From Desertivirga arenae (GTDB lineage: Bacteria > Bacteroidota > Bacteroidia > Sphingobacteriales > Sphingobacteriaceae): 64,000 nucleotides of DNA. The notes under the pieces were generated by a model. That model made no database searches. It was not told where the DNA came from and was given only the letters and a program-made list of their open reading frames with translations. This document shows, piece after piece, positions 1 to 64,000 of the stretch. The DNA lies in the NCBI RefSeq assembly GCF_017355785.1, contig NZ_JAFEWE010000001.1, positions 744,001-808,000 on the forward strand. The letters run 5' to 3'. Every line of letters starts with the position of its first letter. The stretch's first letter is position 1. The translations under genes were made by a program, and so were the position numbers.

Positions 1-124
1 GCGGTTCTCCGGGGTTATGGTGGACCATATCGAGGATAAAGAAAGCATTGTTCTGTGCCTTAATTGAGGTTCCGCTTAGCAGGATAAGTAAGAGGAAAAT
101 CAGTTTATTGAAGTGTGTGTTCAT
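1..124 (-). CDS. secreted protein, N-terminal fragment (cut by window edge)
   Basis: The ATG is at 124 on the minus strand, and the frame stays open for 41 codons to the window edge. The visible part begins with a basic start and a hydrophobic run (FNKLIFLLLILLSG) followed by an alanine-glutamine site (IKAQN) that looks like a signal peptidase I cleavage site. The mature part starts FFILDMVHHNPGEP. It lies 11 bases after the GH29 stop, so it is probably the last visible gene of the SusC-SusD-SGNH-GH29 operon and acts outside the cytoplasm, perhaps on the same glycan. I do not recognise the family from this short piece. Confidence 0.6.
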   Translation of the reverse strand, partial: MNTHFNKLIFLLLILLSGTSIKAQNNAFFILDMVHHNPGEP

Positions 125-135
125 CGAAATAATGT

Positions 136-1476
136 TTACTGGGCTCCTTCGAGCTTAGATTGTGTTTCAGAAGAGTTGGCGTTATCCTTAAAGCTTGCCC
201 CGGAAATCTTAAGCACTACCGGATTGGGCCATTTATTATCGGTATAAAAGCGCTGACCGTTCACTGCGCTTACTACCAAACCCAGATCTCCCGTTTGTAT
301 TTTTATAGAGGCATCGAAGTTTTGCCGGTACTCCACCAAATTACTTTCATAGCCAAGGATGCTGACGGAAGTTAAAGCGGATGCTTTCAGAGAAGTGAGA
401 ATTATTTCTTTGCGTTCCCCGTACTTCCAGCTGGTGCCTGGAATAAAAGCATAGATAAATCTTCCATCTTCCGAGCTGGTATACCAGATATTTCCTTCCC
501 TGGTCCTTAACGCGGCCCGGACATTGTGGATCGCTTCTGTGTTTGCGAAGTTCCATAATGCAATTTCACGCAGGCGGGCCTCCTCCTCCTCGCGTAATGA
601 ACCATCCGGCTTCGGCCCGATATTTAGCAGCAGATTACCTCCCTTTGCCCGCGTTTCTATCAAGGTACTGATCAACTCTGTTCCCGTCTTGAATTGATCA
701 TTTGTCGGTTTATACTGCCAGTCAGTACCCATAGTCAGGCAGGTCTCCCACGGAGAGGATATCACTGCATCGGGCACTTTCTGCTCGGGAGTCACCATGT
801 GTCCCCTGGTAACTACTATATCGGGCTGCAATTTCCAGCAATACTCCTTTAAGCCTTCTGCCGGCCCATCGAGGAAGACGATGTCTATCTTACCATAATT
901 AGTTAAAAGCTCCTTTAACTGGGATTTATCATATTCCATCAATGCCGGGTTCTGTAATGGAAAGTGGCTGGGGTGCTGCAAGCGCCCAATCGGTGAGCCC
1001 GTTTTATTCAGGAAGTAAAAATCTTCAGGAGAATAATATAGGCCGATGGCTATCCCCTGTTTCCTGAATGCAGCTATGATTTCCTTCGTAACATCCCTTT
1101 GGAAAGGAGTATTTGTGATGCTGAATGAGCTCGTTCCGGTTTTGAACATACAAAAGCCAGAATGATGTTTGGCAGTAAACACTACGTATTTCATTCCTGC
1201 AAGGCGGGCAAGTATCGCCCACTCCTCAGGGTTGAACCTGGAAGGATTGAATGTATGAGGCAATTCATTAAAGAACTTGTTACGGTAGGCTTTAGAGGAA
1301 CCAGCCAGGGAGTGACTGATCACAGCCCCAAGTTGCGAATCGAGGCTCCAATGGATGAACATTCCAAAGCCGAGACCGCTAAACCACTTTTCCCGCTCCG
1401 GTTTATTCGCCGCTTGCTGCGAATAGGCAAATGGAGAAATTAGAAAATAACTAATCAGGGCAATAAACCATCTCAT
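136..1476 (-). CDS. GH29 alpha-L-fucosidase-like glycoside hydrolase
   Basis: A 446-residue secreted enzyme expected to release alpha-linked L-fucose from glycans by a retaining mechanism. The sequence shows a signal peptide (MRWFIALISYFLISPFAYSQ) and GH29 blocks in order: WFSGLGFGMFIHW, then YVVFTAKHHSGFCMF, then GLYYSPEDFY, then IVFLDGP, whose Asp (about residue 203) sits at the nucleophile position, and a closing GGNLLLNIGPKPDG block. The frame stays open 14 codons further upstream, but the ATG at 1476 gives a clean signal peptide, has an AAAAGG stretch in front, and clears the upstream SGNH stop by 25 bases. Length fits the family. It is the fourth gene of the SusC operon. Exact linkage specificity cannot be read from sequence, and some GH29 members act on other sugars. 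Confidence 0.88.
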   Translation of the reverse strand: MRWFIALISYFLISPFAYSQQAANKPEREKWFSGLGFGMFIHWSLDSQLGAVISHSLAGSSKAYRNKFFNELPHTFNPSRFNPEEWAILARLAGMKYVVFTAKHHSGFCMFKTGTSSFSITNTPFQRDVTKEIIAAFRKQGIAIGLYYSPEDFYFLNKTGSPIGRLQHPSHFPLQNPALMEYDKSQLKELLTNYGKIDIVFLDGPAEGLKEYCWKLQPDIVVTRGHMVTPEQKVPDAVISSPWETCLTMGTDWQYKPTNDQFKTGTELISTLIETRAKGGNLLLNIGPKPDGSLREEEEARLREIALWNFANTEAIHNVRAALRTREGNIWYTSSEDGRFIYAFIPGTSWKYGERKEIILTSLKASALTSVSILGYESNLVEYRQNFDASIKIQTGDLGLVVSAVNGQRFYTDNKWPNPVVLKISGASFKDNANSSETQSKLEGAQ

Positions 1477-1501
1477 ACTGTAGCCTTTTCGGATGTTCAA
1501 C

Positions 1502-2767
1502 TTAATTCTGCAAATCACCGATCAGCATGATATAGCCTGCATAACAGGCATTCTCCTGGTATCTCGATTCCTTATCCATTGTCTGGTTGTTACGTTGGCT
1601 TAATATTTCTTTCTTGTCGAGCTGCCTGCCGGAAACCTCCAAACGGACAGTGTGTAAACCTTTACTCAGTCCCTGCTTAAGGAAATACTGCGGCCGGTAA
1701 TACGTAGAATAGCTGTCGAAACGAGGCACGAGCTCTTTGTCACCCCCATCAACACTTAATTCATACTGTCCGCAGCCAGGACCTACTACATCATACAATC
1801 CAGCTACCTGCCCTTTGAACCGGAATGACAGGCTTGCTCCCTTTTCGCTGGATTTGATAAATTCTGTAAATGGCTTTTTAAATATTCGTTGTAATTCAGG
1901 ATCATCCGTAGTTACTTTTTCCCAGTTTCCTGTTTTGACTGCCTTCTCAACCGGGATAAGCTTTGCTGCCTCCCAATTATCCTTTATGAAGGGTTTTACA
2001 AGCCGTTTTCCATTTTTCTGTGCAGAATGTATAAAGATGCTATCCAAAGCTACAGAAAGTGCTTCTGCATATAGCTTTTGTCCGGTCTCAGGAAAGGGAT
2101 GAACATTATCGGCTGAAAAAACTATTTTATCAGGATATTGGTCTTTCGCTCCCTTATATACCAGTTTCCCTTCGGTGGCAAGTTGTACTACCTTAAGTCC
2201 CATACTTACAGTCGGGATACCGTAGTGTTGGGCTATTTCCTCCATTGCGGCAGTGGATTGCGGAATTTTACCTTTCCCGAGGTCAACCCCCATGTCCCCT
2301 GTTAGGGTGTAGACGAAGCAGATGTCAGTTTCGCGGTTATCCTTCCATATTTGCCTGACAATACCTTCCATTGCTTTATGGATAAGGGTGGAAGGCTTGG
2401 AAATATCATTTACCGCAAATTCAACAAAGACGAGATCTGGTTTCTGACTTAATACTTGCGCTCTTAATCTAAAAACACCAAGATCAGACCCTGTCCCCCC
2501 GATTCCCGCATTAATGGCATTTATCTTAGCATTAGGGAATCTCTGTCGAATCTTTTCGGCCGACTGGTCCCGCCAACCATTGGCTGCCTCGGTAATACTA
2601 CCTCCAAGATAGGCTACAGTTACCGGTTTTCCATCAGATATCTTCCGATAGAAATTAGGCAGTCCTTTTCTTACAGTAAAATCGGGCATAGCTTTATTAG
2701 ACAAAGTCTGAGCAGACACATAGATCGTGCTTAAAAGCAAGAGAAAAGCTAAAATTTTAAATTTCAT
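1502..2767 (-). CDS. secreted SGNH/GDSL-type hydrolase (esterase-like)
   Basis: A 421-residue exported protein with a signal peptide (FLLLLSTIYVSAQ). The SGNH blocks are present: YLGGSIT with catalytic Ser57, the AGIGGTGSD glycine block, FAVND with Asn120, and SADNVHP with the Asp220/His223 pair. The last 140 residues are extra to a minimal SGNH domain and look like a beta-rich carbohydrate-binding or accessory domain. Families of this kind remove acetyl or other ester groups from polysaccharides. It starts 7 bases after the SusD stop and precedes GH29, so it probably de-esterifies the glycan imported by this locus. The substrate is inferred from context only. Confidence 0.82.
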   Translation of the reverse strand: MKFKILAFLLLLSTIYVSAQTLSNKAMPDFTVRKGLPNFYRKISDGKPVTVAYLGGSITEAANGWRDQSAEKIRQRFPNAKINAINAGIGGTGSDLGVFRLRAQVLSQKPDLVFVEFAVNDISKPSTLIHKAMEGIVRQIWKDNRETDICFVYTLTGDMGVDLGKGKIPQSTAAMEEIAQHYGIPTVSMGLKVVQLATEGKLVYKGAKDQYPDKIVFSADNVHPFPETGQKLYAEALSVALDSIFIHSAQKNGKRLVKPFIKDNWEAAKLIPVEKAVKTGNWEKVTTDDPELQRIFKKPFTEFIKSSEKGASLSFRFKGQVAGLYDVVGPGCGQYELSVDGGDKELVPRFDSYSTYYRPQYFLKQGLSKGLHTVRLEVSGRQLDKKEILSQRNNQTMDKESRYQENACYAGYIMLIGDLQN

Positions 2768-2774
2768 CTAAGGC

Positions 2775-4367
2775 TTAATTATATCCTAAGTTCTGGTCTA
2801 CTTTATTGCTTGAGCGGTCAATCTCGCTTTGCGGAATAGGACGAAGCACATGATAATCTTTAATTCCGGCCATGGCATCAGGATTATATTTCTTCACTCT
2901 TTCTATCAGGGTTCCGGTGCGCTTCAAATCAAACCAGCGCTGCATTTCTCCATAAAGTTCTCTGCCTCTCTCGTCCAGGATAAATTCCATATTCATCTGG
3001 CCTGCTCCTATGCTTAGATCAAATCCGGGCATAGACCTTTTTTTCCTAAGTATATTTATAGTTGCAGTAGCATCATCAGGTCTGCTTTGCATCAACTGAG
3101 CTTCTGCAAGATTAAGATAAGCTTCAGCGATTCTGAACACAATAAAGTCTTTAGAACCCTCTACAGCCGTAACACTGCTTCGTTTTGGATCAAGGAACTT
3201 TATATTCGTTAAGAACTTGGTCCTCACCGTTTGCGAATTAATATCGTTTAAATCGTAGATCGCATACTTCTTTGTGGCCCTTACGCTGGCAGGTACGATA
3301 TCTGTTGTAATAAAAACCGCAGTATCACCCAGGTTCATTCCAGCAGGAGCTGTAGTTCTATTATTGGCATAATAAACTCGCTGGAAGCCTTCCACATAAC
3401 GCTTATCCGCTTTATTATCAAAGAGGCTGTTCCCATAGGGGGTAAGTTTAAAGCGATTGAAGGGGCGTCCGTTCAGGATATCCCTTTGCATTCCTTTTTC
3501 GCCATCATACACCATGATAAAGTAAAGGTGACTTTGATTTCCCGTTCCGTTAAGTAATGCTGTTGAATTATAATTTACAGCCCAGATCACCTCGGAATTT
3601 TTCTGGTTGTTGATGTCGAAGATCCCAGAATAAGAATCCTGCAGAGAAAAATTATAGTCTTTTATCACGCTGTTTGACAACTTTTCAACCTCTACCCAGT
3701 TTTTACGTACCATCTGTACTCTTGCAAGTAACATTTTTGCTGCTGCCTGGGTTGCCCGGCCATAGTCGGACTGCGTACGCGGAAGATTAGTTACAGCATA
3801 TTCGAGGTCAGGAAGGATAGCATCGGTATAGATCTTTTCTGCATTTACGCGAATAGTTTCCGTTCTCACATCTTTGATCTCATTAAGGCTTAATGGGATA
3901 TCACCGAAGGTTTGAACCAATACGAAGTAATAAAGTGCCCTCAGATAACGTGCTTCAGCAACTCTTTGCGAGCGTAACTGATCCGTAATATTACCTATAG
4001 CCGGCGCACGGTCAATAGCGGTATTACAAGTACTGATACCTTTATAGAAATTTGTCCACAAAGTACTTAGGATAGAAAGACTTGGCGATAAACCAGGGTT
4101 ATATTGGTTTACATCGATAAAAGAGCCATCGCGACCGTGAGTATATGTATCAACACCGAACTCTGTAAGTACAAAGCCCAGCTCCTGTCCGTAGTAAGTT
4201 CTCAAAGGGGCATAGGCAGCGTTTACCACACCCGTAAGACCGTTAGCATCTACAATATATGAACCAGCAGTTGCGCCACTCACTATTTCTTCATCAAGGT
4301 AGTCGTTACAAGAAGTGCCGGTAACTGCGGTTAATGCAAGTGCTATAATAAATTTTGATAGTTTCAT
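2775..4367 (-). CDS. SusD/RagB-family glycan-binding lipoprotein
   Basis: A 530-residue surface lipoprotein that caps the SusC pore and binds the glycan. The N-terminus is a lipoprotein signal with lipobox TGTSC (Cys20), followed by NDYLDEE, typical of SusD. TPR-like helical segments are seen around FYKGISTCNTAIDR and AEARYLRALYYFVLVQTFGD. The RagB/SusD C-terminal block is visible as FILDERGRELYGEMQRWFDLKR, and the protein ends in the usual HVLRPIPQSEID region. It sits 18 bases after the SusC stop, and the pair would work together. Length is standard. Confidence 0.94.
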   Translation of the reverse strand: MKLSKFIIALALTAVTGTSCNDYLDEEIVSGATAGSYIVDANGLTGVVNAAYAPLRTYYGQELGFVLTEFGVDTYTHGRDGSFIDVNQYNPGLSPSLSILSTLWTNFYKGISTCNTAIDRAPAIGNITDQLRSQRVAEARYLRALYYFVLVQTFGDIPLSLNEIKDVRTETIRVNAEKIYTDAILPDLEYAVTNLPRTQSDYGRATQAAAKMLLARVQMVRKNWVEVEKLSNSVIKDYNFSLQDSYSGIFDINNQKNSEVIWAVNYNSTALLNGTGNQSHLYFIMVYDGEKGMQRDILNGRPFNRFKLTPYGNSLFDNKADKRYVEGFQRVYYANNRTTAPAGMNLGDTAVFITTDIVPASVRATKKYAIYDLNDINSQTVRTKFLTNIKFLDPKRSSVTAVEGSKDFIVFRIAEAYLNLAEAQLMQSRPDDATATINILRKKRSMPGFDLSIGAGQMNMEFILDERGRELYGEMQRWFDLKRTGTLIERVKKYNPDAMAGIKDYHVLRPIPQSEIDRSSNKVDQNLGYN

Positions 4368-4385
4368 AATGATTCCTTTCTCTTT

Positions 4386-7370
4386 TTAAAATGTAAGATT
4401 TAAGCCTAGCATCACTAACCTGGTTGATAATACATTATCCAGAGTTACTTCGCCTGTTGAAGTTTCAGGATCGAGATTGTAACCAGGTATCTTTTTGTTC
4501 ATTATTGTCCAGAGATTATTCCCCGTCACATAGATCCTTGCATTGCTGAGCGGGGATTTACCAATAAGTGATTTAGGCAGACTATAGCCAAGTGATACAT
4601 TCTGAAGCCTGATAAAGGAGCCATCGAAATAATATAAAGGAGGTTTAATTCCTGTAGTTCCAGACACAGTAGGACGGGGAAAATCGTTAGAGTTGTTTTG
4701 GGGCGTCCAGTAGTTTACGTTCAGGTTGTTATACATATAAAAGCCAGTGTTTAAACGCTCGTGGATCTGGCTGTAAATAGTTTGTCCCTGGCGGATATAA
4801 ACAAAGAACGAAAGATCTGCACCTTTATAACTGAACCGGTTAGTGATCCCTCCCCCCCATTTCGGTCTTGGATTCCCAACGATCTTCCTGTCAAAATCTG
4901 CATTGATCTTGTCATCATTATTTAAATCGACCAATTTCACGTCACCGGGAACTGCATTGTATTTTTTTGCAGCTTCTAGTTCCGAGCTTTGCCAAATCCC
5001 GTTCCGTTGATAATCGTACCAAACTTTAATAGGCTGCCCTCGGAACCATCCATTGCCAATATCATTAATCACTCCACTATTTAATGCAACAATTGATTCA
5101 CGATTAGCATAAGCATTAGCATCAATGCTCCATTTGAAGTTCTTGCCTGTTACCGGAGTAGCTGAAATACTGAATTCTATCCCTCTGTTCCTTGTTTTTC
5201 CAACGTTCTCAAGAACACTGCCGAAACCGGTCCAACCTGGAATAGCCCTGTTAAGCAGGAGGTCAGAAGTATTCTGCTCGTACACTTCCACACTTCCGCT
5301 GATACGGTTTTGAAGGAATCCGTAGTCGAGACCTATATTCGTGCTTGCTGTTTTCTCCCAGCTTAAATTTCCATTGGAAAGGGCAGATGGTGAATATCCG
5401 TAACCAGCGTTTTCATCCCAGGCGTAAACTGTTTTGGAAAGCGCGCCCTGTGTAGAATACGGGTTAATACCGGTATTACCGCTTACACCATAACTTGCCC
5501 TTAATTTAAGTTCTGACAGAACTGCCAGGTCTTTTAGGAATGACTCTTCTACCATCCGCCAGCCCAATGCTACGGACGGAAAATATCCCCATTTTTTCCC
5601 CGGTGCCAGCCGGGAAGAACCGTCTGCACGCATCGTGAACGTGGCTAGATAACGGCTTTTATAACCGTAGTTTAATCTCCCCATGTAAGACATCAGGGAC
5701 GTTTTGGTATAATCACTTGCTACAGCTGAAATTTCCGTTGCTGTGCCAAGGTTATGATAGAGCTGGCTGTCGTAAGGTATACCCCTTCCCGAAGTGCTTG
5801 AAGTTTCGTTAAAATCGCTTTGCACCGAGAAAAGACCCGTAGCTGCAAAAGAGTGTCCCTTGAATTCCTTCCTGAAGTTCAAAAGATTTTCAATAGTGTA
5901 TGCGAGGGCACTTCCATTACTGATTCCCGCTGTTGCAAGCCCGTTATTATTGCTTAGAACACTGTTATAAGTACCATTCTTATTATTAGTATTGTCTACA
6001 CCTGCATTAAGGCGATAATTAAGGCCCTTTGCTATCTCATACTCTCCATACGCGCTGGCAAACACCCGGTAACTCTTTCTTCTGTCGGCAGTAACGCTGT
6101 TCAGATCTGTAAAGGGATTCTTCTTGATTGTTTGATTATCCGGAGCCACATTTACTGTTCCATCCGGATTGAAAGGATTACTTAAGGGATCCAGAATGAG
6201 TACATTCTGGAGATATACATTATTAGGAATGATGCCATAATTTTGCACCGCGTAGGACAGAAAAGATGATACCCCAACCTTTACTTTCTTTCCTACCTCC
6301 TGATCCAGGTTCGCGCGGAAACCGTAACGTGTATAATCCGATTTCTTAACAACACCCTCTTCATTGAAATATTCCCCGGAAACCAGGTATTTTGTTTTTC
6401 CCGAGGCTCCCCTGATACTAAGCGGATGGTTTTGCCGGTAACCCGCCCGGAAAAGGGGACTTTGCCAATCTGTCGAGAAACTCTCGTTCAATGCTGTTTG
6501 CTGGTAAGGTTCCAAGGCAGCTCCTGTAGACTGCCTGTAAGATGCATATTCGGAAGCACTTAGCATGTGAATAGAGCCAATTCGCTCTGTAACTCCATAA
6601 TACGGATCGTAGCTGATAACAGGACGGTCGCCTGTTCCTCTCTTTGTGGTGATCAGGATTACCCCATTAGCACCTCTAGATCCATAGATTGCGGTGGCCG
6701 ATGCATCTTTAAGGACCTCCATTGATTCTATATCTGCCGGATTTACCGTATTAATACTTCCCGACATCGGTATACCATCAATAACATACAAGGGATTATT
6801 CCCGGCTGTGATGGAACGGTTACCACGAATCCGAATGGTGGCGGCGTCTCCCGGACGGCCACTATTATTGGTTACATCTACCCCTGCTACCCTGCCCTGC
6901 ATTGCCTGAGCAGCAGATGCTACCGGCGTTTCTGCTATTGTTTTAGAGGAAAGAGAGGACACAGCCCCTGTAAAGTCGCTCTTCTTTTGGGTTCCGTAGC
7001 CTACCACTACCACCTCATTCAAGGATTTAGAATCCTCGTCAAGAATGATGCTTACGTTGCTGCGATTATTTAAAGGATATTCAAGGGATTTGTAGCCAAC
7101 GTAGGAGATGAGCAAGATGCTGTTTGCTGCAGATACCTGAAGTTTAAAATTACCGTTCACATCTGTTGTTGCGCCGGTCTTACTTCCTTTTTCTTTAATG
7201 GCCACCCCTATCAATGGCTCACCTTTCCTGTCTGTTATCCTACCTGTAATTGCTATTTGTTTCGTACTTACAGAGGCAAGGGGAACACTACCTGATGTTG
7301 GATCTGCTGAGGCAAGCCCTGATAATGCACATAAGACGGATAATGCTATCACACTTATTTTACCTGACAT
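4386..7370 (-). CDS. SusC/RagA-family TonB-dependent outer-membrane transporter
   Basis: A 994-residue transporter that imports oligosaccharides across the outer membrane using TonB energy. In order it has a signal peptide, a carboxypeptidase-regulatory-like beta domain (about residues 38-115, ITGRITDRKGEPLIGV), a TonB-box-like stretch (SLNEVVVVGYGTQKK), a plug domain with the SusC signature (PLYVIDGIPMSG, then DASATAIYGSRGANGVI), and a long beta-barrel ending in LGLNLTF with a terminal aromatic. There is no N-terminal STN domain, so it should not signal to a FecR anti-sigma factor. It heads the operon that runs into SusD, SGNH and GH29. The 179-base leader has no convincing full promoter match that I can see. 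Confidence 0.95.
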   Translation of the reverse strand: MSGKISVIALSVLCALSGLASADPTSGSVPLASVSTKQIAITGRITDRKGEPLIGVAIKEKGSKTGATTDVNGNFKLQVSAANSILLISYVGYKSLEYPLNNRSNVSIILDEDSKSLNEVVVVGYGTQKKSDFTGAVSSLSSKTIAETPVASAAQAMQGRVAGVDVTNNSGRPGDAATIRIRGNRSITAGNNPLYVIDGIPMSGSINTVNPADIESMEVLKDASATAIYGSRGANGVILITTKRGTGDRPVISYDPYYGVTERIGSIHMLSASEYASYRQSTGAALEPYQQTALNESFSTDWQSPLFRAGYRQNHPLSIRGASGKTKYLVSGEYFNEEGVVKKSDYTRYGFRANLDQEVGKKVKVGVSSFLSYAVQNYGIIPNNVYLQNVLILDPLSNPFNPDGTVNVAPDNQTIKKNPFTDLNSVTADRRKSYRVFASAYGEYEIAKGLNYRLNAGVDNTNNKNGTYNSVLSNNNGLATAGISNGSALAYTIENLLNFRKEFKGHSFAATGLFSVQSDFNETSSTSGRGIPYDSQLYHNLGTATEISAVASDYTKTSLMSYMGRLNYGYKSRYLATFTMRADGSSRLAPGKKWGYFPSVALGWRMVEESFLKDLAVLSELKLRASYGVSGNTGINPYSTQGALSKTVYAWDENAGYGYSPSALSNGNLSWEKTASTNIGLDYGFLQNRISGSVEVYEQNTSDLLLNRAIPGWTGFGSVLENVGKTRNRGIEFSISATPVTGKNFKWSIDANAYANRESIVALNSGVINDIGNGWFRGQPIKVWYDYQRNGIWQSSELEAAKKYNAVPGDVKLVDLNNDDKINADFDRKIVGNPRPKWGGGITNRFSYKGADLSFFVYIRQGQTIYSQIHERLNTGFYMYNNLNVNYWTPQNNSNDFPRPTVSGTTGIKPPLYYFDGSFIRLQNVSLGYSLPKSLIGKSPLSNARIYVTGNNLWTIMNKKIPGYNLDPETSTGEVTLDNVLSTRLVMLGLNLTF

Positions 7371-7549
7371 ATTTCGTTAGTTTACTTGGTTAATTACTGA
7401 AGATCCAGCTGAGATCGACGATGTAAAATTAATGTTATCCTTATGCTGCGACTTATGCAGATGTTGCAGAAACCTTATTTCCTGATGCATTATGCACATT
7501 TTCAAGCTTTCGATTCCATGTTGACCAGTAGCTGGTAATGTAGGAATAC

Positions 7550-10531
7550 CTATTCCTTGATAAAAGATATCGCGTGGCTGCTTTTCCCTTTTTCCTGTAC
7601 AGAAACCACGTAGTATCCCGGCTTTAATAGCGCAGTATCCAAATTCAAAAGAAAACTGTCCTTTGGTAAATTCACCTGTTTTTCCAATACAACCTGGCCG
7701 CCTGCATTGACGATCTTATAGGAAACTAAAGTCCCCATAGATGCCGGAATGACAACAACTGCTTCTGTCTTTACCGGATTAGGTGCAACCCTCAAGGCGT
7801 TTTCCTGGCAAAGTGATTTAATACGGATGATATTACTATAACGGCTGCTGCCATCCACATCTACGATCTTTAACCTGTAATACGCCTCCTTTCCACCCTG
7901 ATTCACCAATTGATTATAGGAACCAGATGGCTGAATTTCTATCAAACTAAATTTGGAGAAGCGTTTGCCATCAGCACTGCGCTCCAATTCAAATCCCCTC
8001 ACCGATCTCGTATCTTCTGTCGTCCAGCTAAGGTTCGCATTACATCCTTCCGAATAGCGGGAAAAACTGGTCATTCGCAGTGGAAGCACAACATTATTTT
8101 TTATTAAAACTGTTGAGGAATATGGAGGAAGTGTGATGGATCCGCTAAAGGTATTGCCCTTTACATCCTTGTAAGAGGTTGAACCCAGATTAAAAGTTTT
8201 AGAAGAAGCTTCATCGTTCACCGCAAAGAAAAGGTATTCGTCAGCACTAGTATTGGTAGTAGTTAAAGCTTTAAACTGAACGTTATCTATCCATACCAGA
8301 TTCCCGGGATCATTTAAGGTAAGCTGTAAACTTACGTTATTTATACTGGCTACAGGACTGAAGATCAATGTAACTTCATTACGCTGAGTGCTGGTTTTAA
8401 CGTATCGGTACTTTGCCACGGGCTGCCCTGCAAATACAGTAACCTTTAATCTTGCCGTATCAGTGCTTCCTTTAATGGAAAAAGAAACCTGGTAGAATTT
8501 GTTGAATTCGACATTTCCAATTGTTGCTGCCGCCCTTGATGTATTAGGCCCCGTTGCTCCGGCAGTGCTTAATTTAAGGCTTCCTCCATCCAGCACGCCA
8601 GTATTATCCCAGGTTGGAACAAGGGTTCCGCTTGATGGTGTTAAGGTCCAGCCTGAAATACCTGAATTGAAGGTACTGTTTGTAATTGTATTTGAGCCTG
8701 TAGCAGTTACAGTAAATGGGGATACCTTATAATTTGAAAGGACAGAATTTAGATCGTAACCCAGCTTCTTCCAATCATACAGAGAATAGATCCTATTGAT
8801 CCGGGTGGCATAGTTCTCGTTCGTTTGGATAAAGGTACTGTCGGGCTCAAAAGGCTGAGCAAAATAATTACTGTCTAATAAGCCAAAGTTCTTCATGTAA
8901 TCAAGATTGGTAGCCTGAGACATTCCGAGTATCTGAGAAGGATGCTTACTGAACCAAATATTATTTTTGACCGTCAAATTCTTTGCGGTTGTTGTAGTTG
9001 GGAAATAAGCAAAGCCGAACATGTTATTATAGAAGACATTACTGCGAACAATATGTGTGTTGGCTCCTTCGTTGATCATAAAACCTGCGCTGTTACAATT
9101 GAACACTGTGTTATTTGTTACAGTATTGTTTATGGTACTTTGATCGAGGTAGATCCCGACAGCATAATTTGTATTTACAGGAATAGCCCTTGTTCCGTAG
9201 AGGTTGGGCACACCATTGCTTATTATATTTCCGGTAATGAGATTATTCCCGTATCCATAACTCGCTGGCGCGAAGCCTTTAAACGAATAGATCCCTCCGA
9301 CATCCGCCTTGGTTAATGCGAACTCGCTGATCACATTATTTTTCAAGGTAAGGCGGCTTCCTTCGAAACGGATCCCGCAATAACCTACTTTATTGATCCG
9401 GTTTCCCATTACCGTAGCGTCTGCTCCCACCATGTTAATAGCATTGTATTGGTTATTTGCCGGTTCGCCCATACCAGGCCGAAGAGCAGTATTGTTGATC
9501 GTATTGTAGTTACAATTATAAAATGACCCCGCTATCCAGATGGCGTTATTATTCGTATTGTTGATTGTATTATAATTTATATCAGAGTTCTGAATAGTGT
9601 TCAGATATATTGCATTATGAGTGTTAAGAAAATCGCAGTTCTCCACCTTGATCCCGTTTGAATTTTCGATTTTAATCCCGTAGGAATTAGCGTTAACAAA
9701 TTTGAGGTTAGTGATGCTGACATGACTTATATTAGTACCGCTTAGGGTATTGCTTTTAGCAGGTGCACAGGTTTGAAGGGTGTTAGGGTCGGTTGCGGAG
9801 TAGAGATATATCTTATTATTAGCCGCATCAAAACACCACTCCCCTTGCTGATCCAATGTGGAAATATGGTTTTGGATGAAGTAACCGTCCCCCGCCGTCA
9901 TATCATAATTGGTACCCACTCCCGAAAAAGTAAGCGTGCTTCCCGAATGGGAAATTACCGAAGCCTTATTTAGAATGAACAAGCGCACCCTTACCACCGC
10001 AGTACCACCCACAAAATTCTGCCCAGATAAGGGAGCATCTGTCAACTGGGTATTTCCAACAGAAGCATCAACAGAATTATATCCTGTATTGGTGGCATTA
10101 GAATTAGGCCATCGCCCAATCTGCTGACTTACATCATCCATGAAGAAGTTATTTAAGGTTGTCAGCGACCCGGAATAGTTTGCCACCCAAATATTTGTTG
10201 CATGGGGTAGCCAGCCGGTAACAGGTATCGCACCATTCAGTATAGCTTTAGTACCACTGCCGTAACTACCAAAATTGATTTTAGCTGTTGAAGTTCCTGA
10301 TCTGGTGATGATCAGTTCCCCTGCAAATTCTTCGCCTCGTTTAAATAAAACAGAATCGCCCGGGTTAAACGTGCTCATCATCAAATTCACCTTCGCAATA
10401 GTTTTCCAGGGTGAACCAGGAGAAGTTCCAGTATTATTTTGATCATCGCCAGAAGCAGAAACATAATACCTGTTCTGCGACCTGGAGCTAAGTGCAAGAA
10501 AAACTAAAAAAAGTAAAATGTATTTTTTCAT
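7550..10531 (-). CDS. secreted right-handed parallel beta-helix protein with T9SS sorting tail
   Basis: A 993-residue protein with a signal peptide (YILLFLVFLALSSRSQ). Residues about 25-500 contain many short Asn-rich beta-helix turns (INNTNNNAIWI, NNTVTNNTVFN), as in pectate-lyase or NosD-like folds. Around 620-760 is a jelly-roll region resembling a CBM4/9-type carbohydrate-binding domain (NSTFNSGISGWTLTP). The last 80 residues (RVAPNPVKTEAVVVIPAS to SFIKE) form a type A T9SS C-terminal sorting domain. It is therefore likely exported and attached to the surface or released. It lies between two SusCD units, so it may bind or cleave their glycan. The beta-helix is too generic to tell a lyase from a hydrolase or binding protein. 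Confidence 0.85.
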   Translation of the reverse strand: MKKYILLFLVFLALSSRSQNRYYVSASGDDQNNTGTSPGSPWKTIAKVNLMMSTFNPGDSVLFKRGEEFAGELIITRSGTSTAKINFGSYGSGTKAILNGAIPVTGWLPHATNIWVANYSGSLTTLNNFFMDDVSQQIGRWPNSNATNTGYNSVDASVGNTQLTDAPLSGQNFVGGTAVVRVRLFILNKASVISHSGSTLTFSGVGTNYDMTAGDGYFIQNHISTLDQQGEWCFDAANNKIYLYSATDPNTLQTCAPAKSNTLSGTNISHVSITNLKFVNANSYGIKIENSNGIKVENCDFLNTHNAIYLNTIQNSDINYNTINNTNNNAIWIAGSFYNCNYNTINNTALRPGMGEPANNQYNAINMVGADATVMGNRINKVGYCGIRFEGSRLTLKNNVISEFALTKADVGGIYSFKGFAPASYGYGNNLITGNIISNGVPNLYGTRAIPVNTNYAVGIYLDQSTINNTVTNNTVFNCNSAGFMINEGANTHIVRSNVFYNNMFGFAYFPTTTTAKNLTVKNNIWFSKHPSQILGMSQATNLDYMKNFGLLDSNYFAQPFEPDSTFIQTNENYATRINRIYSLYDWKKLGYDLNSVLSNYKVSPFTVTATGSNTITNSTFNSGISGWTLTPSSGTLVPTWDNTGVLDGGSLKLSTAGATGPNTSRAAATIGNVEFNKFYQVSFSIKGSTDTARLKVTVFAGQPVAKYRYVKTSTQRNEVTLIFSPVASINNVSLQLTLNDPGNLVWIDNVQFKALTTTNTSADEYLFFAVNDEASSKTFNLGSTSYKDVKGNTFSGSITLPPYSSTVLIKNNVVLPLRMTSFSRYSEGCNANLSWTTEDTRSVRGFELERSADGKRFSKFSLIEIQPSGSYNQLVNQGGKEAYYRLKIVDVDGSSRYSNIIRIKSLCQENALRVAPNPVKTEAVVVIPASMGTLVSYKIVNAGGQVVLEKQVNLPKDSFLLNLDTALLKPGYYVVSVQEKGKSSHAISFIKE

Positions 10532-10573
10532 ATGATTTATAATTGGTTTTCAAGGAAAGACAGGGCAGTGCTT

Positions 10574-10609
10574 AAAAAAGAAAACCACTCTTGAGAGTGG
10601 CTTCTTTTT
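10574..10609 (-). terminator. intrinsic terminator closing the second SusCD operon
   Basis: A hairpin with stem CCACTC/GAGTGG and a short loop is flanked by A-rich and T-rich arms (AAAAAGAA and TTCTTTTT) that extend the pairing. It lies 33 bases past the stop of the DUF5017-like gene and before the beta-helix gene, so it separates the two transcripts. The symmetric A and T tracts mean it could work in both directions. Confidence 0.75.
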
Positions 10610-10641
10610 CAACCATATATTCAAAATAAAAAGGCAATGGA

Positions 10642-11556
10642 TTATTGGTCGGTAATGGTAAGTTCCAGCTCCTTAACCACTTCTACCTGGTTTTTAAGGG
10701 TCATATTTGATGCTACGAAGACCACTTTGTATACCCCGGGATTAGGGAAGGTGTAAGCGTAGCTTGTTACTTTAGTATCTACCCCCTTAACTGGAATAGC
10801 AGGATCTGGCTTTATTGAATTGGGGTAGAGCACTTTGCTTATTAGCCAGTCTTCATTTGCTGCGCTATTGATATTTCCGCCGCCGATACTTAAAGAGGGA
10901 GGTGTGGCTGTTAGGTTTATTGCCCAACGGTATGTCGAATTAAGAACATCTATGGCGGTCCAGCCGGCAGTAGTTAAATCAGTTACAGGGTAAAGATAAC
11001 TATCTGCTTCATTCATTAGATTAAGCTGAAAAGATCTGATGGTCCATGCTCTTGGCTTCTGAGTAGTGCTTTGTTCATCTCTTTTTTTGAAAGCAAAATA
11101 AACAGGGCCCTTAGCGGGAACCAGGCTGGTCAAATCAATCTGACCTGAAGGTACGTTATCTGTACCGGTGGAAAGCGTTGCTTTTTGCGTAAGATCATTC
11201 CAGGTGGCGGCTCCTATGCCCGCTGCCGTGTAAGCTCCTTTGAAGTCTGTAGAATAAAGTATTTTCAGAGAATTTTCCTGGGCTCCAGCGTTTTGGGCAA
11301 ACGTTGAGAATTGCAGCAAGAGCTTACCTTTCAGCGAATCTCTTTTGCTGAATTCATATTTTTTACCCTGCTCACCTGAATAGAACTTTATTACATCCGG
11401 GTTTCCCGAGATATTGAACGTCACCGTTGCCCCCTTTTTGTAGGTATTTGCATCTGTTGACACATTAAAATCCGGGCTATTTATACTCTTGTCGCAGGCC
11501 GTGAGGAACAGAGCGGCGAAAGAGCCAATTATTAAAACTTTTATATCCTTTAGCAT
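10642..11556 (-). CDS. DUF5017-like surface lipoprotein of a SusCD operon
   Basis: A 304-residue lipoprotein with lipobox FLTAC (Cys21). Residues about 25-75 (DFNVSTDANTYKKGATVTF, then SGNPDVIKFYSGE) resemble the Ig-like N-terminal part of DUF5017 proteins, which are encoded next to SusD genes in Bacteroidota. The C-terminal part returns to a beta-rich PKD-like fold (YAYTFPNPGVYKVVFVASN). I chose the ATG at 11556 because it gives the lipoprotein signal directly and avoids overlap with the SusD stop at 11573; a start at 11595 is also open. It is probably a surface glycan-binding accessory. Function beyond that is unknown. Confidence 0.72.
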   Translation of the reverse strand: MLKDIKVLIIGSFAALFLTACDKSINSPDFNVSTDANTYKKGATVTFNISGNPDVIKFYSGEQGKKYEFSKRDSLKGKLLLQFSTFAQNAGAQENSLKILYSTDFKGAYTAAGIGAATWNDLTQKATLSTGTDNVPSGQIDLTSLVPAKGPVYFAFKKRDEQSTTQKPRAWTIRSFQLNLMNEADSYLYPVTDLTTAGWTAIDVLNSTYRWAINLTATPPSLSIGGGNINSAANEDWLISKVLYPNSIKPDPAIPVKGVDTKVTSYAYTFPNPGVYKVVFVASNMTLKNQVEVVKELELTITDQ

Positions 11557-11572
11557 GATTTGTTCATTTGAA

Positions 11573-13189
11573 TTACCAGTTACTGTTTTGAGCAATTGCT
11601 TTGTTCAGTGACATTTCGCGACTTGGAATAGGGTAATAGAAATGCCGTGGCTGAACATTATCACCCACTATGGACGAAAATTTGCGATTAGCGGGAGCAT
11701 TTTGCCTGATATCTGCGGCAAAATCCTTCAACGTGCTCACCAGTATCCCCCATCTTTTCAAGTCATGTGTTCTCAGACATTCGAAGGCAAGTTCCCGCAT
11801 ACGTTCATCAACAACAGCTTTAAAAAAGGCATCTTCACTTAAACCTGAAAGATCAGCCTCCGAAAGATTTGTTGCCCCAGGTTTCAACTTCCCATATGCA
11901 CGTCTTCTCACCTGATTAAGTGCATTGTAGGCTAAGGCTGTAGCTCCATTAACTCTAAATTCTGCCTCTGCAAACATTAAAAGAACATCCGCGTACCTTA
12001 AAAGAGGAAAATTTATTCCGCTGGAGTTCTTAGTCCTTGGCAGGTTCGTTTCGAGGTCCCTGCGCCATTTTCCCGGATACCGGTTATAGGCGCTGTTGGC
12101 ACTATAAGTCATCATCACCTTTGTCTTAGTATTATCATTCCAGGTATAGGGAGCAATTGCCCAGTCCCTTCTTTCGTCGGGAGAAAACTCGGTCGCGCCT
12201 GATCCTCTTGATTCATACTTATTGAAAAGCTTTGCAGTTGCATAAAGGAATGCATAGCCATACCCGGGGAAGTCGATATTATTCGAGGGGATCCCATTCC
12301 GGTTTCCATTATAACCTACTTCCCCGTAGATGTCGGATTTTGTTCCATAGAATTCCACCTCCCACATTGACTCCCTGTAAATATTATCATACTTATCCTG
12401 ACAATGATTGATAAAGACTTGAGCATAGTCTGGGTTCAGCGCACTTTCTTTGGAATCGATCACCATTTTCGACCATTTTAGTGCATCCTGGTATTTGCTT
12501 ACATCTTTCAGGTGCTCGCCGGCCATTGTGAGATAAGTTCTGGCTAGTATCCCTCTGGCCGTATTTTTTGAGATCCTGCCAGCCGAATTATCTCCCCACT
12601 CCAGTGCCGTCGGCAATAAGGCTTCAGCCGCCTCCATGTCCTTTACAGCCTGTGAAAACACTTCCACGGCCGGCGATGAAGGGATATCGACTTCATTTGC
12701 GGATTGAGTTGAACTTAATTTAATGGGAACCGCTCCCCAGTTATCGGCAAGCATAAAATAATAATAGCCTCTCAGGAACAGGGCCTGGCCTTTAATTATT
12801 TCCTTTGCCTTAGTACCAGCAATCGACTTGTCTATGTTTTCGAGTAAAACATTAGCACGGTTGATGCCGTAGTAAAGGGCGGTCCAAAGGTTATCAATGT
12901 TCGCCTCGGAGGGATCGTAGTTATAGACCATCGGTCCGGTGGTCTGCCCGGTGGCTCTCCAGATAGCTTCGTCATTACCGTATGAAAGGTAAGTGAGCAA
13001 ACCGTTTGCATACATTGCCTCTTGTCCGAGAGGATCATATACCCCGTTTAAGGCAGCATTCAGCTGTGCTTCAGTTTCATAATAATTTACCGGACTTAAA
13101 AAATCCGAAGGTTTTGTTTCCAGCTTCTCGTTACAAGCTGAAAAAAATAATAGGCCTAAGAATGCTATATTTTTAGAAATGAACTTCAT
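11573..13189 (-). CDS. SusD/RagB-family glycan-binding lipoprotein
   Basis: A 538-residue lipoprotein with lipobox FFSAC (Cys19) and the SusD start NEKLETKPSDFLSPVNYY. It shows the N-terminal helical SusD-like part (LRGYYYFMLADNWGAVPI) and the C-terminal RagB block (LRYADVLLMFAEAEFRVNG, VVDERMRELAFECLRTHDLKRWG), ending YYPIPSREMSLNKAI. It starts 11 bases after the SusC stop and forms the second SusCD pair of the window. It is distinct enough in sequence from the SusD at 2775-4367 to suggest a different ligand. Confidence 0.94.
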   Translation of the reverse strand: MKFISKNIAFLGLLFFSACNEKLETKPSDFLSPVNYYETEAQLNAALNGVYDPLGQEAMYANGLLTYLSYGNDEAIWRATGQTTGPMVYNYDPSEANIDNLWTALYYGINRANVLLENIDKSIAGTKAKEIIKGQALFLRGYYYFMLADNWGAVPIKLSSTQSANEVDIPSSPAVEVFSQAVKDMEAAEALLPTALEWGDNSAGRISKNTARGILARTYLTMAGEHLKDVSKYQDALKWSKMVIDSKESALNPDYAQVFINHCQDKYDNIYRESMWEVEFYGTKSDIYGEVGYNGNRNGIPSNNIDFPGYGYAFLYATAKLFNKYESRGSGATEFSPDERRDWAIAPYTWNDNTKTKVMMTYSANSAYNRYPGKWRRDLETNLPRTKNSSGINFPLLRYADVLLMFAEAEFRVNGATALAYNALNQVRRRAYGKLKPGATNLSEADLSGLSEDAFFKAVVDERMRELAFECLRTHDLKRWGILVSTLKDFAADIRQNAPANRKFSSIVGDNVQPRHFYYPIPSREMSLNKAIAQNSNW

Positions 13190-13200
13190 TACCGTAAGAT

Positions 13201-16200
13201 TTAGAGTGATACATTTAAACCAAACACAATAGTCTTAGCCCTTGGATAAGCAGCATAATCAAATCCGGGAGTAAGGGCTGCACGCTTTGTTGAAACCTCC
13301 GGATCCAGACCTGAATAATTTGTCCAGGTAATAAGGTTTTGAGCTGAAGCATAAATCCTTAATGAACTAATGTTAACTGGCTTCAACCACTTCCCAGCGA
13401 TCCTGTATCCCAGTGAAACCGTTTTCAGGCGCAGGTAGGACCCATCTTCGATGATCCTTGAAGAATAGGCCGTTGGTCCATAGCCCTTTGTTCTGAAATA
13501 GGTATTATTTTGATTTTCCGGCGTCCAGCGTTCAGCATAACTTGCAAACTGGTTCAGGCTAAGTCTTGGACTACCTTCGAAGACGAGGCGGTTCGCGTTT
13601 AAGAGCTCATTGCCGTAAGACCATTGAAAAAACACATTGAGATCGAATCCCTTATAGTTGAAGTTGTTCGATAATCCGCCGATGAAGTCGGGATTTGGGT
13701 TGCCAATGATCATCCTATCTGATGCATTCACTGTACCATCTCCATTTATGTCGGCATACTTAATGTCTCCGGGCTGAACTTTGTCTCTTCCTGTTCCATT
13801 ATCAGGCACAGAAGCTTTTAAGCTATAAGTTCCGTCGGGATTCAGTTTAAAGTCGTCGTACTGATAATTCCCAAGCCACTTGAATCCATAGAACTGAGCT
13901 ATGGGCTGACCAACCTTTGCCATATAAGGAGGTATATTACTGTATCCGGTTTCCCAGCCAATCGTGGTTAACATACTTTCCTGGTTTTGTGTAAGCTCGA
14001 TCACTTTATTTCGATTGAAGGATATATTAAAGGAGGTGTTCCATTTAAAATCCTTCTTATTGAAGTTCATTGTACTCAACTCGAACTCCCAACCGGCATT
14101 CCTTACCTCGCCAATGTTCTTAAAGGCGTTTTGATAGCCGGTAGTTGAAGGTAACTGCGCGTTAAGAAGCAAGTCGTAGGTACGCTTGTTATAATAATCG
14201 ACAGTTAAATTGAATTTAGAGTTAAGGAAAGACAGATCAAGCCCTGCATCCGCCTGCATAGTGGTTTCCCAGCGAAGATCCTTGTTCCCAAGTGTTGTTG
14301 GAATAGCCCCAATAAAATAAGCATTATTGAAGGTGTAATACCTTGAGATCGGGAAGGTAATAGTTGAGAGATATGCAAAGTCTGACACGCGGTTATTACC
14401 TGTTACCCCAATACTGGTGCGCAATTTTGCGTTATTTATAAATGTTAGGCTCTTCATAAACTTTTCATCGCTTAATCTCCATGCAAATGCTCCTGAGGGG
14501 AAATAACTCCATTTATTTTCGGTAGAGAATTTTGACGAACCATCGGCACGGAATGAAGCTGTGAAAAGGTATTTCGATCTATAATCGTAAGTTACCCTCC
14601 CTAAGTACGACATTAGAAAATTCTCTGATCTTGAGGAATTGAGCGTTTGGGCCGTTCCCTCTTCAAGGCCACTTAAACCGAGACTTTCATTAGGTAAACC
14701 AGAAGCCTGGTAGCCGAAGCTTAAGTTCTTCTGCTCCTGCATGGTGAACCCTCCTAATACCGTGAGGTTATGATACTTGCTGAACTTTCGTTTGTAGGTA
14801 AGAATATTCTCATTAAGGAAATCGTTTTTTTCCAAACTTGTTAACCTTCCATTAGCTCCTCTGCTACCTTGGGCGCTATTTATATCCCCGTACTTTGTTT
14901 GACTATTGTAAAAGGTTTCCAGGCGTGTTGTCTGCCGTGTAATACCTCCGGTTACTCGTAGTGTTAGATTCTTTAAGACCGGGAACTGAGCGTAGCCATT
15001 TACGATAAGGGAATTATCAAAATTATTGTTAAGCTCATTTTTGGCGGAGAGGATTGGATTATATCTATAATCAGCAGTTTCATCTACCTCAGGATCCATG
15101 GGCGAATCGATGAGGTCTTCCAGGGGCACATCGCTGGCGCTAACGGGCCTGTATCCCCAAACACTATAAAGTAAGCTAAGAGAATTACTGTTACCATTAT
15201 AGCTTGATGGTGTGGTTCCATTGATACGCGTGTTCGAGTAATTGGCGTTCAGCCCCACCTTAAAATCTTTCCGGATATTTTGATCTAAGGAAATCCGGCC
15301 CTGATACCTTTTGAATCCCGAGTTTATGATAATACCATCCTGCCCCATCACAGATCCCGAGATCGAATATTTAGTCTGGTCGTTCCCGCCTCTTACTGAT
15401 AAGTTATGATTTGCCATACCTGCAGCTCTAAAGACCTGGTCCTGCCAGTCGACCCCAGGAGCAGAACGATAAGCCTCCAGTGTTTTTCCGGCAGGAGTAT
15501 ACGATTCGGTCTTCCCAACAGGATCCAGTTCAAGCTGATAGCGCACGAATTCATAAGGACTCATTAATTGGGCCCGCTTGATTTCCTGCTGCGAACCGTA
15601 GTATCCATCATAGCTAATAACAGGTTTCCCTGTTTTCCCTTTTTTCGTAGTGATGATAATTACGCCGTTTGCTCCTCTCGCTCCATAAATGGCAGCAGCA
15701 GAAGCATCTTTCAAAACCTCAATAGACTCAATCTCTGAGGGATTCAGAGTATTGTTGTTAGGGCTTTCGAGAGGGAACCCGTCGACAACATAAAGCGGTG
15801 AATTATCCTGCGTGATAGAACTTGCTCCCCGGATAACAATATCGCTTGACATTCCTGGTTGCCCTTCAGGAGAACTTACCTGTACTCCTGCAATCCTTCC
15901 GGCAAGCGCTTCTTCAAAAGACCTTACCGGAGCTTTCTGAAGGTCCTCTACTTTAACCTGTCCTACTGCCCCTGTCAGATCCTTTCTTGCTACTTCCCCG
16001 TACCCTATTATGACCACTTGGTTCAATTCATTCGCATGTTCTTTTAGCGTAATATTCAAATTCCGATCGGCGCCGATCAGTCGTTCCATTTTATCAAAAC
16101 CGAGGAATGTAAACACAAGAATGTTTTCAGGCGAAAAAGCCCTAATGGTGAAAGTTCCCTGTGAGTTTGTAACAACACCTTTGTTAGTTCCTTTTATAAC

Positions 16201-16344
16201 CACACTTACCCCAGGCAGTCTTTCACCCCGGGTATCCTTTACAAGGCCCTTTACTATTATTTCTGCATTCTGGCTGTATCCAGTAAGGGCAGTAAATAAA
16301 AGCAAGACAAGGAAACAACTGCCGCTAGCTAAAATTCCTTTCAT
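13201..16344 (-). CDS. SusC/RagA-family TonB-dependent outer-membrane transporter
   Basis: A 1047-residue outer-membrane transporter with a signal peptide, a carboxypeptidase-regulatory-like domain (VKGLVKDTRGERLPGVSVV), a TonB-box-like stretch (ELNQVVIIGYGE), the plug (PLYVVDGFPLES, DASAAAIYGARGANGVI) and a barrel ending VFGLNVSL. No STN domain is present. It heads the transcript that continues into SusD and the DUF5017-like gene. About 150 bases upstream is a TAnnTTTG element (16501-16508), which may be its promoter. The barrel is longer than in the transporter at 4386-7370, as often seen between paralogs with different cargo. Confidence 0.95.
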   Translation of the reverse strand: MKGILASGSCFLVLLLFTALTGYSQNAEIIVKGLVKDTRGERLPGVSVVIKGTNKGVVTNSQGTFTIRAFSPENILVFTFLGFDKMERLIGADRNLNITLKEHANELNQVVIIGYGEVARKDLTGAVGQVKVEDLQKAPVRSFEEALAGRIAGVQVSSPEGQPGMSSDIVIRGASSITQDNSPLYVVDGFPLESPNNNTLNPSEIESIEVLKDASAAAIYGARGANGVIIITTKKGKTGKPVISYDGYYGSQQEIKRAQLMSPYEFVRYQLELDPVGKTESYTPAGKTLEAYRSAPGVDWQDQVFRAAGMANHNLSVRGGNDQTKYSISGSVMGQDGIIINSGFKRYQGRISLDQNIRKDFKVGLNANYSNTRINGTTPSSYNGNSNSLSLLYSVWGYRPVSASDVPLEDLIDSPMDPEVDETADYRYNPILSAKNELNNNFDNSLIVNGYAQFPVLKNLTLRVTGGITRQTTRLETFYNSQTKYGDINSAQGSRGANGRLTSLEKNDFLNENILTYKRKFSKYHNLTVLGGFTMQEQKNLSFGYQASGLPNESLGLSGLEEGTAQTLNSSRSENFLMSYLGRVTYDYRSKYLFTASFRADGSSKFSTENKWSYFPSGAFAWRLSDEKFMKSLTFINNAKLRTSIGVTGNNRVSDFAYLSTITFPISRYYTFNNAYFIGAIPTTLGNKDLRWETTMQADAGLDLSFLNSKFNLTVDYYNKRTYDLLLNAQLPSTTGYQNAFKNIGEVRNAGWEFELSTMNFNKKDFKWNTSFNISFNRNKVIELTQNQESMLTTIGWETGYSNIPPYMAKVGQPIAQFYGFKWLGNYQYDDFKLNPDGTYSLKASVPDNGTGRDKVQPGDIKYADINGDGTVNASDRMIIGNPNPDFIGGLSNNFNYKGFDLNVFFQWSYGNELLNANRLVFEGSPRLSLNQFASYAERWTPENQNNTYFRTKGYGPTAYSSRIIEDGSYLRLKTVSLGYRIAGKWLKPVNISSLRIYASAQNLITWTNYSGLDPEVSTKRAALTPGFDYAAYPRAKTIVFGLNVSL

Positions 16345-16500
16345 ATAATATATATTATGAGCTTCCTTATTGTTCTAAAATTAATTATTCCCAGCAAATG
16401 AGTCTTGTAGTCTTGACGAGCAACAGCCCTTACTGTCAATTCCGTTTAAACTGAATGAAAAAGTCGGAGTGAGAATTTGAAACGCCCAAATTGTATGGGG

Positions 16501-16508
16501 CAAAAGTA
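16501..16508 (-). promoter_or_regulatory. candidate -7 element for the SusC operon
   Basis: TACTTTTG on the minus strand is an exact match to the Bacteroidetes -7 consensus TAnnTTTG. It would give a leader of about 150 bases before the SusC ATG at 16344. I could not find a TTTG -33 element at the usual 19-21 base spacing, so support is partial. Confidence 0.4.
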
Positions 16509-16839
16509 GTTTTAGCATAATAAATTGGTTAGTTAATAATTCGAAAATTTCTACCCTTTTCGACAATGCTAAATTCTACTTTTTCTTGGGTAGCAAGCTT
16601 ACGTGAATGTTGCACAAGAGGTGGGAGATGTTACAAAAAGCTTATTAAAAGGTCTTCTATTTGAGGTAGAACCTGAAGGCCATGCTGGGAGAAGCTTATT
16701 TCGACGAGGTCTTTTTTGAAAAAGGATTAAAGGTGTTTGTTACCGGATCTCGCGAAGACGGTACGGGGCTTTCTTAGCAACGCTGATCTGAAGGATGATC
16801 CTGCAATAAAAAATGCAGATGGTTTCATTCTCTATAAAC

Positions 16840-16870
16840 AAAAAATGCCACCCATTGGGCAGCATTTTTA
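16840..16870 (-). terminator. terminator downstream of tRNA-Ser
   Basis: Complementary arms AAAAATGC and GCATTTTT enclose CCC/GGG and a 3-base loop, with a CA/CA internal mismatch. It begins 4 bases past the 3' end of the tRNA gene on the minus strand. The outer arms are A-rich and T-rich, so it may stop transcription from either side. Confidence 0.65.
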
Positions 16871-16872
16871 TT

Positions 16873-16960
<88 letters not shown>

Positions 16961-17091
16961 GGCTATCTTTGAATCAGCGTTAGCACTGATCTTGTAATCT
17001 TAAAAGAACTTCGGTTTTGCAACCATTTCCCCGTTTTTGGGTGTGCAAATATAGTAATAAGCTCTTCCCTTCAAAAAAAAATTTCACTTTT

Positions 17092-19167
17092 CTACAGGTC
17101 GTAGTCTACCCTCACGTGGTAAATACTCATTAACATACTCTTAAAGATCTGCCTGATCATGGCAATATCCTTTAGTGTAATATTGCTGTTATTCAATTGC
17201 CCCTGATCCAGCTTGTAGTCTATAATCCTGTCAACCAAACTGTTGATACTTTTGGCATCAGGATCTTTTAGACTTCTTGATGCTGCCTCTACTGAATCGG
17301 CAAGCATTAACACCCCTGTCTCTTTCGAAAAAGGAATTGGTCCAGGATACCTGAAAATATTTTCATCAACGAACTTTTCAGGGAAGTTTTTCAGGAAGGA
17401 TTGATAAAAATAGTCCATCCGGGTATTTCCATGGTGAGTTTTAATGAAGTCTATAATGATCTCCGGAAGGTGATTTCTTCTCGCTATTTCAATTCCCTTC
17501 GTAACGTGACGGATGATGATCTGGGCACTGGCTTCGTAAGAAAGGGAATCATGCGGATTGGAGCCCCTATTCTGGTTCTCGATGAAGTATTGCGGGTTCT
17601 CCATTTTACCGATATCATGGTAAAGCGCTCCTGCCCTTACCAGCAATCCGTTTCCACCAATATTATATATCGCAGCCTCTGCGAGATTGGCTACCTGAAG
17701 AGAGTGCTGAAAGGTACCGGGTGCTTTATAGGAGAGTTCGCGAAGGAGTTTGGCGTTTGTATTGGTTAGTTCCATCAAGCTCACCTCAGAAGTGATTCCA
17801 AAGATCTGCTCAAACAAATAGATCAGCGGATAAGCTAATAAAGACAAAAGTACGCTGATGATAAATGGAATGAAGCTGACCCATTCGATCTGTAGGAAAG
17901 AACCATTCCTTATTAGAGAGATCCCTACGAAACATATAAAATAGTCTGACAGAATTAACAGTGCTGATATCAGGAACTGTTCCCGTTTTACGAGGTTCTT
18001 TATACTGTAAATAGCCACCATACCAGATGTTACTTGCAGGAAAGCGAACTCAAAACTGTTAGGGACGAAAAAGCCCGCTATCAATACCACCAGGAGGTGG
18101 ATATTTAAAGCAAGACGTGTATCAAACAGTATCCTTATGATGATGGGAACAATAGCATAAGGGATATAATAAACATTTGGTATTTTGAATTGGATGGCCC
18201 AGGAGAGTGTTACCATCATGGAAGTGATTACGATCAGGATCAGCGAGATCTGGCGATTGTCCTGAAATATATCCCGTCTGAACAGGCGAAGGAATATCAT
18301 CAGAAGTGAAACGATCAGCCCCCCGAGTAAAAACTGACCAATAAAAATGACCCGCTTATCTCCTCTTATCCTGTCATCCTTTTCAAAAGTGTTCTTGAGT
18401 GATTCCAGCTTTTGATAAACCTCAGGGGTAATAAGTGCCCGGTTGGCAACAATCAGCTCCCCCTGTTGAACCATCCCCCTGGTCAGGGATATATTCCTTA
18501 AGCCTTCTTCCTCCAGCCTCTCCGTCAAAAGTTCGTCGAAAATATAGTTCTGCTTAATACGATCTTTAACGATGCTTAACAGCCATTCCTTGTTTGCAAT
18601 GGCCGCATTGTTTTTGATCTCGTCCTCGGCATATTTATTCGCTGCGTCCAGGGTAAAGGTTTCTACTGTATTAAGCTGTTCGGATACATTATTTTGGACA
18701 AGTTGAAAGTTATAATTTGGACCGCTTCGCTGGTAACGCTTACTTAAAGTCATCACCCCTCTCTGGTAAATACTATTTAAAAGACTAATACCAAAGTTCT
18801 TATAATGACCTTTGGCACCGGGCTTTTCGCCTGCTGTGGTCCACTTTAATTCAAAATCTGTAAGAAAGGTTTGAACTTCCGTCTCCATCACTTCTGTTTC
18901 AAGTTTGTAGATAGGTTGAACAGACTTCAGAACGTCTTGCCGGTCCTTTTCCAATTCATCAGGAGTCTTTTCAATGGCAAATCCATAAGGGGATATCAAA
19001 TCCTGGTTCATCCATAATTTGCCCTTCTCGTATTCGTATTTAAAGCGGGGCTGTTTGGGTAGAAAAAGTGTTACGATTGCTACTGATAAAAACATCATGA
19101 TGTATTTCAACCAGGATGCATATCTTCTATATAGGATGAGATGTGAGTTTTTTCTGAATTTAGCCAC
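17092..19167 (-). CDS. 7TM-HD (PgpH-type) membrane phosphohydrolase
   Basis: A 691-residue membrane protein of the 7TMR-HD family, whose characterised member PgpH hydrolyses c-di-AMP. One N-terminal membrane span (YIMMFLSVAIVTLFL) is followed by a large periplasmic domain (about residues 40-270), then a block of about seven membrane helices (270-460), then a cytoplasmic HD domain with HSLQVANLAEAA, ALYHDIGKMENP and HHGNTRMDYFY, which carry the metal-binding His/Asp residues. The start is GTG at 19167, preceded by AAGGAAA. A TAnnTTTG element lies just upstream. It is single-gene and divergent from the next gene. The substrate assignment comes from the family, not this sequence. Confidence 0.85.
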   Translation of the reverse strand: MAKFRKNSHLILYRRYASWLKYIMMFLSVAIVTLFLPKQPRFKYEYEKGKLWMNQDLISPYGFAIEKTPDELEKDRQDVLKSVQPIYKLETEVMETEVQTFLTDFELKWTTAGEKPGAKGHYKNFGISLLNSIYQRGVMTLSKRYQRSGPNYNFQLVQNNVSEQLNTVETFTLDAANKYAEDEIKNNAAIANKEWLLSIVKDRIKQNYIFDELLTERLEEEGLRNISLTRGMVQQGELIVANRALITPEVYQKLESLKNTFEKDDRIRGDKRVIFIGQFLLGGLIVSLLMIFLRLFRRDIFQDNRQISLILIVITSMMVTLSWAIQFKIPNVYYIPYAIVPIIIRILFDTRLALNIHLLVVLIAGFFVPNSFEFAFLQVTSGMVAIYSIKNLVKREQFLISALLILSDYFICFVGISLIRNGSFLQIEWVSFIPFIISVLLSLLAYPLIYLFEQIFGITSEVSLMELTNTNAKLLRELSYKAPGTFQHSLQVANLAEAAIYNIGGNGLLVRAGALYHDIGKMENPQYFIENQNRGSNPHDSLSYEASAQIIIRHVTKGIEIARRNHLPEIIIDFIKTHHGNTRMDYFYQSFLKNFPEKFVDENIFRYPGPIPFSKETGVLMLADSVEAASRSLKDPDAKSINSLVDRIIDYKLDQGQLNNSNITLKDIAMIRQIFKSMLMSIYHVRVDYDL

Positions 19168-19186
19168 AATAGTTTCCTTACGCTTT

Positions 19187-19194
19187 CAAAAATA
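19187..19194 (-). promoter_or_regulatory. -7 element of the 7TM-HD gene
   Basis: TATTTTTG on the minus strand exactly matches TAnnTTTG. It ends 19 bases before the GTG start, leaving a leader of about a dozen bases that contains the AAGGAAA ribosome site. This supports the GTG start. No clear -33 TTTG is present. Confidence 0.5.
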
Positions 19195-19374
19195 AACAAT
19201 TAATCAGTACGGGACGAGAAATAGCTTAACGAGTACAATGTTAAGATAAGCTGCAATGGTCACGCGAAAATCAGGTATTGTATTTGTGAGAGAAGTACTT
19301 AAACTGAGCGACTGAAAAACAATCAAAGAATTAATATTATTGTTGCTAAACGTATCAGAAGTCAATAGATAAGA

Positions 19375-20283
19375 ATGATCAGTAAATTATTATACATCAT
19401 ACTCTTTGTTTCCCTGTCTTTAAACCTTAAGGCACAGGGTTCTGGGAGACAGCAATTGGATAGCTACCAGGATTCGCTTGTTTTGCTTGGAAAGGAAACC
19501 ATCAACAACACCAATGAGGCTGAACGTTATAATGCTACTTACAAAATGGTAAAGCTACTTGTTAAAGCATTAAAGGTTACGGGCTCATTCAACTATAGCT
19601 TTGACTCTCTTAAGACTGTGACGATCCAAAAATCTCCTGATAACAAGTTTAGGACATTTACCTGGCATGTTATGAACGATGATGGAAGTTACCGCTATTA
19701 CGGTACGGTCCAGATGAACAGCGCTCAGGGATTAAAGCTCTTTCCTTTAGTTGACAATACGACTGCTATTAAAAAACCGCAAGATACTGTGCTTACTAAC
19801 GAGAAGTGGTATGGATGCCAGTATTACAAAATAATACCGGTGGTGAATAGTTCCCGCCAGCCATATTATGTCCTTTTGGGATGGAAAGGAAATACGCCGA
19901 AATCGACAAAGAAAGTGATTGAGATTCTTTATTTCAAGAATAATAAAGCCTACTTTGGATTGCCAGTATTCGATGGCAATAAAGATTATGCAGGCAAAAA
20001 CAGAATTATTTTTGAATATTCACGCCAGGCTTCTATGATCTTAAATTACAATCCTCAGGAAGGAACTATTGTATTTGATCATCTTGCAGCGCCCGACCCT
20101 AAATTAAAGGATAAGCCTGAGCTTTATGGTCCCGATCTTTCTTATGATGGATTAAAGTTATTTAATGGTAGATGGCGTTATGTTGCTGACCTTCCGTTGA
20201 AGAATGCACCTTCGGAAAACGATAATCTGTATAATAATCCGAAAAGTCCGGCAAAGAGTAAATCGCCGAGGTTAATTCCTTAA
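19375..20283 (+). CDS. conserved exported protein of unknown function
   Basis: A 302-residue protein with a signal peptide (LLYIILFVSLSLNLKAQ). The mature part is a mixed alpha/beta sequence with many aromatic beta-strand stretches (FRTFTWHVMNDDGSYRYYG, YGCQYYKIIPV, YYVLLGWKGN) and a Pro/Ser/Lys-rich tail (KSPAKSKSPRLIP) after about residue 275. No catalytic motif is recognisable. It is transcribed away from the 7TM-HD gene and stands alone. Proteins of this shape are common uncharacterised periplasmic or outer-membrane-associated proteins in Bacteroidota; I do not assign a function. Confidence 0.75.
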   Translation: MISKLLYIILFVSLSLNLKAQGSGRQQLDSYQDSLVLLGKETINNTNEAERYNATYKMVKLLVKALKVTGSFNYSFDSLKTVTIQKSPDNKFRTFTWHVMNDDGSYRYYGTVQMNSAQGLKLFPLVDNTTAIKKPQDTVLTNEKWYGCQYYKIIPVVNSSRQPYYVLLGWKGNTPKSTKKVIEILYFKNNKAYFGLPVFDGNKDYAGKNRIIFEYSRQASMILNYNPQEGTIVFDHLAAPDPKLKDKPELYGPDLSYDGLKLFNGRWRYVADLPLKNAPSENDNLYNNPKSPAKSKSPRLIP

Positions 20284-20431
20284 GGGTCCAAAGGCTTATT
20301 TAGGTATGCATAATTTCATACCCGCTCTAACTTCGGCATTTATGGAAATAAATAGAAACTCGTCCTTAATAGGTTGTTTCGATGAGCTTCATGGTCCGTT
20401 CTTTCAAAGGGGAGAGATTCCCCTATCCAAT

Positions 20432-21490
20432 CTAAGCGGCTTTGTCTTTCCTCTTTCGTTCGTCCTTAAGAAACTTTAATAATATCTTTTCGTTGGTGTT
20501 TAATGCTACGTCTGTAACTTTAGGCGTGATATTTTCTACTTTTTTGAGGTAAGGATAAAGATCCCCCCGCTCAAAGGCTTCAATCAGGGAAGGGAAAACA
20601 TAGTATTTTTTGCAGACCGCCCTCGTATTTCCCAGTCTTGCGGCTACTTCATCTAAAACCGCATTAGTGATCTTCTTTCGCTTGGATTCACTTTCCGCGG
20701 GTTCATAAATAGCGTAACACTTCAATCCTTCCAGGGTACCATACCAGGTCCGGAAATCCTTAGCGGTAAAGTCGCAATCTGTTATTTCCTTAATATAACG
20801 GTTAACCATTCCCGAGTCGATGGATCGTCGCTCGCCATCAGCGGTGTAATACTGAAAAAGTTCCTGGCCGGGAATATCCCTGCATTTCTTCACCAGCTTG
20901 GCCAGATTGCGATCTGTCAGATTGATCTCGTGCTTTACACCTTTCTTGCCAATAAAGGAGAGCTTCATATTACTCCCCTCAATCTTTACATGCTTATCTC
21001 TTAATGTACTTAACCCGTACGAACCATATAATTGCTTGTACGACTCATTACCGACACGGATAAGAGTCTTCTCCATCAGGCTTACAGAGATCGCCAGAAC
21101 CTTTCGGTCATCAAAATTTGCCCTTTTCAAATCCTTCAGAAGGTTTTTCCTGAACTCAGGTAATTTCTTACCAAATTCAACCATCCTGTAAAACTTATTC
21201 TCGTTGCGTGATTTTGCCCAGTCATTATGGTAGCGGTACTGCTTCCTCCCGGCAGCGTCTGTTCCTGTTGCCTGTAGATGGGCATTCGCTTTGGGAGCAA
21301 TCCAAACATTTGTCCACGCCGGTGGCAAAACAAGCCTTTTAATTCTGTCCAGCGTCTTCTGATCGGTAATCGGCTGTCCCTTTTTAAAATAAACAAAACC
21401 TTCTTGTGTTACCTCTCTGGTAATCCCAGGTGTGGAATCAGTAAGATAAACCAGATTATTCTCCTCGAGCAATTCTTCTATATCCGTCAT
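20432..21490 (-). CDS. type IB DNA topoisomerase (poxvirus-like)
   Basis: A 352-residue bacterial topoisomerase IB, which relaxes supercoils through a 3'-phosphotyrosyl intermediate. The N-terminal domain has RLVLPPAWTNVWIAP and GRKQYRYHNDWAKSR. The catalytic part has LIRVGNESY (Arg145), the beta-hairpin Lys region GVKHEINLTDR, and DFRTWYGTLEG (Arg247). The catalytic Tyr is probably Tyr297 in VCKKYYVFP. The bases after it read V-F-P, where many relatives have an acidic or His residue before the Pro. It follows the alpha/beta hydrolase by 19 bases and is probably the last gene of that transcript. Confidence 0.92.
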   Translation of the reverse strand: MTDIEELLEENNLVYLTDSTPGITREVTQEGFVYFKKGQPITDQKTLDRIKRLVLPPAWTNVWIAPKANAHLQATGTDAAGRKQYRYHNDWAKSRNENKFYRMVEFGKKLPEFRKNLLKDLKRANFDDRKVLAISVSLMEKTLIRVGNESYKQLYGSYGLSTLRDKHVKIEGSNMKLSFIGKKGVKHEINLTDRNLAKLVKKCRDIPGQELFQYYTADGERRSIDSGMVNRYIKEITDCDFTAKDFRTWYGTLEGLKCYAIYEPAESESKRKKITNAVLDEVAARLGNTRAVCKKYYVFPSLIEAFERGDLYPYLKKVENITPKVTDVALNTNEKILLKFLKDERKRKDKAA

Positions 21491-21509
21491 TGCTCAATAA
21501 AAACAATAT

Positions 21510-22325
21510 CTAGCCGAAATGTTTGGAGAGGAAGTTAAGCAGACTTGAGTTAAACACCTCAGGGTTTTCGAGATTAGACATATGACCAGCCTCTGGAACG
21601 ATCACTAATTCAGATCTTCTTATACCTTCCTGTAATTGAACTGCCTGTGCAGGCGTCATTACTTTATCATGTTCACCGCGTATAATTAAAGCAGGAACGG
21701 TTATTTCGGAAAGTACGGCTGAAGTATCTGTTCTGGAAGCAAGAGCAAGCTGGGTTCCACAGATGGAAGAACCTGCAGTACTTAAAATAATGCTTCGAAT
21801 CAGTTCTATTCCCGGATTCTTTTTTTCGAAAGAAGACTGAGCAAATAAATTCTTAAGGAAACTTTCGGCAAACTCATTTTTCTTGCCGGATGCAACCAGA
21901 TCGATAGTAGCAAAGCGCTTTAACTTCGACTCGTCAGTATCGGCAATACAATTGGTATCACATAGTATGAGGCCCTTGATCCTGCTTTTATCAATTTGTG
22001 CTGCTCTAAGCGAAATATATCCACCCATAGAAAGTCCGCATAAGATCACTTGATGTAACTGGAGGGCGTTCAGGAAAGCATAAAGGTCTCTCGCAAAAAG
22101 ATCAACAGAAAAAAACGAATGAGATGTAGTACTTTTTCCAAAACCGCGGACATCTGCTGCGAAAGCCTCTATACCATCAGGAAGAATTTCAAGCTGCTCC
22201 CTCCACATGGCAGAGCTGAAAGGAAAGCCATGAATGAAAATAAGTGTTGCTTTGGCACTAACACCAGCTTTCTTCAGGTAAAAGATCTCCCGATCCTCAA
22301 TCTGTATCCTTCTTTCTTCAATCAT
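21510..22325 (-). CDS. alpha/beta-fold hydrolase
   Basis: A 271-residue cytoplasmic alpha/beta hydrolase of the esterase/haloperoxidase-like group. The oxyanion region is IFIHGFPFSSAMW, the nucleophile elbow is CGLSMGGY (Ser99), and the triad is completed by GEHDKVM (Asp220) and EAGHMSN (His248). No signal peptide is present. It lies 36 bases after the phosphoglycosyl transferase gene and 19 bases before topoisomerase IB on the same strand. The substrate cannot be told from sequence. Confidence 0.85.
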   Translation of the reverse strand: MIEERRIQIEDREIFYLKKAGVSAKATLIFIHGFPFSSAMWREQLEILPDGIEAFAADVRGFGKSTTSHSFFSVDLFARDLYAFLNALQLHQVILCGLSMGGYISLRAAQIDKSRIKGLILCDTNCIADTDESKLKRFATIDLVASGKKNEFAESFLKNLFAQSSFEKKNPGIELIRSIILSTAGSSICGTQLALASRTDTSAVLSEITVPALIIRGEHDKVMTPAQAVQLQEGIRRSELVIVPEAGHMSNLENPEVFNSSLLNFLSKHFG

Positions 22326-22361
22326 CTGTAAACAACAGAAAAATACTCAGACTGTGTTTCC

Positions 22362-23480
22362 TTACCAAAGAAAATTAACGATACTATAGCTCTTGCGCTT
22401 TTTGGAACGGATAAAGAATGTTAACAGATTATTAAATATCAGACAGATAAGGAACAGGATACCGATCAGAACGAAATTACCTAAAGATCTGAAAGACAAG
22501 GCCACATAGATCATTAGAAGGTTAAAGCTCATCAAAATAAAAGTACTCTGAATGTGATTAAACCCTATATGAAGCATTCGATGATGTACATGATTACGGT
22601 CGGCCACGAAGGGTGATCCGCTTTTTATTGTACGAAGGACGAATACCCTAATGGCATCGAATATTGGTCCTATAAGAACTGCAACTGCTATAGAGGGTGC
22701 CGAGCCGTAGAAAATCGGATGATTTCCTCCAATTTTATTTAATTCAATAAATTTAATAGCAAGGATAACTGACAGAAAACCTATCATGAGTGAACCAGTG
22801 TCACCCATAAAGATTCGTGCAGGGGTTATATTAAAACGAAGGAAACCAATACATGAACCTGCAATTGAAAAGGCCAGACAAGCTAGAGTGGTCTGTTCCA
22901 TATCGGCAAACATCAAACCCAATGTAAGATTAACCACCACACCCGTTACTCCGGCCAGCCCGTCAATACCATCAATCAGATTAAACGCATTGATAACGAA
23001 AGTAATGATAAGCATGGAAAGAAAAATGCTTACTCCGTAAGGGATATCGTAAACATTAAAGATCCCATACAAACTGGTTAAGCGAACATTTCCCAGAAGG
23101 ACCATGATACTTGAAATAAGGAATTGCATTCCAAATTTGGTACTTGGATTCACTCCCCAAAGATCGTCCTTTAATCCTACAGCAAACAGGATCATACAGC
23201 AGGCAAGCAATAAACTAAACTCTTTCGACACCCCTCCGTTAGCAACAAGCAAAGCGGTGATCATAAAGCTGCAGAAGATTGCAACGCCTCCTAAACGCGG
23301 AATTCCTTTTTTATGCTCCTTTCTTTCTACATCGATATCGTCAAACAAAGACCGGTGATTAGCAACATGGATAATAGATGGAATAGCTATTAAAACAAGG
23401 ACAAATGCGATCAATGTGACTGCCAGATAGAAAATAGGCTGAGGTAGATTTACCAATTGAAGCATAACTTTTAATTTCAT
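22362..23480 (-). CDS. MraY/WecA-family undecaprenyl-phosphate phosphoglycosyl transferase
   Basis: A 372-residue polytopic membrane enzyme that transfers a sugar-1-phosphate (usually HexNAc) from a UDP-sugar to undecaprenyl phosphate, starting O-antigen-like or capsular glycan synthesis. About ten membrane helices are visible. Family motifs are KKGIPRLGG, LKDDLWG, NAFNLIDGIDGLAG, RIFMGDTGSLMIG and DRNHVHHRML. I chose the ATG at 23480; the frame is open to an ATG at 23507 as well. The cell has a separate peptidoglycan MraY in all likelihood, so a WecA-like role is preferred. It may supply the lipid-linked start sugar for the surface glycan genes further along. Confidence 0.88.
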   Translation of the reverse strand: MKLKVMLQLVNLPQPIFYLAVTLIAFVLVLIAIPSIIHVANHRSLFDDIDVERKEHKKGIPRLGGVAIFCSFMITALLVANGGVSKEFSLLLACCMILFAVGLKDDLWGVNPSTKFGMQFLISSIMVLLGNVRLTSLYGIFNVYDIPYGVSIFLSMLIITFVINAFNLIDGIDGLAGVTGVVVNLTLGLMFADMEQTTLACLAFSIAGSCIGFLRFNITPARIFMGDTGSLMIGFLSVILAIKFIELNKIGGNHPIFYGSAPSIAVAVLIGPIFDAIRVFVLRTIKSGSPFVADRNHVHHRMLHIGFNHIQSTFILMSFNLLMIYVALSFRSLGNFVLIGILFLICLIFNNLLTFFIRSKKRKSYSIVNFLW

Positions 23481-23611
23481 TGCAATATTGACAAAAAAAA
23501 TTAACATAGGCAAGCCTATTATTAATTCATTGGGATTAACAATATCAAAAGCGCAAATTCTATTAAAAGAGTTCGTTTATGATAATATTGACGTCGTTTT
23601 AGATCTCCAAA

Positions 23612-24115
23612 CTACCATCTTGAATTCGATAAGAAGGGTAATACATATACTAATTTCAGAGAAGGACTACTTAAACGTTGATTAGTTACCGGATTAATTT
23701 CTCCAAAAGTGTAACCACATCCTACTCCTATATTATCCTTTATCATAAAGTTCAGGCCCATTCCTGTTTCAAGACGTACTGGTGATTTCACCTGAGCGAT
23801 CTGAAACTGTCTGGCATCTGAGGCATCACACTGAATATAAGCATCGATCCTACCGCTTAGATTCATCTGGGCATAAAGCCTTGCACCAACCTGATTCTTT
23901 ACAATGCCGTTAAGCATATACCCTTTAACAACAGGTCCAATAGAAACTTGCTGTCCCATCTCGTTCTTAAACCCACCCATCACCGCGCCGTTCATACTGG
24001 CCGTTTTGTAGTTACTTGTACCTACATGAGCAGAAACAAACCAATTTAGAGATTGTGCTTTTGTTGTTGAGAGGCAATTTAGAAGCAGAATTACTAACAG
24101 TAGTTTTCTCATCAT
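23612..24115 (-). CDS. small exported beta-rich protein (possible outer-membrane barrel)
   Basis: A 167-residue protein with a signal peptide (LLLVILLLNCLSTTKAQ). The mature part alternates polar and hydrophobic residues in strands (WFVSAHVGTSNYK, GVGCGYTFGEINPV, LKLVYVLPF), as in small eight-stranded outer-membrane barrels. No enzyme motif is present. It is followed by the phosphoglycosyl transferase on the same strand after about 130 bases. Function unknown. Confidence 0.65.
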   Translation of the reverse strand: MMRKLLLVILLLNCLSTTKAQSLNWFVSAHVGTSNYKTASMNGAVMGGFKNEMGQQVSIGPVVKGYMLNGIVKNQVGARLYAQMNLSGRIDAYIQCDASDARQFQIAQVKSPVRLETGMGLNFMIKDNIGVGCGYTFGEINPVTNQRLSSPSLKLVYVLPFLSNSRW

Positions 24116-24258
24116 GACATTTCTATTGCAAAAACAAAGCCACGTCGCGAAAAGAGTTTCCTATTCCTAAAAAAACATCAACAGGCACTTATACTTGAAA
24201 TAAAACTTTCGGTTTCAGCTAATTCCATAATTCTACAATTTATTTTCCCCGGTTTTTA

Positions 24259-24294
24259 TTTCCACACCCGGGTAGAAATTCCACACATCCACAC
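24259..24294. repeat. three TCCACAC repeats upstream of the GH1-like gene
   Basis: The motif TCCACAC occurs at 24261-24267, 24280-24286 and 24288-24294, two copies preceded by TT. The cluster is about 80-110 bases before the GH1-like start codon in the divergent intergenic region, so it could be a regulator site. No known operator is recognised. Confidence 0.4.
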
Positions 24295-24374
24295 GTCGTA
24301 TTCTACAAATACATTCAAAACAAATTACTCGAACTCATTGTAAGTAAACTATTGAATGAACACTAATCAACCCT

Positions 24375-25592
24375 ATGAGAAGAAACAAATTCATGTTCGC
24401 CACGGGAATTGAAAATAGTTATCCCATGATAACTCTGCCCGACGGGTCACGCAAGAGAGTGGATGAGATGGAGAAATGCGGACACTACAAATACTGGAAG
24501 GAGGATTTCAATCTCGTGAAGGAGATGGGAATCGAATTTTTGAGGTACGGTGCACCGTTGCATACCACGCACGTGGGGCCGGGACAATATGATTGGGCTT
24601 TCTGTGATGAAACCTTCAATTACCTGAAGGAACAAAATATTGTTCCGCTTGTTGACCTTTGCCATTTCGGTGTGCCCGATTTTATCGGTGATTTTCAGAA
24701 TACCGACTGGCCGCATTACTTCGCCGAGTACGCAAGGGAGTTTGCAAAGAGATATCCCTGGATCCAATTTTACACACCGGTTAACGAAATCTTTGTGGCA
24801 GCAATGTTCTCCGGGCAGTACGGCTGGTGGAATGAGTGTAAAACGGACGACCGATCCTTTGTACGAGCGCTAACCAACTTGTGTAAGGCAAATGTATTGG
24901 CGATGAATGCTATTTTGGAGGTGCAGCCAAATGCCACCTTTATTCAAAGTGAATCCTCTGAATACTTCCATCCTGAAACCCCTGATTGCGACGCTCTGGC
25001 TGGTTTCCTTAATCAAAAACGTTTCCTCTCCCTGGACCTGAGCTATGGTTATCCTATATCTGTGGTCATGTACGAATACCTGATCGAAAACGGGATGACA
25101 AAACAGGAATATCATTGGTTTGAAAATAATATTATTAAGGGAAATTGTATCATGGGTAATGACTACTACATTACCAACGAACATATGGTACATGAAAACG
25201 GAAGCACCTCTGCAGCAGGTGAAATTTTTGGGTACTATGTGATCACCCACCAATATTATACCCGCTACAAACTTCCAGTGATGCATACGGAAACCAATAT
25301 TTCTGAAGCGCATGCCTTACGCTGGCTTCAAACCCAGTTCGCTAACGTTCGACGCCTGAAAAGGGATGGGATTCCAATCTGTGGCTTTACCTGGTACAGC
25401 TTAACGGATCAGGTTGACTGGGATTCGGCATTGAGGAATGACGCTGGAAATGTAAATTCCCTGGGACTTTACGACCTTGACCGGAAGATACGACCTGTCG
25501 GTGAAGCCTATAAACACTTAATACATACCTGGAAGGATGCTCTTGAACATGAAAGTTACGTACTTACTTTCAGATCAGGCTACTACAAATAG
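24375..25592 (+). CDS. GH1-like glycoside hydrolase, cytoplasmic
   Basis: A 405-residue TIM-barrel enzyme related to family 1 beta-glycosidases (clan GH-A). The acid/base Glu is Glu138 in FYTPVNEIF at the end of strand 4, and the nucleophile is Glu306 in PVMHTETNIS at strand 7. Other GH1-like features are VPLVDLCHFGVPDF and the closing FTWYSLTDQVDWD and GLYDLDRKIRP. No signal peptide is seen, so it should act on imported sugars. It is shorter than classic GH1 enzymes (about 450) and diverges in the aglycone loops. It is followed by an exported esterase and a Gfo/Idh/MocA oxidoreductase in a likely operon. Confidence 0.8.
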   Translation: MRRNKFMFATGIENSYPMITLPDGSRKRVDEMEKCGHYKYWKEDFNLVKEMGIEFLRYGAPLHTTHVGPGQYDWAFCDETFNYLKEQNIVPLVDLCHFGVPDFIGDFQNTDWPHYFAEYAREFAKRYPWIQFYTPVNEIFVAAMFSGQYGWWNECKTDDRSFVRALTNLCKANVLAMNAILEVQPNATFIQSESSEYFHPETPDCDALAGFLNQKRFLSLDLSYGYPISVVMYEYLIENGMTKQEYHWFENNIIKGNCIMGNDYYITNEHMVHENGSTSAAGEIFGYYVITHQYYTRYKLPVMHTETNISEAHALRWLQTQFANVRRLKRDGIPICGFTWYSLTDQVDWDSALRNDAGNVNSLGLYDLDRKIRPVGEAYKHLIHTWKDALEHESYVLTFRSGYYK

Positions 25593-25637
25593 ATAAGATC
25601 GCAGCTAATTCTGTATTATTGCGGTAAAAACACGTCA

Positions 25638-26555
25638 ATGCAAAAATCATTTGTTATTGCGCTTTTTACCGCAATTTTTATGAATGCCAGTTCTCAGACT
25701 GTAATCCCTCTTTATCCCGGCAAAATCCCCAATGCCATTGAAGGCCCGGATGAGGAGCTGAAAAATATAAACAATACCGGACAGGTTCGTTACGAAAAGG
25801 TCTCTAAACCTGGTTTGGAGATCTTTCTTCCTAAAAAAAATAAATCTATGGGAGCTGCCGTAGTTATCATACCTGGCGGAGGTTATCGCCATCTGTCGTA
25901 CAGCCACGAAGGAACTAACATCGCAGCTGAATTCAATAAAATGGGCATTGCTGCTTTCGTTCTCAAATATCGCCTTCCTTCAGACAAAACAATGCCGGAT
26001 AAATCAGTTGGTCCGTTGCAGGATGCTCAACAAGCTATTAAAACGGTTAGAAGCAGGGCAAGGGAGTGGGGAATTGATACAGGAAAAGTGGGTATAGTAG
26101 GGTTTTCAGCTGGTGGCCACCTTGCCTCTACTGCCGGAACTCATTTCAATAAGGCTGTAATTGACAATAAAGAAAATATAAATCTCAGGCCAGACTTCAT
26201 GGTCTTGGTATACCCCGTGATTAGTCTGTCTGAAACGCTGATGCATAAAGGATCAAGGGATAACTTGATTGGCACTTCTCCTTCAGCAGAACTAACCCGA
26301 CTTTATTCAAATGAGCTTCAGGTAAGTCCCCAGACCCCTCCTACCATGCTTATTCATGCGGGAGATGATAAAACGGTAAAAGTTCAGAACAGCATACGGT
26401 TCTACGAAGCCCTATTGCAAAATAATGTTTCTGCAGAAATGCATATCTATCCTAAAGGAGGGCATGGGTTTGGACTAGCGCAGGATCGGGCGCCTGACCA
26501 TTGGACCGACCGGGTAGAGAATTGGTTGAAAGGATTAGGCTTTATAAAGAAATAA
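25638..26555 (+). CDS. exported alpha/beta hydrolase, carbohydrate-esterase-like
   Basis: A 305-residue exported hydrolase with a signal peptide (FVIALFTAIFMNASSQ). The oxyanion segment is VVIIPGGGYRHLSYSHEG, the nucleophile elbow is VGFSAGGHLAS (Ser157), and the acid/His pair is HAGDDKTV and YPKGGHGFGL. This matches the BD-FAE/acetyl-xylan-esterase-like group, which removes acetyl or feruloyl groups from plant polysaccharide. It lies 45 bases after the GH1-like gene and 1 base before the oxidoreductase start, so the three are probably co-transcribed. The exact ester is unknown. Confidence 0.84.
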   Translation: MQKSFVIALFTAIFMNASSQTVIPLYPGKIPNAIEGPDEELKNINNTGQVRYEKVSKPGLEIFLPKKNKSMGAAVVIIPGGGYRHLSYSHEGTNIAAEFNKMGIAAFVLKYRLPSDKTMPDKSVGPLQDAQQAIKTVRSRAREWGIDTGKVGIVGFSAGGHLASTAGTHFNKAVIDNKENINLRPDFMVLVYPVISLSETLMHKGSRDNLIGTSPSAELTRLYSNELQVSPQTPPTMLIHAGDDKTVKVQNSIRFYEALLQNNVSAEMHIYPKGGHGFGLAQDRAPDHWTDRVENWLKGLGFIKK

Positions 26556-26556
26556 A

Positions 26557-27546
26557 ATGACTAACACGATTAAATGGGGCATCATCGGATGTGGTGATGT
26601 TACCGAGGTAAAAAGCGGCCCTGGTTTCAGCAAGGCTGAAAATTCAGAGCTGGTAGCCGTGATGAGACGGAACGCTTCTAAAGCTGAAGATTATGCTAAA
26701 CGGCACCAGGTAAAGAAGTGGTATACCGAAGCTTCCGAGCTAATTAACGACCCTGAAGTAAATGCCATATACATTGCCACCCCTCCACTAAATCACGAAG
26801 AGTATACACTGGAGGCTTTGAAAGCGGGAAAACCGGTATATGTAGAAAAGCCGATGACAATGAATACAGGATCGGCAATCCGGATGGCAGAGGCAGAAAA
26901 AGCTTCTGATACATTGCTAACGGTAGCCCACTATCGTCGCGGACTTCCTTTATTCATAAAGATTAAGGAATTACTTGATACGGGAGCTATCGGGCAGGTT
27001 AGATTTGTAAATCTGAAGATGTTCCAACCCCATCAGTCCGACCTTATAACTAAAACTGATGATAACTGGAGAGTAAATCCCGAGGTTTCCGGAGGAGGAT
27101 TATTTCATGACCTTGCTCCACATCAGATTGATCTGATGCTTTACTTCTTTGGCAAGGCAGTGCATTACCAGGGCTTTGCAGTTAATCAGGGAGGTTATTA
27201 TAAAGCCGATGACCTGGTGACGGGGGAGATTCTTTTCGAGAACAAGATTATCTTTAATGGAACCTGGTGCTTCACCGTCTCACCAGAAGAAAAAACTGAT
27301 CTCGTAGAGATAGTCGGATCAGAAGGAAAGATCAGCTTCGCGGTTTTCAATCAGTTTTACACCCTCAGCAGGGGAGGTAAGGAAGAGCGATTTGAAATTC
27401 AGCCCCCTCAACACATTCAGCAGCCAATGATACAAATGGTGGTTAATTATTTTTTGGGCCAGGGTGAAAATCCATGTCCGGCTTCGGAAGGAATAGAAGT
27501 TATGAAAATAATGGACAGTTTTTGTAAAGAGCCAGAAAAATTGTAA
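26557..27546 (+). CDS. Gfo/Idh/MocA-family NAD(P)-dependent oxidoreductase
   Basis: A 329-residue cytoplasmic dehydrogenase. The N-terminal Rossmann fold has WGIIGCGDVTEVKSGPG and the conserved EKPMTMN motif with the catalytic Lys. The C-terminal domain has GGGLFHDLAPHQIDLML with the active-site His. Relatives act on sugars, inositol or their derivatives. It starts 1 base after the esterase stop and is followed by a strong hairpin terminator, so it ends a three-gene sugar-processing operon. The substrate is not determined. Confidence 0.9.
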   Translation: MTNTIKWGIIGCGDVTEVKSGPGFSKAENSELVAVMRRNASKAEDYAKRHQVKKWYTEASELINDPEVNAIYIATPPLNHEEYTLEALKAGKPVYVEKPMTMNTGSAIRMAEAEKASDTLLTVAHYRRGLPLFIKIKELLDTGAIGQVRFVNLKMFQPHQSDLITKTDDNWRVNPEVSGGGLFHDLAPHQIDLMLYFFGKAVHYQGFAVNQGGYYKADDLVTGEILFENKIIFNGTWCFTVSPEEKTDLVEIVGSEGKISFAVFNQFYTLSRGGKEERFEIQPPQHIQQPMIQMVVNYFLGQGENPCPASEGIEVMKIMDSFCKEPEKL

Positions 27547-27555
27547 TATTGAAAT

Positions 27556-27601
27556 AAAGAAAGCTGCTGAGCAAGGCCTGCCTTGAGGTAGCTTTCTTAT
27601 T
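27556..27601 (+). terminator. intrinsic terminator after the GH1-esterase-oxidoreductase operon
   Basis: Arms AAGAAAGCT and AGCTTTCTT pair, with an inner CAAGG/CCTTG stem, beginning 10 bases after the oxidoreductase stop. The 3' arm runs into TTATTT. It could act on both strands. Confidence 0.7.
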
Positions 27602-27750
27602 TAAGCATCTACCACTTCAATCAAACCCAAATTTTATCTGCCTGTACCTACTTGTGAAAATTATAATTTATTGCAAAACAGAATTTTGCTTTGTCCAATA
27701 GGAAGATATGACCTGAAAAGGGCAACTTTTAAACTTCGTTTACGTTTAAG

Positions 27751-27777
27751 TTGCGGACGAGGTATGTGATATTTTTG
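27751..27777 (+). promoter_or_regulatory. candidate promoter of the PAS histidine kinase
   Basis: TATTTTTG at 27770-27777 exactly matches TAnnTTTG, and a TTG at 27751-27753 lies 16 bases upstream, slightly closer than the usual 19. It would give a leader of about 50 bases before the ATG at 27832. Confidence 0.5.
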
Positions 27778-27831
27778 TACAAATGAGGGGCTTGGCAACA
27801 GACATCGTAAAGCAGCATATTCTTTTGTTAA

Positions 27832-30186
27832 ATGGGGGAAAATTCAATAAAGGTTCCGGAATTCTTAAAAGGTGGTGGTGAGACTGGAGAGTTAATACGC
27901 TCTGGTGTCTGGCAGCACGTTTTGCCCGGGGATTTTTCTGAATGGCCCTCCAGTCTTTGCTTTTCTTTAAGTTTGTTGCTGAACTCAAACACCCCTATGT
28001 TTTTATTTTGGGGAGAGAACAACATCCTCTTTTATAACGACGCTTATATACCTGCCTTGCAAGCGCTGGGATTACACCCTTATGCAATGGGAAAAACAGG
28101 GGAAGATATTTGGGGCGATAGCTGGAAATTTATTTCGCCTGAACTTGAGGCAACACGGCAAGGAATCAACAAAACACTTCCTAACGAAGCAGTTCACCGG
28201 CTTAACACGTCTGATGACATCCTGTTAACCTACCACTTAAGTCCTATTAAAGACGAAAAGGGACTGGTGTCAGGGATCCTTGTAATTTGCAACGAGACTA
28301 TTTCGATTGCTGCAAGACAACAACTCCAGACCCAGAAGCGATTGGAGCAACTCAACCGCGAGATCACTCATCTTTTCAACTCTATAAACGAAGGATTTTA
28401 TTCAAAGGATATAGTAAATCAAAAGTACATCCAGCTTTCGGCTGGCTGTCCTAAAATTTACGGTTACACCTCTGAAGAGTTTTTTTCTAACCCGCAATTA
28501 TGGGCAGAAGTGATCCACCCGGAGGATAGAGAAAGAGTATATGCAGACGACATTCAATTAGAAGCAGGCAATCAGACCCTTACCGAATATAGAATCTTCC
28601 ATAAAAACGGAGGCCTAAGGTGGATTGAGGTTAAAGCTATTCCGGTTTTGGTTAATGGGGTACTAACAAGGGTAGATGGTATTGTTAACGATATTACTGC
28701 AAGGAAACGCGCAGAGAATGAAACTCTAAGGCAAAAAATCCTTTCAGAATCTATCGTTAATAGTTTGCCCGGTATCTTCTACTTCTTTGACCGCGGCGGG
28801 AATTTCCTTAAGTGGAATAAGAACTTCGAATTAGTTTCGGGCTTTGATGCGGAAGAAATTGCCACGATGCAACCGCTTGACTTCTTCTCCGAAGAAGACA
28901 AACCCTCACTTAAAACAGCGATCAATGATGCCTTTGAGAAAGGTGAATCTTCCTTAGAGGCCTTTTTCTATACTAAAGAAAAAGTAAAAGTTCCCTACCT
29001 ATTCACTGCCAGAACAATTATTTTTGATGGAAAAACTTGCGTTGTAGGTACAGGTCTTGATATTTCTAATAGAGTAGCCATTGAAGAAGCTCTTCAAAAG
29101 AAAGAGGCTATGCTTTCCCATGTGTTGAATTCAATACCGCAGGCGATCTTCTGGAAAGACAAGGAGAGCCGGTACCTGGGCTGCAATACCGTCTTTGCAA
29201 GGGCTGCTGGTTTTTCTTCAATTGATGATGTTGTTGGAAAAACTGATTATGAATTCCCATGGAATAAAGAGGAGGCGGATAAGTACAGAGTTGACGATGC
29301 TGAAGTAATTTCTTCCGGAGTACCAAAGATCCATTTTATTGAAACGCAGACCCAAGCCTCCGGTGAGATGATTTGGGCTGATACAACAAAACTTCCACTT
29401 ACTGATAGCAACAGAAATGTATATGGAATTTTGGGAATATATGAAGACATCAGCGAAAGAAAAAAGGCCGAGGAAGAGCGGGAGCGCATGACCCAGGACC
29501 TTATCGAAAAGAATATAAACCTTAAGCAATTTTCGTATATCGTATCTCATAACCTGCGTTCGCCAATCAATAAGATCCTGGGATTAGCATCCCTTATAAA
29601 AATGGCTCCTTTCGATGATGATCAAAACACGAAACTTATCGAGTATATTGCTAATGAAGCTACGAGTCTTGATAATGTGGTTAAAGACCTGACTACCATT
29701 GTTTCTTTTCAGGATCTTGGTGTGAACATCAAAGAAAATATAATAATAGAAGAAGAGGTAGAACTGGTAAAATCCTCGCTCGCACAGGAAATAGAAGAAT
29801 CAGGCACCTTAATCGTCTGCGACTTCAGTGCAGTAAATAATTTCAAGAGTGTAAAGAGCTATTTTTACAGCATTTTATATAATCTTATTACTAACGCTAT
29901 AAAATACCGAAATCCCGAACGAGCATCAGAAATTCATATAAGTACCCATTATGTAGACAACTGGATTTGTTTAAGCGTTAGTGATAACGGGATCGGGATA
30001 GATCTGGAGAAACATCGCTCAGAGATTTTTGGTTTATACAGCCGTTTCCATACTAAGGATATTCCGGGTAAAGGTATGGGATTGAACCTGGTTAAAACAC
30101 AGGCTGAAACTCTTGGAGGAAAAGTAGAAGTTGAAAGTATCCCAGGAGAAGGCTCCACTTTCAGAATCTACTTTTTAAAAGACTGA
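27832..30186 (+). CDS. multi-PAS sensor histidine kinase, cytoplasmic
   Basis: A 784-residue kinase without membrane spans. Four PAS-type domains are suggested: about 40-160 (MFLFWGENNILFYNDAYIP), 185-305 (PAS_3 type, ending RVDGIVNDITARKRAE), 308-430 (GIFYFFDRGGNFLKWN) and 432-555 (AIFWKDKESRYLGCN, ending GIYEDISERKKAEE). The H-box is SYIVSHNLRSPINKI with phospho-acceptor His573, followed by an HATPase domain with N-box YNLITNAIKYRN, SDNGIGID and GKGMGLNLVKTQAETLGG. It senses a cytoplasmic signal; no haem or flavin site is clear. No response regulator gene is adjacent, so it is an orphan whose partner lies elsewhere. Confidence 0.92.
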   Translation: MGENSIKVPEFLKGGGETGELIRSGVWQHVLPGDFSEWPSSLCFSLSLLLNSNTPMFLFWGENNILFYNDAYIPALQALGLHPYAMGKTGEDIWGDSWKFISPELEATRQGINKTLPNEAVHRLNTSDDILLTYHLSPIKDEKGLVSGILVICNETISIAARQQLQTQKRLEQLNREITHLFNSINEGFYSKDIVNQKYIQLSAGCPKIYGYTSEEFFSNPQLWAEVIHPEDRERVYADDIQLEAGNQTLTEYRIFHKNGGLRWIEVKAIPVLVNGVLTRVDGIVNDITARKRAENETLRQKILSESIVNSLPGIFYFFDRGGNFLKWNKNFELVSGFDAEEIATMQPLDFFSEEDKPSLKTAINDAFEKGESSLEAFFYTKEKVKVPYLFTARTIIFDGKTCVVGTGLDISNRVAIEEALQKKEAMLSHVLNSIPQAIFWKDKESRYLGCNTVFARAAGFSSIDDVVGKTDYEFPWNKEEADKYRVDDAEVISSGVPKIHFIETQTQASGEMIWADTTKLPLTDSNRNVYGILGIYEDISERKKAEEERERMTQDLIEKNINLKQFSYIVSHNLRSPINKILGLASLIKMAPFDDDQNTKLIEYIANEATSLDNVVKDLTTIVSFQDLGVNIKENIIIEEEVELVKSSLAQEIEESGTLIVCDFSAVNNFKSVKSYFYSILYNLITNAIKYRNPERASEIHISTHYVDNWICLSVSDNGIGIDLEKHRSEIFGLYSRFHTKDIPGKGMGLNLVKTQAETLGGKVEVESIPGEGSTFRIYFLKD

Positions 30187-30311
30187 TAATAAAACATTTT
30201 TGTAAAGATATATAAACAGGCGTAACTCTTCAACTTCGTTCTCGTAAACGTGAGCGTATTTATAGAAATAAGGTTTTTCATAGTTCGAGTTAGTGAGATT
30301 GATTAAGGTTT

Positions 30312-30346
30312 GAGGAGATAGCTTAAAAGCTATCTCCTTTTTTTTA
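30312..30346 (+). terminator. intrinsic terminator downstream of the histidine kinase
   Basis: Perfect inverted arms GGAGATAGCTT and AAGCTATCTCC are followed by a run of eight T. It lies about 125 bases after the kinase stop, so the kinase message has a long 3' region or the space holds another short transcript. Confidence 0.85.
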
Positions 30347-30384
30347 AATATTCTGTTAAAGAATGTTAAAAATTGACTAAAAAG

Positions 30385-30415
30385 TTTAAAAAGTCAGTTA
30401 GATGTTGTAACATTG
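30385..30415 (+). promoter_or_regulatory. candidate promoter of a small RNA
   Basis: TTTA at 30385-30388, a 19-base spacer, then TAACATTG at 30408-30415. This is the Bacteroidetes TTTG/TAnnTTTG layout with one mismatch in each element and the standard spacing. It would start transcription near 30421, just after one strong terminator and before the next. Confidence 0.35.
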
Positions 30416-30420
30416 TACCA

Positions 30421-30568
30421 ATATATTGTGATAAGGGTTTAGACAAGTACTTTACTCTCATAGTACAGGAAGTTTTTCTAAATTCTAATGGTTTATATTT
30501 TATAATATCTCACACTTATATATTATAATTGGTTAGTTAACCCGTGCTCTCATAGCACGGGTTTTTTT
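30421..30568 (+). ncRNA. candidate small RNA (or attenuated leader of the DUF481 gene)
   Basis: About 145 bases between a near-consensus promoter and a strong terminator, with no open frame. It can form a hairpin from GTACT and AGTAC (about 30451-30473) and a terminal hairpin. The segments ACTCTCATAGTACAGG and GCTCTCATAGCACGGG are near repeats of each other. It may be a free small RNA, or the 5' leader of the outer-membrane protein gene at 30636. I do not recognise an RNA family. Confidence 0.3.
30539..30568 (+). terminator. strong intrinsic terminator upstream of the DUF481 gene
   Basis: Stem CCCGTGCT/AGCACGGG with loop CTCAT, followed by seven T. The nearest upstream coding stop is more than 350 bases away and another terminator lies in between, so this one must serve a non-coding transcript or leader. 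Confidence 0.88.
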
Positions 30569-30619
30569 GTCTTTATTTTTATCCGTCCCAGGCCGGTTCC
30601 GCTCGTTAATGTTTTATTT

Positions 30620-30627
30620 TACCTTTG
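30620..30627 (+). promoter_or_regulatory. -7 element of the DUF481 gene
   Basis: TACCTTTG exactly matches TAnnTTTG and ends 8 bases before the ATG at 30636. It sits inside the longer open frame that begins at 30567, which argues that the real start is 30636 and that the message is nearly leaderless. Confidence 0.5.
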
Positions 30628-30635
30628 CCACCGCT

Positions 30636-31367
30636 ATGGGAAAATATTGGATCACTACAGCCTTTCTCTTACTTTTCGTGCAAGCCTTTGCACAATTTAC
30701 GGATAGCACGCACTATTATCTCGGTTTTACTGGAACTGGAAATATAAACAAGACCAACACTGCTGATTCATATTTACTAAATAACGGTTTAAAATTTGGA
30801 GTTAGAGATCGCAAAGTGAGCCTCAACTTCAACAATTCCTGGCTTTTTGGAAAACAGGATCAGAAACTGACTAATAATGATTATACCACGAGTCTGGATT
30901 TTAACCTTAATCAGAAAAAGACCGGCTTTTACTATTGGGGACTTGGTAATTATACTACCAGCTATTCCCTGAAGATCATTAATCAGATGCAAACAGGACT
31001 GGGGTTTGCCTACACCTTCTTTGATGATGGGAAGAACCAGTTGAACCTGAGCAATGGTATCCTGTACGAAGCCAGTAAGATCAGATTGTCTGATACTACT
31101 TCAGAGAGTTATCAAACCTACCGGAATTCACTTCGGCTTTACTTCAAGTTTAGCTTGGGCAATGCTGTAGTGATAGATGGAATTGGTTTCCTTCAGAATT
31201 CTCTTAATTATAAGGAAGACTATATTATCCGGACGTCTTCATCCCTTTCATTTAAAATTAATAGATGGTTGAGCCTGAATACCAATATCAAGTACAACGA
31301 TATTGCTAAGACAGATCGGCAGAACCTGTTATTGAGCTACGGATTTAAAGCTGACCTATACTTTTAA
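30636..31367 (+). CDS. DUF481-family outer-membrane beta-barrel protein
   Basis: A 243-residue protein with a signal peptide (YWITTAFLLLFVQAFAQF) and about a dozen amphipathic strands (KVSLNFNNSWLFG, FYYWGLGNYTTSYSLKI, LNLSNGILYEASKI, LRLYFKFSLGNAVVIDG) ending in LSYGFKADLYF with a terminal Phe, as in outer-membrane barrels. This fits DUF481 (salt-induced outer-membrane protein). I chose the ATG at 30636 for its signal peptide and the -7 element just before it. Its stop overlaps the stop of the convergent cation transporter gene by 4 bases. Function is not known. Confidence 0.8.
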   Translation: MGKYWITTAFLLLFVQAFAQFTDSTHYYLGFTGTGNINKTNTADSYLLNNGLKFGVRDRKVSLNFNNSWLFGKQDQKLTNNDYTTSLDFNLNQKKTGFYYWGLGNYTTSYSLKIINQMQTGLGFAYTFFDDGKNQLNLSNGILYEASKIRLSDTTSESYQTYRNSLRLYFKFSLGNAVVIDGIGFLQNSLNYKEDYIIRTSSSLSFKINRWLSLNTNIKYNDIAKTDRQNLLLSYGFKADLYF

Positions 31368-32353
31368 TCTTTCGTATAGTGATAGTGCTTGAAGTTCCGT
31401 GTTACATTTTCTACCGTCCATGCAATGTCTTTCGTCTGAACCTCTGATCTGACTGGGCATTGGGGCATACGGCAGTAATGGCAACACTGCGGCAAACAAG
31501 GATCGGTATGAATAAAGAACTCCGTGTGAAGTCCCTTCCTGTTGATTAGCGTATCGATCTCGGAGATCTCATCGTGAACCTTATTTAGTTCGAAGTAGTA
31601 TGGTAACGTAACATGACAATCAATATGTAGTTCATGTCCATACGTTTGGGTTCGAAGGTTATGAATATCTATCCAGCTGTTATGTCTGTTCGAATTTAGT
31701 ATCTCAACCACTTGCTCCACTTTCACCAGATCCGATTCATCCATAAGTCCCCCTACAGATTTCCTTACCAGCTTATATCCTGAATAAATAATGTACAGTC
31801 CCATTATAATTGACAATATGCTGTCCAGATAATAAATGCCAGTAAAGTAGATTAGCAACAAACCGATAACGAGTCCCGCACTACTGTAAGCATCCGTCTG
31901 AAGATGTTTACCATCTGCGAAAAGAGTTAATGAATTCAGCTTCTTCGATTGCTTTACCATATAAAACCCCATACCATAATTTAAGAGGCCAGTAATCGCT
32001 ATGATGATGGTACCATCAAAGAGGTCTTTTACTTCTGTCGGAAAAAATAGATTATACCCTGATTTAAAAAGAATAAGAACGCCGGCAAGCAATATGAGTA
32101 TTCCTTCAACAAACATCGAGAAAAACTCCACTTTACCGTGCCCATAGGGATGGTTAACATCTTTTGGCTGTGAGGAAAGATAAATGCTGTAAAATGCAAA
32201 AGCACTTGCCAGCACATTCACTATACTTTCTGCCGCGTCGGTGAGAATGGCATTTGACTGGGTAATAAAAAACGCTGTGAATTTACCAAGCATTAACAAA
32301 ATGCTTAGACTAAGCGCAAATAGTATGATCTTCTTCTGAGATTGCAAACCCAT
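31364..32353 (-). CDS. cation diffusion facilitator transporter with Cys-rich tail
   Basis: A 329-residue CDF (Zn/Fe/Mn-type) exporter with about six membrane helices. Helix 2 has AILTDAAESIVNV with the paired acidic residues, followed by HPYGHGKVEFF. Helix 5 has HLQTDAYSSAG with the His-xxx-Asp metal site. After the cytoplasmic domain (HELHIDCHVTLPYY) comes an unusual tail with FIHTDPCLPQCCHYC and PQCPVR, giving at least five Cys in about 15 residues. I chose the ATG at 32353: an exact TAnnTTTG element lies just upstream, inside the longer open frame. The tail suggests metal sensing or delivery, which is inference. Confidence 0.88.
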   Translation of the reverse strand: MGLQSQKKIILFALSLSILLMLGKFTAFFITQSNAILTDAAESIVNVLASAFAFYSIYLSSQPKDVNHPYGHGKVEFFSMFVEGILILLAGVLILFKSGYNLFFPTEVKDLFDGTIIIAITGLLNYGMGFYMVKQSKKLNSLTLFADGKHLQTDAYSSAGLVIGLLLIYFTGIYYLDSILSIIMGLYIIYSGYKLVRKSVGGLMDESDLVKVEQVVEILNSNRHNSWIDIHNLRTQTYGHELHIDCHVTLPYYFELNKVHDEISEIDTLINRKGLHTEFFIHTDPCLPQCCHYCRMPQCPVRSEVQTKDIAWTVENVTRNFKHYHYTKD

Positions 32354-32365
32354 TAAATTAGGGTA

Positions 32366-32373
32366 CAAAAGTA
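32366..32373 (-). promoter_or_regulatory. -7 element of the CDF transporter gene
   Basis: TACTTTTG on the minus strand matches TAnnTTTG and ends 12 bases before the ATG at 32353. A TTTG lies 15 bases upstream of it, a short but possible -33 element. It supports the downstream start codon. Confidence 0.5.
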
Positions 32374-32454
32374 AAAGATAATAGTTTCCAAACTTCATCT
32401 TGATTTCATCTTTGCTCCAGAACTTAGCAATCAGAAAGAGATACGGAAGTTTTA

Positions 32455-34026
32455 ATGAGAAATATAAAGCTTAAAATATTTTTTGCTTTTGCACTAGCGC
32501 CTTTTGCATTGATCAGCTGCAAAAAAGATAAAGGTGCTAGTCCGGAAATAGTGGAGGCAAGCAGAACACAACTCACTTTAGACTCTATATTCCTATATGC
32601 CAAACAAACTTACCTTTGGAATGAGAGCCTTCCTTCCTATGAGGCCTTTAACCCTCGTTCTTATGTAAGCTCAGGAACAGATCTGAGTTTTTTCGAGAAA
32701 GAGCTATTATATATTACACGATATAAGATCAATAGCTCTACAGGTAAAGCTTACGAATACAGTGCAGACGAACCCAACAGCCCGAAATATTCCTACATAG
32801 ATGATAATAGTAATTCTGGAACTACATCTTTTGTTCCTTCAGCTTTTTCCTCTGTAGAGCTGGACGGGAAAGGAACAGACTTTGGAATGGGGCTCTCGGC
32901 TGTTACTGCCACTGATATAAGAATCAGATACGTTAATCCGTCCTCCCCTGCTGCCAATGCCGGGCTGAAAAGAGGAGATCGTATTGTTACTATCAACAAT
33001 CATACAGCTCGCGCGGATTCAGAAACTGAAGTAAACTATATAAATACTGCTTTTAATTCATCTACCATGAGCCTTGTTGTTCAAACCACAAACGGAACTA
33101 GCAGAACTGTAAGCCTCACTCAAGCATCCTATACTACAAGCCCGGTGATCAAAACAACAGTAATAACCAGGGGCAGCAAAAAGATTGGATATCTGGTATT
33201 TTCGCGATTTTCTACTTTATCTAATGCTGAAAGCGCACTTAATAATGCATTTGCAGGTTTTGCATCAGCAGGAGTTACTGATCTTGTTGTGGATCTGAGA
33301 TATAACGGAGGAGGTTATGTTGCTACAGCAGAACATTTGATCAACCTCATCGCTCCCTCATCGTTAAACGGGAAAGTGATGTATACTGAGTACTATAATG
33401 ATATGATGCAAAAAGGCAATGCCTCAATCCTTAAATATCAGCCTCTGTATGATTCTAACGACAAGATCCAGCCCTATACTTCCGGGGTAAATGGAAAGTA
33501 TGTTACTTATGCCGACGTGGATTATAGCATAAGCGGCAACACTTATAAGTTTAGTAAAAATGGTTCTTTAGACAATATAAAAACAGTATGCTTTATTGTT
33601 AGCGGGAATACTGCTTCAGCGAGCGAACTCACAATAAACTCTCTGAAACCTTATTTGACAGTGAAGTTGATCGGATCAACTACTTATGGAAAACCTGTTG
33701 GTTTTTTTGGGATAACTATTGATAAATATACTGTATACATGTCGAACTTCCAAAGCAGGAACGCAAATGGCGAGGGAGATTACTTTAGCGGCATGACGGC
33801 AGATATAACAGCAACAGATGACGTAACACGTGATTTCGGTGATGAAAGCGAAGTGTGCCTTTCAAAAGCACTTGCCTATTTAACTACCGGAACTACAATA
33901 AGTGCAAATACAACAATGAGCCTTAAAAATGGAACTACGGTTTCTTCAACTGAGGTGGTGCCTGTTGTAATTCCTACCGGAAATTCCTTCACGGGAATGG
34001 TGGAAAACCGGCACAAACTAAAATAG
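32455..34026 (+). CDS. S41-family (C-terminal processing) peptidase lipoprotein
   Basis: A 523-residue lipoprotein with lipobox ALISC (Cys22). After an N-terminal helical region (TYLWNESLPSYEAFNPRS) comes a PDZ domain (DFGMGLSAVTATDIRI, then PAANAGLKRGDRIVTINNH) and the S41 protease domain (VTDLVVDLRYNGGGYV). The nucleophile is probably Ser388 in SGNTASASELT, with Lys413 in TTYGKPVG as the general base, spaced 25 residues as in the Prc/CtpA family. It probably trims or degrades envelope proteins from the periplasmic or outer face. It stands alone and is closed by a two-way terminator shared with the Ter operon. Confidence 0.9.
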   Translation: MRNIKLKIFFAFALAPFALISCKKDKGASPEIVEASRTQLTLDSIFLYAKQTYLWNESLPSYEAFNPRSYVSSGTDLSFFEKELLYITRYKINSSTGKAYEYSADEPNSPKYSYIDDNSNSGTTSFVPSAFSSVELDGKGTDFGMGLSAVTATDIRIRYVNPSSPAANAGLKRGDRIVTINNHTARADSETEVNYINTAFNSSTMSLVVQTTNGTSRTVSLTQASYTTSPVIKTTVITRGSKKIGYLVFSRFSTLSNAESALNNAFAGFASAGVTDLVVDLRYNGGGYVATAEHLINLIAPSSLNGKVMYTEYYNDMMQKGNASILKYQPLYDSNDKIQPYTSGVNGKYVTYADVDYSISGNTYKFSKNGSLDNIKTVCFIVSGNTASASELTINSLKPYLTVKLIGSTTYGKPVGFFGITIDKYTVYMSNFQSRNANGEGDYFSGMTADITATDDVTRDFGDESEVCLSKALAYLTTGTTISANTTMSLKNGTTVSSTEVVPVVIPTGNSFTGMVENRHKLK

Positions 34027-34076
34027 TCCTTCCTTTATTTACCATACCCTATAAGTTAAGTTAGTTAGTTAAGTTT

Positions 34077-34110
34077 AAAAGCCGCAGGATCCCAAATCCT
34101 CCGGCTTTTT
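34077..34110. terminator. two-way terminator between S41 peptidase and Ter operon
   Basis: Arms AAAAGCCG and CGGCTTTTT with inner AGGAT/ATCCT and a CCCAA loop. It lies between two convergent genes and has A and T tracts on opposite sides, so it should stop both transcripts. Confidence 0.85.
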
Positions 34111-34128
34111 GCATTTTAAAATATTCCT

Positions 34129-34962
34129 TTAGTTGTTATCCACAATATCATCCTGATCTTCCAGCACGGGCTCCGCAGCATTAGATACATCTGCAGTAAT
34201 AATGTTCTTTTTAGGAAAATTAAAGAATTGAGATGTTAATACAGGAATAACAAATATGGCTACCGTAAATATGGAAACTGCCATATCCATGTGCTCGCTT
34301 TCTAAAAAATCTGCAAACGCAGTGCCTTTTGCGAAATGGGTATAAACAGAAGCTGACAGCTTCAATCCTAACACACCTATTACAATGAATGCAATAGCCT
34401 CAAGGAAAGTATATTTCTCCATCAATTTCACAAATCCCTGGGCAACAAAACGCATAGCTAATATTCCAATAAATACCCCTGTGTAGATCAGGAACATGTG
34501 ATCAGTAAATGCAACCGCTGCAAAGACATTATCAATGGAAAAAGCAAGGTCCATTACTTCCACTAAAGCTACCGTCGACCAGAAGTTACCAAGTAATCCA
34601 ACTGTTGATTTATATATCCAGCTTGAATTTTTATCTACGTTTTCGTCCTCTTCCTTATTGCTTGCTTTTCCCTTAAAGTAATCAAAAGCAAGATAGAGTA
34701 GATACAGTCCGCCCAGAGGCTTTAACCACCAGACCTTTACCAGCCACCCGGCTACCATCAAACAAAGTCCGCGGAATACATAGGCACCAATGATACCATA
34801 TTTCAGGGCCTTTTCGCGCTGATCTTTCGGCAGATCGAGCACCATAGTAGCTAGAACCGCTGCATTATCAACTGATAATAAGCTTTCAATAATGATCAGA
34901 TTAAGGATAATCAATAAACCTGCCTGAATATCGTCCCCCAGAAGAGTGTGTAAAAAGTCCAT
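34129..34962 (-). CDS. TerC-family integral membrane protein
   Basis: A 277-residue polytopic protein with about seven to nine membrane helices. The TerC signature acidic sites are visible: IIIESLLSVDNAAVLAT in helix 1 and VMDLAFSIDNVFAAVAF in the second repeat. Families of this kind are linked to tellurite resistance and to manganese or calcium export. It is the last gene of the Ter operon, 21 bases after the upstream stop. A charged stretch (KASNKEEDENVDKNSS) lies between helices at about residue 110, and the tail is acidic (VLEDQDDIVDNN). It may anchor the TerD proteins to the membrane, as proposed for the family. Confidence 0.92.
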   Translation of the reverse strand: MDFLHTLLGDDIQAGLLIILNLIIIESLLSVDNAAVLATMVLDLPKDQREKALKYGIIGAYVFRGLCLMVAGWLVKVWWLKPLGGLYLLYLAFDYFKGKASNKEEDENVDKNSSWIYKSTVGLLGNFWSTVALVEVMDLAFSIDNVFAAVAFTDHMFLIYTGVFIGILAMRFVAQGFVKLMEKYTFLEAIAFIVIGVLGLKLSASVYTHFAKGTAFADFLESEHMDMAVSIFTVAIFVIPVLTSQFFNFPKKNIITADVSNAAEPVLEDQDDIVDNN

Positions 34963-34983
34963 TTTTTAATTTGTTATTCGTGT

Positions 34984-35946
34984 TTAGATGCTGTCTGTGT
35001 TCAGCATTGTCTTTAAAATATTTGCCTGAACGTCAAAGTTGGCAATATTTTGAAGGAAATCTATATCTGAAATTTTTTTATAGTGTTCGGTGAGAAGATT
35101 TTTAATATCCGCGGGTATACTGGATTTTAAAACGTTAGCCCTGCTTTCAAGCTTGTCGTTTTTATCCTTTAGCTCGTGAATGATCCTCGACCTCTTCGAT
35201 AGCCCGGAAGTGAGATCAATATCTGCAAGCATGGTTATATCGAAAAGCAGGAACAAAGTCCGGTTAGGGTAATAAAAGAAATACCTTTCCTGATCCAGGA
35301 ACTTATAAACCTCCAATACCGAATCGCCGGCCTTCAGTCCGTAATAGAACTCAGTACGGAAATCATACTTACAAAGAAGCCCCATTAGCTTACGTTGTAT
35401 CGTTGCATAAGCATTCGTGTAAACTTCGTTTTGCTGGTATTCTGTCGCCCGAAACATTGCCTCAGGAGAAATATCAAAAAAGAAGTCCTGGGAATACCGG
35501 GCATTAAATGAATTGATGTTCCTTGAAAATGGATATTCCGTTGAGTCTTCAGATAAAAATTGGTAAAGCCTCCGCAAGGAGGTATTCATTTTTACCGCCT
35601 GCCTCTGTTTCTCAAGATTGAAACTACTTTCTGTTAAAACGGAATGATCCAGCTTGTTGATAAGGTCGTCATTAAGCTGTATCTCGTCGTACAGCAAACT
35701 CACATTACGTTCGTTGGTCTTCTTTATCTTCTTGAGCAATTCAATTACAGTAGCAGTATACTGCAGATGAAATAGTTCAAGCTTATTAATGTCGAGTTCG
35801 GGGTTGCTTTCAAATAGTTGATGTATTACCTGGCTTCTCAGATAAATCTTATAAATGATCTCATCGCTAAAAAATGCTGAATGCAGTTGCAGCTTTGTTA
35901 AATATTTATTCGATTCATCTAAAATGCCTGCCCGTATCTCGTCCAT
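34984..35946 (-). CDS. unknown Ter-operon protein, predicted helical
   Basis: A 320-residue soluble protein with no signal peptide or membrane span. It is rich in charged helices (VIELLKKIKKTNERNVSLLY, then LKDKNDKLESRANVLK) and has a central aromatic stretch (FFFDISPEAMF, FRTEFYYGLKAGDS, RYFFYYPNRTLFLLF). I do not recognise a domain. It is tightly placed: 10 bases after the TelA-like gene and 21 before TerC, inside the seven-gene operon. By position it is likely a partner of TelA or TerC in stress response. This is the least explained member of the operon. Confidence 0.8.
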   Translation of the reverse strand: MDEIRAGILDESNKYLTKLQLHSAFFSDEIIYKIYLRSQVIHQLFESNPELDINKLELFHLQYTATVIELLKKIKKTNERNVSLLYDEIQLNDDLINKLDHSVLTESSFNLEKQRQAVKMNTSLRRLYQFLSEDSTEYPFSRNINSFNARYSQDFFFDISPEAMFRATEYQQNEVYTNAYATIQRKLMGLLCKYDFRTEFYYGLKAGDSVLEVYKFLDQERYFFYYPNRTLFLLFDITMLADIDLTSGLSKRSRIIHELKDKNDKLESRANVLKSSIPADIKNLLTEHYKKISDIDFLQNIANFDVQANILKTMLNTDSI

Positions 35947-35956
35947 CCCGGCTCTA

Positions 35957-37054
35957 TCAATTTATATTAGTAACGTTCTTTTTAAGTTCTGTTTCTAAAG
36001 ATTGTAATTCGTTATTCAGGACCTTACGGTTCTGTGTACCTTCGTCATGGATGCGTTTTACCTCATTCAAAGTTTCGATAAGCGATTGTGTTGTACGTTT
36101 TAGCGTGTCAATCGATACAACTGTTTTTTCGTTTTCACGTGCCACGTCTATACTGTTCTGCTTCAGCAATTCTGCATTTTTCTGGAGAATGGTATTCGTG
36201 GTATCTGAAATCTTCTTCTGCATTTCCACATTAGCCTTCTGCCTTTGAAGCGCCACTGCAATAGTAAGCTGATTTTTCCAAACGGGGATAGTGGTTGAAA
36301 TAATTGATTGCGCTTTTTCTGCAATCGATGTATTATTATTTTGTACCACTCTGATCTGTGCCAGGGATTGTAGCATGATAAAACGAACTACTTTCATATC
36401 TGCCAGCCTTTTATCAAGACGACCTACAAAGTCCCTCAGATCCGCGATTTCGTAGTCATTATAGTTAGCAGGGGCCATTTCCATCTCAGCCAGCTTTTCA
36501 CTCAACTCCTTATGTTTAAGCTGACCGGCTATAATCAGGTCTTCCATCTGTTTGATGTAGGTTACATTACTATCAAACATGGTTTGCAATGAACTATTGT
36601 CCTTAATTGCGTTAAGACGTCCTGCCTTGATCTTATTGGTGATCTTATCTATGTTATTCACCACCGTATCATACTTCTGAAAAAGCTTCTTAGCATCGAA
36701 CACCAACTTATTCAGCAAGGGGATCTTAGACAGCAATTGCTTAAAGCCGCCCTGGTTTAACTCATCTACATCGATGTAATTCAGCTCGCTCAGAAGGTCA
36801 TTGATCAATCCACCAACCTCGCCCGAATTGTAGGTACGAACAGAGGTTAAGAATTCATTACTATATCTCTCCATTGAATTTTGCACCTCGGCGCCATAAT
36901 TCAATATTGAATTTACGTCTTTGCTTTCAAGGCTTTTACTTAGGCCCTCATACTTTGCTGCGTCCTGTGGATTAACAGCCGTTAAATCAACATTTCCATC
37001 CTTGTCTATTGCTTTTGATGGAAGCTGCTCTGTATTACCTGGAATTGTATCCAT
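35957..37054 (-). CDS. TelA/KlaA-family toxic anion resistance protein
   Basis: A 365-residue, strongly helical cytoplasmic protein. The TelA family features are the repeated coiled segments, SKIPLLNKLVFDAKKLFQKY, the DLRDFVGRLDKRLADMKVVR stretch, and SIISTTIPVWKNQLTIAVAL near residue 245. The family is found with TerD proteins and gives protection against tellurite and other stresses by an unknown mechanism. It lies 73 bases after the second TerD gene, the widest gap in this operon, and 10 bases before the unknown helical protein. Confidence 0.9.
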   Translation of the reverse strand: MDTIPGNTEQLPSKAIDKDGNVDLTAVNPQDAAKYEGLSKSLESKDVNSILNYGAEVQNSMERYSNEFLTSVRTYNSGEVGGLINDLLSELNYIDVDELNQGGFKQLLSKIPLLNKLVFDAKKLFQKYDTVVNNIDKITNKIKAGRLNAIKDNSSLQTMFDSNVTYIKQMEDLIIAGQLKHKELSEKLAEMEMAPANYNDYEIADLRDFVGRLDKRLADMKVVRFIMLQSLAQIRVVQNNNTSIAEKAQSIISTTIPVWKNQLTIAVALQRQKANVEMQKKISDTTNTILQKNAELLKQNSIDVARENEKTVVSIDTLKRTTQSLIETLNEVKRIHDEGTQNRKVLNNELQSLETELKKNVTNIN

Positions 37055-37127
37055 ATTTTTTCTATTAACAGGACCATCCTCAATCTACTTTCATCGAAAG
37101 AGTTGCAGGCGGTCCTGATGTTTATTT

Positions 37128-37742
37128 CTATAAGTAATTCTGACGAACTGTACTGATCGATTCTTCCAGTTTGCGATCCCTGGTTGGTTCTCCTATAGCA
37201 TTGAATTTCCATTCACCATTCTTCTTATAGAATACACCCATTACCATTGATGTGTGACCAGAGAAACCCGGATTATTAGCAATATCATATTTAGCGAATA
37301 CCTCATTAACCCGCTTGGGTGTTCCCTCGTAAATACGAATTGATGCAAAAGGGATTGAACCAAAATCCTGTCCGCGAAAACTATTAAGTACAAACGCTAC
37401 ATAAGATACGGAAGGGTTCAATCTGGAAAAATCCAGCGTAAGAACCTCGTTGTCGAGCCCGTCATCACCGTTCATATCTCCGGTTAAGTCGTCGCCACTA
37501 TGCTGAATTGCACTATCCTTAGAGCGAAGACTTCCGTAATATACGGTATCAAGATGCCTCTTATCTTCCGAATATAAGGCACAACTTCCATCCAGATCGA
37601 CAGCTTCTTTCGATTTACCAAAACCGAAGAGTCCTTTTTTTTCAATCGCCCCCCAATTAATTCCAACGCACACATTTTGCAATTTTGCACCATTTTCTTT
37701 TTCAAGGTTGATGCGCTGACCTTTTTGCAGATTAATAGCCAT
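37128..37742 (-). CDS. TerD-family protein (divergent paralog)
   Basis: A 204-residue TerD/CABP1-type beta-sandwich protein. It begins MAINLQKGQRINLEKE, the family start, and has the calcium-site-like blocks AVDLDGSCALYS, HSGDDLTGDMNGDDG and NGEWKFNAIGEP. It differs from its neighbour at 37757-38311 by an insert after residue 30 (KKGLFGFGKSKEAVD). It starts 14 bases after that paralog, and the two were probably made by duplication. TerD proteins bind calcium and are thought to assemble near TerC at the membrane. Confidence 0.92.
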   Translation of the reverse strand: MAINLQKGQRINLEKENGAKLQNVCVGINWGAIEKKGLFGFGKSKEAVDLDGSCALYSEDKRHLDTVYYGSLRSKDSAIQHSGDDLTGDMNGDDGLDNEVLTLDFSRLNPSVSYVAFVLNSFRGQDFGSIPFASIRIYEGTPKRVNEVFAKYDIANNPGFSGHTSMVMGVFYKKNGEWKFNAIGEPTRDRKLEESISTVRQNYL

Positions 37743-37756
37743 AAGTTGTGATAATT

Positions 37757-38311
37757 TTAGTTGTACTTATTTAGATAATCCTCTAAACCACCTTTCATTC
37801 CAACTCCCACTGCCTCAAATTTCCATTTTCCATCGCGTTTGTAGATCCTTCCAAATTCTACTGCAGTTTCAATGGAGAAATCCTCCTCAAGTTCATATTT
37901 TAAGAGTTCAGCATTGGTAGAAGCATCAAGAATCCTGACATAGGAATTCCTTACCTGTCCGAAATTTTGCTTTCTGCTTTCTGCCTCGTGAATAGTAACA
38001 ACCAAACACACCTCAGCAGCACGGGGATCGATTTTTGAAAGATCTACTTTGATCTGTTCATCGTCTCCTGCGCCCTCTCCAGTCAGATTATCTCCGGCAT
38101 GTTCCACCGATTGATCAGGAGACTTTTTATTGTTATAAAATACAAAGTGTTCATCTGATAATAGCTTCCTATTATCACCCAGAATAAATACCGATGCATC
38201 TAAATCAAAGCTTGCGCCTGTTGATGAACTGTTAGTATCCCAACCTAAGCCTACTATAAATTTGGGGGCATCTAATGCCTCCCTTTGTCCTTTTTGAAGA
38301 TTAATTGCCAT
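37757..38311 (-). CDS. TerD-family protein (canonical)
   Basis: A 184-residue TerD protein with the standard start MAINLQKGQREALDAPKF and the acidic metal-site blocks FDLDASVFIL, HAGDNLTGEGAGDDE and IHEAESRKQNFGQVRNSY, closing with DGKWKFEAVGVGM. Length and motifs match TerD/TerE. It overlaps the stop of the phosphoribosyltransferase-like gene by 11 bases, which points to coupled translation. It likely binds calcium and works with the paralog next to it. Confidence 0.94.
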   Translation of the reverse strand: MAINLQKGQREALDAPKFIVGLGWDTNSSSTGASFDLDASVFILGDNRKLLSDEHFVFYNNKKSPDQSVEHAGDNLTGEGAGDDEQIKVDLSKIDPRAAEVCLVVTIHEAESRKQNFGQVRNSYVRILDASTNAELLKYELEEDFSIETAVEFGRIYKRDGKWKFEAVGVGMKGGLEDYLNKYN

Positions 38312-39146
38312 TTACTATTAAATTAGCTTTGTTTATTAATAAGTTCTGTTTAATATATTTCAGGTTTTCAGAATAGTTTTCTATTCTGTGGTAACCGTTA
38401 CCGATCGCCATATTGTACAAGCTTTCTATAAACCTTTCGCTTTGATCTTTAATAAAAACTAAGAAACTGTCCCGATCGCTGTTAAGGATATACTTTACAA
38501 TCCTCGTGTTAATGTTAAAGTCTTCAGAAGTTACGATCGTACTAAGGTCGAAGATAGATTTTACAAAATGATAATTAAGAGTATTTTCGATAGTTGGATG
38601 GATTCCTTCATTGATTAGTTCCGCAAAGTATACCAGATATAGGTCATTATCCAGATTATTGCTTTTAATCATTCTATCGATCATCCGCTCATGACTTCCT
38701 GTTATCCTGATATCGTCAAGAAAGATCAGAACTTTGTTTTCAAGGAATGAACGGTCGATATGAAATGAATCATTTTCTATTAAAGCGAGCCTTTGCTTGG
38801 CATCCAGGTTACCATAATCCTCCTTATATGTTATGGTACGATGCACTTTTGCTTCCTGCACAACCGGATAGTGGTTTTCTGCCAGCCAGTAATTCAACTC
38901 GTAAACAAACTGAGTTTTCATGGCGAAGGTGGCAGTTGGAATAAATGCATATGGACTTGATATTACCACAATCTGCCTATGATCAACATTCTCCTCTAGT
39001 ACATTTTCTATAAATCCCTTTGCCAGTGCGTTTCCAAATTTCTTTGCAATCGCCCCGTCGCCGAATTTAAACCGGCTATACTCATCCGGATTAAACACAA
39101 AACCAGATGGATCACTGATCTTGTGTAAGGAATAGGTCTTTCTCAT
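38301..39146 (-). CDS. phosphoribosyltransferase-like protein of the Ter operon
   Basis: A 281-residue cytoplasmic protein. The type I phosphoribosyltransferase PRPP-binding loop is seen as KVLIFLDDIRITGSHE (about residues 138-153), preceded by strands IVVISSPYAFIPTATFAMK and the variable hood. Published comparative studies of Ter systems describe linked PRTase and HAD genes thought to make a nucleoside-like metabolite, and this pair fits. It overlaps the HAD stop by 4 bases and the TerD start by 11 bases. The loop has ITG-S-H where many enzymes have a TG-xT step. Substrate is unknown. Confidence 0.8.
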   Translation of the reverse strand: MRKTYSLHKISDPSGFVFNPDEYSRFKFGDGAIAKKFGNALAKGFIENVLEENVDHRQIVVISSPYAFIPTATFAMKTQFVYELNYWLAENHYPVVQEAKVHRTITYKEDYGNLDAKQRLALIENDSFHIDRSFLENKVLIFLDDIRITGSHERMIDRMIKSNNLDNDLYLVYFAELINEGIHPTIENTLNYHFVKSIFDLSTIVTSEDFNINTRIVKYILNSDRDSFLVFIKDQSERFIESLYNMAIGNGYHRIENYSENLKYIKQNLLINKANLIVNGN

Positions 39147-39844
39147 TTCTTTATTAAATCTGCAATTCTTAACTCATTACTATTTATTAAAAAAGTATTT
39201 ATTCCCACGGTTCTTGCTCCCTCTATATCAGCCATCACGTTATCCCCTACATGTATGATCTCCTCCGGATTAATTAGCTCTTTCCCTCTTCGTTCCACTA
39301 CCTTTGTCAGCATCATTTCAAAGAACTCCTTACTTGGTTTTGAAAGCCCTGCTTCATCAGAGTATAGTTGAAAATCGAAAAAAGCACTTAGCTGCAGCTC
39401 TTTCAAGACTTTCCGAAGTGTATTTCCTTTTATAAATCCTGTGTTACTCAATATGCTTAAAGAATGAGTGGAATTTTCTTTTAGATGTGAAAGCACAGGA
39501 ATTGTTTCATGGCAATAAACAAAAGGCAGATAATCATATAGCAAACCCTCCATATCCCTAAAAACCTGCTGAAGATCTACTTGTGATAAGGGTAAAGTAT
39601 TTTCATTAATAAGACTGATGACCATCAAATACATTTCATCCGCATCAATATTCTTACCCGTCTTCTCATTGATTGCATTACTCATCAGATCTACCTGACG
39701 AAAGATATAAATAACCTCTTCAACAGTCTTTTTCAGATGATTGAAATTTTTATAGAAATACGCTGCTCTTTTATTCTTGAACTCAGGATTAGACCGGATA
39801 AGTGTTAACCATAGATCAAAGGAATAATGCTTATAAAGGTTCAT
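39143..39844 (-). CDS. HAD-superfamily protein, first gene of the Ter operon
   Basis: A 233-residue HAD-fold protein. Motif I is YSFDLWLTLIR (nucleophile Asp10), motif II is LSILSNTGF, the motif III Lys lies in GLSKPSKEFFE, and motif IV is HVGDNVMADIEGA. The residue two after the nucleophile, normally the Asp acid/base in HAD phosphatases, is Trp12, so ordinary phosphatase chemistry may be changed. It starts the operon about 45 bases from a full promoter. Together with the PRTase-like neighbour it may act on a phosphorylated sugar or nucleotide. Confidence 0.85.
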   Translation of the reverse strand: MNLYKHYSFDLWLTLIRSNPEFKNKRAAYFYKNFNHLKKTVEEVIYIFRQVDLMSNAINEKTGKNIDADEMYLMVISLINENTLPLSQVDLQQVFRDMEGLLYDYLPFVYCHETIPVLSHLKENSTHSLSILSNTGFIKGNTLRKVLKELQLSAFFDFQLYSDEAGLSKPSKEFFEMMLTKVVERRGKELINPEEIIHVGDNVMADIEGARTVGINTFLINSNELRIADLIKK

Positions 39845-39889
39845 GAAAGATCAGGTATGTTGCTACTGTGCCTTAGTTTTAATGTCTAT

Positions 39890-39920
39890 CAAAACTAAGA
39901 TCAAAATTGATATTATCAAA
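39890..39920 (-). promoter_or_regulatory. promoter of the Ter operon
   Basis: On the minus strand, TTTG (complement at 39917-39920), a 19-base spacer and TAGTTTTG (39897 down to 39890) match the Bacteroidetes consensus TTTG-N19-TAnnTTTG at every position. Transcription would start near 39884, about 40 bases before the HAD start codon. It is the best promoter match I found in the window. Confidence 0.7.
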
Positions 39921-39948
39921 TATGGCAACACTTTTTATTTACCGGTTG

Positions 39949-42900
39949 CTACCGTAATAACATAACACTACCAGACAAGCTCTTCCTGCCATTGCGTGGA
40001 TCTAGAATATAATAATATGCTCCTTCAGGCAATGCCTGCCCATTAGATCTTCCATCCCAGGGATGTGCATACCCGATTGTTTGAAAAACTATCTGCCCAT
40101 TCCGGTTAAAGACTTTAATGGTACAGCCAGGCAAGCTCTCGAGATGCTCGATCTCCCATACGTCGTTGGCCCCATCATTATTCGGGGTAAAAGTGTTCGG
40201 GATATACGGAGTTCCGAGCACATCCACAGAAACAGTTGCACTCGAGGTACACCCTTTTTCGCTTATGACAGTAACGGTATAAGTCGTTTTACTGGCAGGT
40301 GAGGCTATAGGATTAAAAACATCATCTCGACTTAAACCTGTTGCAGGAGTCCATTTATAGGAGATAACAGGAATATCTGTTTCCGCTTGCAGCTGAGTTT
40401 GTCCGAAAGCTACAATCGTTTTATCATCTCCGGCATTTACCCTCGGTGTAACCCACACCATAATATCTTTCTTAAGCGATACATCGCAGCCATTAGCATT
40501 ACGGAAGGTATAAGTGATGGTATGAAGTCCCTCCCCCGCAACCCTTGGTTTGAATAAACCGCCCTCCGATATCCCGTCTCCGCTAAACCTGCCACTTCCA
40601 CTATAGTTAAAAGGATTGCTTGCGTTTATTTGAAGCGAAGGCACCTCCATGCAAATATCGGTTGGAGAATCAAAATCTACCTGGGCAATACCGTTTAATG
40701 TGATCGTTTCTATTTTTTCGTTAAAACATACAGAACCCGAATACGCAACCTGCTTTACTCTGACTGTTTTTGTCGCCGGGTTAAAGAAGGTTGGATATTT
40801 ATGAAAATACACTTTGCCGGGCTCCGGTTCTTCGTCCACTACTTTCAGCTCGGGCTCGTTGTCAAGGTCATAATACCACTCTACACGTGTAATAGAGCCG
40901 AAATTCACCCGGCTATTGTTAATAAAAGTCACTTCTTTATCGCTGCACTGAGCTCCTGCTGTTTGAAGGGAAAATGCGGCTATTGGAATTCCTCCATTTA
41001 CGGTGCAGGGTTTGGAGATCACTTCCGAACAGCCAAAAGCTGAGGTAACAGTAAGAGTGACAGTATACACACCGCTTGCCTGATAGCGATGCCTTCCATT
41101 TTTCTGCGTAGATATACTTCCATCCCCGAAATCCCAATGATACTGAAACTGGCTTTGGGAATTATCTGAAATAGTGGAAGCATCAAGGAATTCAGCATAA
41201 GCATCAGAAATACATACTTCAGGCAAAGTGAAGTCAACAACAGGTTTTGGATGCACAGTTATGCTTTTCTCTAAAATGGCCTGGCAACCGCGATCGGTTG
41301 TAACTAAGAGCTTTACTGTATAATTGCCAACGGAAGCAAAAGTATAATCGAAAGCAGCCGGAGACGCTTTAGTCAAAACATCACCATTACCCATTTCCCA
41401 AATCCAATTCAGTATTTGCCCGTCTACAGATGTTGATCCATCTGTAAAAACCACTTTCTCTCCTACACAGGCATTAGTATTGCTAAAAACCGGAACAGGC
41501 TTCTTGTCAATCCTGATAGTTTTATTCACCGATATTGGGCCACACGTAGTATTACTACGAATAGTGAGCGTTACGGTATATTCACCTCCTTCAATATATA
41601 CGTGGTGGGGGTTTTGCTCTTCTGATGTAGTTCCATCTCCAAACTCCCAGTGCCATTTCTTCAACTCCCGGCCTTTATTGTCACTATTATCTGTGAACGC
41701 TGTTTCTGCTCCCTGGCAACCTGGTACTACGGTAAAGTCAGGAACAGGGGGAGAATAGATTGAAAAGTCGATCGGTATTAGCTCTACGTCTCCGCATCCA
41801 TCTGAGTTCTGCTTTTCGGCAGTAACCTCAATAGTGTAATCCTTGCTTTCCGCAAATGAGATTTCACTTGGAACCTTATACACATAATAGATATTTCCAT
41901 TTAAGGTATACGATGAATCAGGCTGAGTATAAGTAGTTATCAACGGAGTAGTTCCGTTTTTAAAGTCCCAAACAAGACGTTTAACAGGATATACCAGATC
42001 AATGCGAAAAGTAAGATCTGCCCCCAGACAGCCGGAAGTAACCTGCTGATTGGAAGCTTTGTCTTTAACCAGCACATTCATCCCTTTTAAGTTTGTGCCT
42101 GCCGAGTATCCATAGGATTCTGCATTTCCAAATCCATAAGCTATAGCATTAAAACCCTGTTCAGCCTGCAAATGATGAACACCACCATTTGGGATAGACA
42201 ATTGAGCATATGAGTACAAAGGGTTTCCAGGCACGACACGAAAGTTGTACTGCTGAGAAACACCATCTATCTTGAAGGAAGCTGCAGCTTCGGTTTTGAT
42301 CACCACATTAATAAAGTGTGCCTGAATTGCATAAGCACTGGGAGAATAGACGGTTATATCATCAATATTTTGTTCTATCGGATTCAGATAGATCATCTCC
42401 GGGTCGCCGTATAGCTCCTGTATAGTTCCACAATCATAACTCTGGCTTTGGGTAACCGCATATTGTGCAACCTGTATTGGCTGATCAGATTCTATAACAT
42501 TAACCTGCTGTGACTTAAAATCATAATAGAAGTTGTTAACAAAATCGGAGGGATTAATAAGAATTCCATTAAGTTTAACTACTGCTGCAGGATTACTTTT
42601 TACAATCCTTATTACATCGTAATTCCTGGAGGCTAATGGCGCAGTAATAAAGTTTTTCCCCCAGGCAGCTGTAGGATACACTTGTTGAAATAGATTATCA
42701 GAACTCCCAACTGCGCCTGGCCGGCATCCTATACCAATCTTTGCACTTCCGGAAAAAACTGCAATACGCTTACAACTTCCATTGCCGGTACTGACAGACC
42801 GGATAACTGAACCGGTTAAGTCAGCGCCATAATAATTAATGCTTCGAGGACCGAACACTTCATCTCCGGTTAACTCTCCTAATACCTGGTAAACTTCGCC

Positions 42901-43473
42901 CTTAGACAGGTTAACTCTAAAAGTCTCCCCTGCTTTTCTCCCCCCTTTAGTATCGGCGGAAGGGGTAATATCCACTTCTGTATTATCCTCTGTTGCAACA
43001 ATAAAAAAGTAGGAATAAGCCTTATCTGCATTGGAAACCTGCTTGTAATTGATGGAATAATATTCTTTCCCCAGAGCTGAAACCGGAAGGATCAGTGAGG
43101 CGCCGGAGACATTTTGGTCGTAAATATGTCCATATACAACAATAGGCCGTTCTGCTGTAACATGAATACCTTTTTGAAATCCTCCTTCGTCATTTAAGAA
43201 TGCCTGCTGAGGTACATTTACAATAGTTATGGAGTTAGCCGTCACAGTGAAACTGTCAGAGTAACCAATACCCGGCACCTCTATCTTGCCACTGGTATTG
43301 ACGTCGGAAGTGATATAGAGCGCCATTTGTTGCCTGTTTACACTTACGTGTATTCCATAGCCAAGCCAGAACTCCTTCCCTTTATTAGAGGTATTTTGAG
43401 CAGTGGCAACAGCAGGTAGAACAAAAACAAACAGGCAAAGCAAAGCTCTGATGAGAAGCTTGATTGTAGTCAT
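39949..43473 (-). CDS. large PKD-repeat surface protein with T9SS type B tail
   Basis: A 1174-residue exported protein. After a signal peptide (LLCLFVFVLPAVATAQ) comes an IgGFc-binding-like region (about 30-460: GKEFWLGYGIHV, ERPIVVYGHIYDQ). PKD domains with the WEFGDG-type core follow at about 575-830 (WHWEFGDGTTSEEQNP, WIWEMGNGDVL, YHWDFGDGSISTQ). The last 85 residues (YIPNTFTPNNDGANDVWE to GSVMLLR) are the gliding-motility-associated type B T9SS sorting domain. It is probably displayed on the surface or released and may bind polymers or other cells. It stands alone, next to the glycan and sortase locus. Confidence 0.92.
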   Translation of the reverse strand: MTTIKLLIRALLCLFVFVLPAVATAQNTSNKGKEFWLGYGIHVSVNRQQMALYITSDVNTSGKIEVPGIGYSDSFTVTANSITIVNVPQQAFLNDEGGFQKGIHVTAERPIVVYGHIYDQNVSGASLILPVSALGKEYYSINYKQVSNADKAYSYFFIVATEDNTEVDITPSADTKGGRKAGETFRVNLSKGEVYQVLGELTGDEVFGPRSINYYGADLTGSVIRSVSTGNGSCKRIAVFSGSAKIGIGCRPGAVGSSDNLFQQVYPTAAWGKNFITAPLASRNYDVIRIVKSNPAAVVKLNGILINPSDFVNNFYYDFKSQQVNVIESDQPIQVAQYAVTQSQSYDCGTIQELYGDPEMIYLNPIEQNIDDITVYSPSAYAIQAHFINVVIKTEAAASFKIDGVSQQYNFRVVPGNPLYSYAQLSIPNGGVHHLQAEQGFNAIAYGFGNAESYGYSAGTNLKGMNVLVKDKASNQQVTSGCLGADLTFRIDLVYPVKRLVWDFKNGTTPLITTYTQPDSSYTLNGNIYYVYKVPSEISFAESKDYTIEVTAEKQNSDGCGDVELIPIDFSIYSPPVPDFTVVPGCQGAETAFTDNSDNKGRELKKWHWEFGDGTTSEEQNPHHVYIEGGEYTVTLTIRSNTTCGPISVNKTIRIDKKPVPVFSNTNACVGEKVVFTDGSTSVDGQILNWIWEMGNGDVLTKASPAAFDYTFASVGNYTVKLLVTTDRGCQAILEKSITVHPKPVVDFTLPEVCISDAYAEFLDASTISDNSQSQFQYHWDFGDGSISTQKNGRHRYQASGVYTVTLTVTSAFGCSEVISKPCTVNGGIPIAAFSLQTAGAQCSDKEVTFINNSRVNFGSITRVEWYYDLDNEPELKVVDEEPEPGKVYFHKYPTFFNPATKTVRVKQVAYSGSVCFNEKIETITLNGIAQVDFDSPTDICMEVPSLQINASNPFNYSGSGRFSGDGISEGGLFKPRVAGEGLHTITYTFRNANGCDVSLKKDIMVWVTPRVNAGDDKTIVAFGQTQLQAETDIPVISYKWTPATGLSRDDVFNPIASPASKTTYTVTVISEKGCTSSATVSVDVLGTPYIPNTFTPNNDGANDVWEIEHLESLPGCTIKVFNRNGQIVFQTIGYAHPWDGRSNGQALPEGAYYYILDPRNGRKSLSGSVMLLR

Positions 43474-43604
43474 CCAGTGGTCAGTTTCTGCTTAAATATC
43501 AGAAAAAAACCAGAATTTGAAAATTGATTTACAGCATTTTATAGTTTAAGAATATTTTTAACACAAATTTGCCTTTGACCTAAGGTAATAGAATTACTAA
43601 AGAC

Positions 43605-44492
43605 CTAGATAGAGGTATCAACCCGAGTTCTTTCTTCAATTATTTTAAGCAATTTAAGACTAACTGGATACTCAAACTTACGTGCAAAAAAGCAGTTCGT
43701 CCTTTGAATAGGAAGCCAGTCGCTCTCATCGAGGTTGGCAGGATAGTTACCATTTCTGCTTTCCCAGCAAATGTACCTCAAACTATTGTTTACTACCAGG
43801 GGCGCGAAATGCGAATTCATTAATATTGTTGGAAGAAGAAGTTCATCACTACAGAATACATGTCTGAATTTTTTCACGAAATCAGGGTTCTGCTTAGCAT
43901 AATTGTACAGGTAGCTCAGACAGTCTGAAGACAACGACCACCAGGTTCTTCCGCCATAAATCGGAATACACGCAAGTTTAAATGTTCGCTCAATACCTAG
44001 AAGTTTTTGCAAAGACAAAAGTGTATTATTGATCCTTCTTAGGATGCCGGTTCTGGCTTTGAAAATATCAAATAGGTAGTAATACTTGAGACGGTTCAAT
44101 CCTCCCTCATACCAGACTTCATTAGGCAACTTAAAGTATTCCATAAATTGCTTTCCCTCGTTCTCTTTCAGGTAAAGGGTAAGTTGCCGGCTGCTCTTTA
44201 CCAGAAAATCCTGTCCACTCATTAAATGGGCATATTTAATATCTTTATCCTTTAAAATCTCACCGATTAATTGCAGAACACTCTGAACAATGAAAATGCT
44301 TCCCCAATTCATCTTGAACTCAGATATATAGGTCACTCTGGGATGAGCCCGAAGCTGTTTTATGTTTTCTGCAGAATAGTTACTTTTATTATCTATATTA
44401 ATATAGAACGAGTAATCAGGATCGAAACTTTCTATTATTTTTACTAGATGCTCAAAGTTTTTGTGTGCAAGTATGGCAACGGCTTGTTTCAT
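43605..44492 (-). CDS. GT14 core-2/I-branching-type glycosyltransferase
   Basis: A 295-residue cytoplasmic enzyme related to beta-1,6-N-acetylglucosaminyltransferases. It starts MKQAVAILAHKNFEHL and has YINIDNKSNYSAENI, IKYAHLMSGQDFLVK and IPIYGGRTWWSLSSDC, all typical of GT14. The frame is open up to 44627, but the ATG at 44492 matches the family start, and a TTACTTTG near-match to the -7 consensus lies between 44492 and 44627. It is divergent from the FAD oxidoreductase gene and probably adds a branch sugar to the surface glycan. Confidence 0.84.
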   Translation of the reverse strand: MKQAVAILAHKNFEHLVKIIESFDPDYSFYINIDNKSNYSAENIKQLRAHPRVTYISEFKMNWGSIFIVQSVLQLIGEILKDKDIKYAHLMSGQDFLVKSSRQLTLYLKENEGKQFMEYFKLPNEVWYEGGLNRLKYYYLFDIFKARTGILRRINNTLLSLQKLLGIERTFKLACIPIYGGRTWWSLSSDCLSYLYNYAKQNPDFVKKFRHVFCSDELLLPTILMNSHFAPLVVNNSLRYICWESRNGNYPANLDESDWLPIQRTNCFFARKFEYPVSLKLLKIIEERTRVDTSI

Positions 44493-44638
44493 TTGTAATT
44501 TTGGGTTCTCGAACCGCCGATGCAAAGTAATATCAGAAATCCTTTCGTTCCAATTATTTTTGCTCCTACCCATTTTAACTATAAGTGGCCTGATTTGATT
44601 TTCATTTTTAGACTTTGTATTAGACAACGATCCAGCCT

Positions 44639-45874
44639 ATGAGAGTGGGTATTTTAGGGGGCGGTATATCTGGATTAAGCATTGCCCGATTGCTTAAGGA
44701 AAATTTCAGCGTTGAGATACTGGAAAGTAAATCTGAGGCTGGCGGAATTGCAAGAACACGTTCTGTTGCAGGATATACTTATCATCCTGTAGGAGGCCAT
44801 TGTTTCAATTCCAAGCACCGTTCTGTTATGGAATTTGTCTATGAACATGTATTAAAACAGGAAGAGTGGAATATTATCAAACGAAATGCAGGAATAAAAC
44901 TCCATGGCAAAGACCTTACCTATCCCATTGAATATTCGGTTAAGGAAATAGCCGGATATGATCCTGGCCTTGCCGCTTCAATAATAGCCGATTTCAGTAC
45001 TAAAAAAACGACAAACGACAGTAAAAATCTGGAGGAGTGGTTCAGGCAAAAATTCGGTGATACTTTATCAGAATTGTACTTTTTGCCTTATAACAAAAAG
45101 ATATGGAATATGGAACCTTCCGAAATTAATCCTGATTGGGTTGAGGGAAAGTTACCTATCCCTGATCGGGAATCTTTCTTTAGAAGTTTAGGAAAGGGGG
45201 AGGTAGATGAAATGACCCATCGCTACTTTCTCTATCCGAAAACTAATAACCAAAATACATTTATTGATAAGCTCGCCGAGAAGCTGCCAATCGTTTATAA
45301 TTACCAGGTATTGTCAATTGAATACGATAAAAACACCAATAAATGGCAGGTAAACGGTGAAAAAGCTTATGATCTGCTGGTAAGTACTTTACCTCTGAAC
45401 TTATTACCGTCGTTAATTAGTAACACACCCGAAGTAATAATTGATACTGCAAAGAAGTTGAAATACAATAAGGTGACGACTATGCTTTGGACTTCTGAAA
45501 AGACTGAGAGGACCTGGACTTATATTCCTGATCAGCATTCTATCATACACCGTTACATTCATATTGGTAATTATTTCAGCCCCAGGCAAAATATTACCAT
45601 TACAGAATCAATTGGGACAAGAACTTATGAAGAGATGCGCATTGCCGGAGGACAGGATCCCTTTCTGATAAAACCACTGGATTTCCATGTTTCTAATCAC
45701 GCTTATGTTGTGTTTGATAAAGAATATAAAGAAGCTACAAAACGGCTAAAGGATTATTTCTCCCGGCTTGGCATTCACCTTCTTGGGAGATTTGGGGAAT
45801 GGGATTACTTCAACATGGATGAATGTATAAACAGAAGTATGAACCTGGCCATGAAATTAAAGAAGGGATTTTAG
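44639..45874 (+). CDS. FAD-dependent amine-oxidase/UGM-like oxidoreductase
   Basis: A 411-residue flavoprotein. The dinucleotide-binding start is VGILGGGISGLSIARLL followed by VEILESKSEAGGIARTR. A UDP-galactopyranose-mutase/protoporphyrinogen-oxidase-like body follows (PVGGHCFNSKH, LYFLPYNKKIWNMEPSEI) and a C-terminal flavin block GRFGEWDYFNMDECI. Genes of this type are common in polysaccharide clusters, where they may convert sugars. It is the first of a plus-strand set: flippase 2 bases later, then an overlapping orphan. A mutase role is possible but not proven; it could be another sugar oxidoreductase. Confidence 0.8.
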   Translation: MRVGILGGGISGLSIARLLKENFSVEILESKSEAGGIARTRSVAGYTYHPVGGHCFNSKHRSVMEFVYEHVLKQEEWNIIKRNAGIKLHGKDLTYPIEYSVKEIAGYDPGLAASIIADFSTKKTTNDSKNLEEWFRQKFGDTLSELYFLPYNKKIWNMEPSEINPDWVEGKLPIPDRESFFRSLGKGEVDEMTHRYFLYPKTNNQNTFIDKLAEKLPIVYNYQVLSIEYDKNTNKWQVNGEKAYDLLVSTLPLNLLPSLISNTPEVIIDTAKKLKYNKVTTMLWTSEKTERTWTYIPDQHSIIHRYIHIGNYFSPRQNITITESIGTRTYEEMRIAGGQDPFLIKPLDFHVSNHAYVVFDKEYKEATKRLKDYFSRLGIHLLGRFGEWDYFNMDECINRSMNLAMKLKKGF

Positions 45875-45876
45875 AA

Positions 45877-47307
45877 ATGAGTATACGGAAAAGCATGCTT
45901 AGTAACTTTATTCTGACCGTATCCAACATTGTATTTCCACTGATCACTTTTCCCTATACCACCCGTTTACTTTCCAGCAATGGCCTTGGTCAAGTATTCT
46001 ACGTAGAGGCCTTTACAAAATATTTCATCCTCTTTTCCTGTCTTGGTATACCTGCATATGGAGTCCGGGAGATCGCTAAAAACAGGAATAATCCTGGGCA
46101 ATACTCCAAAATAGTTCTTGAACTAATAATGATCCAGGCAGGTCTCGCTCTTATTTTTTCCCTTGTGTTCCTTTCGCTTCCCCTCTGGGTTCCGAGCCTC
46201 GTGGGACTGTCAAATCTTGTTAAAATATCTTGCCTAACAATAATATCCACTTCATTTCTTATGGAATGGTTTTACCAGGGGTTTGAGCAATACACCTACA
46301 TTACCACGAGAACGGTAATTCTAAAAAGCATTAGTGTATTATCAATCCTTTTTTTGGTTAAATCTCAGAATGATTATATTATCTATTACTCTATTCCGGT
46401 TGCTATAAGTGTTTTAAACGCCCTGATAAACTTATATAGGTACTTAAAAAATTATCATCAAAAAGTCTCAGGGCGTCTAAGCCCTTTAAGGCACCTCAAA
46501 CCCTTAATAGTTCTTTTCTCAATAAACGTTGCTGTAAGTGTCTATACATTGCTGGATACTATTATTCTAGGTCTTCTAACTAGTCCGGTGAATATAAGCC
46601 TTTATAATGTGCCTTTAAGATTAGTGAGGATCGTGTGGTCTGTGACGGCAAGTCTGGGAGTAGTTTTCATCCCTCGTATTGCTGATTTACATAAAAAAGG
46701 AGATCAAGCCGAGATTACGAAGATTATAACCCAGAACTTTAGCATTGTTTTATTATTTACTGCTCCCTTTGCCTTTTTCTGTCTTCTTTTTCCATCTGAA
46801 ATCCTCAGCTTTATTTCAGGGAACAAGTATGAACATGCTTCTACCTGCCTCAGGATACTTGGGCCTATCCCTCTTATTATTGGACTTTGTAACGTAATGG
46901 GAACCCAGTATCTTATACCCTCTGGCCAGGAAAAACAAATTCTGAAAGCCACAGTACTCGGCCTCATTACCAGTCTTGCATTAAATTTTCTCCTTATTCC
47001 TTTGATAAAGCATAATGGAGCGGCCATTGCCTCTGTGTCTGCAGAGATGGTGGTAGTTTGTTATATATTTCTGGCGGCCAGAAAACTAATACCACTCCGG
47101 ATTGACTACAATTTGATCGGTCTCCTTCTATCAGCATTAACCCTTACTTTTATTTCATCCGTCTTACTAAAAACCGTTTGCAAAGGCTCTTTGCTTCTTT
47201 TTCTTTCAGCGCTCACATTTATTATCAGCATTTTTACCTTGCAGATCAGCATATTTAATAATAGATTTTTAACTAAGCTAATCCAGAACTCTAAGCGAGA
47301 TGAATAG
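45877..47307 (+). CDS. Wzx-type polysaccharide flippase
   Basis: A 476-residue membrane protein with about 12-14 hydrophobic helices, of the MATE/MVF-related polysaccharide synthase group. The start is typical (IRKSMLSNFILTVSNIVFP, then PYTTRLLSSNGLGQV), and later GLCNVMGTQYLIPSGQEKQ matches the family. It should flip lipid-linked glycan repeat units across the inner membrane. I chose the ATG at 45877, 2 bases after the previous stop; an upstream in-frame start at 45823 would overlap that gene. The 3' end overlaps the next gene by 8 bases. Confidence 0.9.
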   Translation: MSIRKSMLSNFILTVSNIVFPLITFPYTTRLLSSNGLGQVFYVEAFTKYFILFSCLGIPAYGVREIAKNRNNPGQYSKIVLELIMIQAGLALIFSLVFLSLPLWVPSLVGLSNLVKISCLTIISTSFLMEWFYQGFEQYTYITTRTVILKSISVLSILFLVKSQNDYIIYYSIPVAISVLNALINLYRYLKNYHQKVSGRLSPLRHLKPLIVLFSINVAVSVYTLLDTIILGLLTSPVNISLYNVPLRLVRIVWSVTASLGVVFIPRIADLHKKGDQAEITKIITQNFSIVLLFTAPFAFFCLLFPSEILSFISGNKYEHASTCLRILGPIPLIIGLCNVMGTQYLIPSGQEKQILKATVLGLITSLALNFLLIPLIKHNGAAIASVSAEMVVVCYIFLAARKLIPLRIDYNLIGLLLSALTLTFISSVLLKTVCKGSLLLFLSALTFIISIFTLQISIFNNRFLTKLIQNSKRDE

Positions 47308-48256
47308 TGTTGCCTTATTAATAATTTTCAACCATAACTACGAGGCAAACCTTGATAGGCTTCTAAAACTTTATAGATCACGCTTTAGGCATATTTGGTT
47401 TATTATGCCTTTTTATAAAGGGGATAGAGAGGATGTAATTGCGGTTTATGAGAACTCCTTTTATTTTCAAGGTTTCATAGCTACTGCTTTGCAAGCTATA
47501 AAAGGTCGTAATTTTGAGCATTATTTTTTTATCAGCGATGATCTATATCTAAATCCTGAAATCAACGAAAACAATTATAAAGAGTATTTTAAGGTTGACA
47601 AAAACACTTCTTTTATACCAGGAATTTTCTCATTAAACGACTCTGCCGAATCACGGCCCTTCCGGCCTCATGGGCCCTGGTGGCCTCACCTTCGCAGTGC
47701 AATAAATTTTAAAATTGATCAACCAGGAATTGAAACAGACGGGTTACTTCCTTCTTACGACAAAGCAGTAGAACTTTTGAACAAACACGGGTTCAACTTC
47801 TCCCCCTTCCTGCCAAGAAGAATGTTTTTTGGAAAAAATATATTCAAAGTAATCAGAAATAAAAGAGATGTATCTTTAAATATCGAACGATTGAAATTAC
47901 TTTCTGAAAATTCTAAATACATTTTAACAGGGGCGAAACTAAAATATCCTTTAGTTGGCTCCTATTCTGATATTTTTATAATACCGGCTAATATTTCGGA
48001 GACTTTTGCTTTATACTGTGGAATTTTCGCGGCATTACATCTCTTTGTAGAAATCGCTATTCCAACTGCACTAGCCTTATCTGCTATTAATATTATTACA
48101 GAAGGAGAGATTGGGCTTCAGGGTGAAACTTATTGGAGGAATGAAGGAATCAGGGAATGTGAGATAAAGTACAGAAAATCGTTAAACTATTTGAACAGAA
48201 ATTTCCCAAGCGGTAAGCTTTACGTACACCCTATCAAACTATCCAAATGGACTTGA
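47300..48256 (+). CDS. unknown protein of the surface-glycan cluster, possibly a glycosyltransferase
   Basis: A 318-residue protein without a signal peptide. The N-terminus looks like a nucleotide-sugar-binding fold (SVALLIIFNHNYEANLDRLL, HIWFIMPFYKGDRED) and FEHYFFISDDLYLNPE carries an acidic DD pair where many GT-A enzymes have a DxD metal site. Other motifs are SRPFRPHGPWWPHL and FLPRRMFFGKNIF. I do not recognise the family. It overlaps the flippase stop by 8 bases, so it is translated with that gene. A transferase role in the same pathway is a guess based on these features and context. Confidence 0.7.
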   Translation: MNSVALLIIFNHNYEANLDRLLKLYRSRFRHIWFIMPFYKGDREDVIAVYENSFYFQGFIATALQAIKGRNFEHYFFISDDLYLNPEINENNYKEYFKVDKNTSFIPGIFSLNDSAESRPFRPHGPWWPHLRSAINFKIDQPGIETDGLLPSYDKAVELLNKHGFNFSPFLPRRMFFGKNIFKVIRNKRDVSLNIERLKLLSENSKYILTGAKLKYPLVGSYSDIFIIPANISETFALYCGIFAALHLFVEIAIPTALALSAINIITEGEIGLQGETYWRNEGIRECEIKYRKSLNYLNRNFPSGKLYVHPIKLSKWT

Positions 48257-48281
48257 ATATTATAGAATTTCAATTAACCTC

Positions 48282-48300
48282 TTTACGTATTTTACGTAAA
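48282..48300. promoter_or_regulatory. inverted repeat upstream of the sortase gene
   Basis: TTTACGT and ACGTAAA form a perfect 7-base inverted repeat around ATTTT, 63 bases before the porU2 start. It could be an operator or a weak hairpin after the upstream gene. No regulator is known. Confidence 0.35.
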
Positions 48301-48363
48301 AGTTCTTGTCATCTTCCTAATGTTGCCAATAGTAGCGAGGAAGCTATTTATTAAATTCGATCG

Positions 48364-51300
48364 ATGAGATTCAAGTTACTTTTACTATTCCTGCTATTTT
48401 CCCTAAAGCTCATTGCACAGCAGCCTTATGGCAATGAGTGGATCAAAAAGAATCAGTCGTATTTAAAAATTCGTGTTTCAGAAAATGGTATTTATAAGCT
48501 TACTTACTCACAACTTCAAACTGCAAACTTTTTAGGAACTAATCCCGACCCGAGGAACTTCAAAATATTCTTTCAGGGGAAAGAAATCCCTCTTATTGTT
48601 TCTGGGCAGTCTGACGGAAGTTTTGACAATGGTGACTATATCTTATTTTTTGGCAAACGCAACGATGGAAAGTTGGATGAGGTGCTTTACGAAAATGCAT
48701 CTTTCCAGCCTAACCCGGAGGTAAGTCTTTTTACTGATGAGACGAACTACTATTTAACGATTGCGAATGAAGCAGGAAAGCGTTATCAAACCCCGGTAGT
48801 AGATGGTGCATCAACAAGTCCCGAGCCATTTATCATTTATACTTCTTCCCTCAATCTTATAGATCAGTACCAGCCTGGTGAATACCTATTGGATGTAATG
48901 TCTCTGTCCGAGTACATCAACGGAGAAGGCTACATGGGACCGGTTTTTGGAAAAGGCGAAGGTCAAACCAAAGCTCTCGCAACGCCTAACCGGATTACAA
49001 CAAATGGGTTCAATAGCTATGTAGAATTTTACATCGCAGGTAGATCCAATGCGCTTTCAACTTCAGCATCAAATCATCATTTAAGGGTTTCCATCGGATC
49101 TAAAACTATAAAGGACACCCTTTTTAATGGCTATTCCACGATCCGGACAAAACTGCAGATAGATCACTCTGATATCAACGATATCACCTCGCTTACTTTT
49201 AGTTCAATTAATGATCTGAATGCCACCACTGATTATCAAGCACTTTCGTATGCCCGCATCACTTATCCCAGATCTCTCAATGCAGCTGGGTTGTCCTCTC
49301 TTTCATTCAAATTAAGTGCAAGCTCAGCAACAAATCTCCTGAGGTTTACAAACAGTGACTGGACTGAACCTTTAATTTTAGACACGACAAATGCAAGGGC
49401 GTATGCCGGCACAAACAGTAACGGTCACACCGACTTTATTATTAGTAATCCGGGAACAAACACTTTGTTTGTTACAACTACTTCCGCAGCAAAAACAGCT
49501 TTAGTGGAAAAGGTATATTTCAATTTAATTGATGGAAACAGCTTTAATGCAGATCTAATAATTGTTACGCACAGGTCTCTCTCAAATGCAGCCGAAGAAT
49601 ATTCAAGATATAAGACCTCTAAAGGAAATAAGCCGGTGATTGTATTCACCGATGAAATCTATGACCAATTCTACTATGGTCTTCACCATCCTCAGGCTAT
49701 CAGAAATTATTTAAGATATATTCTCAGTTCGGCAAAAATAAAGCCTCAGTATTTACTGCTGCTAGGCAAAGGATATGAAACACCTCGATCTCTTCTTGCC
49801 CAAGACCTCGTTCCTACCATGGGTTACCCAGCCTCAGACATGGCGTTCTCCTCTCAAATTCTCGATAATACTTTAGCCCCGGCATTAGCAACTGGCAGGA
49901 TTCCAGCTAAAACAAACGAGGAAGTAATTGATTACCTGAATAAGCTTAAAGCGTATGACGTCTTACCAGACTCTTTATACAGAAAGAATTTTATCCATGT
50001 AACAGGAGGACGTGATATTAATGAAAATAGTCTTTTTACCAGTTATTTGAATGACCTTGCCAACCTGGCCCGTAGGGAATTCCTTGGTAGCCACATAATT
50101 AATTACAACAAACAGGTTACGGATGCAGTTACCGATAATTTGTCTGATAAAATTGTAAAGAGTATTAGCAATGGAGCTGGATTTCTATCCTTCCTTGGCC
50201 ATGGAAGCACCGGCGCAACAGAGGTTTCATTGGGTACTCCCTCCTATTACAGTCAGGATCGGCTTTTATTCTTTCTGATTAATGGCTGCAGTACGGGAAA
50301 CGCCTTTACTTCTGGTTCACTTGGAGAATCATATATCCTGCAGAAAAATCGAGGAGCAATTGGATGGATTGGTACAAGCAGCGAAGGTGTAGCGAGCTAC
50401 CTCTACTCCTTCAGCAAAAAATTCTATGATCATTCTTTCAAAACCCACTACGGAGCTTCGGTAGCAATGAATTTACTCTATACTACCCGCGACTATCAGA
50501 ATCCCGACAAAAATTTGCAACAAGCACATACCAGGCAATATATCTACCTGGGTGATCCAACTGTAACGTTTTACACTCCATCAAAGCCAGATTTCGAGAT
50601 TAAACAAGGCGACGTATTCTTTAGTGATAAAAATATTACCGCAAACAGTAAAGAGCTGAGGCTTAACATAGTGATTAGAAATCCTGGAAAGGCGATTAAT
50701 TCTAATATTTCAGTTTCTGTAAAAAGAATCTTAGATGATAAAAGGGTCATCAATTACCCTGTTCAAACCTATTCATCTGTTTATAACACAGATACCTTGA
50801 CATACCTTCTAAATAATGATATTGTTAATGCCAGTGGAAATAATGTTTTGGTAGTAAGTTTAGATCCGGGCAACACCATTGATGAATTAAACGAGAGCAA
50901 TAATACCTATACTTATAATTACTTCCTTCCATCAATGGGAATAACCCTTGTTTCTCCTGCAGCTTATAGTATTGTTGGATCTTCACCTACAACTTTAGTA
51001 GCAGAACAAAACAATCCATACGTAAAATCTTCTGAATACCTTTTTGAAATTGATACCGTTAATACGTTTACCAGTGCCTGGAAGAAAACTTCTGATATAA
51101 TCAGTTCGGGACTTTTGGCAAGATGGCAGCCGGGTATAATCTGGGAAGCTGGAAAAGTATACTATTGGAGAGCAAAAATTAATGTAGACGAGCAGAAAGG
51201 TGGGCACTGGCAGCAGAGCTCATTTACTTATATTCCCGCTAGCCGGGAGGGCTGGAACCAGGGGCATTATCAGCAATTCGAGAATATTACTTTTAGCGAA

Positions 51301-53244
51301 AGGCTTACTTTCTCTGACGACAAAAAGGCTTTTAAGTTTACAAACACCACTTATCCTGTTTTAGTAAGAACTCGAGGAGACCTGGCTCCAACATCCACAG
51401 AAAGAGCAATACGACTAGGTATCTCTGCGGGAAAATTTTCATTTAATACTTCCGAATTTCAGGGCTTAACTATAATCGCCCTGGACCCGATGAAACAAAA
51501 TTCTCCTCTAAATTATCCCAGTCCTCTTAACTATAAGAATGATGGTGTTAACGGTACAGGTCAATTTTACTTTAATACAAGTCTTTCCTCAGGACAAGAT
51601 TCGCTTATTCGCTATATCAACAATATCCCTCAGGGGTATTTTGTTATTGGCATGAGTGGAATAAATTTCGATCCTAAGACACTTCCTTCAACTGTAAAAT
51701 CGGCACTCGGAACCTTAGGACTAACAGCTTTTAACTCTGTTGGTTTAGGAGAGCCTTATGCATTTTCAGGTATAAAGAGCAAAGGTACTGCGACTGAATT
51801 TATTGCAGATTACAGTCTTGGAACACCGGCGAGGGAACAGGCAATAACGGTCAATTTTAACCTTCCATATCCTTTTAACTCAGGCTTTTTCAATTCCGAG
51901 AAAATAGGTCCTTCACAGGAATGGAATCAGGCTGACTTTAACTTTAAGGTAGACAAGGGAGATGTTGTTAACTATAGTATTACTGGAATCAGGGAAGATG
52001 GTTCTGAGGCAACTTTATATCAGGGTACAGTAAGCGGAGGCCTTGGATCTGTCGATTTAAAAGATGTACAAGCATCAGTTTACCCATTCATTACGCTTAA
52101 GGCCAATGTGGAGGATAATACTTTTTATACACCCGCTCAATTAAATTCATGGAAAGTTCTTTATAAATCATTTCCGGACATATCCATCAATACAGACATT
52201 GCTGATGAGTTTTACAATAAAGAAATTTCGAGAGGCGATACATTGAAGCTAAAACTAGGTTTGAGCAATTTAGGCGATAGTAAGAGTGATTCAATAGTTG
52301 CTAGCTATAAAATTATAAAGCCTGATAATACAGAGATTAAAGGAAACATTACAACTCTTGCCTCTTTAGATGCTAAAGCGAATACTACTCTTTCATTTTC
52401 ATATCCAACCACAGCCCTGGCAGACTCTAACATTCTCCAAATTTCAGTGGTTCCAAAGAATTCGAAAGATCCTCTTACCTTTAATAATCAGGTCAATTAT
52501 TTCTTTTATGTTCAGCCCGACAAAAAGGGACCTCTGGTAGATGTATTATTTGACGGGCAACGAATCGTCAATGGAGAAACTGTCTCCCCAAAGCCCCAGA
52601 TTTCAATTTTATTAAGGGACGAAAACAAGTTCCTACTCCTTAACGACACAACCTCTGTAGAGCTTTATTTAAAAAATAATGCCGTTGGTGACCTAAAAAG
52701 AGTAGCATTTAGCTCAAACAAAATAACTCTTCAAAGTCCCGGAACAACTGACAATAACAAAGCGACCTTCCTATTCGTGCCAGACCAACTTATTGATGGG
52801 CAATACACTTTAAATGTTAGAAGCAAGGATAAGTCAGGAAACTTTAGCAGTACTAACAATTACGAGGTATCCTTTGAAGTGATCAATGAAGCATCTATCA
52901 CCCATTTTCTACCTTACCCAAACCCATTTACAACTTCTATGCAATTTGTATTTAAAATAACCGGGCAACAAGTACCAGATAAGATTAAAGTGCAAATAAT
53001 GACCGCAACGGGAAAAATCGTTAGGGAAGTTTTAAAGGAAGAACTTGGGGATCTGAGAATAGGTAATAATATTTCGAACTTTAGATGGGATGGTACAGAT
53101 CAGTTTGGTGACCGGTTGGCAAATGGAGTATACTTTTACAGGGTTTATGTTGAAAATAATGATAAATCAGGAATAAAGCATAGAACTACTGCCGCGGATG
53201 GTATGTTCAAGCAGAACTTTGGAAAGATCTATTTAATGAGGTAA
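48364..53244 (+). CDS. porU2: PorU2-type T9SS sortase (peptidase C25-like)
   Basis: A 1626-residue exported protein with a signal peptide (LLLLFLLFSLKLIAQQ). Residues about 398-735 form a gingipain-like C25 domain with catalytic His613 in FLGHGST and Cys642 in NGCSTGNAF. CARDB-like beta domains follow (about 745-855 and 1275-1370), and the end has an FlgD-like Ig domain (YPNPFTTSMQFVF, WDGTDQFGDRLANGVYFYR) that closes KIYLMR. PorU cleaves the T9SS sorting tail and attaches cargo to surface glycolipid; this longer form resembles what is called PorU2. Single gene, between glycan genes. Confidence 0.86.
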   Translation: MRFKLLLLFLLFSLKLIAQQPYGNEWIKKNQSYLKIRVSENGIYKLTYSQLQTANFLGTNPDPRNFKIFFQGKEIPLIVSGQSDGSFDNGDYILFFGKRNDGKLDEVLYENASFQPNPEVSLFTDETNYYLTIANEAGKRYQTPVVDGASTSPEPFIIYTSSLNLIDQYQPGEYLLDVMSLSEYINGEGYMGPVFGKGEGQTKALATPNRITTNGFNSYVEFYIAGRSNALSTSASNHHLRVSIGSKTIKDTLFNGYSTIRTKLQIDHSDINDITSLTFSSINDLNATTDYQALSYARITYPRSLNAAGLSSLSFKLSASSATNLLRFTNSDWTEPLILDTTNARAYAGTNSNGHTDFIISNPGTNTLFVTTTSAAKTALVEKVYFNLIDGNSFNADLIIVTHRSLSNAAEEYSRYKTSKGNKPVIVFTDEIYDQFYYGLHHPQAIRNYLRYILSSAKIKPQYLLLLGKGYETPRSLLAQDLVPTMGYPASDMAFSSQILDNTLAPALATGRIPAKTNEEVIDYLNKLKAYDVLPDSLYRKNFIHVTGGRDINENSLFTSYLNDLANLARREFLGSHIINYNKQVTDAVTDNLSDKIVKSISNGAGFLSFLGHGSTGATEVSLGTPSYYSQDRLLFFLINGCSTGNAFTSGSLGESYILQKNRGAIGWIGTSSEGVASYLYSFSKKFYDHSFKTHYGASVAMNLLYTTRDYQNPDKNLQQAHTRQYIYLGDPTVTFYTPSKPDFEIKQGDVFFSDKNITANSKELRLNIVIRNPGKAINSNISVSVKRILDDKRVINYPVQTYSSVYNTDTLTYLLNNDIVNASGNNVLVVSLDPGNTIDELNESNNTYTYNYFLPSMGITLVSPAAYSIVGSSPTTLVAEQNNPYVKSSEYLFEIDTVNTFTSAWKKTSDIISSGLLARWQPGIIWEAGKVYYWRAKINVDEQKGGHWQQSSFTYIPASREGWNQGHYQQFENITFSERLTFSDDKKAFKFTNTTYPVLVRTRGDLAPTSTERAIRLGISAGKFSFNTSEFQGLTIIALDPMKQNSPLNYPSPLNYKNDGVNGTGQFYFNTSLSSGQDSLIRYINNIPQGYFVIGMSGINFDPKTLPSTVKSALGTLGLTAFNSVGLGEPYAFSGIKSKGTATEFIADYSLGTPAREQAITVNFNLPYPFNSGFFNSEKIGPSQEWNQADFNFKVDKGDVVNYSITGIREDGSEATLYQGTVSGGLGSVDLKDVQASVYPFITLKANVEDNTFYTPAQLNSWKVLYKSFPDISINTDIADEFYNKEISRGDTLKLKLGLSNLGDSKSDSIVASYKIIKPDNTEIKGNITTLASLDAKANTTLSFSYPTTALADSNILQISVVPKNSKDPLTFNNQVNYFFYVQPDKKGPLVDVLFDGQRIVNGETVSPKPQISILLRDENKFLLLNDTTSVELYLKNNAVGDLKRVAFSSNKITLQSPGTTDNNKATFLFVPDQLIDGQYTLNVRSKDKSGNFSSTNNYEVSFEVINEASITHFLPYPNPFTTSMQFVFKITGQQVPDKIKVQIMTATGKIVREVLKEELGDLRIGNNISNFRWDGTDQFGDRLANGVYFYRVYVENNDKSGIKHRTTAADGMFKQNFGKIYLMR

Positions 53245-53264
53245 CGTTTTATTATATAAACAGC

Positions 53265-54293
53265 TTATTTATGCCTAGTTCTGTTCATGCCGAGAATAGC
53301 ACGAATTATACAACGGAGATATTCATCTTTAAGAATTGCAGCAGCAAACCTTTTGCCTTGCTCCATAGCTATTCTTTGCAGATGCCGGTCGAATACGCTT
53401 AACTTCAAACCTGCGGTTCCGAAGGTTAGGTCTGCTATGGGAGAATTTTGATATAAAACCCTTTGAAGAAAAGTTACCGGAATACCCCTGTCTGAAAACG
53501 GAAAAGCAAACAAATTATAATCTAGATTCAGCCATCGCTTAACTGTATCGAGACTTTCTTCAAATTGCCGAAGTTGTTCTGCGCCTGATAGTTCTGCAAA
53601 AGGAGGATGGTCTATACTATGAGCCCCAAAATGGAAGCCTTGTTTTTCTAATGATCTTATCTCGTCCCAATCAAGATAAGGTTGATTGATATTCAAATAT
53701 TTCTCAAAATCAACTCCAAGCAAGGCTGCTATCTCATCCAATTTGTATTGATCGGAATACCTTATTTTTTTAAGAGAGAGAAAATCTTTACCAAATGGTA
53801 TCTGTTGCTCAGAGAACCAGTCATAGACTAAGACGGGTATACCGCCCTGTTCCTTCAGATTGTTTAATCGTTCAATAAGAAGGCTTACCTTATGTCGGTA
53901 AAACATTGCTTCGTTTCCAATAAAAGCCGGATTTAAAAAGCAAATTGCAGGCACCCCTTTTTTCTGTAAAATAGGTGCTATAATTTCCTTGAACTCCTTC
54001 AGGCCATCATCAAACGTAAGCAGAAAGTTATTACCCTTAAGGTTTCGCAATTCATAATTAAACTGTCGAAGCTCCTCCACTCCAATAGGCTTATAATACT
54101 TCAACAGAAAATCCAGGTCCTTTTCAAATTCAATCACCTTTTTCACTTTATATAAGTGTTTGATATGAATCAGTTCCACGTCAGAAATTGTATGGTAAAA
54201 AGGAAGAATAGCTCTCCGCCTTGAGAGATTAATTAGACCTCCAAGTGGTAAGACTTGACTTAAAGGAAAAATCACATCTAAAAGCCTTCTCAT
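53265..54293 (-). CDS. polysaccharide deacetylase (CE4/NodB-type)
   Basis: A 342-residue enzyme with the NodB metal motifs: LLTFDDGLKE (Asp95-Asp96) and HFGAHSIDHPPF (His225, His229), the usual zinc-binding pair. An N-terminal extension (about 85 residues) precedes the barrel. It lies 4 bases after the GT4 gene and is the last of a four-gene operon (GNAT, GNAT, GT4, deacetylase). It probably removes N-acetyl groups from an HexNAc-containing surface or export glycan. No signal peptide is evident, so it may act in the cytoplasm or at the membrane. Confidence 0.86.
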   Translation of the reverse strand: MRRLLDVIFPLSQVLPLGGLINLSRRRAILPFYHTISDVELIHIKHLYKVKKVIEFEKDLDFLLKYYKPIGVEELRQFNYELRNLKGNNFLLTFDDGLKEFKEIIAPILQKKGVPAICFLNPAFIGNEAMFYRHKVSLLIERLNNLKEQGGIPVLVYDWFSEQQIPFGKDFLSLKKIRYSDQYKLDEIAALLGVDFEKYLNINQPYLDWDEIRSLEKQGFHFGAHSIDHPPFAELSGAEQLRQFEESLDTVKRWLNLDYNLFAFPFSDRGIPVTFLQRVLYQNSPIADLTFGTAGLKLSVFDRHLQRIAMEQGKRFAAAILKDEYLRCIIRAILGMNRTRHK

Positions 54294-54297
54294 CTAT

Positions 54298-55473
54298 TTA
54301 ATAAGAACCCTTTAATGATTTACTATAAAACTTAACAAAGCGGTCTCTGACTGCTGGATAACCGAAGTGTAGTTCTGCCTGAGCTCTGATCACGGTTGGA
54401 TCAAAGCGTTCCTTATCTCTTATCAGATCTTTCATTCTTTCAGCTAGCCTTTTATAATCTCCTGGTGGGGTCAAGAGTCCATTTTCTTTATTTACAATCT
54501 CTGCAATTCCTCCAACGTTTGTTGCAACTACAGGAATCCCTACACTGAAAGCTTCCAATAAAACACAAGGCTGATTTTCAAAGAAGCTGAAAAGAACAAA
54601 GGCATTAGCTTCTTGATAAGCAGCAACGAGTTCAGTTCCATGAAGCTCTCCCAAAAACCTAATAGAATCTTCTAGATAGAGATCCCTGACCAGATCTTTC
54701 AAATCTTGTTGATGAGTACAGTTGCCTACTAGATTCAGATTTACACAAGTACCTTCATTTTTAAGGATATAAAAGGCTTTAATTATCCCTGATACGTTTT
54801 TTGTAGAATCTGTAAGTCCTGAAACATGAAGAAATTGAAATTCTTTACCAGAAATTTCATTTGCTCTCCCGTGGAAAAGATTGAAGTTAACGGTATTGGG
54901 GATGATCATAAAGTTTGGATGATCAATGAAATGACTTTGCATAGCATTTTTCAAACTTTGTGAGACCGTGGAAATTCCTCTGCTTCTTTTTACTATAAAT
55001 GATGTCAAGGCTTTTCGAAGAATTCCATGATAGGAATTACGCGCAGGGAGATATCTGCTCCAATGTTCCGAGATACAATAAGGCGTTTTAAATATAAAAT
55101 TTGCAATCAACGCTACTACCCCTACTCTTGTGAGCACATGAACATGATTAATATCGGGGTGACCAAAATCCCTAACAACTCGAAAATATCCGAGTATTAG
55201 TGAATAAAAGTAGGTAAGCCAATTTAAAGGCCTAAGCAGTTTAAACTTAAATTGGTAGAAGTGATTCCGGTAAACGATCAGGTCATCTTCCACCGCTTTT
55301 TCAAATCTTGGACGCTTCCTCCCCCCCTGATCCGGACACACGTGAAAAACTGCCAGTGTTACGGAATCATTTAAAGCTAAGGCATGTTGTTTTACGAAAA
55401 TTCCAAGTACTCGGTTGGAGCTGGAGGGATACCAGGCGGGAAGGAATAATACCTTTGTTCGCTTATTTATCAT
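54298..55473 (-). CDS. GT4-family (GT-B fold) glycosyltransferase
   Basis: A 391-residue GT-B glycosyltransferase. It has the N-terminal VLFLPAWYPSSSNRVLGIFV, the middle HVLTRVGVVALIAN and PYCISEHWSRYL, and the GT4 donor-binding block IRFLGELHGTELVAAYQEAN followed by FENQPCVLLEAFSVGIPVV with the E-x7-E motif and TNVGGIAEIV. It overlaps the upstream gene by 4 bases (ATGA type). It likely adds one sugar to the lipid-linked glycan. The donor sugar is unknown. Confidence 0.9.
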   Translation of the reverse strand: MINKRTKVLFLPAWYPSSSNRVLGIFVKQHALALNDSVTLAVFHVCPDQGGRKRPRFEKAVEDDLIVYRNHFYQFKFKLLRPLNWLTYFYSLILGYFRVVRDFGHPDINHVHVLTRVGVVALIANFIFKTPYCISEHWSRYLPARNSYHGILRKALTSFIVKRSRGISTVSQSLKNAMQSHFIDHPNFMIIPNTVNFNLFHGRANEISGKEFQFLHVSGLTDSTKNVSGIIKAFYILKNEGTCVNLNLVGNCTHQQDLKDLVRDLYLEDSIRFLGELHGTELVAAYQEANAFVLFSFFENQPCVLLEAFSVGIPVVATNVGGIAEIVNKENGLLTPPGDYKRLAERMKDLIRDKERFDPTVIRAQAELHFGYPAVRDRFVKFYSKSLKGSY

Positions 55474-56423
55474 TTCCTTCCTATCACTTGCTTCAATACC
55501 GCTTTTAACTTCTCAAAAGAAAGCTTCATATTGTGTTTTCTTTCATCATAAACCACTAAAAAATAGGGCTGAAGAACAGGGTTGAAATAAGATTTAAAAT
55601 TTGCAATACTTTCAAGGTTAGCACCGCAATAGTCTACTAATTTCACTCTTTGTGTGGACATCCATTTCAGCCCTTGGATATAAATATACGTATGAATATC
55701 CTTAATATCCCCCTTATGAATTAAAAGAGTATAGGCCTTCCGGAGCCCGTCCAACAAAACCAGGTTTGAACATACCAGTTCCTCGTTTTTGTATGCATTA
55801 AAAGAAACAAGAAATCCTGCTTCAGCTAATTTATCGAAAAATTTAAAATACGGTTTAACCTCTTTTTTTGAAAGTCCCTGTTTTGTTAAGAATGCCAGAT
55901 TTCTTTCTATAGATAAAAGGCCTGGTTTTTCGACTTTGAAAGAAACACCTCCCTGGGATACTTTCTTGAAATTACTTTCGACGCTTTTATGCACCTCTGT
56001 TTCCGTTACATCTTTAATGTAGGTGAATTTCGGTTTTACTTCAAACCCCGTCCAAAGGAATGGTCGCATATCCCTTATTTCTCCCCCCCCTATTCTTAGT
56101 TGAATTCTACGCCATCTCCCCTGCATATACTTAAGCAGGTTTTGAAAAACTTCAAGATACCTCCGTTCGCTTATCTTGGAATCAATCAAGATGGATGAAT
56201 AGGTGAATGTAAGGGGTATAACAATTTCAACGCCTTTCGTAAAGATTGCAGCAGCAGCAAGGATATTACCATCTTCAGCAGCTAGAAGATAGTGTACTTT
56301 ATAGTGAAATGATTCAGCGATGACCTGAAGAAAGTCTGGTTCAAAAAAAACAGAATCAGTTAAACTGGATTTTCCATTATTCCAAACTTCCTTGCCAACT
56401 TCAGAAACCATTGGCAAAAGCAA
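55470..56423 (-). CDS. FemAB/GNAT-like acyltransferase paralog B
   Basis: A 317-residue protein related to FemAB/BioF2-like GNAT enzymes, which add amino acids or acyl groups. Recognisable parts are RDMRPFLWTGFEVKPKFTY, FKKVSQGGVSFKVEKPG and the C-terminal VDYCGANLESIANFKSYFNP, each shared in outline with the gene just upstream. The start at 56423 overlaps that gene by 22 bases; an ATG at 56411 would shorten the overlap. It is followed by GT4 with a 4-base overlap. It probably acylates or modifies a surface sugar, by analogy with similar clusters. Confidence 0.75.
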   Translation of the reverse strand: MLLPMVSEVGKEVWNNGKSSLTDSVFFEPDFLQVIAESFHYKVHYLLAAEDGNILAAAAIFTKGVEIVIPLTFTYSSILIDSKISERRYLEVFQNLLKYMQGRWRRIQLRIGGGEIRDMRPFLWTGFEVKPKFTYIKDVTETEVHKSVESNFKKVSQGGVSFKVEKPGLLSIERNLAFLTKQGLSKKEVKPYFKFFDKLAEAGFLVSFNAYKNEELVCSNLVLLDGLRKAYTLLIHKGDIKDIHTYIYIQGLKWMSTQRVKLVDYCGANLESIANFKSYFNPVLQPYFLVVYDERKHNMKLSFEKLKAVLKQVIGRK

Positions 56424-57363
56424 GCGTAAAATTAACTAGTCTTCTTAGTTTAATCCAAATAGTTTGAAATAGTGTTCTATTACGAGAGTAATTGACTTCA
56501 TAAAAATTTTCAAGCTCCGGATTAAATTTTGATTTGAACATCGCTATTTCGGGAATATTTGCACCGTACAAATCTACTTTTTCTATTCCCCTTTCTTTCA
56601 TTTTTTTAAAGACATAGTCGTAAAGGAATGCGGGAAATCCCGACTGGTAGTGGTTGTAGGATTTGCTGATGAAGAACATGTAAGCTTTAGACTCATAACT
56701 ATCTTCAAGGACAAGGTCGAAGGCTACCATTACCCCATCAAGAAAACCAGCAAAAATCAACATCTCTCCAGATTGGCACAAATGCCTGAAGGAAGAGATA
56801 ACCTCTGGTACAGAAGATTTTCTAAACTTGATATGAAGTAGCTCAGGTACTAGTCTCTCTTCTATTTCTGAATTCCATTCAATAATAGAGAAGGTGTAAG
56901 CCTTGCTATCCTTTTTAAGTATTCTCCTGATGTTTTTGTGGTAATCAAGCCTTGTTACCTTTTTGACATAAGTATATTTCAAAGTAGATTGAAATCCCTG
57001 CCATAGAAAGGGTCTTATATCATCGAAATCAACAGGCAGTCGAAGGGTAATATTGATGAAGCTTTTCTTCAGGTATTCCAGAAGAAGTTTTAACGAGTTA
57101 TTTACTGAAACATTCCCAAGGTTACGGTTAACCCAGAAAGGATTAAACATAAAGTAATTAGGGATAACTATTGTATTTTCTTTAGTAAAGCAACCTAACA
57201 AAGTATAATTCTTGGTTTTGTCTCTTACAATGTAATATTCGACACCAAGCTTGTAACAGTTGGAATAAGTCGACACAAAGGATTGCTGCCTAAAAACGTT
57301 GTAAAAACCTATGGTTGCACAGATGTCATCCCATTCAGCCTGACTAAGTGTCTCAACTACCAT
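56401..57363 (-). CDS. FemAB/GNAT-like acyltransferase paralog A
   Basis: A 320-residue FemAB/GNAT-like protein with DDIRPFLWQGFQSTLKYTY, RRILKKDSKAYTFSI and the C-terminal VDLYGANIPEIAMFKSKFNP. These blocks align by eye with paralog B, so the two arose by tandem duplication. It heads a four-gene operon. Its ATG lies 5 bases beyond a strong hairpin (57369-57402), which leaves almost no room for a ribosome site or promoter; the true start or control may be unusual. The substrate is unknown; a role in modifying surface glycan is inferred from the GT4 and deacetylase partners. Confidence 0.75.
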   Translation of the reverse strand: MVVETLSQAEWDDICATIGFYNVFRQQSFVSTYSNCYKLGVEYYIVRDKTKNYTLLGCFTKENTIVIPNYFMFNPFWVNRNLGNVSVNNSLKLLLEYLKKSFINITLRLPVDFDDIRPFLWQGFQSTLKYTYVKKVTRLDYHKNIRRILKKDSKAYTFSIIEWNSEIEERLVPELLHIKFRKSSVPEVISSFRHLCQSGEMLIFAGFLDGVMVAFDLVLEDSYESKAYMFFISKSYNHYQSGFPAFLYDYVFKKMKERGIEKVDLYGANIPEIAMFKSKFNPELENFYEVNYSRNRTLFQTIWIKLRRLVNFTLAFANGF

Positions 57364-57368
57364 GAAAA

Positions 57369-57402
57369 ATTAGCTAACATTAACTAGGTAATGTTAGCTA
57401 AT
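57369..57402 (-). terminator. 14-base perfect hairpin between tonB and the GNAT operon
   Basis: Arms ATTAGCTAACATTA and TAATGTTAGCTAAT are exact inverted copies around a 6-base loop (ACTAGG on the plus strand). On the minus strand it is followed by a T run (TTTTTC), as in an intrinsic terminator for the TonB gene, but it ends only 5 bases before the ATG of the next gene. It may instead attenuate that operon or hide its ribosome site. Confidence 0.75.
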
Positions 57403-57407
57403 CTAAT

Positions 57408-58262
57408 TTAATTTTCCCCCATTGCAAACACAATTGGTATAGTAAACATCACACGGACCTTCCTGCCGTTCTGCTCTCCGGCACTCCATTTCGGCGATTT
57501 CTTGATTACCCTGGCAGCTTCTTCATCACAACCGAAGCCTATGCCTTTTGCAATTTTGATATCTGTCAGAGTTCCATCTTTCTCGACGATGAAATTAACA
57601 TAGACCCTTCCGGAGATCCCCTGATCTTGCGCTGCACCAGGATAACGCAGGTTCTTTCGGAGATAATTGGCAAAGGCGTCAAATCCGCCAGGGAAAGCAG
57701 GCTGAACTTCCAAGGTTCCTGTATTATGTACTTCTTCAGCTGTTCCATCAGGTACCCCTTCGCTTAATCCATTGCCACCCTGTCCTTCCGTAGTTGCACT
57801 TATTGCATTAGTAGCCCCTGTTGTTCCTTCCTGGGTAATGGGTCCAATAACTGCGTGTTCAATTTCCTGAGGCGTTGCGGGGTCTTCGATAGTCGCGGAG
57901 TTTGCGGGCACAACTCTCGGAGCTACGTGCCTGATCATTTTTACTTTTTCTGGTTTAGATTGCCCTTCTGATTTTGCCGGTTCAATTTTTTTAGGTTGGA
58001 GATCTACTACTACTATTTTATCTGGGGGAATAACAACTGTGCCCTCAGAGCTGGAAGACACGGTATCCTCCCCCTTCAAATGTTGATAGATCAATGGTGA
58101 GCACACTCCGCCGATGAAAAGTGCAGAGGCGATGAATAAGGCTTTGGTTAGTCGCGCATTGTAATTTTTTCTTAATTCATAAGCTCCATAACTTTGGTTT
58201 CGGTTGGCAAATACAACATCAAGCCACTCGCTGCTGTACACGTTTAATTTTGAGCTAAGCAT
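57408..58262 (-). CDS. TonB-family energy transducer
   Basis: A 284-residue inner-membrane protein that couples proton motive force to TonB-dependent transporters such as the SusC proteins. One N-terminal span (ALFIASALFIGGVCS) follows a cytoplasmic start (NVYSSEWLDVVFANRNQSYG) typical of Bacteroidota TonB. A Pro/Lys-rich linker (PPDKIVVVDLQPKKIEPAK) follows. The C-terminal TonB domain has QPAFPGGFDAFANYLRKNL, GRVYVNFIVEKDGTLTDI and DEEAARVIKKSPKWSAG. I chose the ATG at 58262 over an in-frame start at 58298 because it matches the usual family start. It is divergent from glutamine synthetase. Confidence 0.92.
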   Translation of the reverse strand: MLSSKLNVYSSEWLDVVFANRNQSYGAYELRKNYNARLTKALFIASALFIGGVCSPLIYQHLKGEDTVSSSSEGTVVIPPDKIVVVDLQPKKIEPAKSEGQSKPEKVKMIRHVAPRVVPANSATIEDPATPQEIEHAVIGPITQEGTTGATNAISATTEGQGGNGLSEGVPDGTAEEVHNTGTLEVQPAFPGGFDAFANYLRKNLRYPGAAQDQGISGRVYVNFIVEKDGTLTDIKIAKGIGFGCDEEAARVIKKSPKWSAGEQNGRKVRVMFTIPIVFAMGEN

Positions 58263-58446
58263 AATCGTTCGTTTATTGATGGGATGCTGATGAACCATCT
58301 GATTCCATAAGCTCTAAAAACTTTTTTTACTTATTCGAAAAGCACTCTTTTTTTAAACAATGTTTAGATAATTCAATACTTTTTGCAAATATTTGAACCT
58401 TAGAATTCTAGGTAGATTAGAAAAAATAAAAATTAAACGAGATACA

Positions 58447-60621
58447 ATGGCAAATTTAAGGTTCCAGGCATTAAATACAGTGCTTTCAAGGAGCATTCCT
58501 GAAGTAAAAGCACCATCGGATAAAGTTTCCGAATTTTATGCGTCGAATGTTTTTGATAAAAAGAAACTAGGAGAATATTTATCTAAAGAAGCCCTTGAAA
58601 GTGTAAATGATTCTATTATCCATGGAGTAAGAATAGAACGCGATATTGCCGAGCAAGTTGCTTCTGCGATGAAATCCTGGGCTATTTCACGTGGTGCAAC
58701 TCACTATACTCACTGGTTTCAGCCTCTAACTGGTTCCACTGCCGAAAAACACGATTCATTCTTTGAGCCGGCAGGAGACGGTTCTGCAATCGAGAAGTTT
58801 ACTGGTGATGCTTTATCCCAGCAGGAACCAGATGCATCCAGCTTCCCTAACGGCGGAATTCGCAGTACATTTGAAGCTCGCGGCTACACGGCCTGGGATC
58901 CGTCTTCACCTGCCTTCTTGATGGGAAAAACGCTTTGTATTCCAACTGTATTCGTTTCGTATACCGGCGAATCATTAGATAATAAGGCTCCTTTGTTAAA
59001 GGCCCTGGCCGCCCTCGATAAAGCCGCAGTTTCTGTTGCCCAGTACTTTGACAAAAGCATTGAAAAAGTAAATGCATCTCTTGGTATTGAACAAGAATAT
59101 TTTCTGGTTGACCTGGCATTGTTTAATGCGCGTCCTGATTTATATTTAACAGGAAGAGCACTTTTCGGACATATGTCAGCTAAAAACCAGCAGCTGGAAG
59201 ACCATTATTTCGGATCTATTCCAGATAGGGTACTTGCCTATATGCAGGAATTGGAGATCGAGTCGATCAAACTTGGAATTCCTCTGAAAACCCGTCATAA
59301 TGAGGTGGCTCCGTCCCAATTTGAGTGTGCTCCTATTTACGAAGAGATCAATTTAGCTATCGACCATAACCAGTTGTTAATGGACTTGATGGACAAGATC
59401 GCCCGTAAACACAACTTTAAGGTTCTGCTTCATGAAAAACCATTTGCTGGTATAAATGGATCTGGAAAGCACAATAACTGGTCGTTGATAACCAATACGG
59501 GAAGAAATCTTCTTTCACCTGGAAAGACGCCTAAGAACAACCTGATGTTCCTTACATTCTTTGTAAATACGATCAGGGCAGTTTACGAACACGCCGACCT
59601 GCTTCGTGCTTCTATTGCATCGGTAAGTAATGATCACCGTTTAGGTGCAAATGAGGCCCCTCCTGCCATTATATCAATCTTCCTTGGCAGCCAGTTAAGT
59701 AACGTACTTGACGAGATCGAGACTTCCCGTGTTACTAGCAAAATGAAAAATGAGGCTGCACTATGGACTAACATTCCCAAAGTCCCTCAGATCTTATTGG
59801 ATAACACTGACCGGAATCGTACTTCTCCTTTTGCCTTTACAGGTAATAAGTTCGAATTAAGGGCGGTAGGTTCTTCAGCTAACTCCGCAAGTCCAATGAC
59901 TGTTTTAAACACCATTGTTGCTGACCAACTGAATAAATTTAAAGTAGACGTTGATAAACTTCTTCGTAAAGGAGAAAAGAAAGACGTTGCGATAATGACC
60001 GTCATTAAGCGCTATATCAAAGAATCAAAAGCTATAAGATTCGAAGGTAATGGCTATTCTGACGAGTGGGAGCAAGAAGCTGCAACAAGAGGATTGTCAA
60101 ACATCAAAACCACGCCCAAATCTCTTGACGCATTGGTATCAGAGAAAACTGAGCGCCTTTTTGAAGAAAGTGCTATTTATTCAAAGCGTGAAGTTCATGC
60201 CCGTCATGAAATCTTGTTAGAAAACTACTACAAGAAACTTCAGATTGAGGCGCGTGTAATGGGTGAATTGGTGAATAACGTAATTATCCCAGCTTCTATC
60301 GACTACCAGTCAGACCTGATTAACAACGTACGCGGTTTAAAAGAAATTGGTCTTGGCGAAGAGACATACCAGGCTCAATTAGAGATTATAACAAAGATCT
60401 CTGAACACGTGAATCAGATACGGGCCAATGTAAAGCAAATGGTGGATGCACGTAAACAAGCTAACGTGATCGATGCTCCACGTGAAAAAGCAGTTGCATA
60501 CGATGAAACTGTGAAAGCTTTCTTCGAACCGATCCGCTACCATGTTGACAAGTTAGAGCAACTTATTGCTGATAATAAATGGCCTCTTCCTAAATTCAGG
60601 GAACTGTTGTTTATAAAATAA
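58447..60621 (+). CDS. glnN: glutamine synthetase type III (GSIII)
   Basis: A 724-residue enzyme that makes glutamine from glutamate, ammonia and ATP. It has the GSIII N-terminal domain (MANLRFQALNTVLSRSIPEV) and catalytic blocks: THYTHWFQPLTGSTAEKHDSF, GIEQEYFLVD, TRHNEVAPSQFECAPIYE, INGSGKHNNWSL and NEAPPAIISIFLG. The long C-terminal helical part (about 600-724) is typical of GSIII, the main glutamine synthetase of many Bacteroidota. The frame is open to an earlier TTG at 58393, but the ATG at 58447 matches the family start. A TACTTTTTG near-match to the -7 consensus lies about 60 bases upstream. A terminator follows. Confidence 0.95.
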   Translation: MANLRFQALNTVLSRSIPEVKAPSDKVSEFYASNVFDKKKLGEYLSKEALESVNDSIIHGVRIERDIAEQVASAMKSWAISRGATHYTHWFQPLTGSTAEKHDSFFEPAGDGSAIEKFTGDALSQQEPDASSFPNGGIRSTFEARGYTAWDPSSPAFLMGKTLCIPTVFVSYTGESLDNKAPLLKALAALDKAAVSVAQYFDKSIEKVNASLGIEQEYFLVDLALFNARPDLYLTGRALFGHMSAKNQQLEDHYFGSIPDRVLAYMQELEIESIKLGIPLKTRHNEVAPSQFECAPIYEEINLAIDHNQLLMDLMDKIARKHNFKVLLHEKPFAGINGSGKHNNWSLITNTGRNLLSPGKTPKNNLMFLTFFVNTIRAVYEHADLLRASIASVSNDHRLGANEAPPAIISIFLGSQLSNVLDEIETSRVTSKMKNEAALWTNIPKVPQILLDNTDRNRTSPFAFTGNKFELRAVGSSANSASPMTVLNTIVADQLNKFKVDVDKLLRKGEKKDVAIMTVIKRYIKESKAIRFEGNGYSDEWEQEAATRGLSNIKTTPKSLDALVSEKTERLFEESAIYSKREVHARHEILLENYYKKLQIEARVMGELVNNVIIPASIDYQSDLINNVRGLKEIGLGEETYQAQLEIITKISEHVNQIRANVKQMVDARKQANVIDAPREKAVAYDETVKAFFEPIRYHVDKLEQLIADNKWPLPKFRELLFIK

Positions 60622-60656
60622 GCTCTTCTTTAGAGTTTCAATATGACCATATTTTA

Positions 60657-60696
60657 GGCCCGGAGCGAATTTCTATTTACTCCGGGCTTTGTTTTC
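60657..60696 (+). terminator. intrinsic terminator after glutamine synthetase III
   Basis: Stem GCCCGGAG/CTCCGGGC with a 14-base loop, followed by TTTGTTTT. It begins about 36 bases after the GSIII stop and separates it from purM. Confidence 0.88.
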
Positions 60697-60723
60697 TCAG
60701 CCTCAATCTCACTTCTAAATTTT

Positions 60724-60731
60724 TATCTTTG
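60724..60731 (+). promoter_or_regulatory. -7 element of purM (near-leaderless)
   Basis: TATCTTTG matches TAnnTTTG and ends only 5 bases before the purM ATG at 60737. With the usual start point a few bases past the element, the message would have almost no 5' leader. No Shine-Dalgarno is present, which fits. Confidence 0.6.
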
Positions 60732-60736
60732 CAGCG

Positions 60737-61915
60737 ATGTCAGATTTGAAATACAACCAACGCGGCGTTTCTGCCGGAAAAGAAGACGTTCATAACGCAA
60801 TAAAAAACATTGATAAAGGAGTTTTCCCTAAAGCATTCTGCAAAATAATTCCTGATATTTTAGGTGGTAATGCTGAATGGTGCAATATTATGCATGCTGA
60901 TGGTGCCGGAACTAAATCCTCTCTTGCCTATGTATATTGGAAAGAGACCGGCGATATTTCCGTCTGGAAGGGTATTGCTCAGGACGCCATTATCATGAAT
61001 ATTGATGACCTTCTTTGTGTTGGGGCAATTGACAATATACTTCTTTCTTCCACCATTGGAAGGAACAAAAATCTTATTCCGGGAGAAGTAATTGCTGAGA
61101 TTATTAACGGAACCGAAGAAATACTTTCTGAACTTCGTGAGTTAGGAATCGGCATTTACTCAACTGGTGGCGAAACCGCAGACGTTGGTGATCTTGTAAG
61201 GACGATTATTGTAGACTCTACTGTTACCTGCAGGATGAAAAGAGAAGATGTCATTTCAAATGACAGGATCAAGGCCAGTGATGTTATTGTAGGTTTAGCT
61301 TCCAATGGACAGGCCTCCTACGAAAAAGAATATAACGGAGGTATGGGTTCAAATGGTTTAACTTCTGCTCGCCATGATGTTTTCCATAAATACGTGGCTG
61401 AGAAATATCCTGAGAGTTATGATCCTTCAGTACCTTATCACCTGGTTTTTGCAGGAGGAAAAAAGCTTACAGATGAGGTAGAGGTTGAAACAGGGGAAAA
61501 AGTGACAGCGGGTAAGCTGGTGTTGTCAGCAACCAGAACGTATGCGCCGGTAATAAAAACGATATTAGGTAAATATCGTGGCCAGATATCAGGCATGGTG
61601 CATTGTAGTGGCGGTGCTCAAACCAAGGTCCTTCACTTTATAGATAATCTTCATGTAATTAAAGATAATCTTTTCCCTATCCCTCCCCTATTTAAATTGA
61701 TACAAGAGCAATCCGGGACATCATGGGAAGAGATGTATAAAGTATTCAACATGGGTCATAGGATGGAGCTTTATGTTCCTTCAGAAATCGCTGAGGACAT
61801 CATTAGTATTTCAAAAGGCTTCAATATCGATGCTCGCATAGTGGGCCGGGTTGAAGCTGCAGATAAAAAACAAGTAACTGTTACCTCTCCTTTGGGACAA
61901 TTCGTATACCATTAA
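60737..61915 (+). CDS. purM: phosphoribosylformylglycinamidine cyclo-ligase (AIR synthase)
   Basis: A 392-residue purine biosynthesis enzyme that closes FGAM to AIR using ATP. It starts MSDLKYNQRGVSAGKEDV and has the glycine-rich ADGAGTKSSLAYVYW, the conserved DAIIMNIDDLLCVGA, STGGETADVGDLVRT and GLASNGQASYEKEY blocks, and a C-terminal AIR-synthase part with HCSGGAQTKVLHF and FNMGHRMELYVP. It is longer than E. coli PurM (345), as usual in this phylum. It has its own promoter and terminator, so it is transcribed alone. Confidence 0.9.
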   Translation: MSDLKYNQRGVSAGKEDVHNAIKNIDKGVFPKAFCKIIPDILGGNAEWCNIMHADGAGTKSSLAYVYWKETGDISVWKGIAQDAIIMNIDDLLCVGAIDNILLSSTIGRNKNLIPGEVIAEIINGTEEILSELRELGIGIYSTGGETADVGDLVRTIIVDSTVTCRMKREDVISNDRIKASDVIVGLASNGQASYEKEYNGGMGSNGLTSARHDVFHKYVAEKYPESYDPSVPYHLVFAGGKKLTDEVEVETGEKVTAGKLVLSATRTYAPVIKTILGKYRGQISGMVHCSGGAQTKVLHFIDNLHVIKDNLFPIPPLFKLIQEQSGTSWEEMYKVFNMGHRMELYVPSEIAEDIISISKGFNIDARIVGRVEAADKKQVTVTSPLGQFVYH

Positions 61916-61942
61916 TGTAATTGAATTATTGCATTAGGAGCT

Positions 61943-61991
61943 AAAAAGGTTAAAGGGCTTAGCAAATTACAGGCCCTTCAACCTTTTTTTG
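61943..61991 (+). terminator. intrinsic terminator after purM
   Basis: Arms AAAGGTT and AACCTTT extend an inner AAGGGC/GCCCTT stem, followed by a run of seven T. It begins about 30 bases after the purM stop and lies before the convergent small gene. Confidence 0.85.
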
Positions 61992-62035
61992 TTAGCGACC
62001 AAATGTCGGTTTTTATATTTATCTACATCTTTAAT

Positions 62036-62287
62036 TTACTTTTTTACATTATTACCTTCATTTTCATTCTTTGTATTCAATGTCTCCGGTTCTGGCGTCA
62101 AACCCTTCTCAGGTGCGATAGTAAAAGAGGGCTCAGAGGAATCTATGGCCTGCTGATAACGTTCCATATCAGAATCGTAATCGTTCTTATTAGCACTTTT
62201 ATTGCTGTTATCTACAGTATTGTCATGGGCAGGCTTATCCACCTCTCTTTCTTGATTTTCTAAAGAATCGTTTTCCTCAGTGTTCAT
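62036..62287 (-). CDS. small acidic, Asn/Glu-rich protein of unknown function
   Basis: An 83-residue, highly charged protein with no hydrophobic segment (MNTEENDSLENQEREVDKPA, then DMERYQQAIDSSEPSFTI). The composition suggests a disordered or surface-exposed protein. The start ATG at 62287 lies 110 bases from the divergent cation transporter. The opposite-strand frame 62003-62263 is hydrophobic and repetitive in texture and is less likely to be real. No function can be assigned. Confidence 0.6.
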   Translation of the reverse strand: MNTEENDSLENQEREVDKPAHDNTVDNSNKSANKNDYDSDMERYQQAIDSSEPSFTIAPEKGLTPEPETLNTKNENEGNNVKK

Positions 62288-62397
62288 AATTCATCGTTTT
62301 CTATTAAAAACACTTGCGCAAGACTTTGTTTTGAACAATAAATTTTAATTAGGCAGGAACAATCCCTTATAAAACTGAGTTTACGGTCATAAACGAA

Positions 62398-63294
62398 ATG
62401 CCCTCATCTAAACTCCCTATATATAGCGCGTTAGTGGCAAATCTTCTAATTGCCGTGACCAAATTTATTGCAGCTGCTGCTACAGGTAGTTCAGCTATGC
62501 TCTCTGAAGGAATACATTCAGTGGTCGATTCTACCAATGAAGTTCTATTGCTTCTGGGGATAAGCAAAAGCAAGAAGCCGGCGGATGAGAAACGACCCTT
62601 CGGGTACGGCAAAGAGCTGTACTTCTGGGCATTTATAGTTTCTATCCTCATATTTGGAGTAGGTGGCGGAATATCCTTTTATGAGGGAGTTACTCATATC
62701 CAACATCCCGAAACAATTAAAGATCCTAAATGGAATTACTATGTACTTGCGATCGCTATTGTTTTTGATGGAATATCTTTCATCACAGCTATACGCGAGT
62801 TTAATCGGCAACGAGGGACAATGCCTTTCTGGTTAGCCGTGCGCAAAAGTAAGGATCCTTCAACATTTGTCGTTCTTTTTGAGGACGCGGCAGACGTTCT
62901 GGGACTTTTGGTGGCCTTTCTTGGAGTCTATTTGGGACATACGTTAAAAAACCCCTATCTGGATGGAATCGCTTCTATCATTATCGGTTTAATCCTAACG
63001 TCTGTATCACTTCTACTCGCAAAAGAAAGTCGCAGCCTGCTTATGGGTGAAAGCGCAGAAAAAGAGATTTTAGACGGCCTGATAACCATAACCCAAAATG
63101 ATGCAGCAGTTAGAAGCGTAGTTCAGCCTTTGTCTATGTATATGGCGCCCGACGAAATTATTTTATTACTCAAAGTGAAGTTTGATGTTAAGTGCTCGGC
63201 GATGGAAGTAACCCAGGCAATAGAGCGGATACGAGGAAAAATTCAGCGAGAGTTTCCAACTATAAAACAACTTTACATCGAACCTGAATGTTAA
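62398..63294 (+). CDS. cation diffusion facilitator, ZnT9-like
   Basis: A 298-residue CDF transporter with about six membrane helices. Helix 2 has MLSEGIHSVVDSTNEV with the HxxxD metal site, followed by EKRPFGYGKELYFW. Helix 5 has VLFEDAADVLGLL, so the usual His is replaced by Glu, as in the SLC30A9-like branch. A C-terminal domain of about 75 residues follows. It probably exports or moves zinc or another divalent metal. It is followed after 14 bases by an outer-membrane protein gene, so the two may be co-transcribed. Confidence 0.88.
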   Translation: MPSSKLPIYSALVANLLIAVTKFIAAAATGSSAMLSEGIHSVVDSTNEVLLLLGISKSKKPADEKRPFGYGKELYFWAFIVSILIFGVGGGISFYEGVTHIQHPETIKDPKWNYYVLAIAIVFDGISFITAIREFNRQRGTMPFWLAVRKSKDPSTFVVLFEDAADVLGLLVAFLGVYLGHTLKNPYLDGIASIIIGLILTSVSLLLAKESRSLLMGESAEKEILDGLITITQNDAAVRSVVQPLSMYMAPDEIILLLKVKFDVKCSAMEVTQAIERIRGKIQREFPTIKQLYIEPEC

Positions 63295-63308
63295 TACTAA
63301 TCTCCCTT

Positions 63309-64000
63309 ATGAAAAAAACATTGATTCTAACCCTGACTATTTTAACCTTATGTACTATACGCAATAAAAGCCTATCTCAGGAAAAACCTGACGAAATGGA
63401 TACCGACCGTCCAAATAGGACAGAGACACCAAAGACCGTAAAGAAAGGTCATTTTCAGTACGAGACCGATTTATTATTGCGAGAAAATAAAACCACAGGC
63501 TCGGATAAAGAAAAGGATTGGTTATATAACCAGGCAAACTTGAAGCTGGGGTTATTCAAAAATACTGATGTGCAACTTATAGCTCAGACGTATGGCAAAG
63601 AAAGCACGACTGAAATTAATACGGGAATAACTCAATCACGGGAAGGCTTCGGAGATATAATACTTAGAGTAAAGCAAAATATCAAAGGGAATAAGCAAGG
63701 ATCATTTGCTGTAGCCCTTGTCCCCTATTTTAAAATCCCCACCAGCACCTTTTCCGACAACCAGAGGTATGAAGGAGGACTTCTCCTTCCGATGAGGGTT
63801 AAATTACCGGGGGAATGGGAATTGAGTTTCCAGGTCGAAGCTGACCGGTTGAAAGACAGTGAAGGGGAAGGCATGCACACAGAATTTTTACAATCAATAA
63901 ATTTAAATCACGATATAGTGAGAAAGTTAAAGGCATTTGCTGAAACCTATTACACGTTTAACTTTAAAGATCACCACTGGAACAATTTTCTTGATGCTGC
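63309..64000 (+). CDS. outer-membrane transporter-like protein (MetA-pathway type), 3' end missing
   Basis: The frame opens at ATG 63309 and is still open at the window edge (230 codons). A signal peptide (LILTLTILTLCT) is followed by EMDTDRPNRTETP, KKGHFQYETD and GDIILRVKQN, the start of the putative phenol-degradation MetA-pathway outer-membrane family (PF13557-type). Amphipathic beta-strand texture continues. It starts 14 bases after the CDF gene stop, so a shared transcript and a role in the same metal or solute path are plausible. Function is not known for this branch. Confidence 0.75.
   Translation, partial: MKKTLILTLTILTLCTIRNKSLSQEKPDEMDTDRPNRTETPKTVKKGHFQYETDLLLRENKTTGSDKEKDWLYNQANLKLGLFKNTDVQLIAQTYGKESTTEINTGITQSREGFGDIILRVKQNIKGNKQGSFAVALVPYFKIPTSTFSDNQRYEGGLLLPMRVKLPGEWELSFQVEADRLKDSEGEGMHTEFLQSINLNHDIVRKLKAFAETYYTFNFKDHHWNNFLDA

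Follow-up and report, generated by a model that had tools for sequence, protein, structure and literature searches.

We analyzed a 64,000-nt stretch of Desertivirga arenae DNA (hereafter, the window) and found at positions 34129 to 39844 seven minus-strand open reading frames in the order HAD, PRTase_3, TerD, TerD, TelA, ORF6 and TerC, the order that a preliminary description of this DNA had reported and that our ORF and Pfam searches bore out. Six of the seven encoded proteins score at or above Pfam cut-offs. These are a HAD-superfamily protein (39143-39844; HAD_2, 41.3 bits, cut-off 23.8), a ComF-like phosphoribosyltransferase-like protein of the PRTase_3 family (PF15610; 38301-39146; 330.5 bits, cut-off 28.7), two TerD-domain proteins (TerD 1, 37757-38311, 245.1 bits; TerD 2, 37128-37742, 127.8 bits; cut-off 25.3), a TelA-family protein (35957-37054; 314.8 bits, cut-off 30) and a TerC-family membrane protein of the YkoY subfamily (34129-34962; PF03741, 179.4 bits, cut-off 27.8). 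ORF6 (34984-35946) encodes a conserved, unnamed protein of 320 amino acids that reaches no Pfam cut-off. The genes are tightly packed, with overlaps of 4 nt between HAD and PRTase_3 and 11 nt between PRTase_3 and TerD 1, followed by gaps of 14 nt (TerD 1-TerD 2), 73 nt (TerD 2-TelA), 10 nt (TelA-ORF6) and 21 nt (ORF6-TerC). From this spacing and the conservation of gene order described below, we infer that the operon is transcribed as a single transcript.

Ahead of the HAD gene lies a minus-strand string, TTTG-N19-TAGTTTTG (39890-39920), that matches TTTG-N19-TAnnTTTG, which we take to be the Bacteroidota-type promoter consensus, and this string is a putative promoter. The preliminary description called it a perfect promoter; the string is present, but it does not serve as functional evidence since it is neither above chance nor conserved. 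The window contains two promoter-type strings against 1.96 expected from shuffles, and none of 88 upstream regions (300 nt) of relatives' HAD genes contains one, while the -7 box alone occurs in three of the 88 (last 120 nt; 5.35 expected), a set in which some genomes are counted twice. Because TerD or TerC genes precede HAD in some relatives, their promoter may lie further upstream. An inverted repeat with 12-nt arms (92% complementary) and a 4-nt spacer overlaps the putative -7 box (39872-39899) and is possibly an operator, or a chance occurrence. A sigma-70 scan was uninformative (20 promoter-like sites, 19.8 expected). At the other end, an inverted repeat at 34077-34110 likely acts as a two-way terminator between the operon and a convergent S41 peptidase gene, in agreement with the earlier proposal: the hairpin inside 34070-34118 folds at -17.1 kcal/mol on the plus strand and -20.1 kcal/mol on the minus strand (z -4.5 for both). 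On the operon's own strand the stem is followed by a short T run (TTTT), and a scan for consensus terminators gave seven terminator-like sites (5.2 expected), the hairpin at 34077 not being among them.

The locus is a Bacteroidota form of the Ter stress-response operon. Two TerD genes, TerC, TelA and linked PRTase and HAD genes, all encoding products above cut-offs, are the same parts that appear in a published account of Ter systems, as far as the available portion of that account goes (PMC7824862), so the assignment to the Ter type made in the preliminary description held. The systems treated in that portion, including one in the Acinetobacter jumbo phage ME3, likewise combine TerD, TerC, TelA, PRTase and HAD genes; the seven genes here differ in the absence of TerB, TerF, TerY, vWA, kinase and PP2C genes, none of which is among the seven ORFs, and in the extra ORF6. 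As had been noted, there is also no ATP-grasp gene among the seven, and the single ATPgrasp_Ter match in the D. arenae genome lies on another contig, at 27.3 bits against a cut-off of 29.1. The Klebsiella plasmid terZABCDEF genes and their putative biosynthetic cluster, in the part of the source available, share terC, terD and a linked HAD gene with this locus but form a larger system of two opposed operons, whereas the operon here is compact, co-directional and includes TelA and ORF6 (PMC8115787). When we searched the 2023 PADLOC catalogue, none of the seven proteins matched any model at E 0.1.

We surveyed the distribution of these genes in a family sample of 151 genomes and a phylum sample of 296. 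ORF6 is present in 59 genomes of the family sample, all of which have TelA; PRTase_3 occurs in 58 genomes of that sample, each of them one of the 59. In the phylum sample, ORF6 and above-cut-off PRTase_3 mark the same eight genomes at the same loci, and the seven other genomes of these hold TerD, TelA and HAD there. The preliminary description had asked whether PRTase and HAD genes occur mainly outside Ter contexts; in the two Bacteroidota samples all genomes with above-cut-off PRTase_3 carry ORF6 (58 of 58 and 8 of 8), and outside Bacteroidota the pair is often found without Ter genes in the stretch fetched. TelA alone does not mark the operon, because it occurs without ORF6 in 22 genomes of one genus in the family sample (a further genome, G102, has one weak TelA match). 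The two of these 22 that we examined have a TelA only 30-32% identical and with a different neighbor, so they do not weigh against the coupling of ORF6 and TelA.

Gene order was compared across 80 named loci, kept from 121 relatives and fetched through ORF6, so that the counts describe operons containing ORF6; some loci are cut by contig ends, and order was scored for eight queried genes. Sixty-six of the 80 show the arrangement HAD-PRTase-TerD-TerD-TelA-ORF6, uninterrupted by any other queried gene. ORF6 has TelA within 700 nt in 73 loci and a same-strand TerC within that distance in 44, and the position of TerC varies, this gene following the core on the same strand in 34 (at any distance, low-identity TerC counted). 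The operon is conserved in several Bacteroidota families, with a six-gene core whose order is kept. In seven genomes ORF6 is separated or reordered relative to the other genes, and all seven still hold PRTase_3. One genome (G106) lacks PRTase_3 altogether, as well as any HAD relative at this locus, yet keeps TerD, TelA, ORF6 and TerC; two loci from metagenome-assembled genomes (L060 and L064) have the core but neither HAD nor PRTase within the fetched stretch, and two others (L082 and L088) have only one of the pair. A metabolite branch is therefore not strictly required. Genes for vWA, TerY_C and PP2C proteins lie close to the operon in two cases, a Chitinophaga locus (L043) and another genome (L144).

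The 320-residue ORF6 product had been described as an orphan, a label that its presence in 59 of the 151 family genomes overturns: it belongs to a conserved family. In its predicted model (pLDDT 87), long helices surround a small alpha/beta region at about residues 146-240. Neither Pfam (best match FlgN, 13.7 bits, cut-off 30.5) nor NCBIfam (best match 11.1 bits, cut-off 162) gave a match reaching its cut-off, and a Pfam search with 65 family members returned FlgN weakly for 24 (best E 1e-4, in a helical stretch) and other families for one to five members each. Foldseek searches with the whole model and its central part gave no match at E 0.001. With VIA-align 2, the best match of the whole model was a designed helical protein (Z 9.8, 2.6 Å over 99 residues) and that of the central part reached Z 3.7 (3.1 Å over 50 residues), both at levels common for unrelated pairs. 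Residues 145-211 weakly match phrog_14778, a small phage family of unknown function (E 0.0025).

Several candidate identities for ORF6 were set aside. Likeness to TelA-associated secretion chaperones had E > 1 and, in our reading, involves a different protein called TelA. The families of the Bacillus proteins YceG and XpaC, considered as possible counterparts, appear neither among the Pfam matches of ORF6 nor among the 25 families listed for its 65 members. For the unnamed protein encoded just ahead of TelA in jumbo phages, hhalign gave a probability of 0.1 percent; the phage side of this comparison comprised only three sequences once a neighbor (at L149) with an unconvincing alignment was excluded. 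An origin as a phage or plasmid gene was likewise dropped, with no matches in phages or plasmids and no relative encoded in 92 pattern-matching viral-contig stretches, although the weak phrog_14778 match points the other way. Among the open-licence literature matches listed for Ter systems, PRTase_3/PF15610, Ter in these genera and the phage pair with macrodomain, no title concerned ORF6. Since no family exceeded its cut-off and Foldseek gave no match at E 0.001, the role we assign to ORF6 is positional: it adjoins TelA in the genome without PRTase_3, which places it on the TerD/TelA/TerC side of the operon.

HAD phosphatases usually carry a D-x-D motif I, in which a second aspartate stands two residues past the nucleophile. 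The operon HAD protein departs from this pattern, as its motif I reads FDLWLTL, with D10 as nucleophile and W12 at the usual position of the second aspartate (D-x-W). This tryptophan occurs in all 105 readable rows of an alignment of 106 rows, and the nucleophile, serine, lysine and metal-site acids are kept in the same 105. Lack of the second aspartate is not in itself rare, because among the 12 HAD_2 matches in the D. arenae genome, seven of which read D-x-D, three others have asparagine or glycine at that position. The absence of the usual residue nevertheless makes the label "phosphatase" an assumption for this protein. No title on a D-x-W HAD was among the open-licence literature matches listed for Ter systems, PRTase_3/PF15610, Ter in these genera and the phage pair with macrodomain. 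The PRTase_3 protein has a PRPP-loop motif, LIFLDDIRITG, that is conserved in relatives, where D144, D145, T149 and G150 are each found in no fewer than 95% of the 105 aligned rows (some genomes are counted twice in both alignments), and it scores 16.4 bits against the ComF family TIGR00201, below the cut-off of 233.55.

The same two enzymes are found together in phages and plasmids. HAD lies directly upstream of PRTase_3 in 14 of 14 phage loci (stretches of 6.8-12.8 kb chosen from 154 records), and the two are direct neighbors in three of three plasmid loci. Pairs from Stephanstirmvirinae and from Rhizobium, Brevundimonas, Caulobacter and Xanthomonas phages share the gene order, the D-x-W motif I and the PRTase_3 family with the operon; unlike the operon, no relative of ORF6 was found with the phage pairs. 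A Ter gene was detected in six of the 14 phage loci and in none of the other eight in the stretch fetched. Two of these eight, Xanthomonas phage XaC1 and Brevundimonas phage Kabachok, do encode TelA at another place in their genomes. On a Rhizobium and a Sinorhizobium plasmid the surroundings of the pair likewise yielded no Ter gene, and on a Hymenobacter plasmid without detected ORF6 the pair lies beside TerD, TerC and vWA genes. Given the phage and rhizobial plasmid loci at which Ter genes were not detected, the pair is linked to Ter but not exclusive to it. In six of the 14 phage loci a macrodomain gene stands behind the pair, either immediately or one gene further on; the macrodomain profile that found these six derives from three of them, and Pfam confirms the two tested. 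The macrodomain is a fold that typically binds ADP-ribose.

Published work, in the portions available, proposes that PRTase and HAD enzymes of Ter systems make a nucleoside or nucleotide signal, suggests a sensing role for TerD and TerB, locates TerC within the membrane and TelA and TerF beneath it (PMC7824862), and describes the metabolite as predicted rather than identified (PMC7824862, PMC8115787). The preliminary description applied this idea here; the PRTase, HAD and Ter parts do match, and a phosphatase step is uncertain for a protein with tryptophan in place of the second aspartate. In our preferred reading, which we regard as probable, the compact operon links a nucleotide-derived product to a membrane-associated assembly of TelA, ORF6, TerC and TerD. 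PRTase_3 would use PRPP to attach ribose-5-phosphate to a base; the HAD protein would then act on this product, or on a pyrophosphate or an anomeric or anhydride phosphate, substrates for which no strong general acid would be needed, to yield a nucleotide-derived small molecule. The two TerD proteins, the helical TelA and ORF6 would assemble with TerC beneath the membrane, and stress could shift metal or metabolite binding, altering the assembly and thereby metal export or the state of the membrane.

The TerD family includes calcium-binding members, and TerD 1 is related to the solved TerD structures 3ibz and 2kxt/2kxv. TerC exceeds the cut-off of the YkoY-subfamily model TIGR03716 (245.6 versus 138.5 bits). 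Among known systems, the Bacillus subtilis TerC proteins MeeY (YkoY) and MeeF (YceF) are close counterparts; MeeY is described as a manganese exporter and, in the part of that account available, is reported to lie under a yybP/ykoY riboswitch (PMC12096827), whereas no Rfam family, the manganese riboswitch included, reached its gathering threshold in 33800-40500. Membership in a manganese-export subfamily suggests that TerC, TerD and TelA could simply handle divalent metal at the membrane, in a metal and calcium homeostasis operon that a HAD-PRTase nucleotide-salvage pair merely shares. The two rhizobial plasmids and eight phage loci with the pair and no detected Ter genes are consistent with such independence, as is the Ter part kept without PRTase_3 in G106. 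We nonetheless judge this unlikely, given how tightly ORF6, TelA and PRTase_3 go together in Bacteroidota (58 of 59 genomes in one sample, 8 of 8 in the other) and given the Hymenobacter plasmid, where the pair keeps company with Ter genes in the absence of detected ORF6.

The operon might instead serve phage defense or superinfection exclusion, the pair making an alarm nucleotide on infection and TelA, TerC and ORF6 changing the membrane. Ter systems have been linked to phage resistance, in the portion of the source available (PMC7824862), and phages carry TelA (160 records), HAD-PRTase and some other Ter genes. The core order, conserved across the species sampled, is less typical of fast-turnover defense islands, and together with the lack of PADLOC matches and of ORF6 relatives in phage, plasmid and viral-contig searches it makes this explanation distinctly improbable. 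A different objection is that the seven genes are not one transcription unit. A gene for a secreted protein (39949-43473) lies upstream on the same strand, 104 nt from HAD, so read-through from it is possible, and such read-through or internal promoters could drive separate parts. The chance-level, unconserved promoter string, the gap ahead of TelA and the seven loci with ORF6 apart or reordered point this way, but the overlaps, the short gaps elsewhere (10-21 nt) and the conserved six-gene order argue for a single unit, and we doubt that transcription is divided.

Beyond the preferred reading of a product linked to a membrane assembly, we tentatively put forward a bolder combined proposal, which we hold with low confidence: that ORF6 defines a previously undescribed family of core Ter proteins, which in the Bacteroidota sampled would be inseparable from TerD and TelA, and that HAD-PRTase_3 is a portable two-enzyme unit of non-standard D-x-W chemistry whose product would be a nucleotide- or ADP-ribose-like signal, one that the macrodomain proteins of some phages might bind, hide or destroy. 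The seven-gene form is present in many named Bacteroidota species. It cuts the proposed biosynthesis down to two enzymes, which remain paired even at loci with no Ter gene detected in the vicinity. With a two-enzyme unit and a small operon, the metabolite idea becomes directly testable in vitro, and the conserved ORF6 provides a defined new Ter component to test.

Seven minus-strand open reading frames, spanning window positions 39844 down to 34129, make up the operon; neighbouring genes overlap at two junctions, by 4 and 11 nt, and are separated at the other four by 14, 73, 10 and 21 nt, in agreement with the preliminary description that the genes overlap or nearly touch. Its assignment of a Ter operon with a named gene set was also right, as six of the seven proteins pass Pfam curated cut-offs (HAD_2, PRTase_3 (PF15610), TerD, TerD, TelA and TerC); the unnamed 320-aa protein, ORF6 (34984-35946), reaches none. 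By NCBIfam, the operon TerC belongs to the YkoY family, scoring 245.6 bits (cut-off 138.5), and TerD1 is similar to solved TerD proteins. In the window's own genome, the operon's two TerD genes were the only ones found; three matches to TerC passed the cut-off and none to ATPgrasp_Ter did. PADLOC models gave 0 matches to the seven proteins. We conclude that these genes form a compact variant of known Ter systems. Upstream, the neighbouring gene (39949-43473) encodes a large PKD/IgGFc-binding protein that carries a type IX secretion signal domain; further downstream there is a gene for a cation-efflux transporter (31364-32398).

A comparison of gene order across Bacteroidota, which the preliminary description had proposed, bears out this arrangement. 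Our named-genome scan returned 121 ORF6 relatives, from which 80 loci were kept, in genera including Pedobacter, Mucilaginibacter, Chitinophaga, Hufsiella, Arcticibacter and Taibaiella; as the loci were fetched through ORF6, operons lacking it are uncounted. The six-gene core HAD-PRTase-TerD-TerD-TelA-ORF6 is uninterrupted by any other queried gene in 66/80 loci. ORF6 lies at most 700 nt from TelA in 73/80 and at most 700 nt from TerC, on the same strand, in 44/80; TerC is also met upstream of the core, on the other strand or not at all within the stretch fetched.

In 151 genomes sampled from the order, ORF6 is present in 59, all of the window's family, and PRTase_3 in 58, all within those 59, the exception being genome G106. 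TelA is present in 82 (81 over the cut-off), including all 59 ORF6 genomes, and occurs without ORF6 in 22 genomes of one genus and as a weak match in genome G102. Two of those 22 were examined; in both, TelA shows 30-32% identity and adjoins a different gene. At loci L180 (5849-7747) and L181 (6284-8182), from one genus of the window's family, a TelA of this divergence adjoins an unnamed 261-262-aa protein, and the other operon genes were not found in the fetched stretch. Across 296 phylum-wide genomes, PRTase_3 exceeds the cut-off in 8, and an ORF6 profile picks out exactly these genomes and loci; in the seven besides the window's, TerD, TelA, ORF6 and HAD are all at that locus. Three more PRTase_3 matches fell below the cut-off (E 3e-4 to 1e-3). 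Found in 59/151 order genomes and 8/296 phylum genomes, ORF6 is conserved, and its earlier designation as an orphan does not hold.

Departures from the core order were also observed. Within the fetched stretches of seven Mucilaginibacter loci, ORF6 is separate from the remaining genes or, in L090 and L093, precedes them; TerC accompanies it in six. Each of these genomes carries a single ORF6 and a single PRTase_3; HAD and TerD adjoin the PRTase_3, which is on another contig than ORF6 in five of the seven. Genome G106 has no PRTase_3 genome-wide and keeps TerD, TelA, ORF6 and TerC; MAG loci L060 and L064 have the same pattern within the fetched stretch, and a single gene of the HAD-PRTase pair is in view at L082 and L088. 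As ORF6 is kept without PRTase_3 in G106, and likewise in view at L060 and L064, it seems affiliated with the TerD/TelA side. Genes for vWA, TerY_C and PP2C lie near the operon in Chitinophaga locus L043 and in L144, with kinase and AIM24 genes additionally in L043. It would therefore seem that such operons form a range, with the seven-gene form at its compact end.

The predicted ORF6 model (65 sequences; pLDDT 87, pTM 0.58) has a small alpha/beta part amid long helices; modelled separately, this part gave pLDDT 84 and pTM 0.74. Foldseek found no match at E 0.001 for the whole model or the alpha/beta part, nor did PDB sequences match a 16-sequence ORF6 profile at E 1. Family scans of 65 members gave weak FlgN matches in 24 (best E 1e-4, helical stretch), with other families weakly matching 1 to 5 members. 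Residues 145-211 (about 35314-35514) weakly match phrog_14778 (E 0.0025), a small family of phage proteins whose function is unknown, and phage, plasmid and viral-contig searches found no ORF6 relatives. In phages, the gene immediately upstream of TelA encodes an unnamed protein at loci L151 (1322-2200), L160 (5956-6960) and L156 (3587-4747); identity to the L151 protein is 63% for L160 and 22% for L156, and no relation to ORF6 was detectable.

We aligned 106 HAD rows from Bacteroidota, phages and plasmids, 105 of them readable and not all independent. D10 (the nucleophile), S133, K169, D201 and D206 are invariant in the 105 readable rows, as is W12, which occupies the position two residues after the nucleophile where HAD phosphatases usually carry a second Asp. 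Trp is also found there in eight further phage loci. Among 12 HAD_2 matches in the window's own genome, the operon HAD alone has this Trp; of the rest, seven read D-x-D, one has Asn and two have Gly at this position, and the last lacks an Asp nucleophile at the expected place. Given the matches with Asn or Gly, absence of the second Asp alone is not unusual, whereas an invariant Trp is. In the PRTase, PRPP-loop residues D144, D145, T149 and G150 are each conserved in 95% or more of the 105 rows. Based on these conserved residues and the invariant W12, the pair's predicted chemistry is plausible, but the HAD would be unlike a textbook HAD phosphatase.

PRTase_3 relatives occur in 154/50,697 phage and 18/72,556 plasmid records, and a HAD of the same profile is directly upstream in all 17 loci examined (14 phage and 3 plasmid); in Rhizobium phage record L150 this HAD (4049-4787) is in two pieces annotated as two ORFs, in a stretch holding undetermined residues. 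A Ter gene is in the fetched stretch at 6/14 phage loci and on a Hymenobacter plasmid, and none was detected in those of two rhizobial plasmids. The preliminary description had asked whether the pair occurs mainly outside Ter contexts, and the answer is divided: PRTase_3 and ORF6 are coupled in the Bacteroidota sampled (58/59 and 8/8), but 8/14 phage and 2/3 plasmid loci have no Ter gene detected in the fetched stretch. Stephanstirmvirinae phages carry, at six loci, a macrodomain gene that comes directly after PRTase or one gene later (L149 2759-3232; L155 5776-6510; also L173, L174, L175 and L176), hinting at a nucleotide- or ADP-ribose-like product. A phage protein at L174 (2974-3810) is labelled a Zot-like toxin; its PRTase_3 profile match suggests that this label may be wrong.

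Between TerC and the convergently oriented S41 peptidase gene lies a hairpin with good folding on both strands (z -4.5), consistent with the two-way terminator previously claimed, with the caveat of a short T run after it on the operon strand. The promoter string TTTG-N19-TAGTTTTG is present at 39890-39920, but calling it perfect was an over-reading, as the window holds 2 promoter-type strings against 1.96 expected and the string is in 0/88 of the relatives' upstream regions. On its own, the -7 box shows no enrichment in those regions (3/88 observed versus 5.35 expected), and the gene preceding the operon runs in the same direction 104 nt away; the proposed promoter is therefore possible but unproven. 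An inverted repeat with 12-nt arms (39872-39899) overlaps the string where its putative -7 box lies; there is also a direct repeat of 11 nt, with copies at 39859 and 39945 that are 91% identical.

In published descriptions of Ter systems, PRTase and HAD synthesise a nucleotide signal, TerD/TerB sense, and TerC, TelA and TerF act at the membrane (PMC7824862; PMC8115787); MeeY, a YkoY-type TerC, is described as exporting manganese (PMC12096827). We would extend this scheme with ORF6, a conserved protein that would act as a partner on TelA's side of the Ter assembly, and in our model HAD-PRTase would be a portable pair, from whose product we infer a route to the assembly and on to a phenotype. 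What is putatively new in this operon is a conserved unnamed component, ORF6, and a D-x-W HAD.
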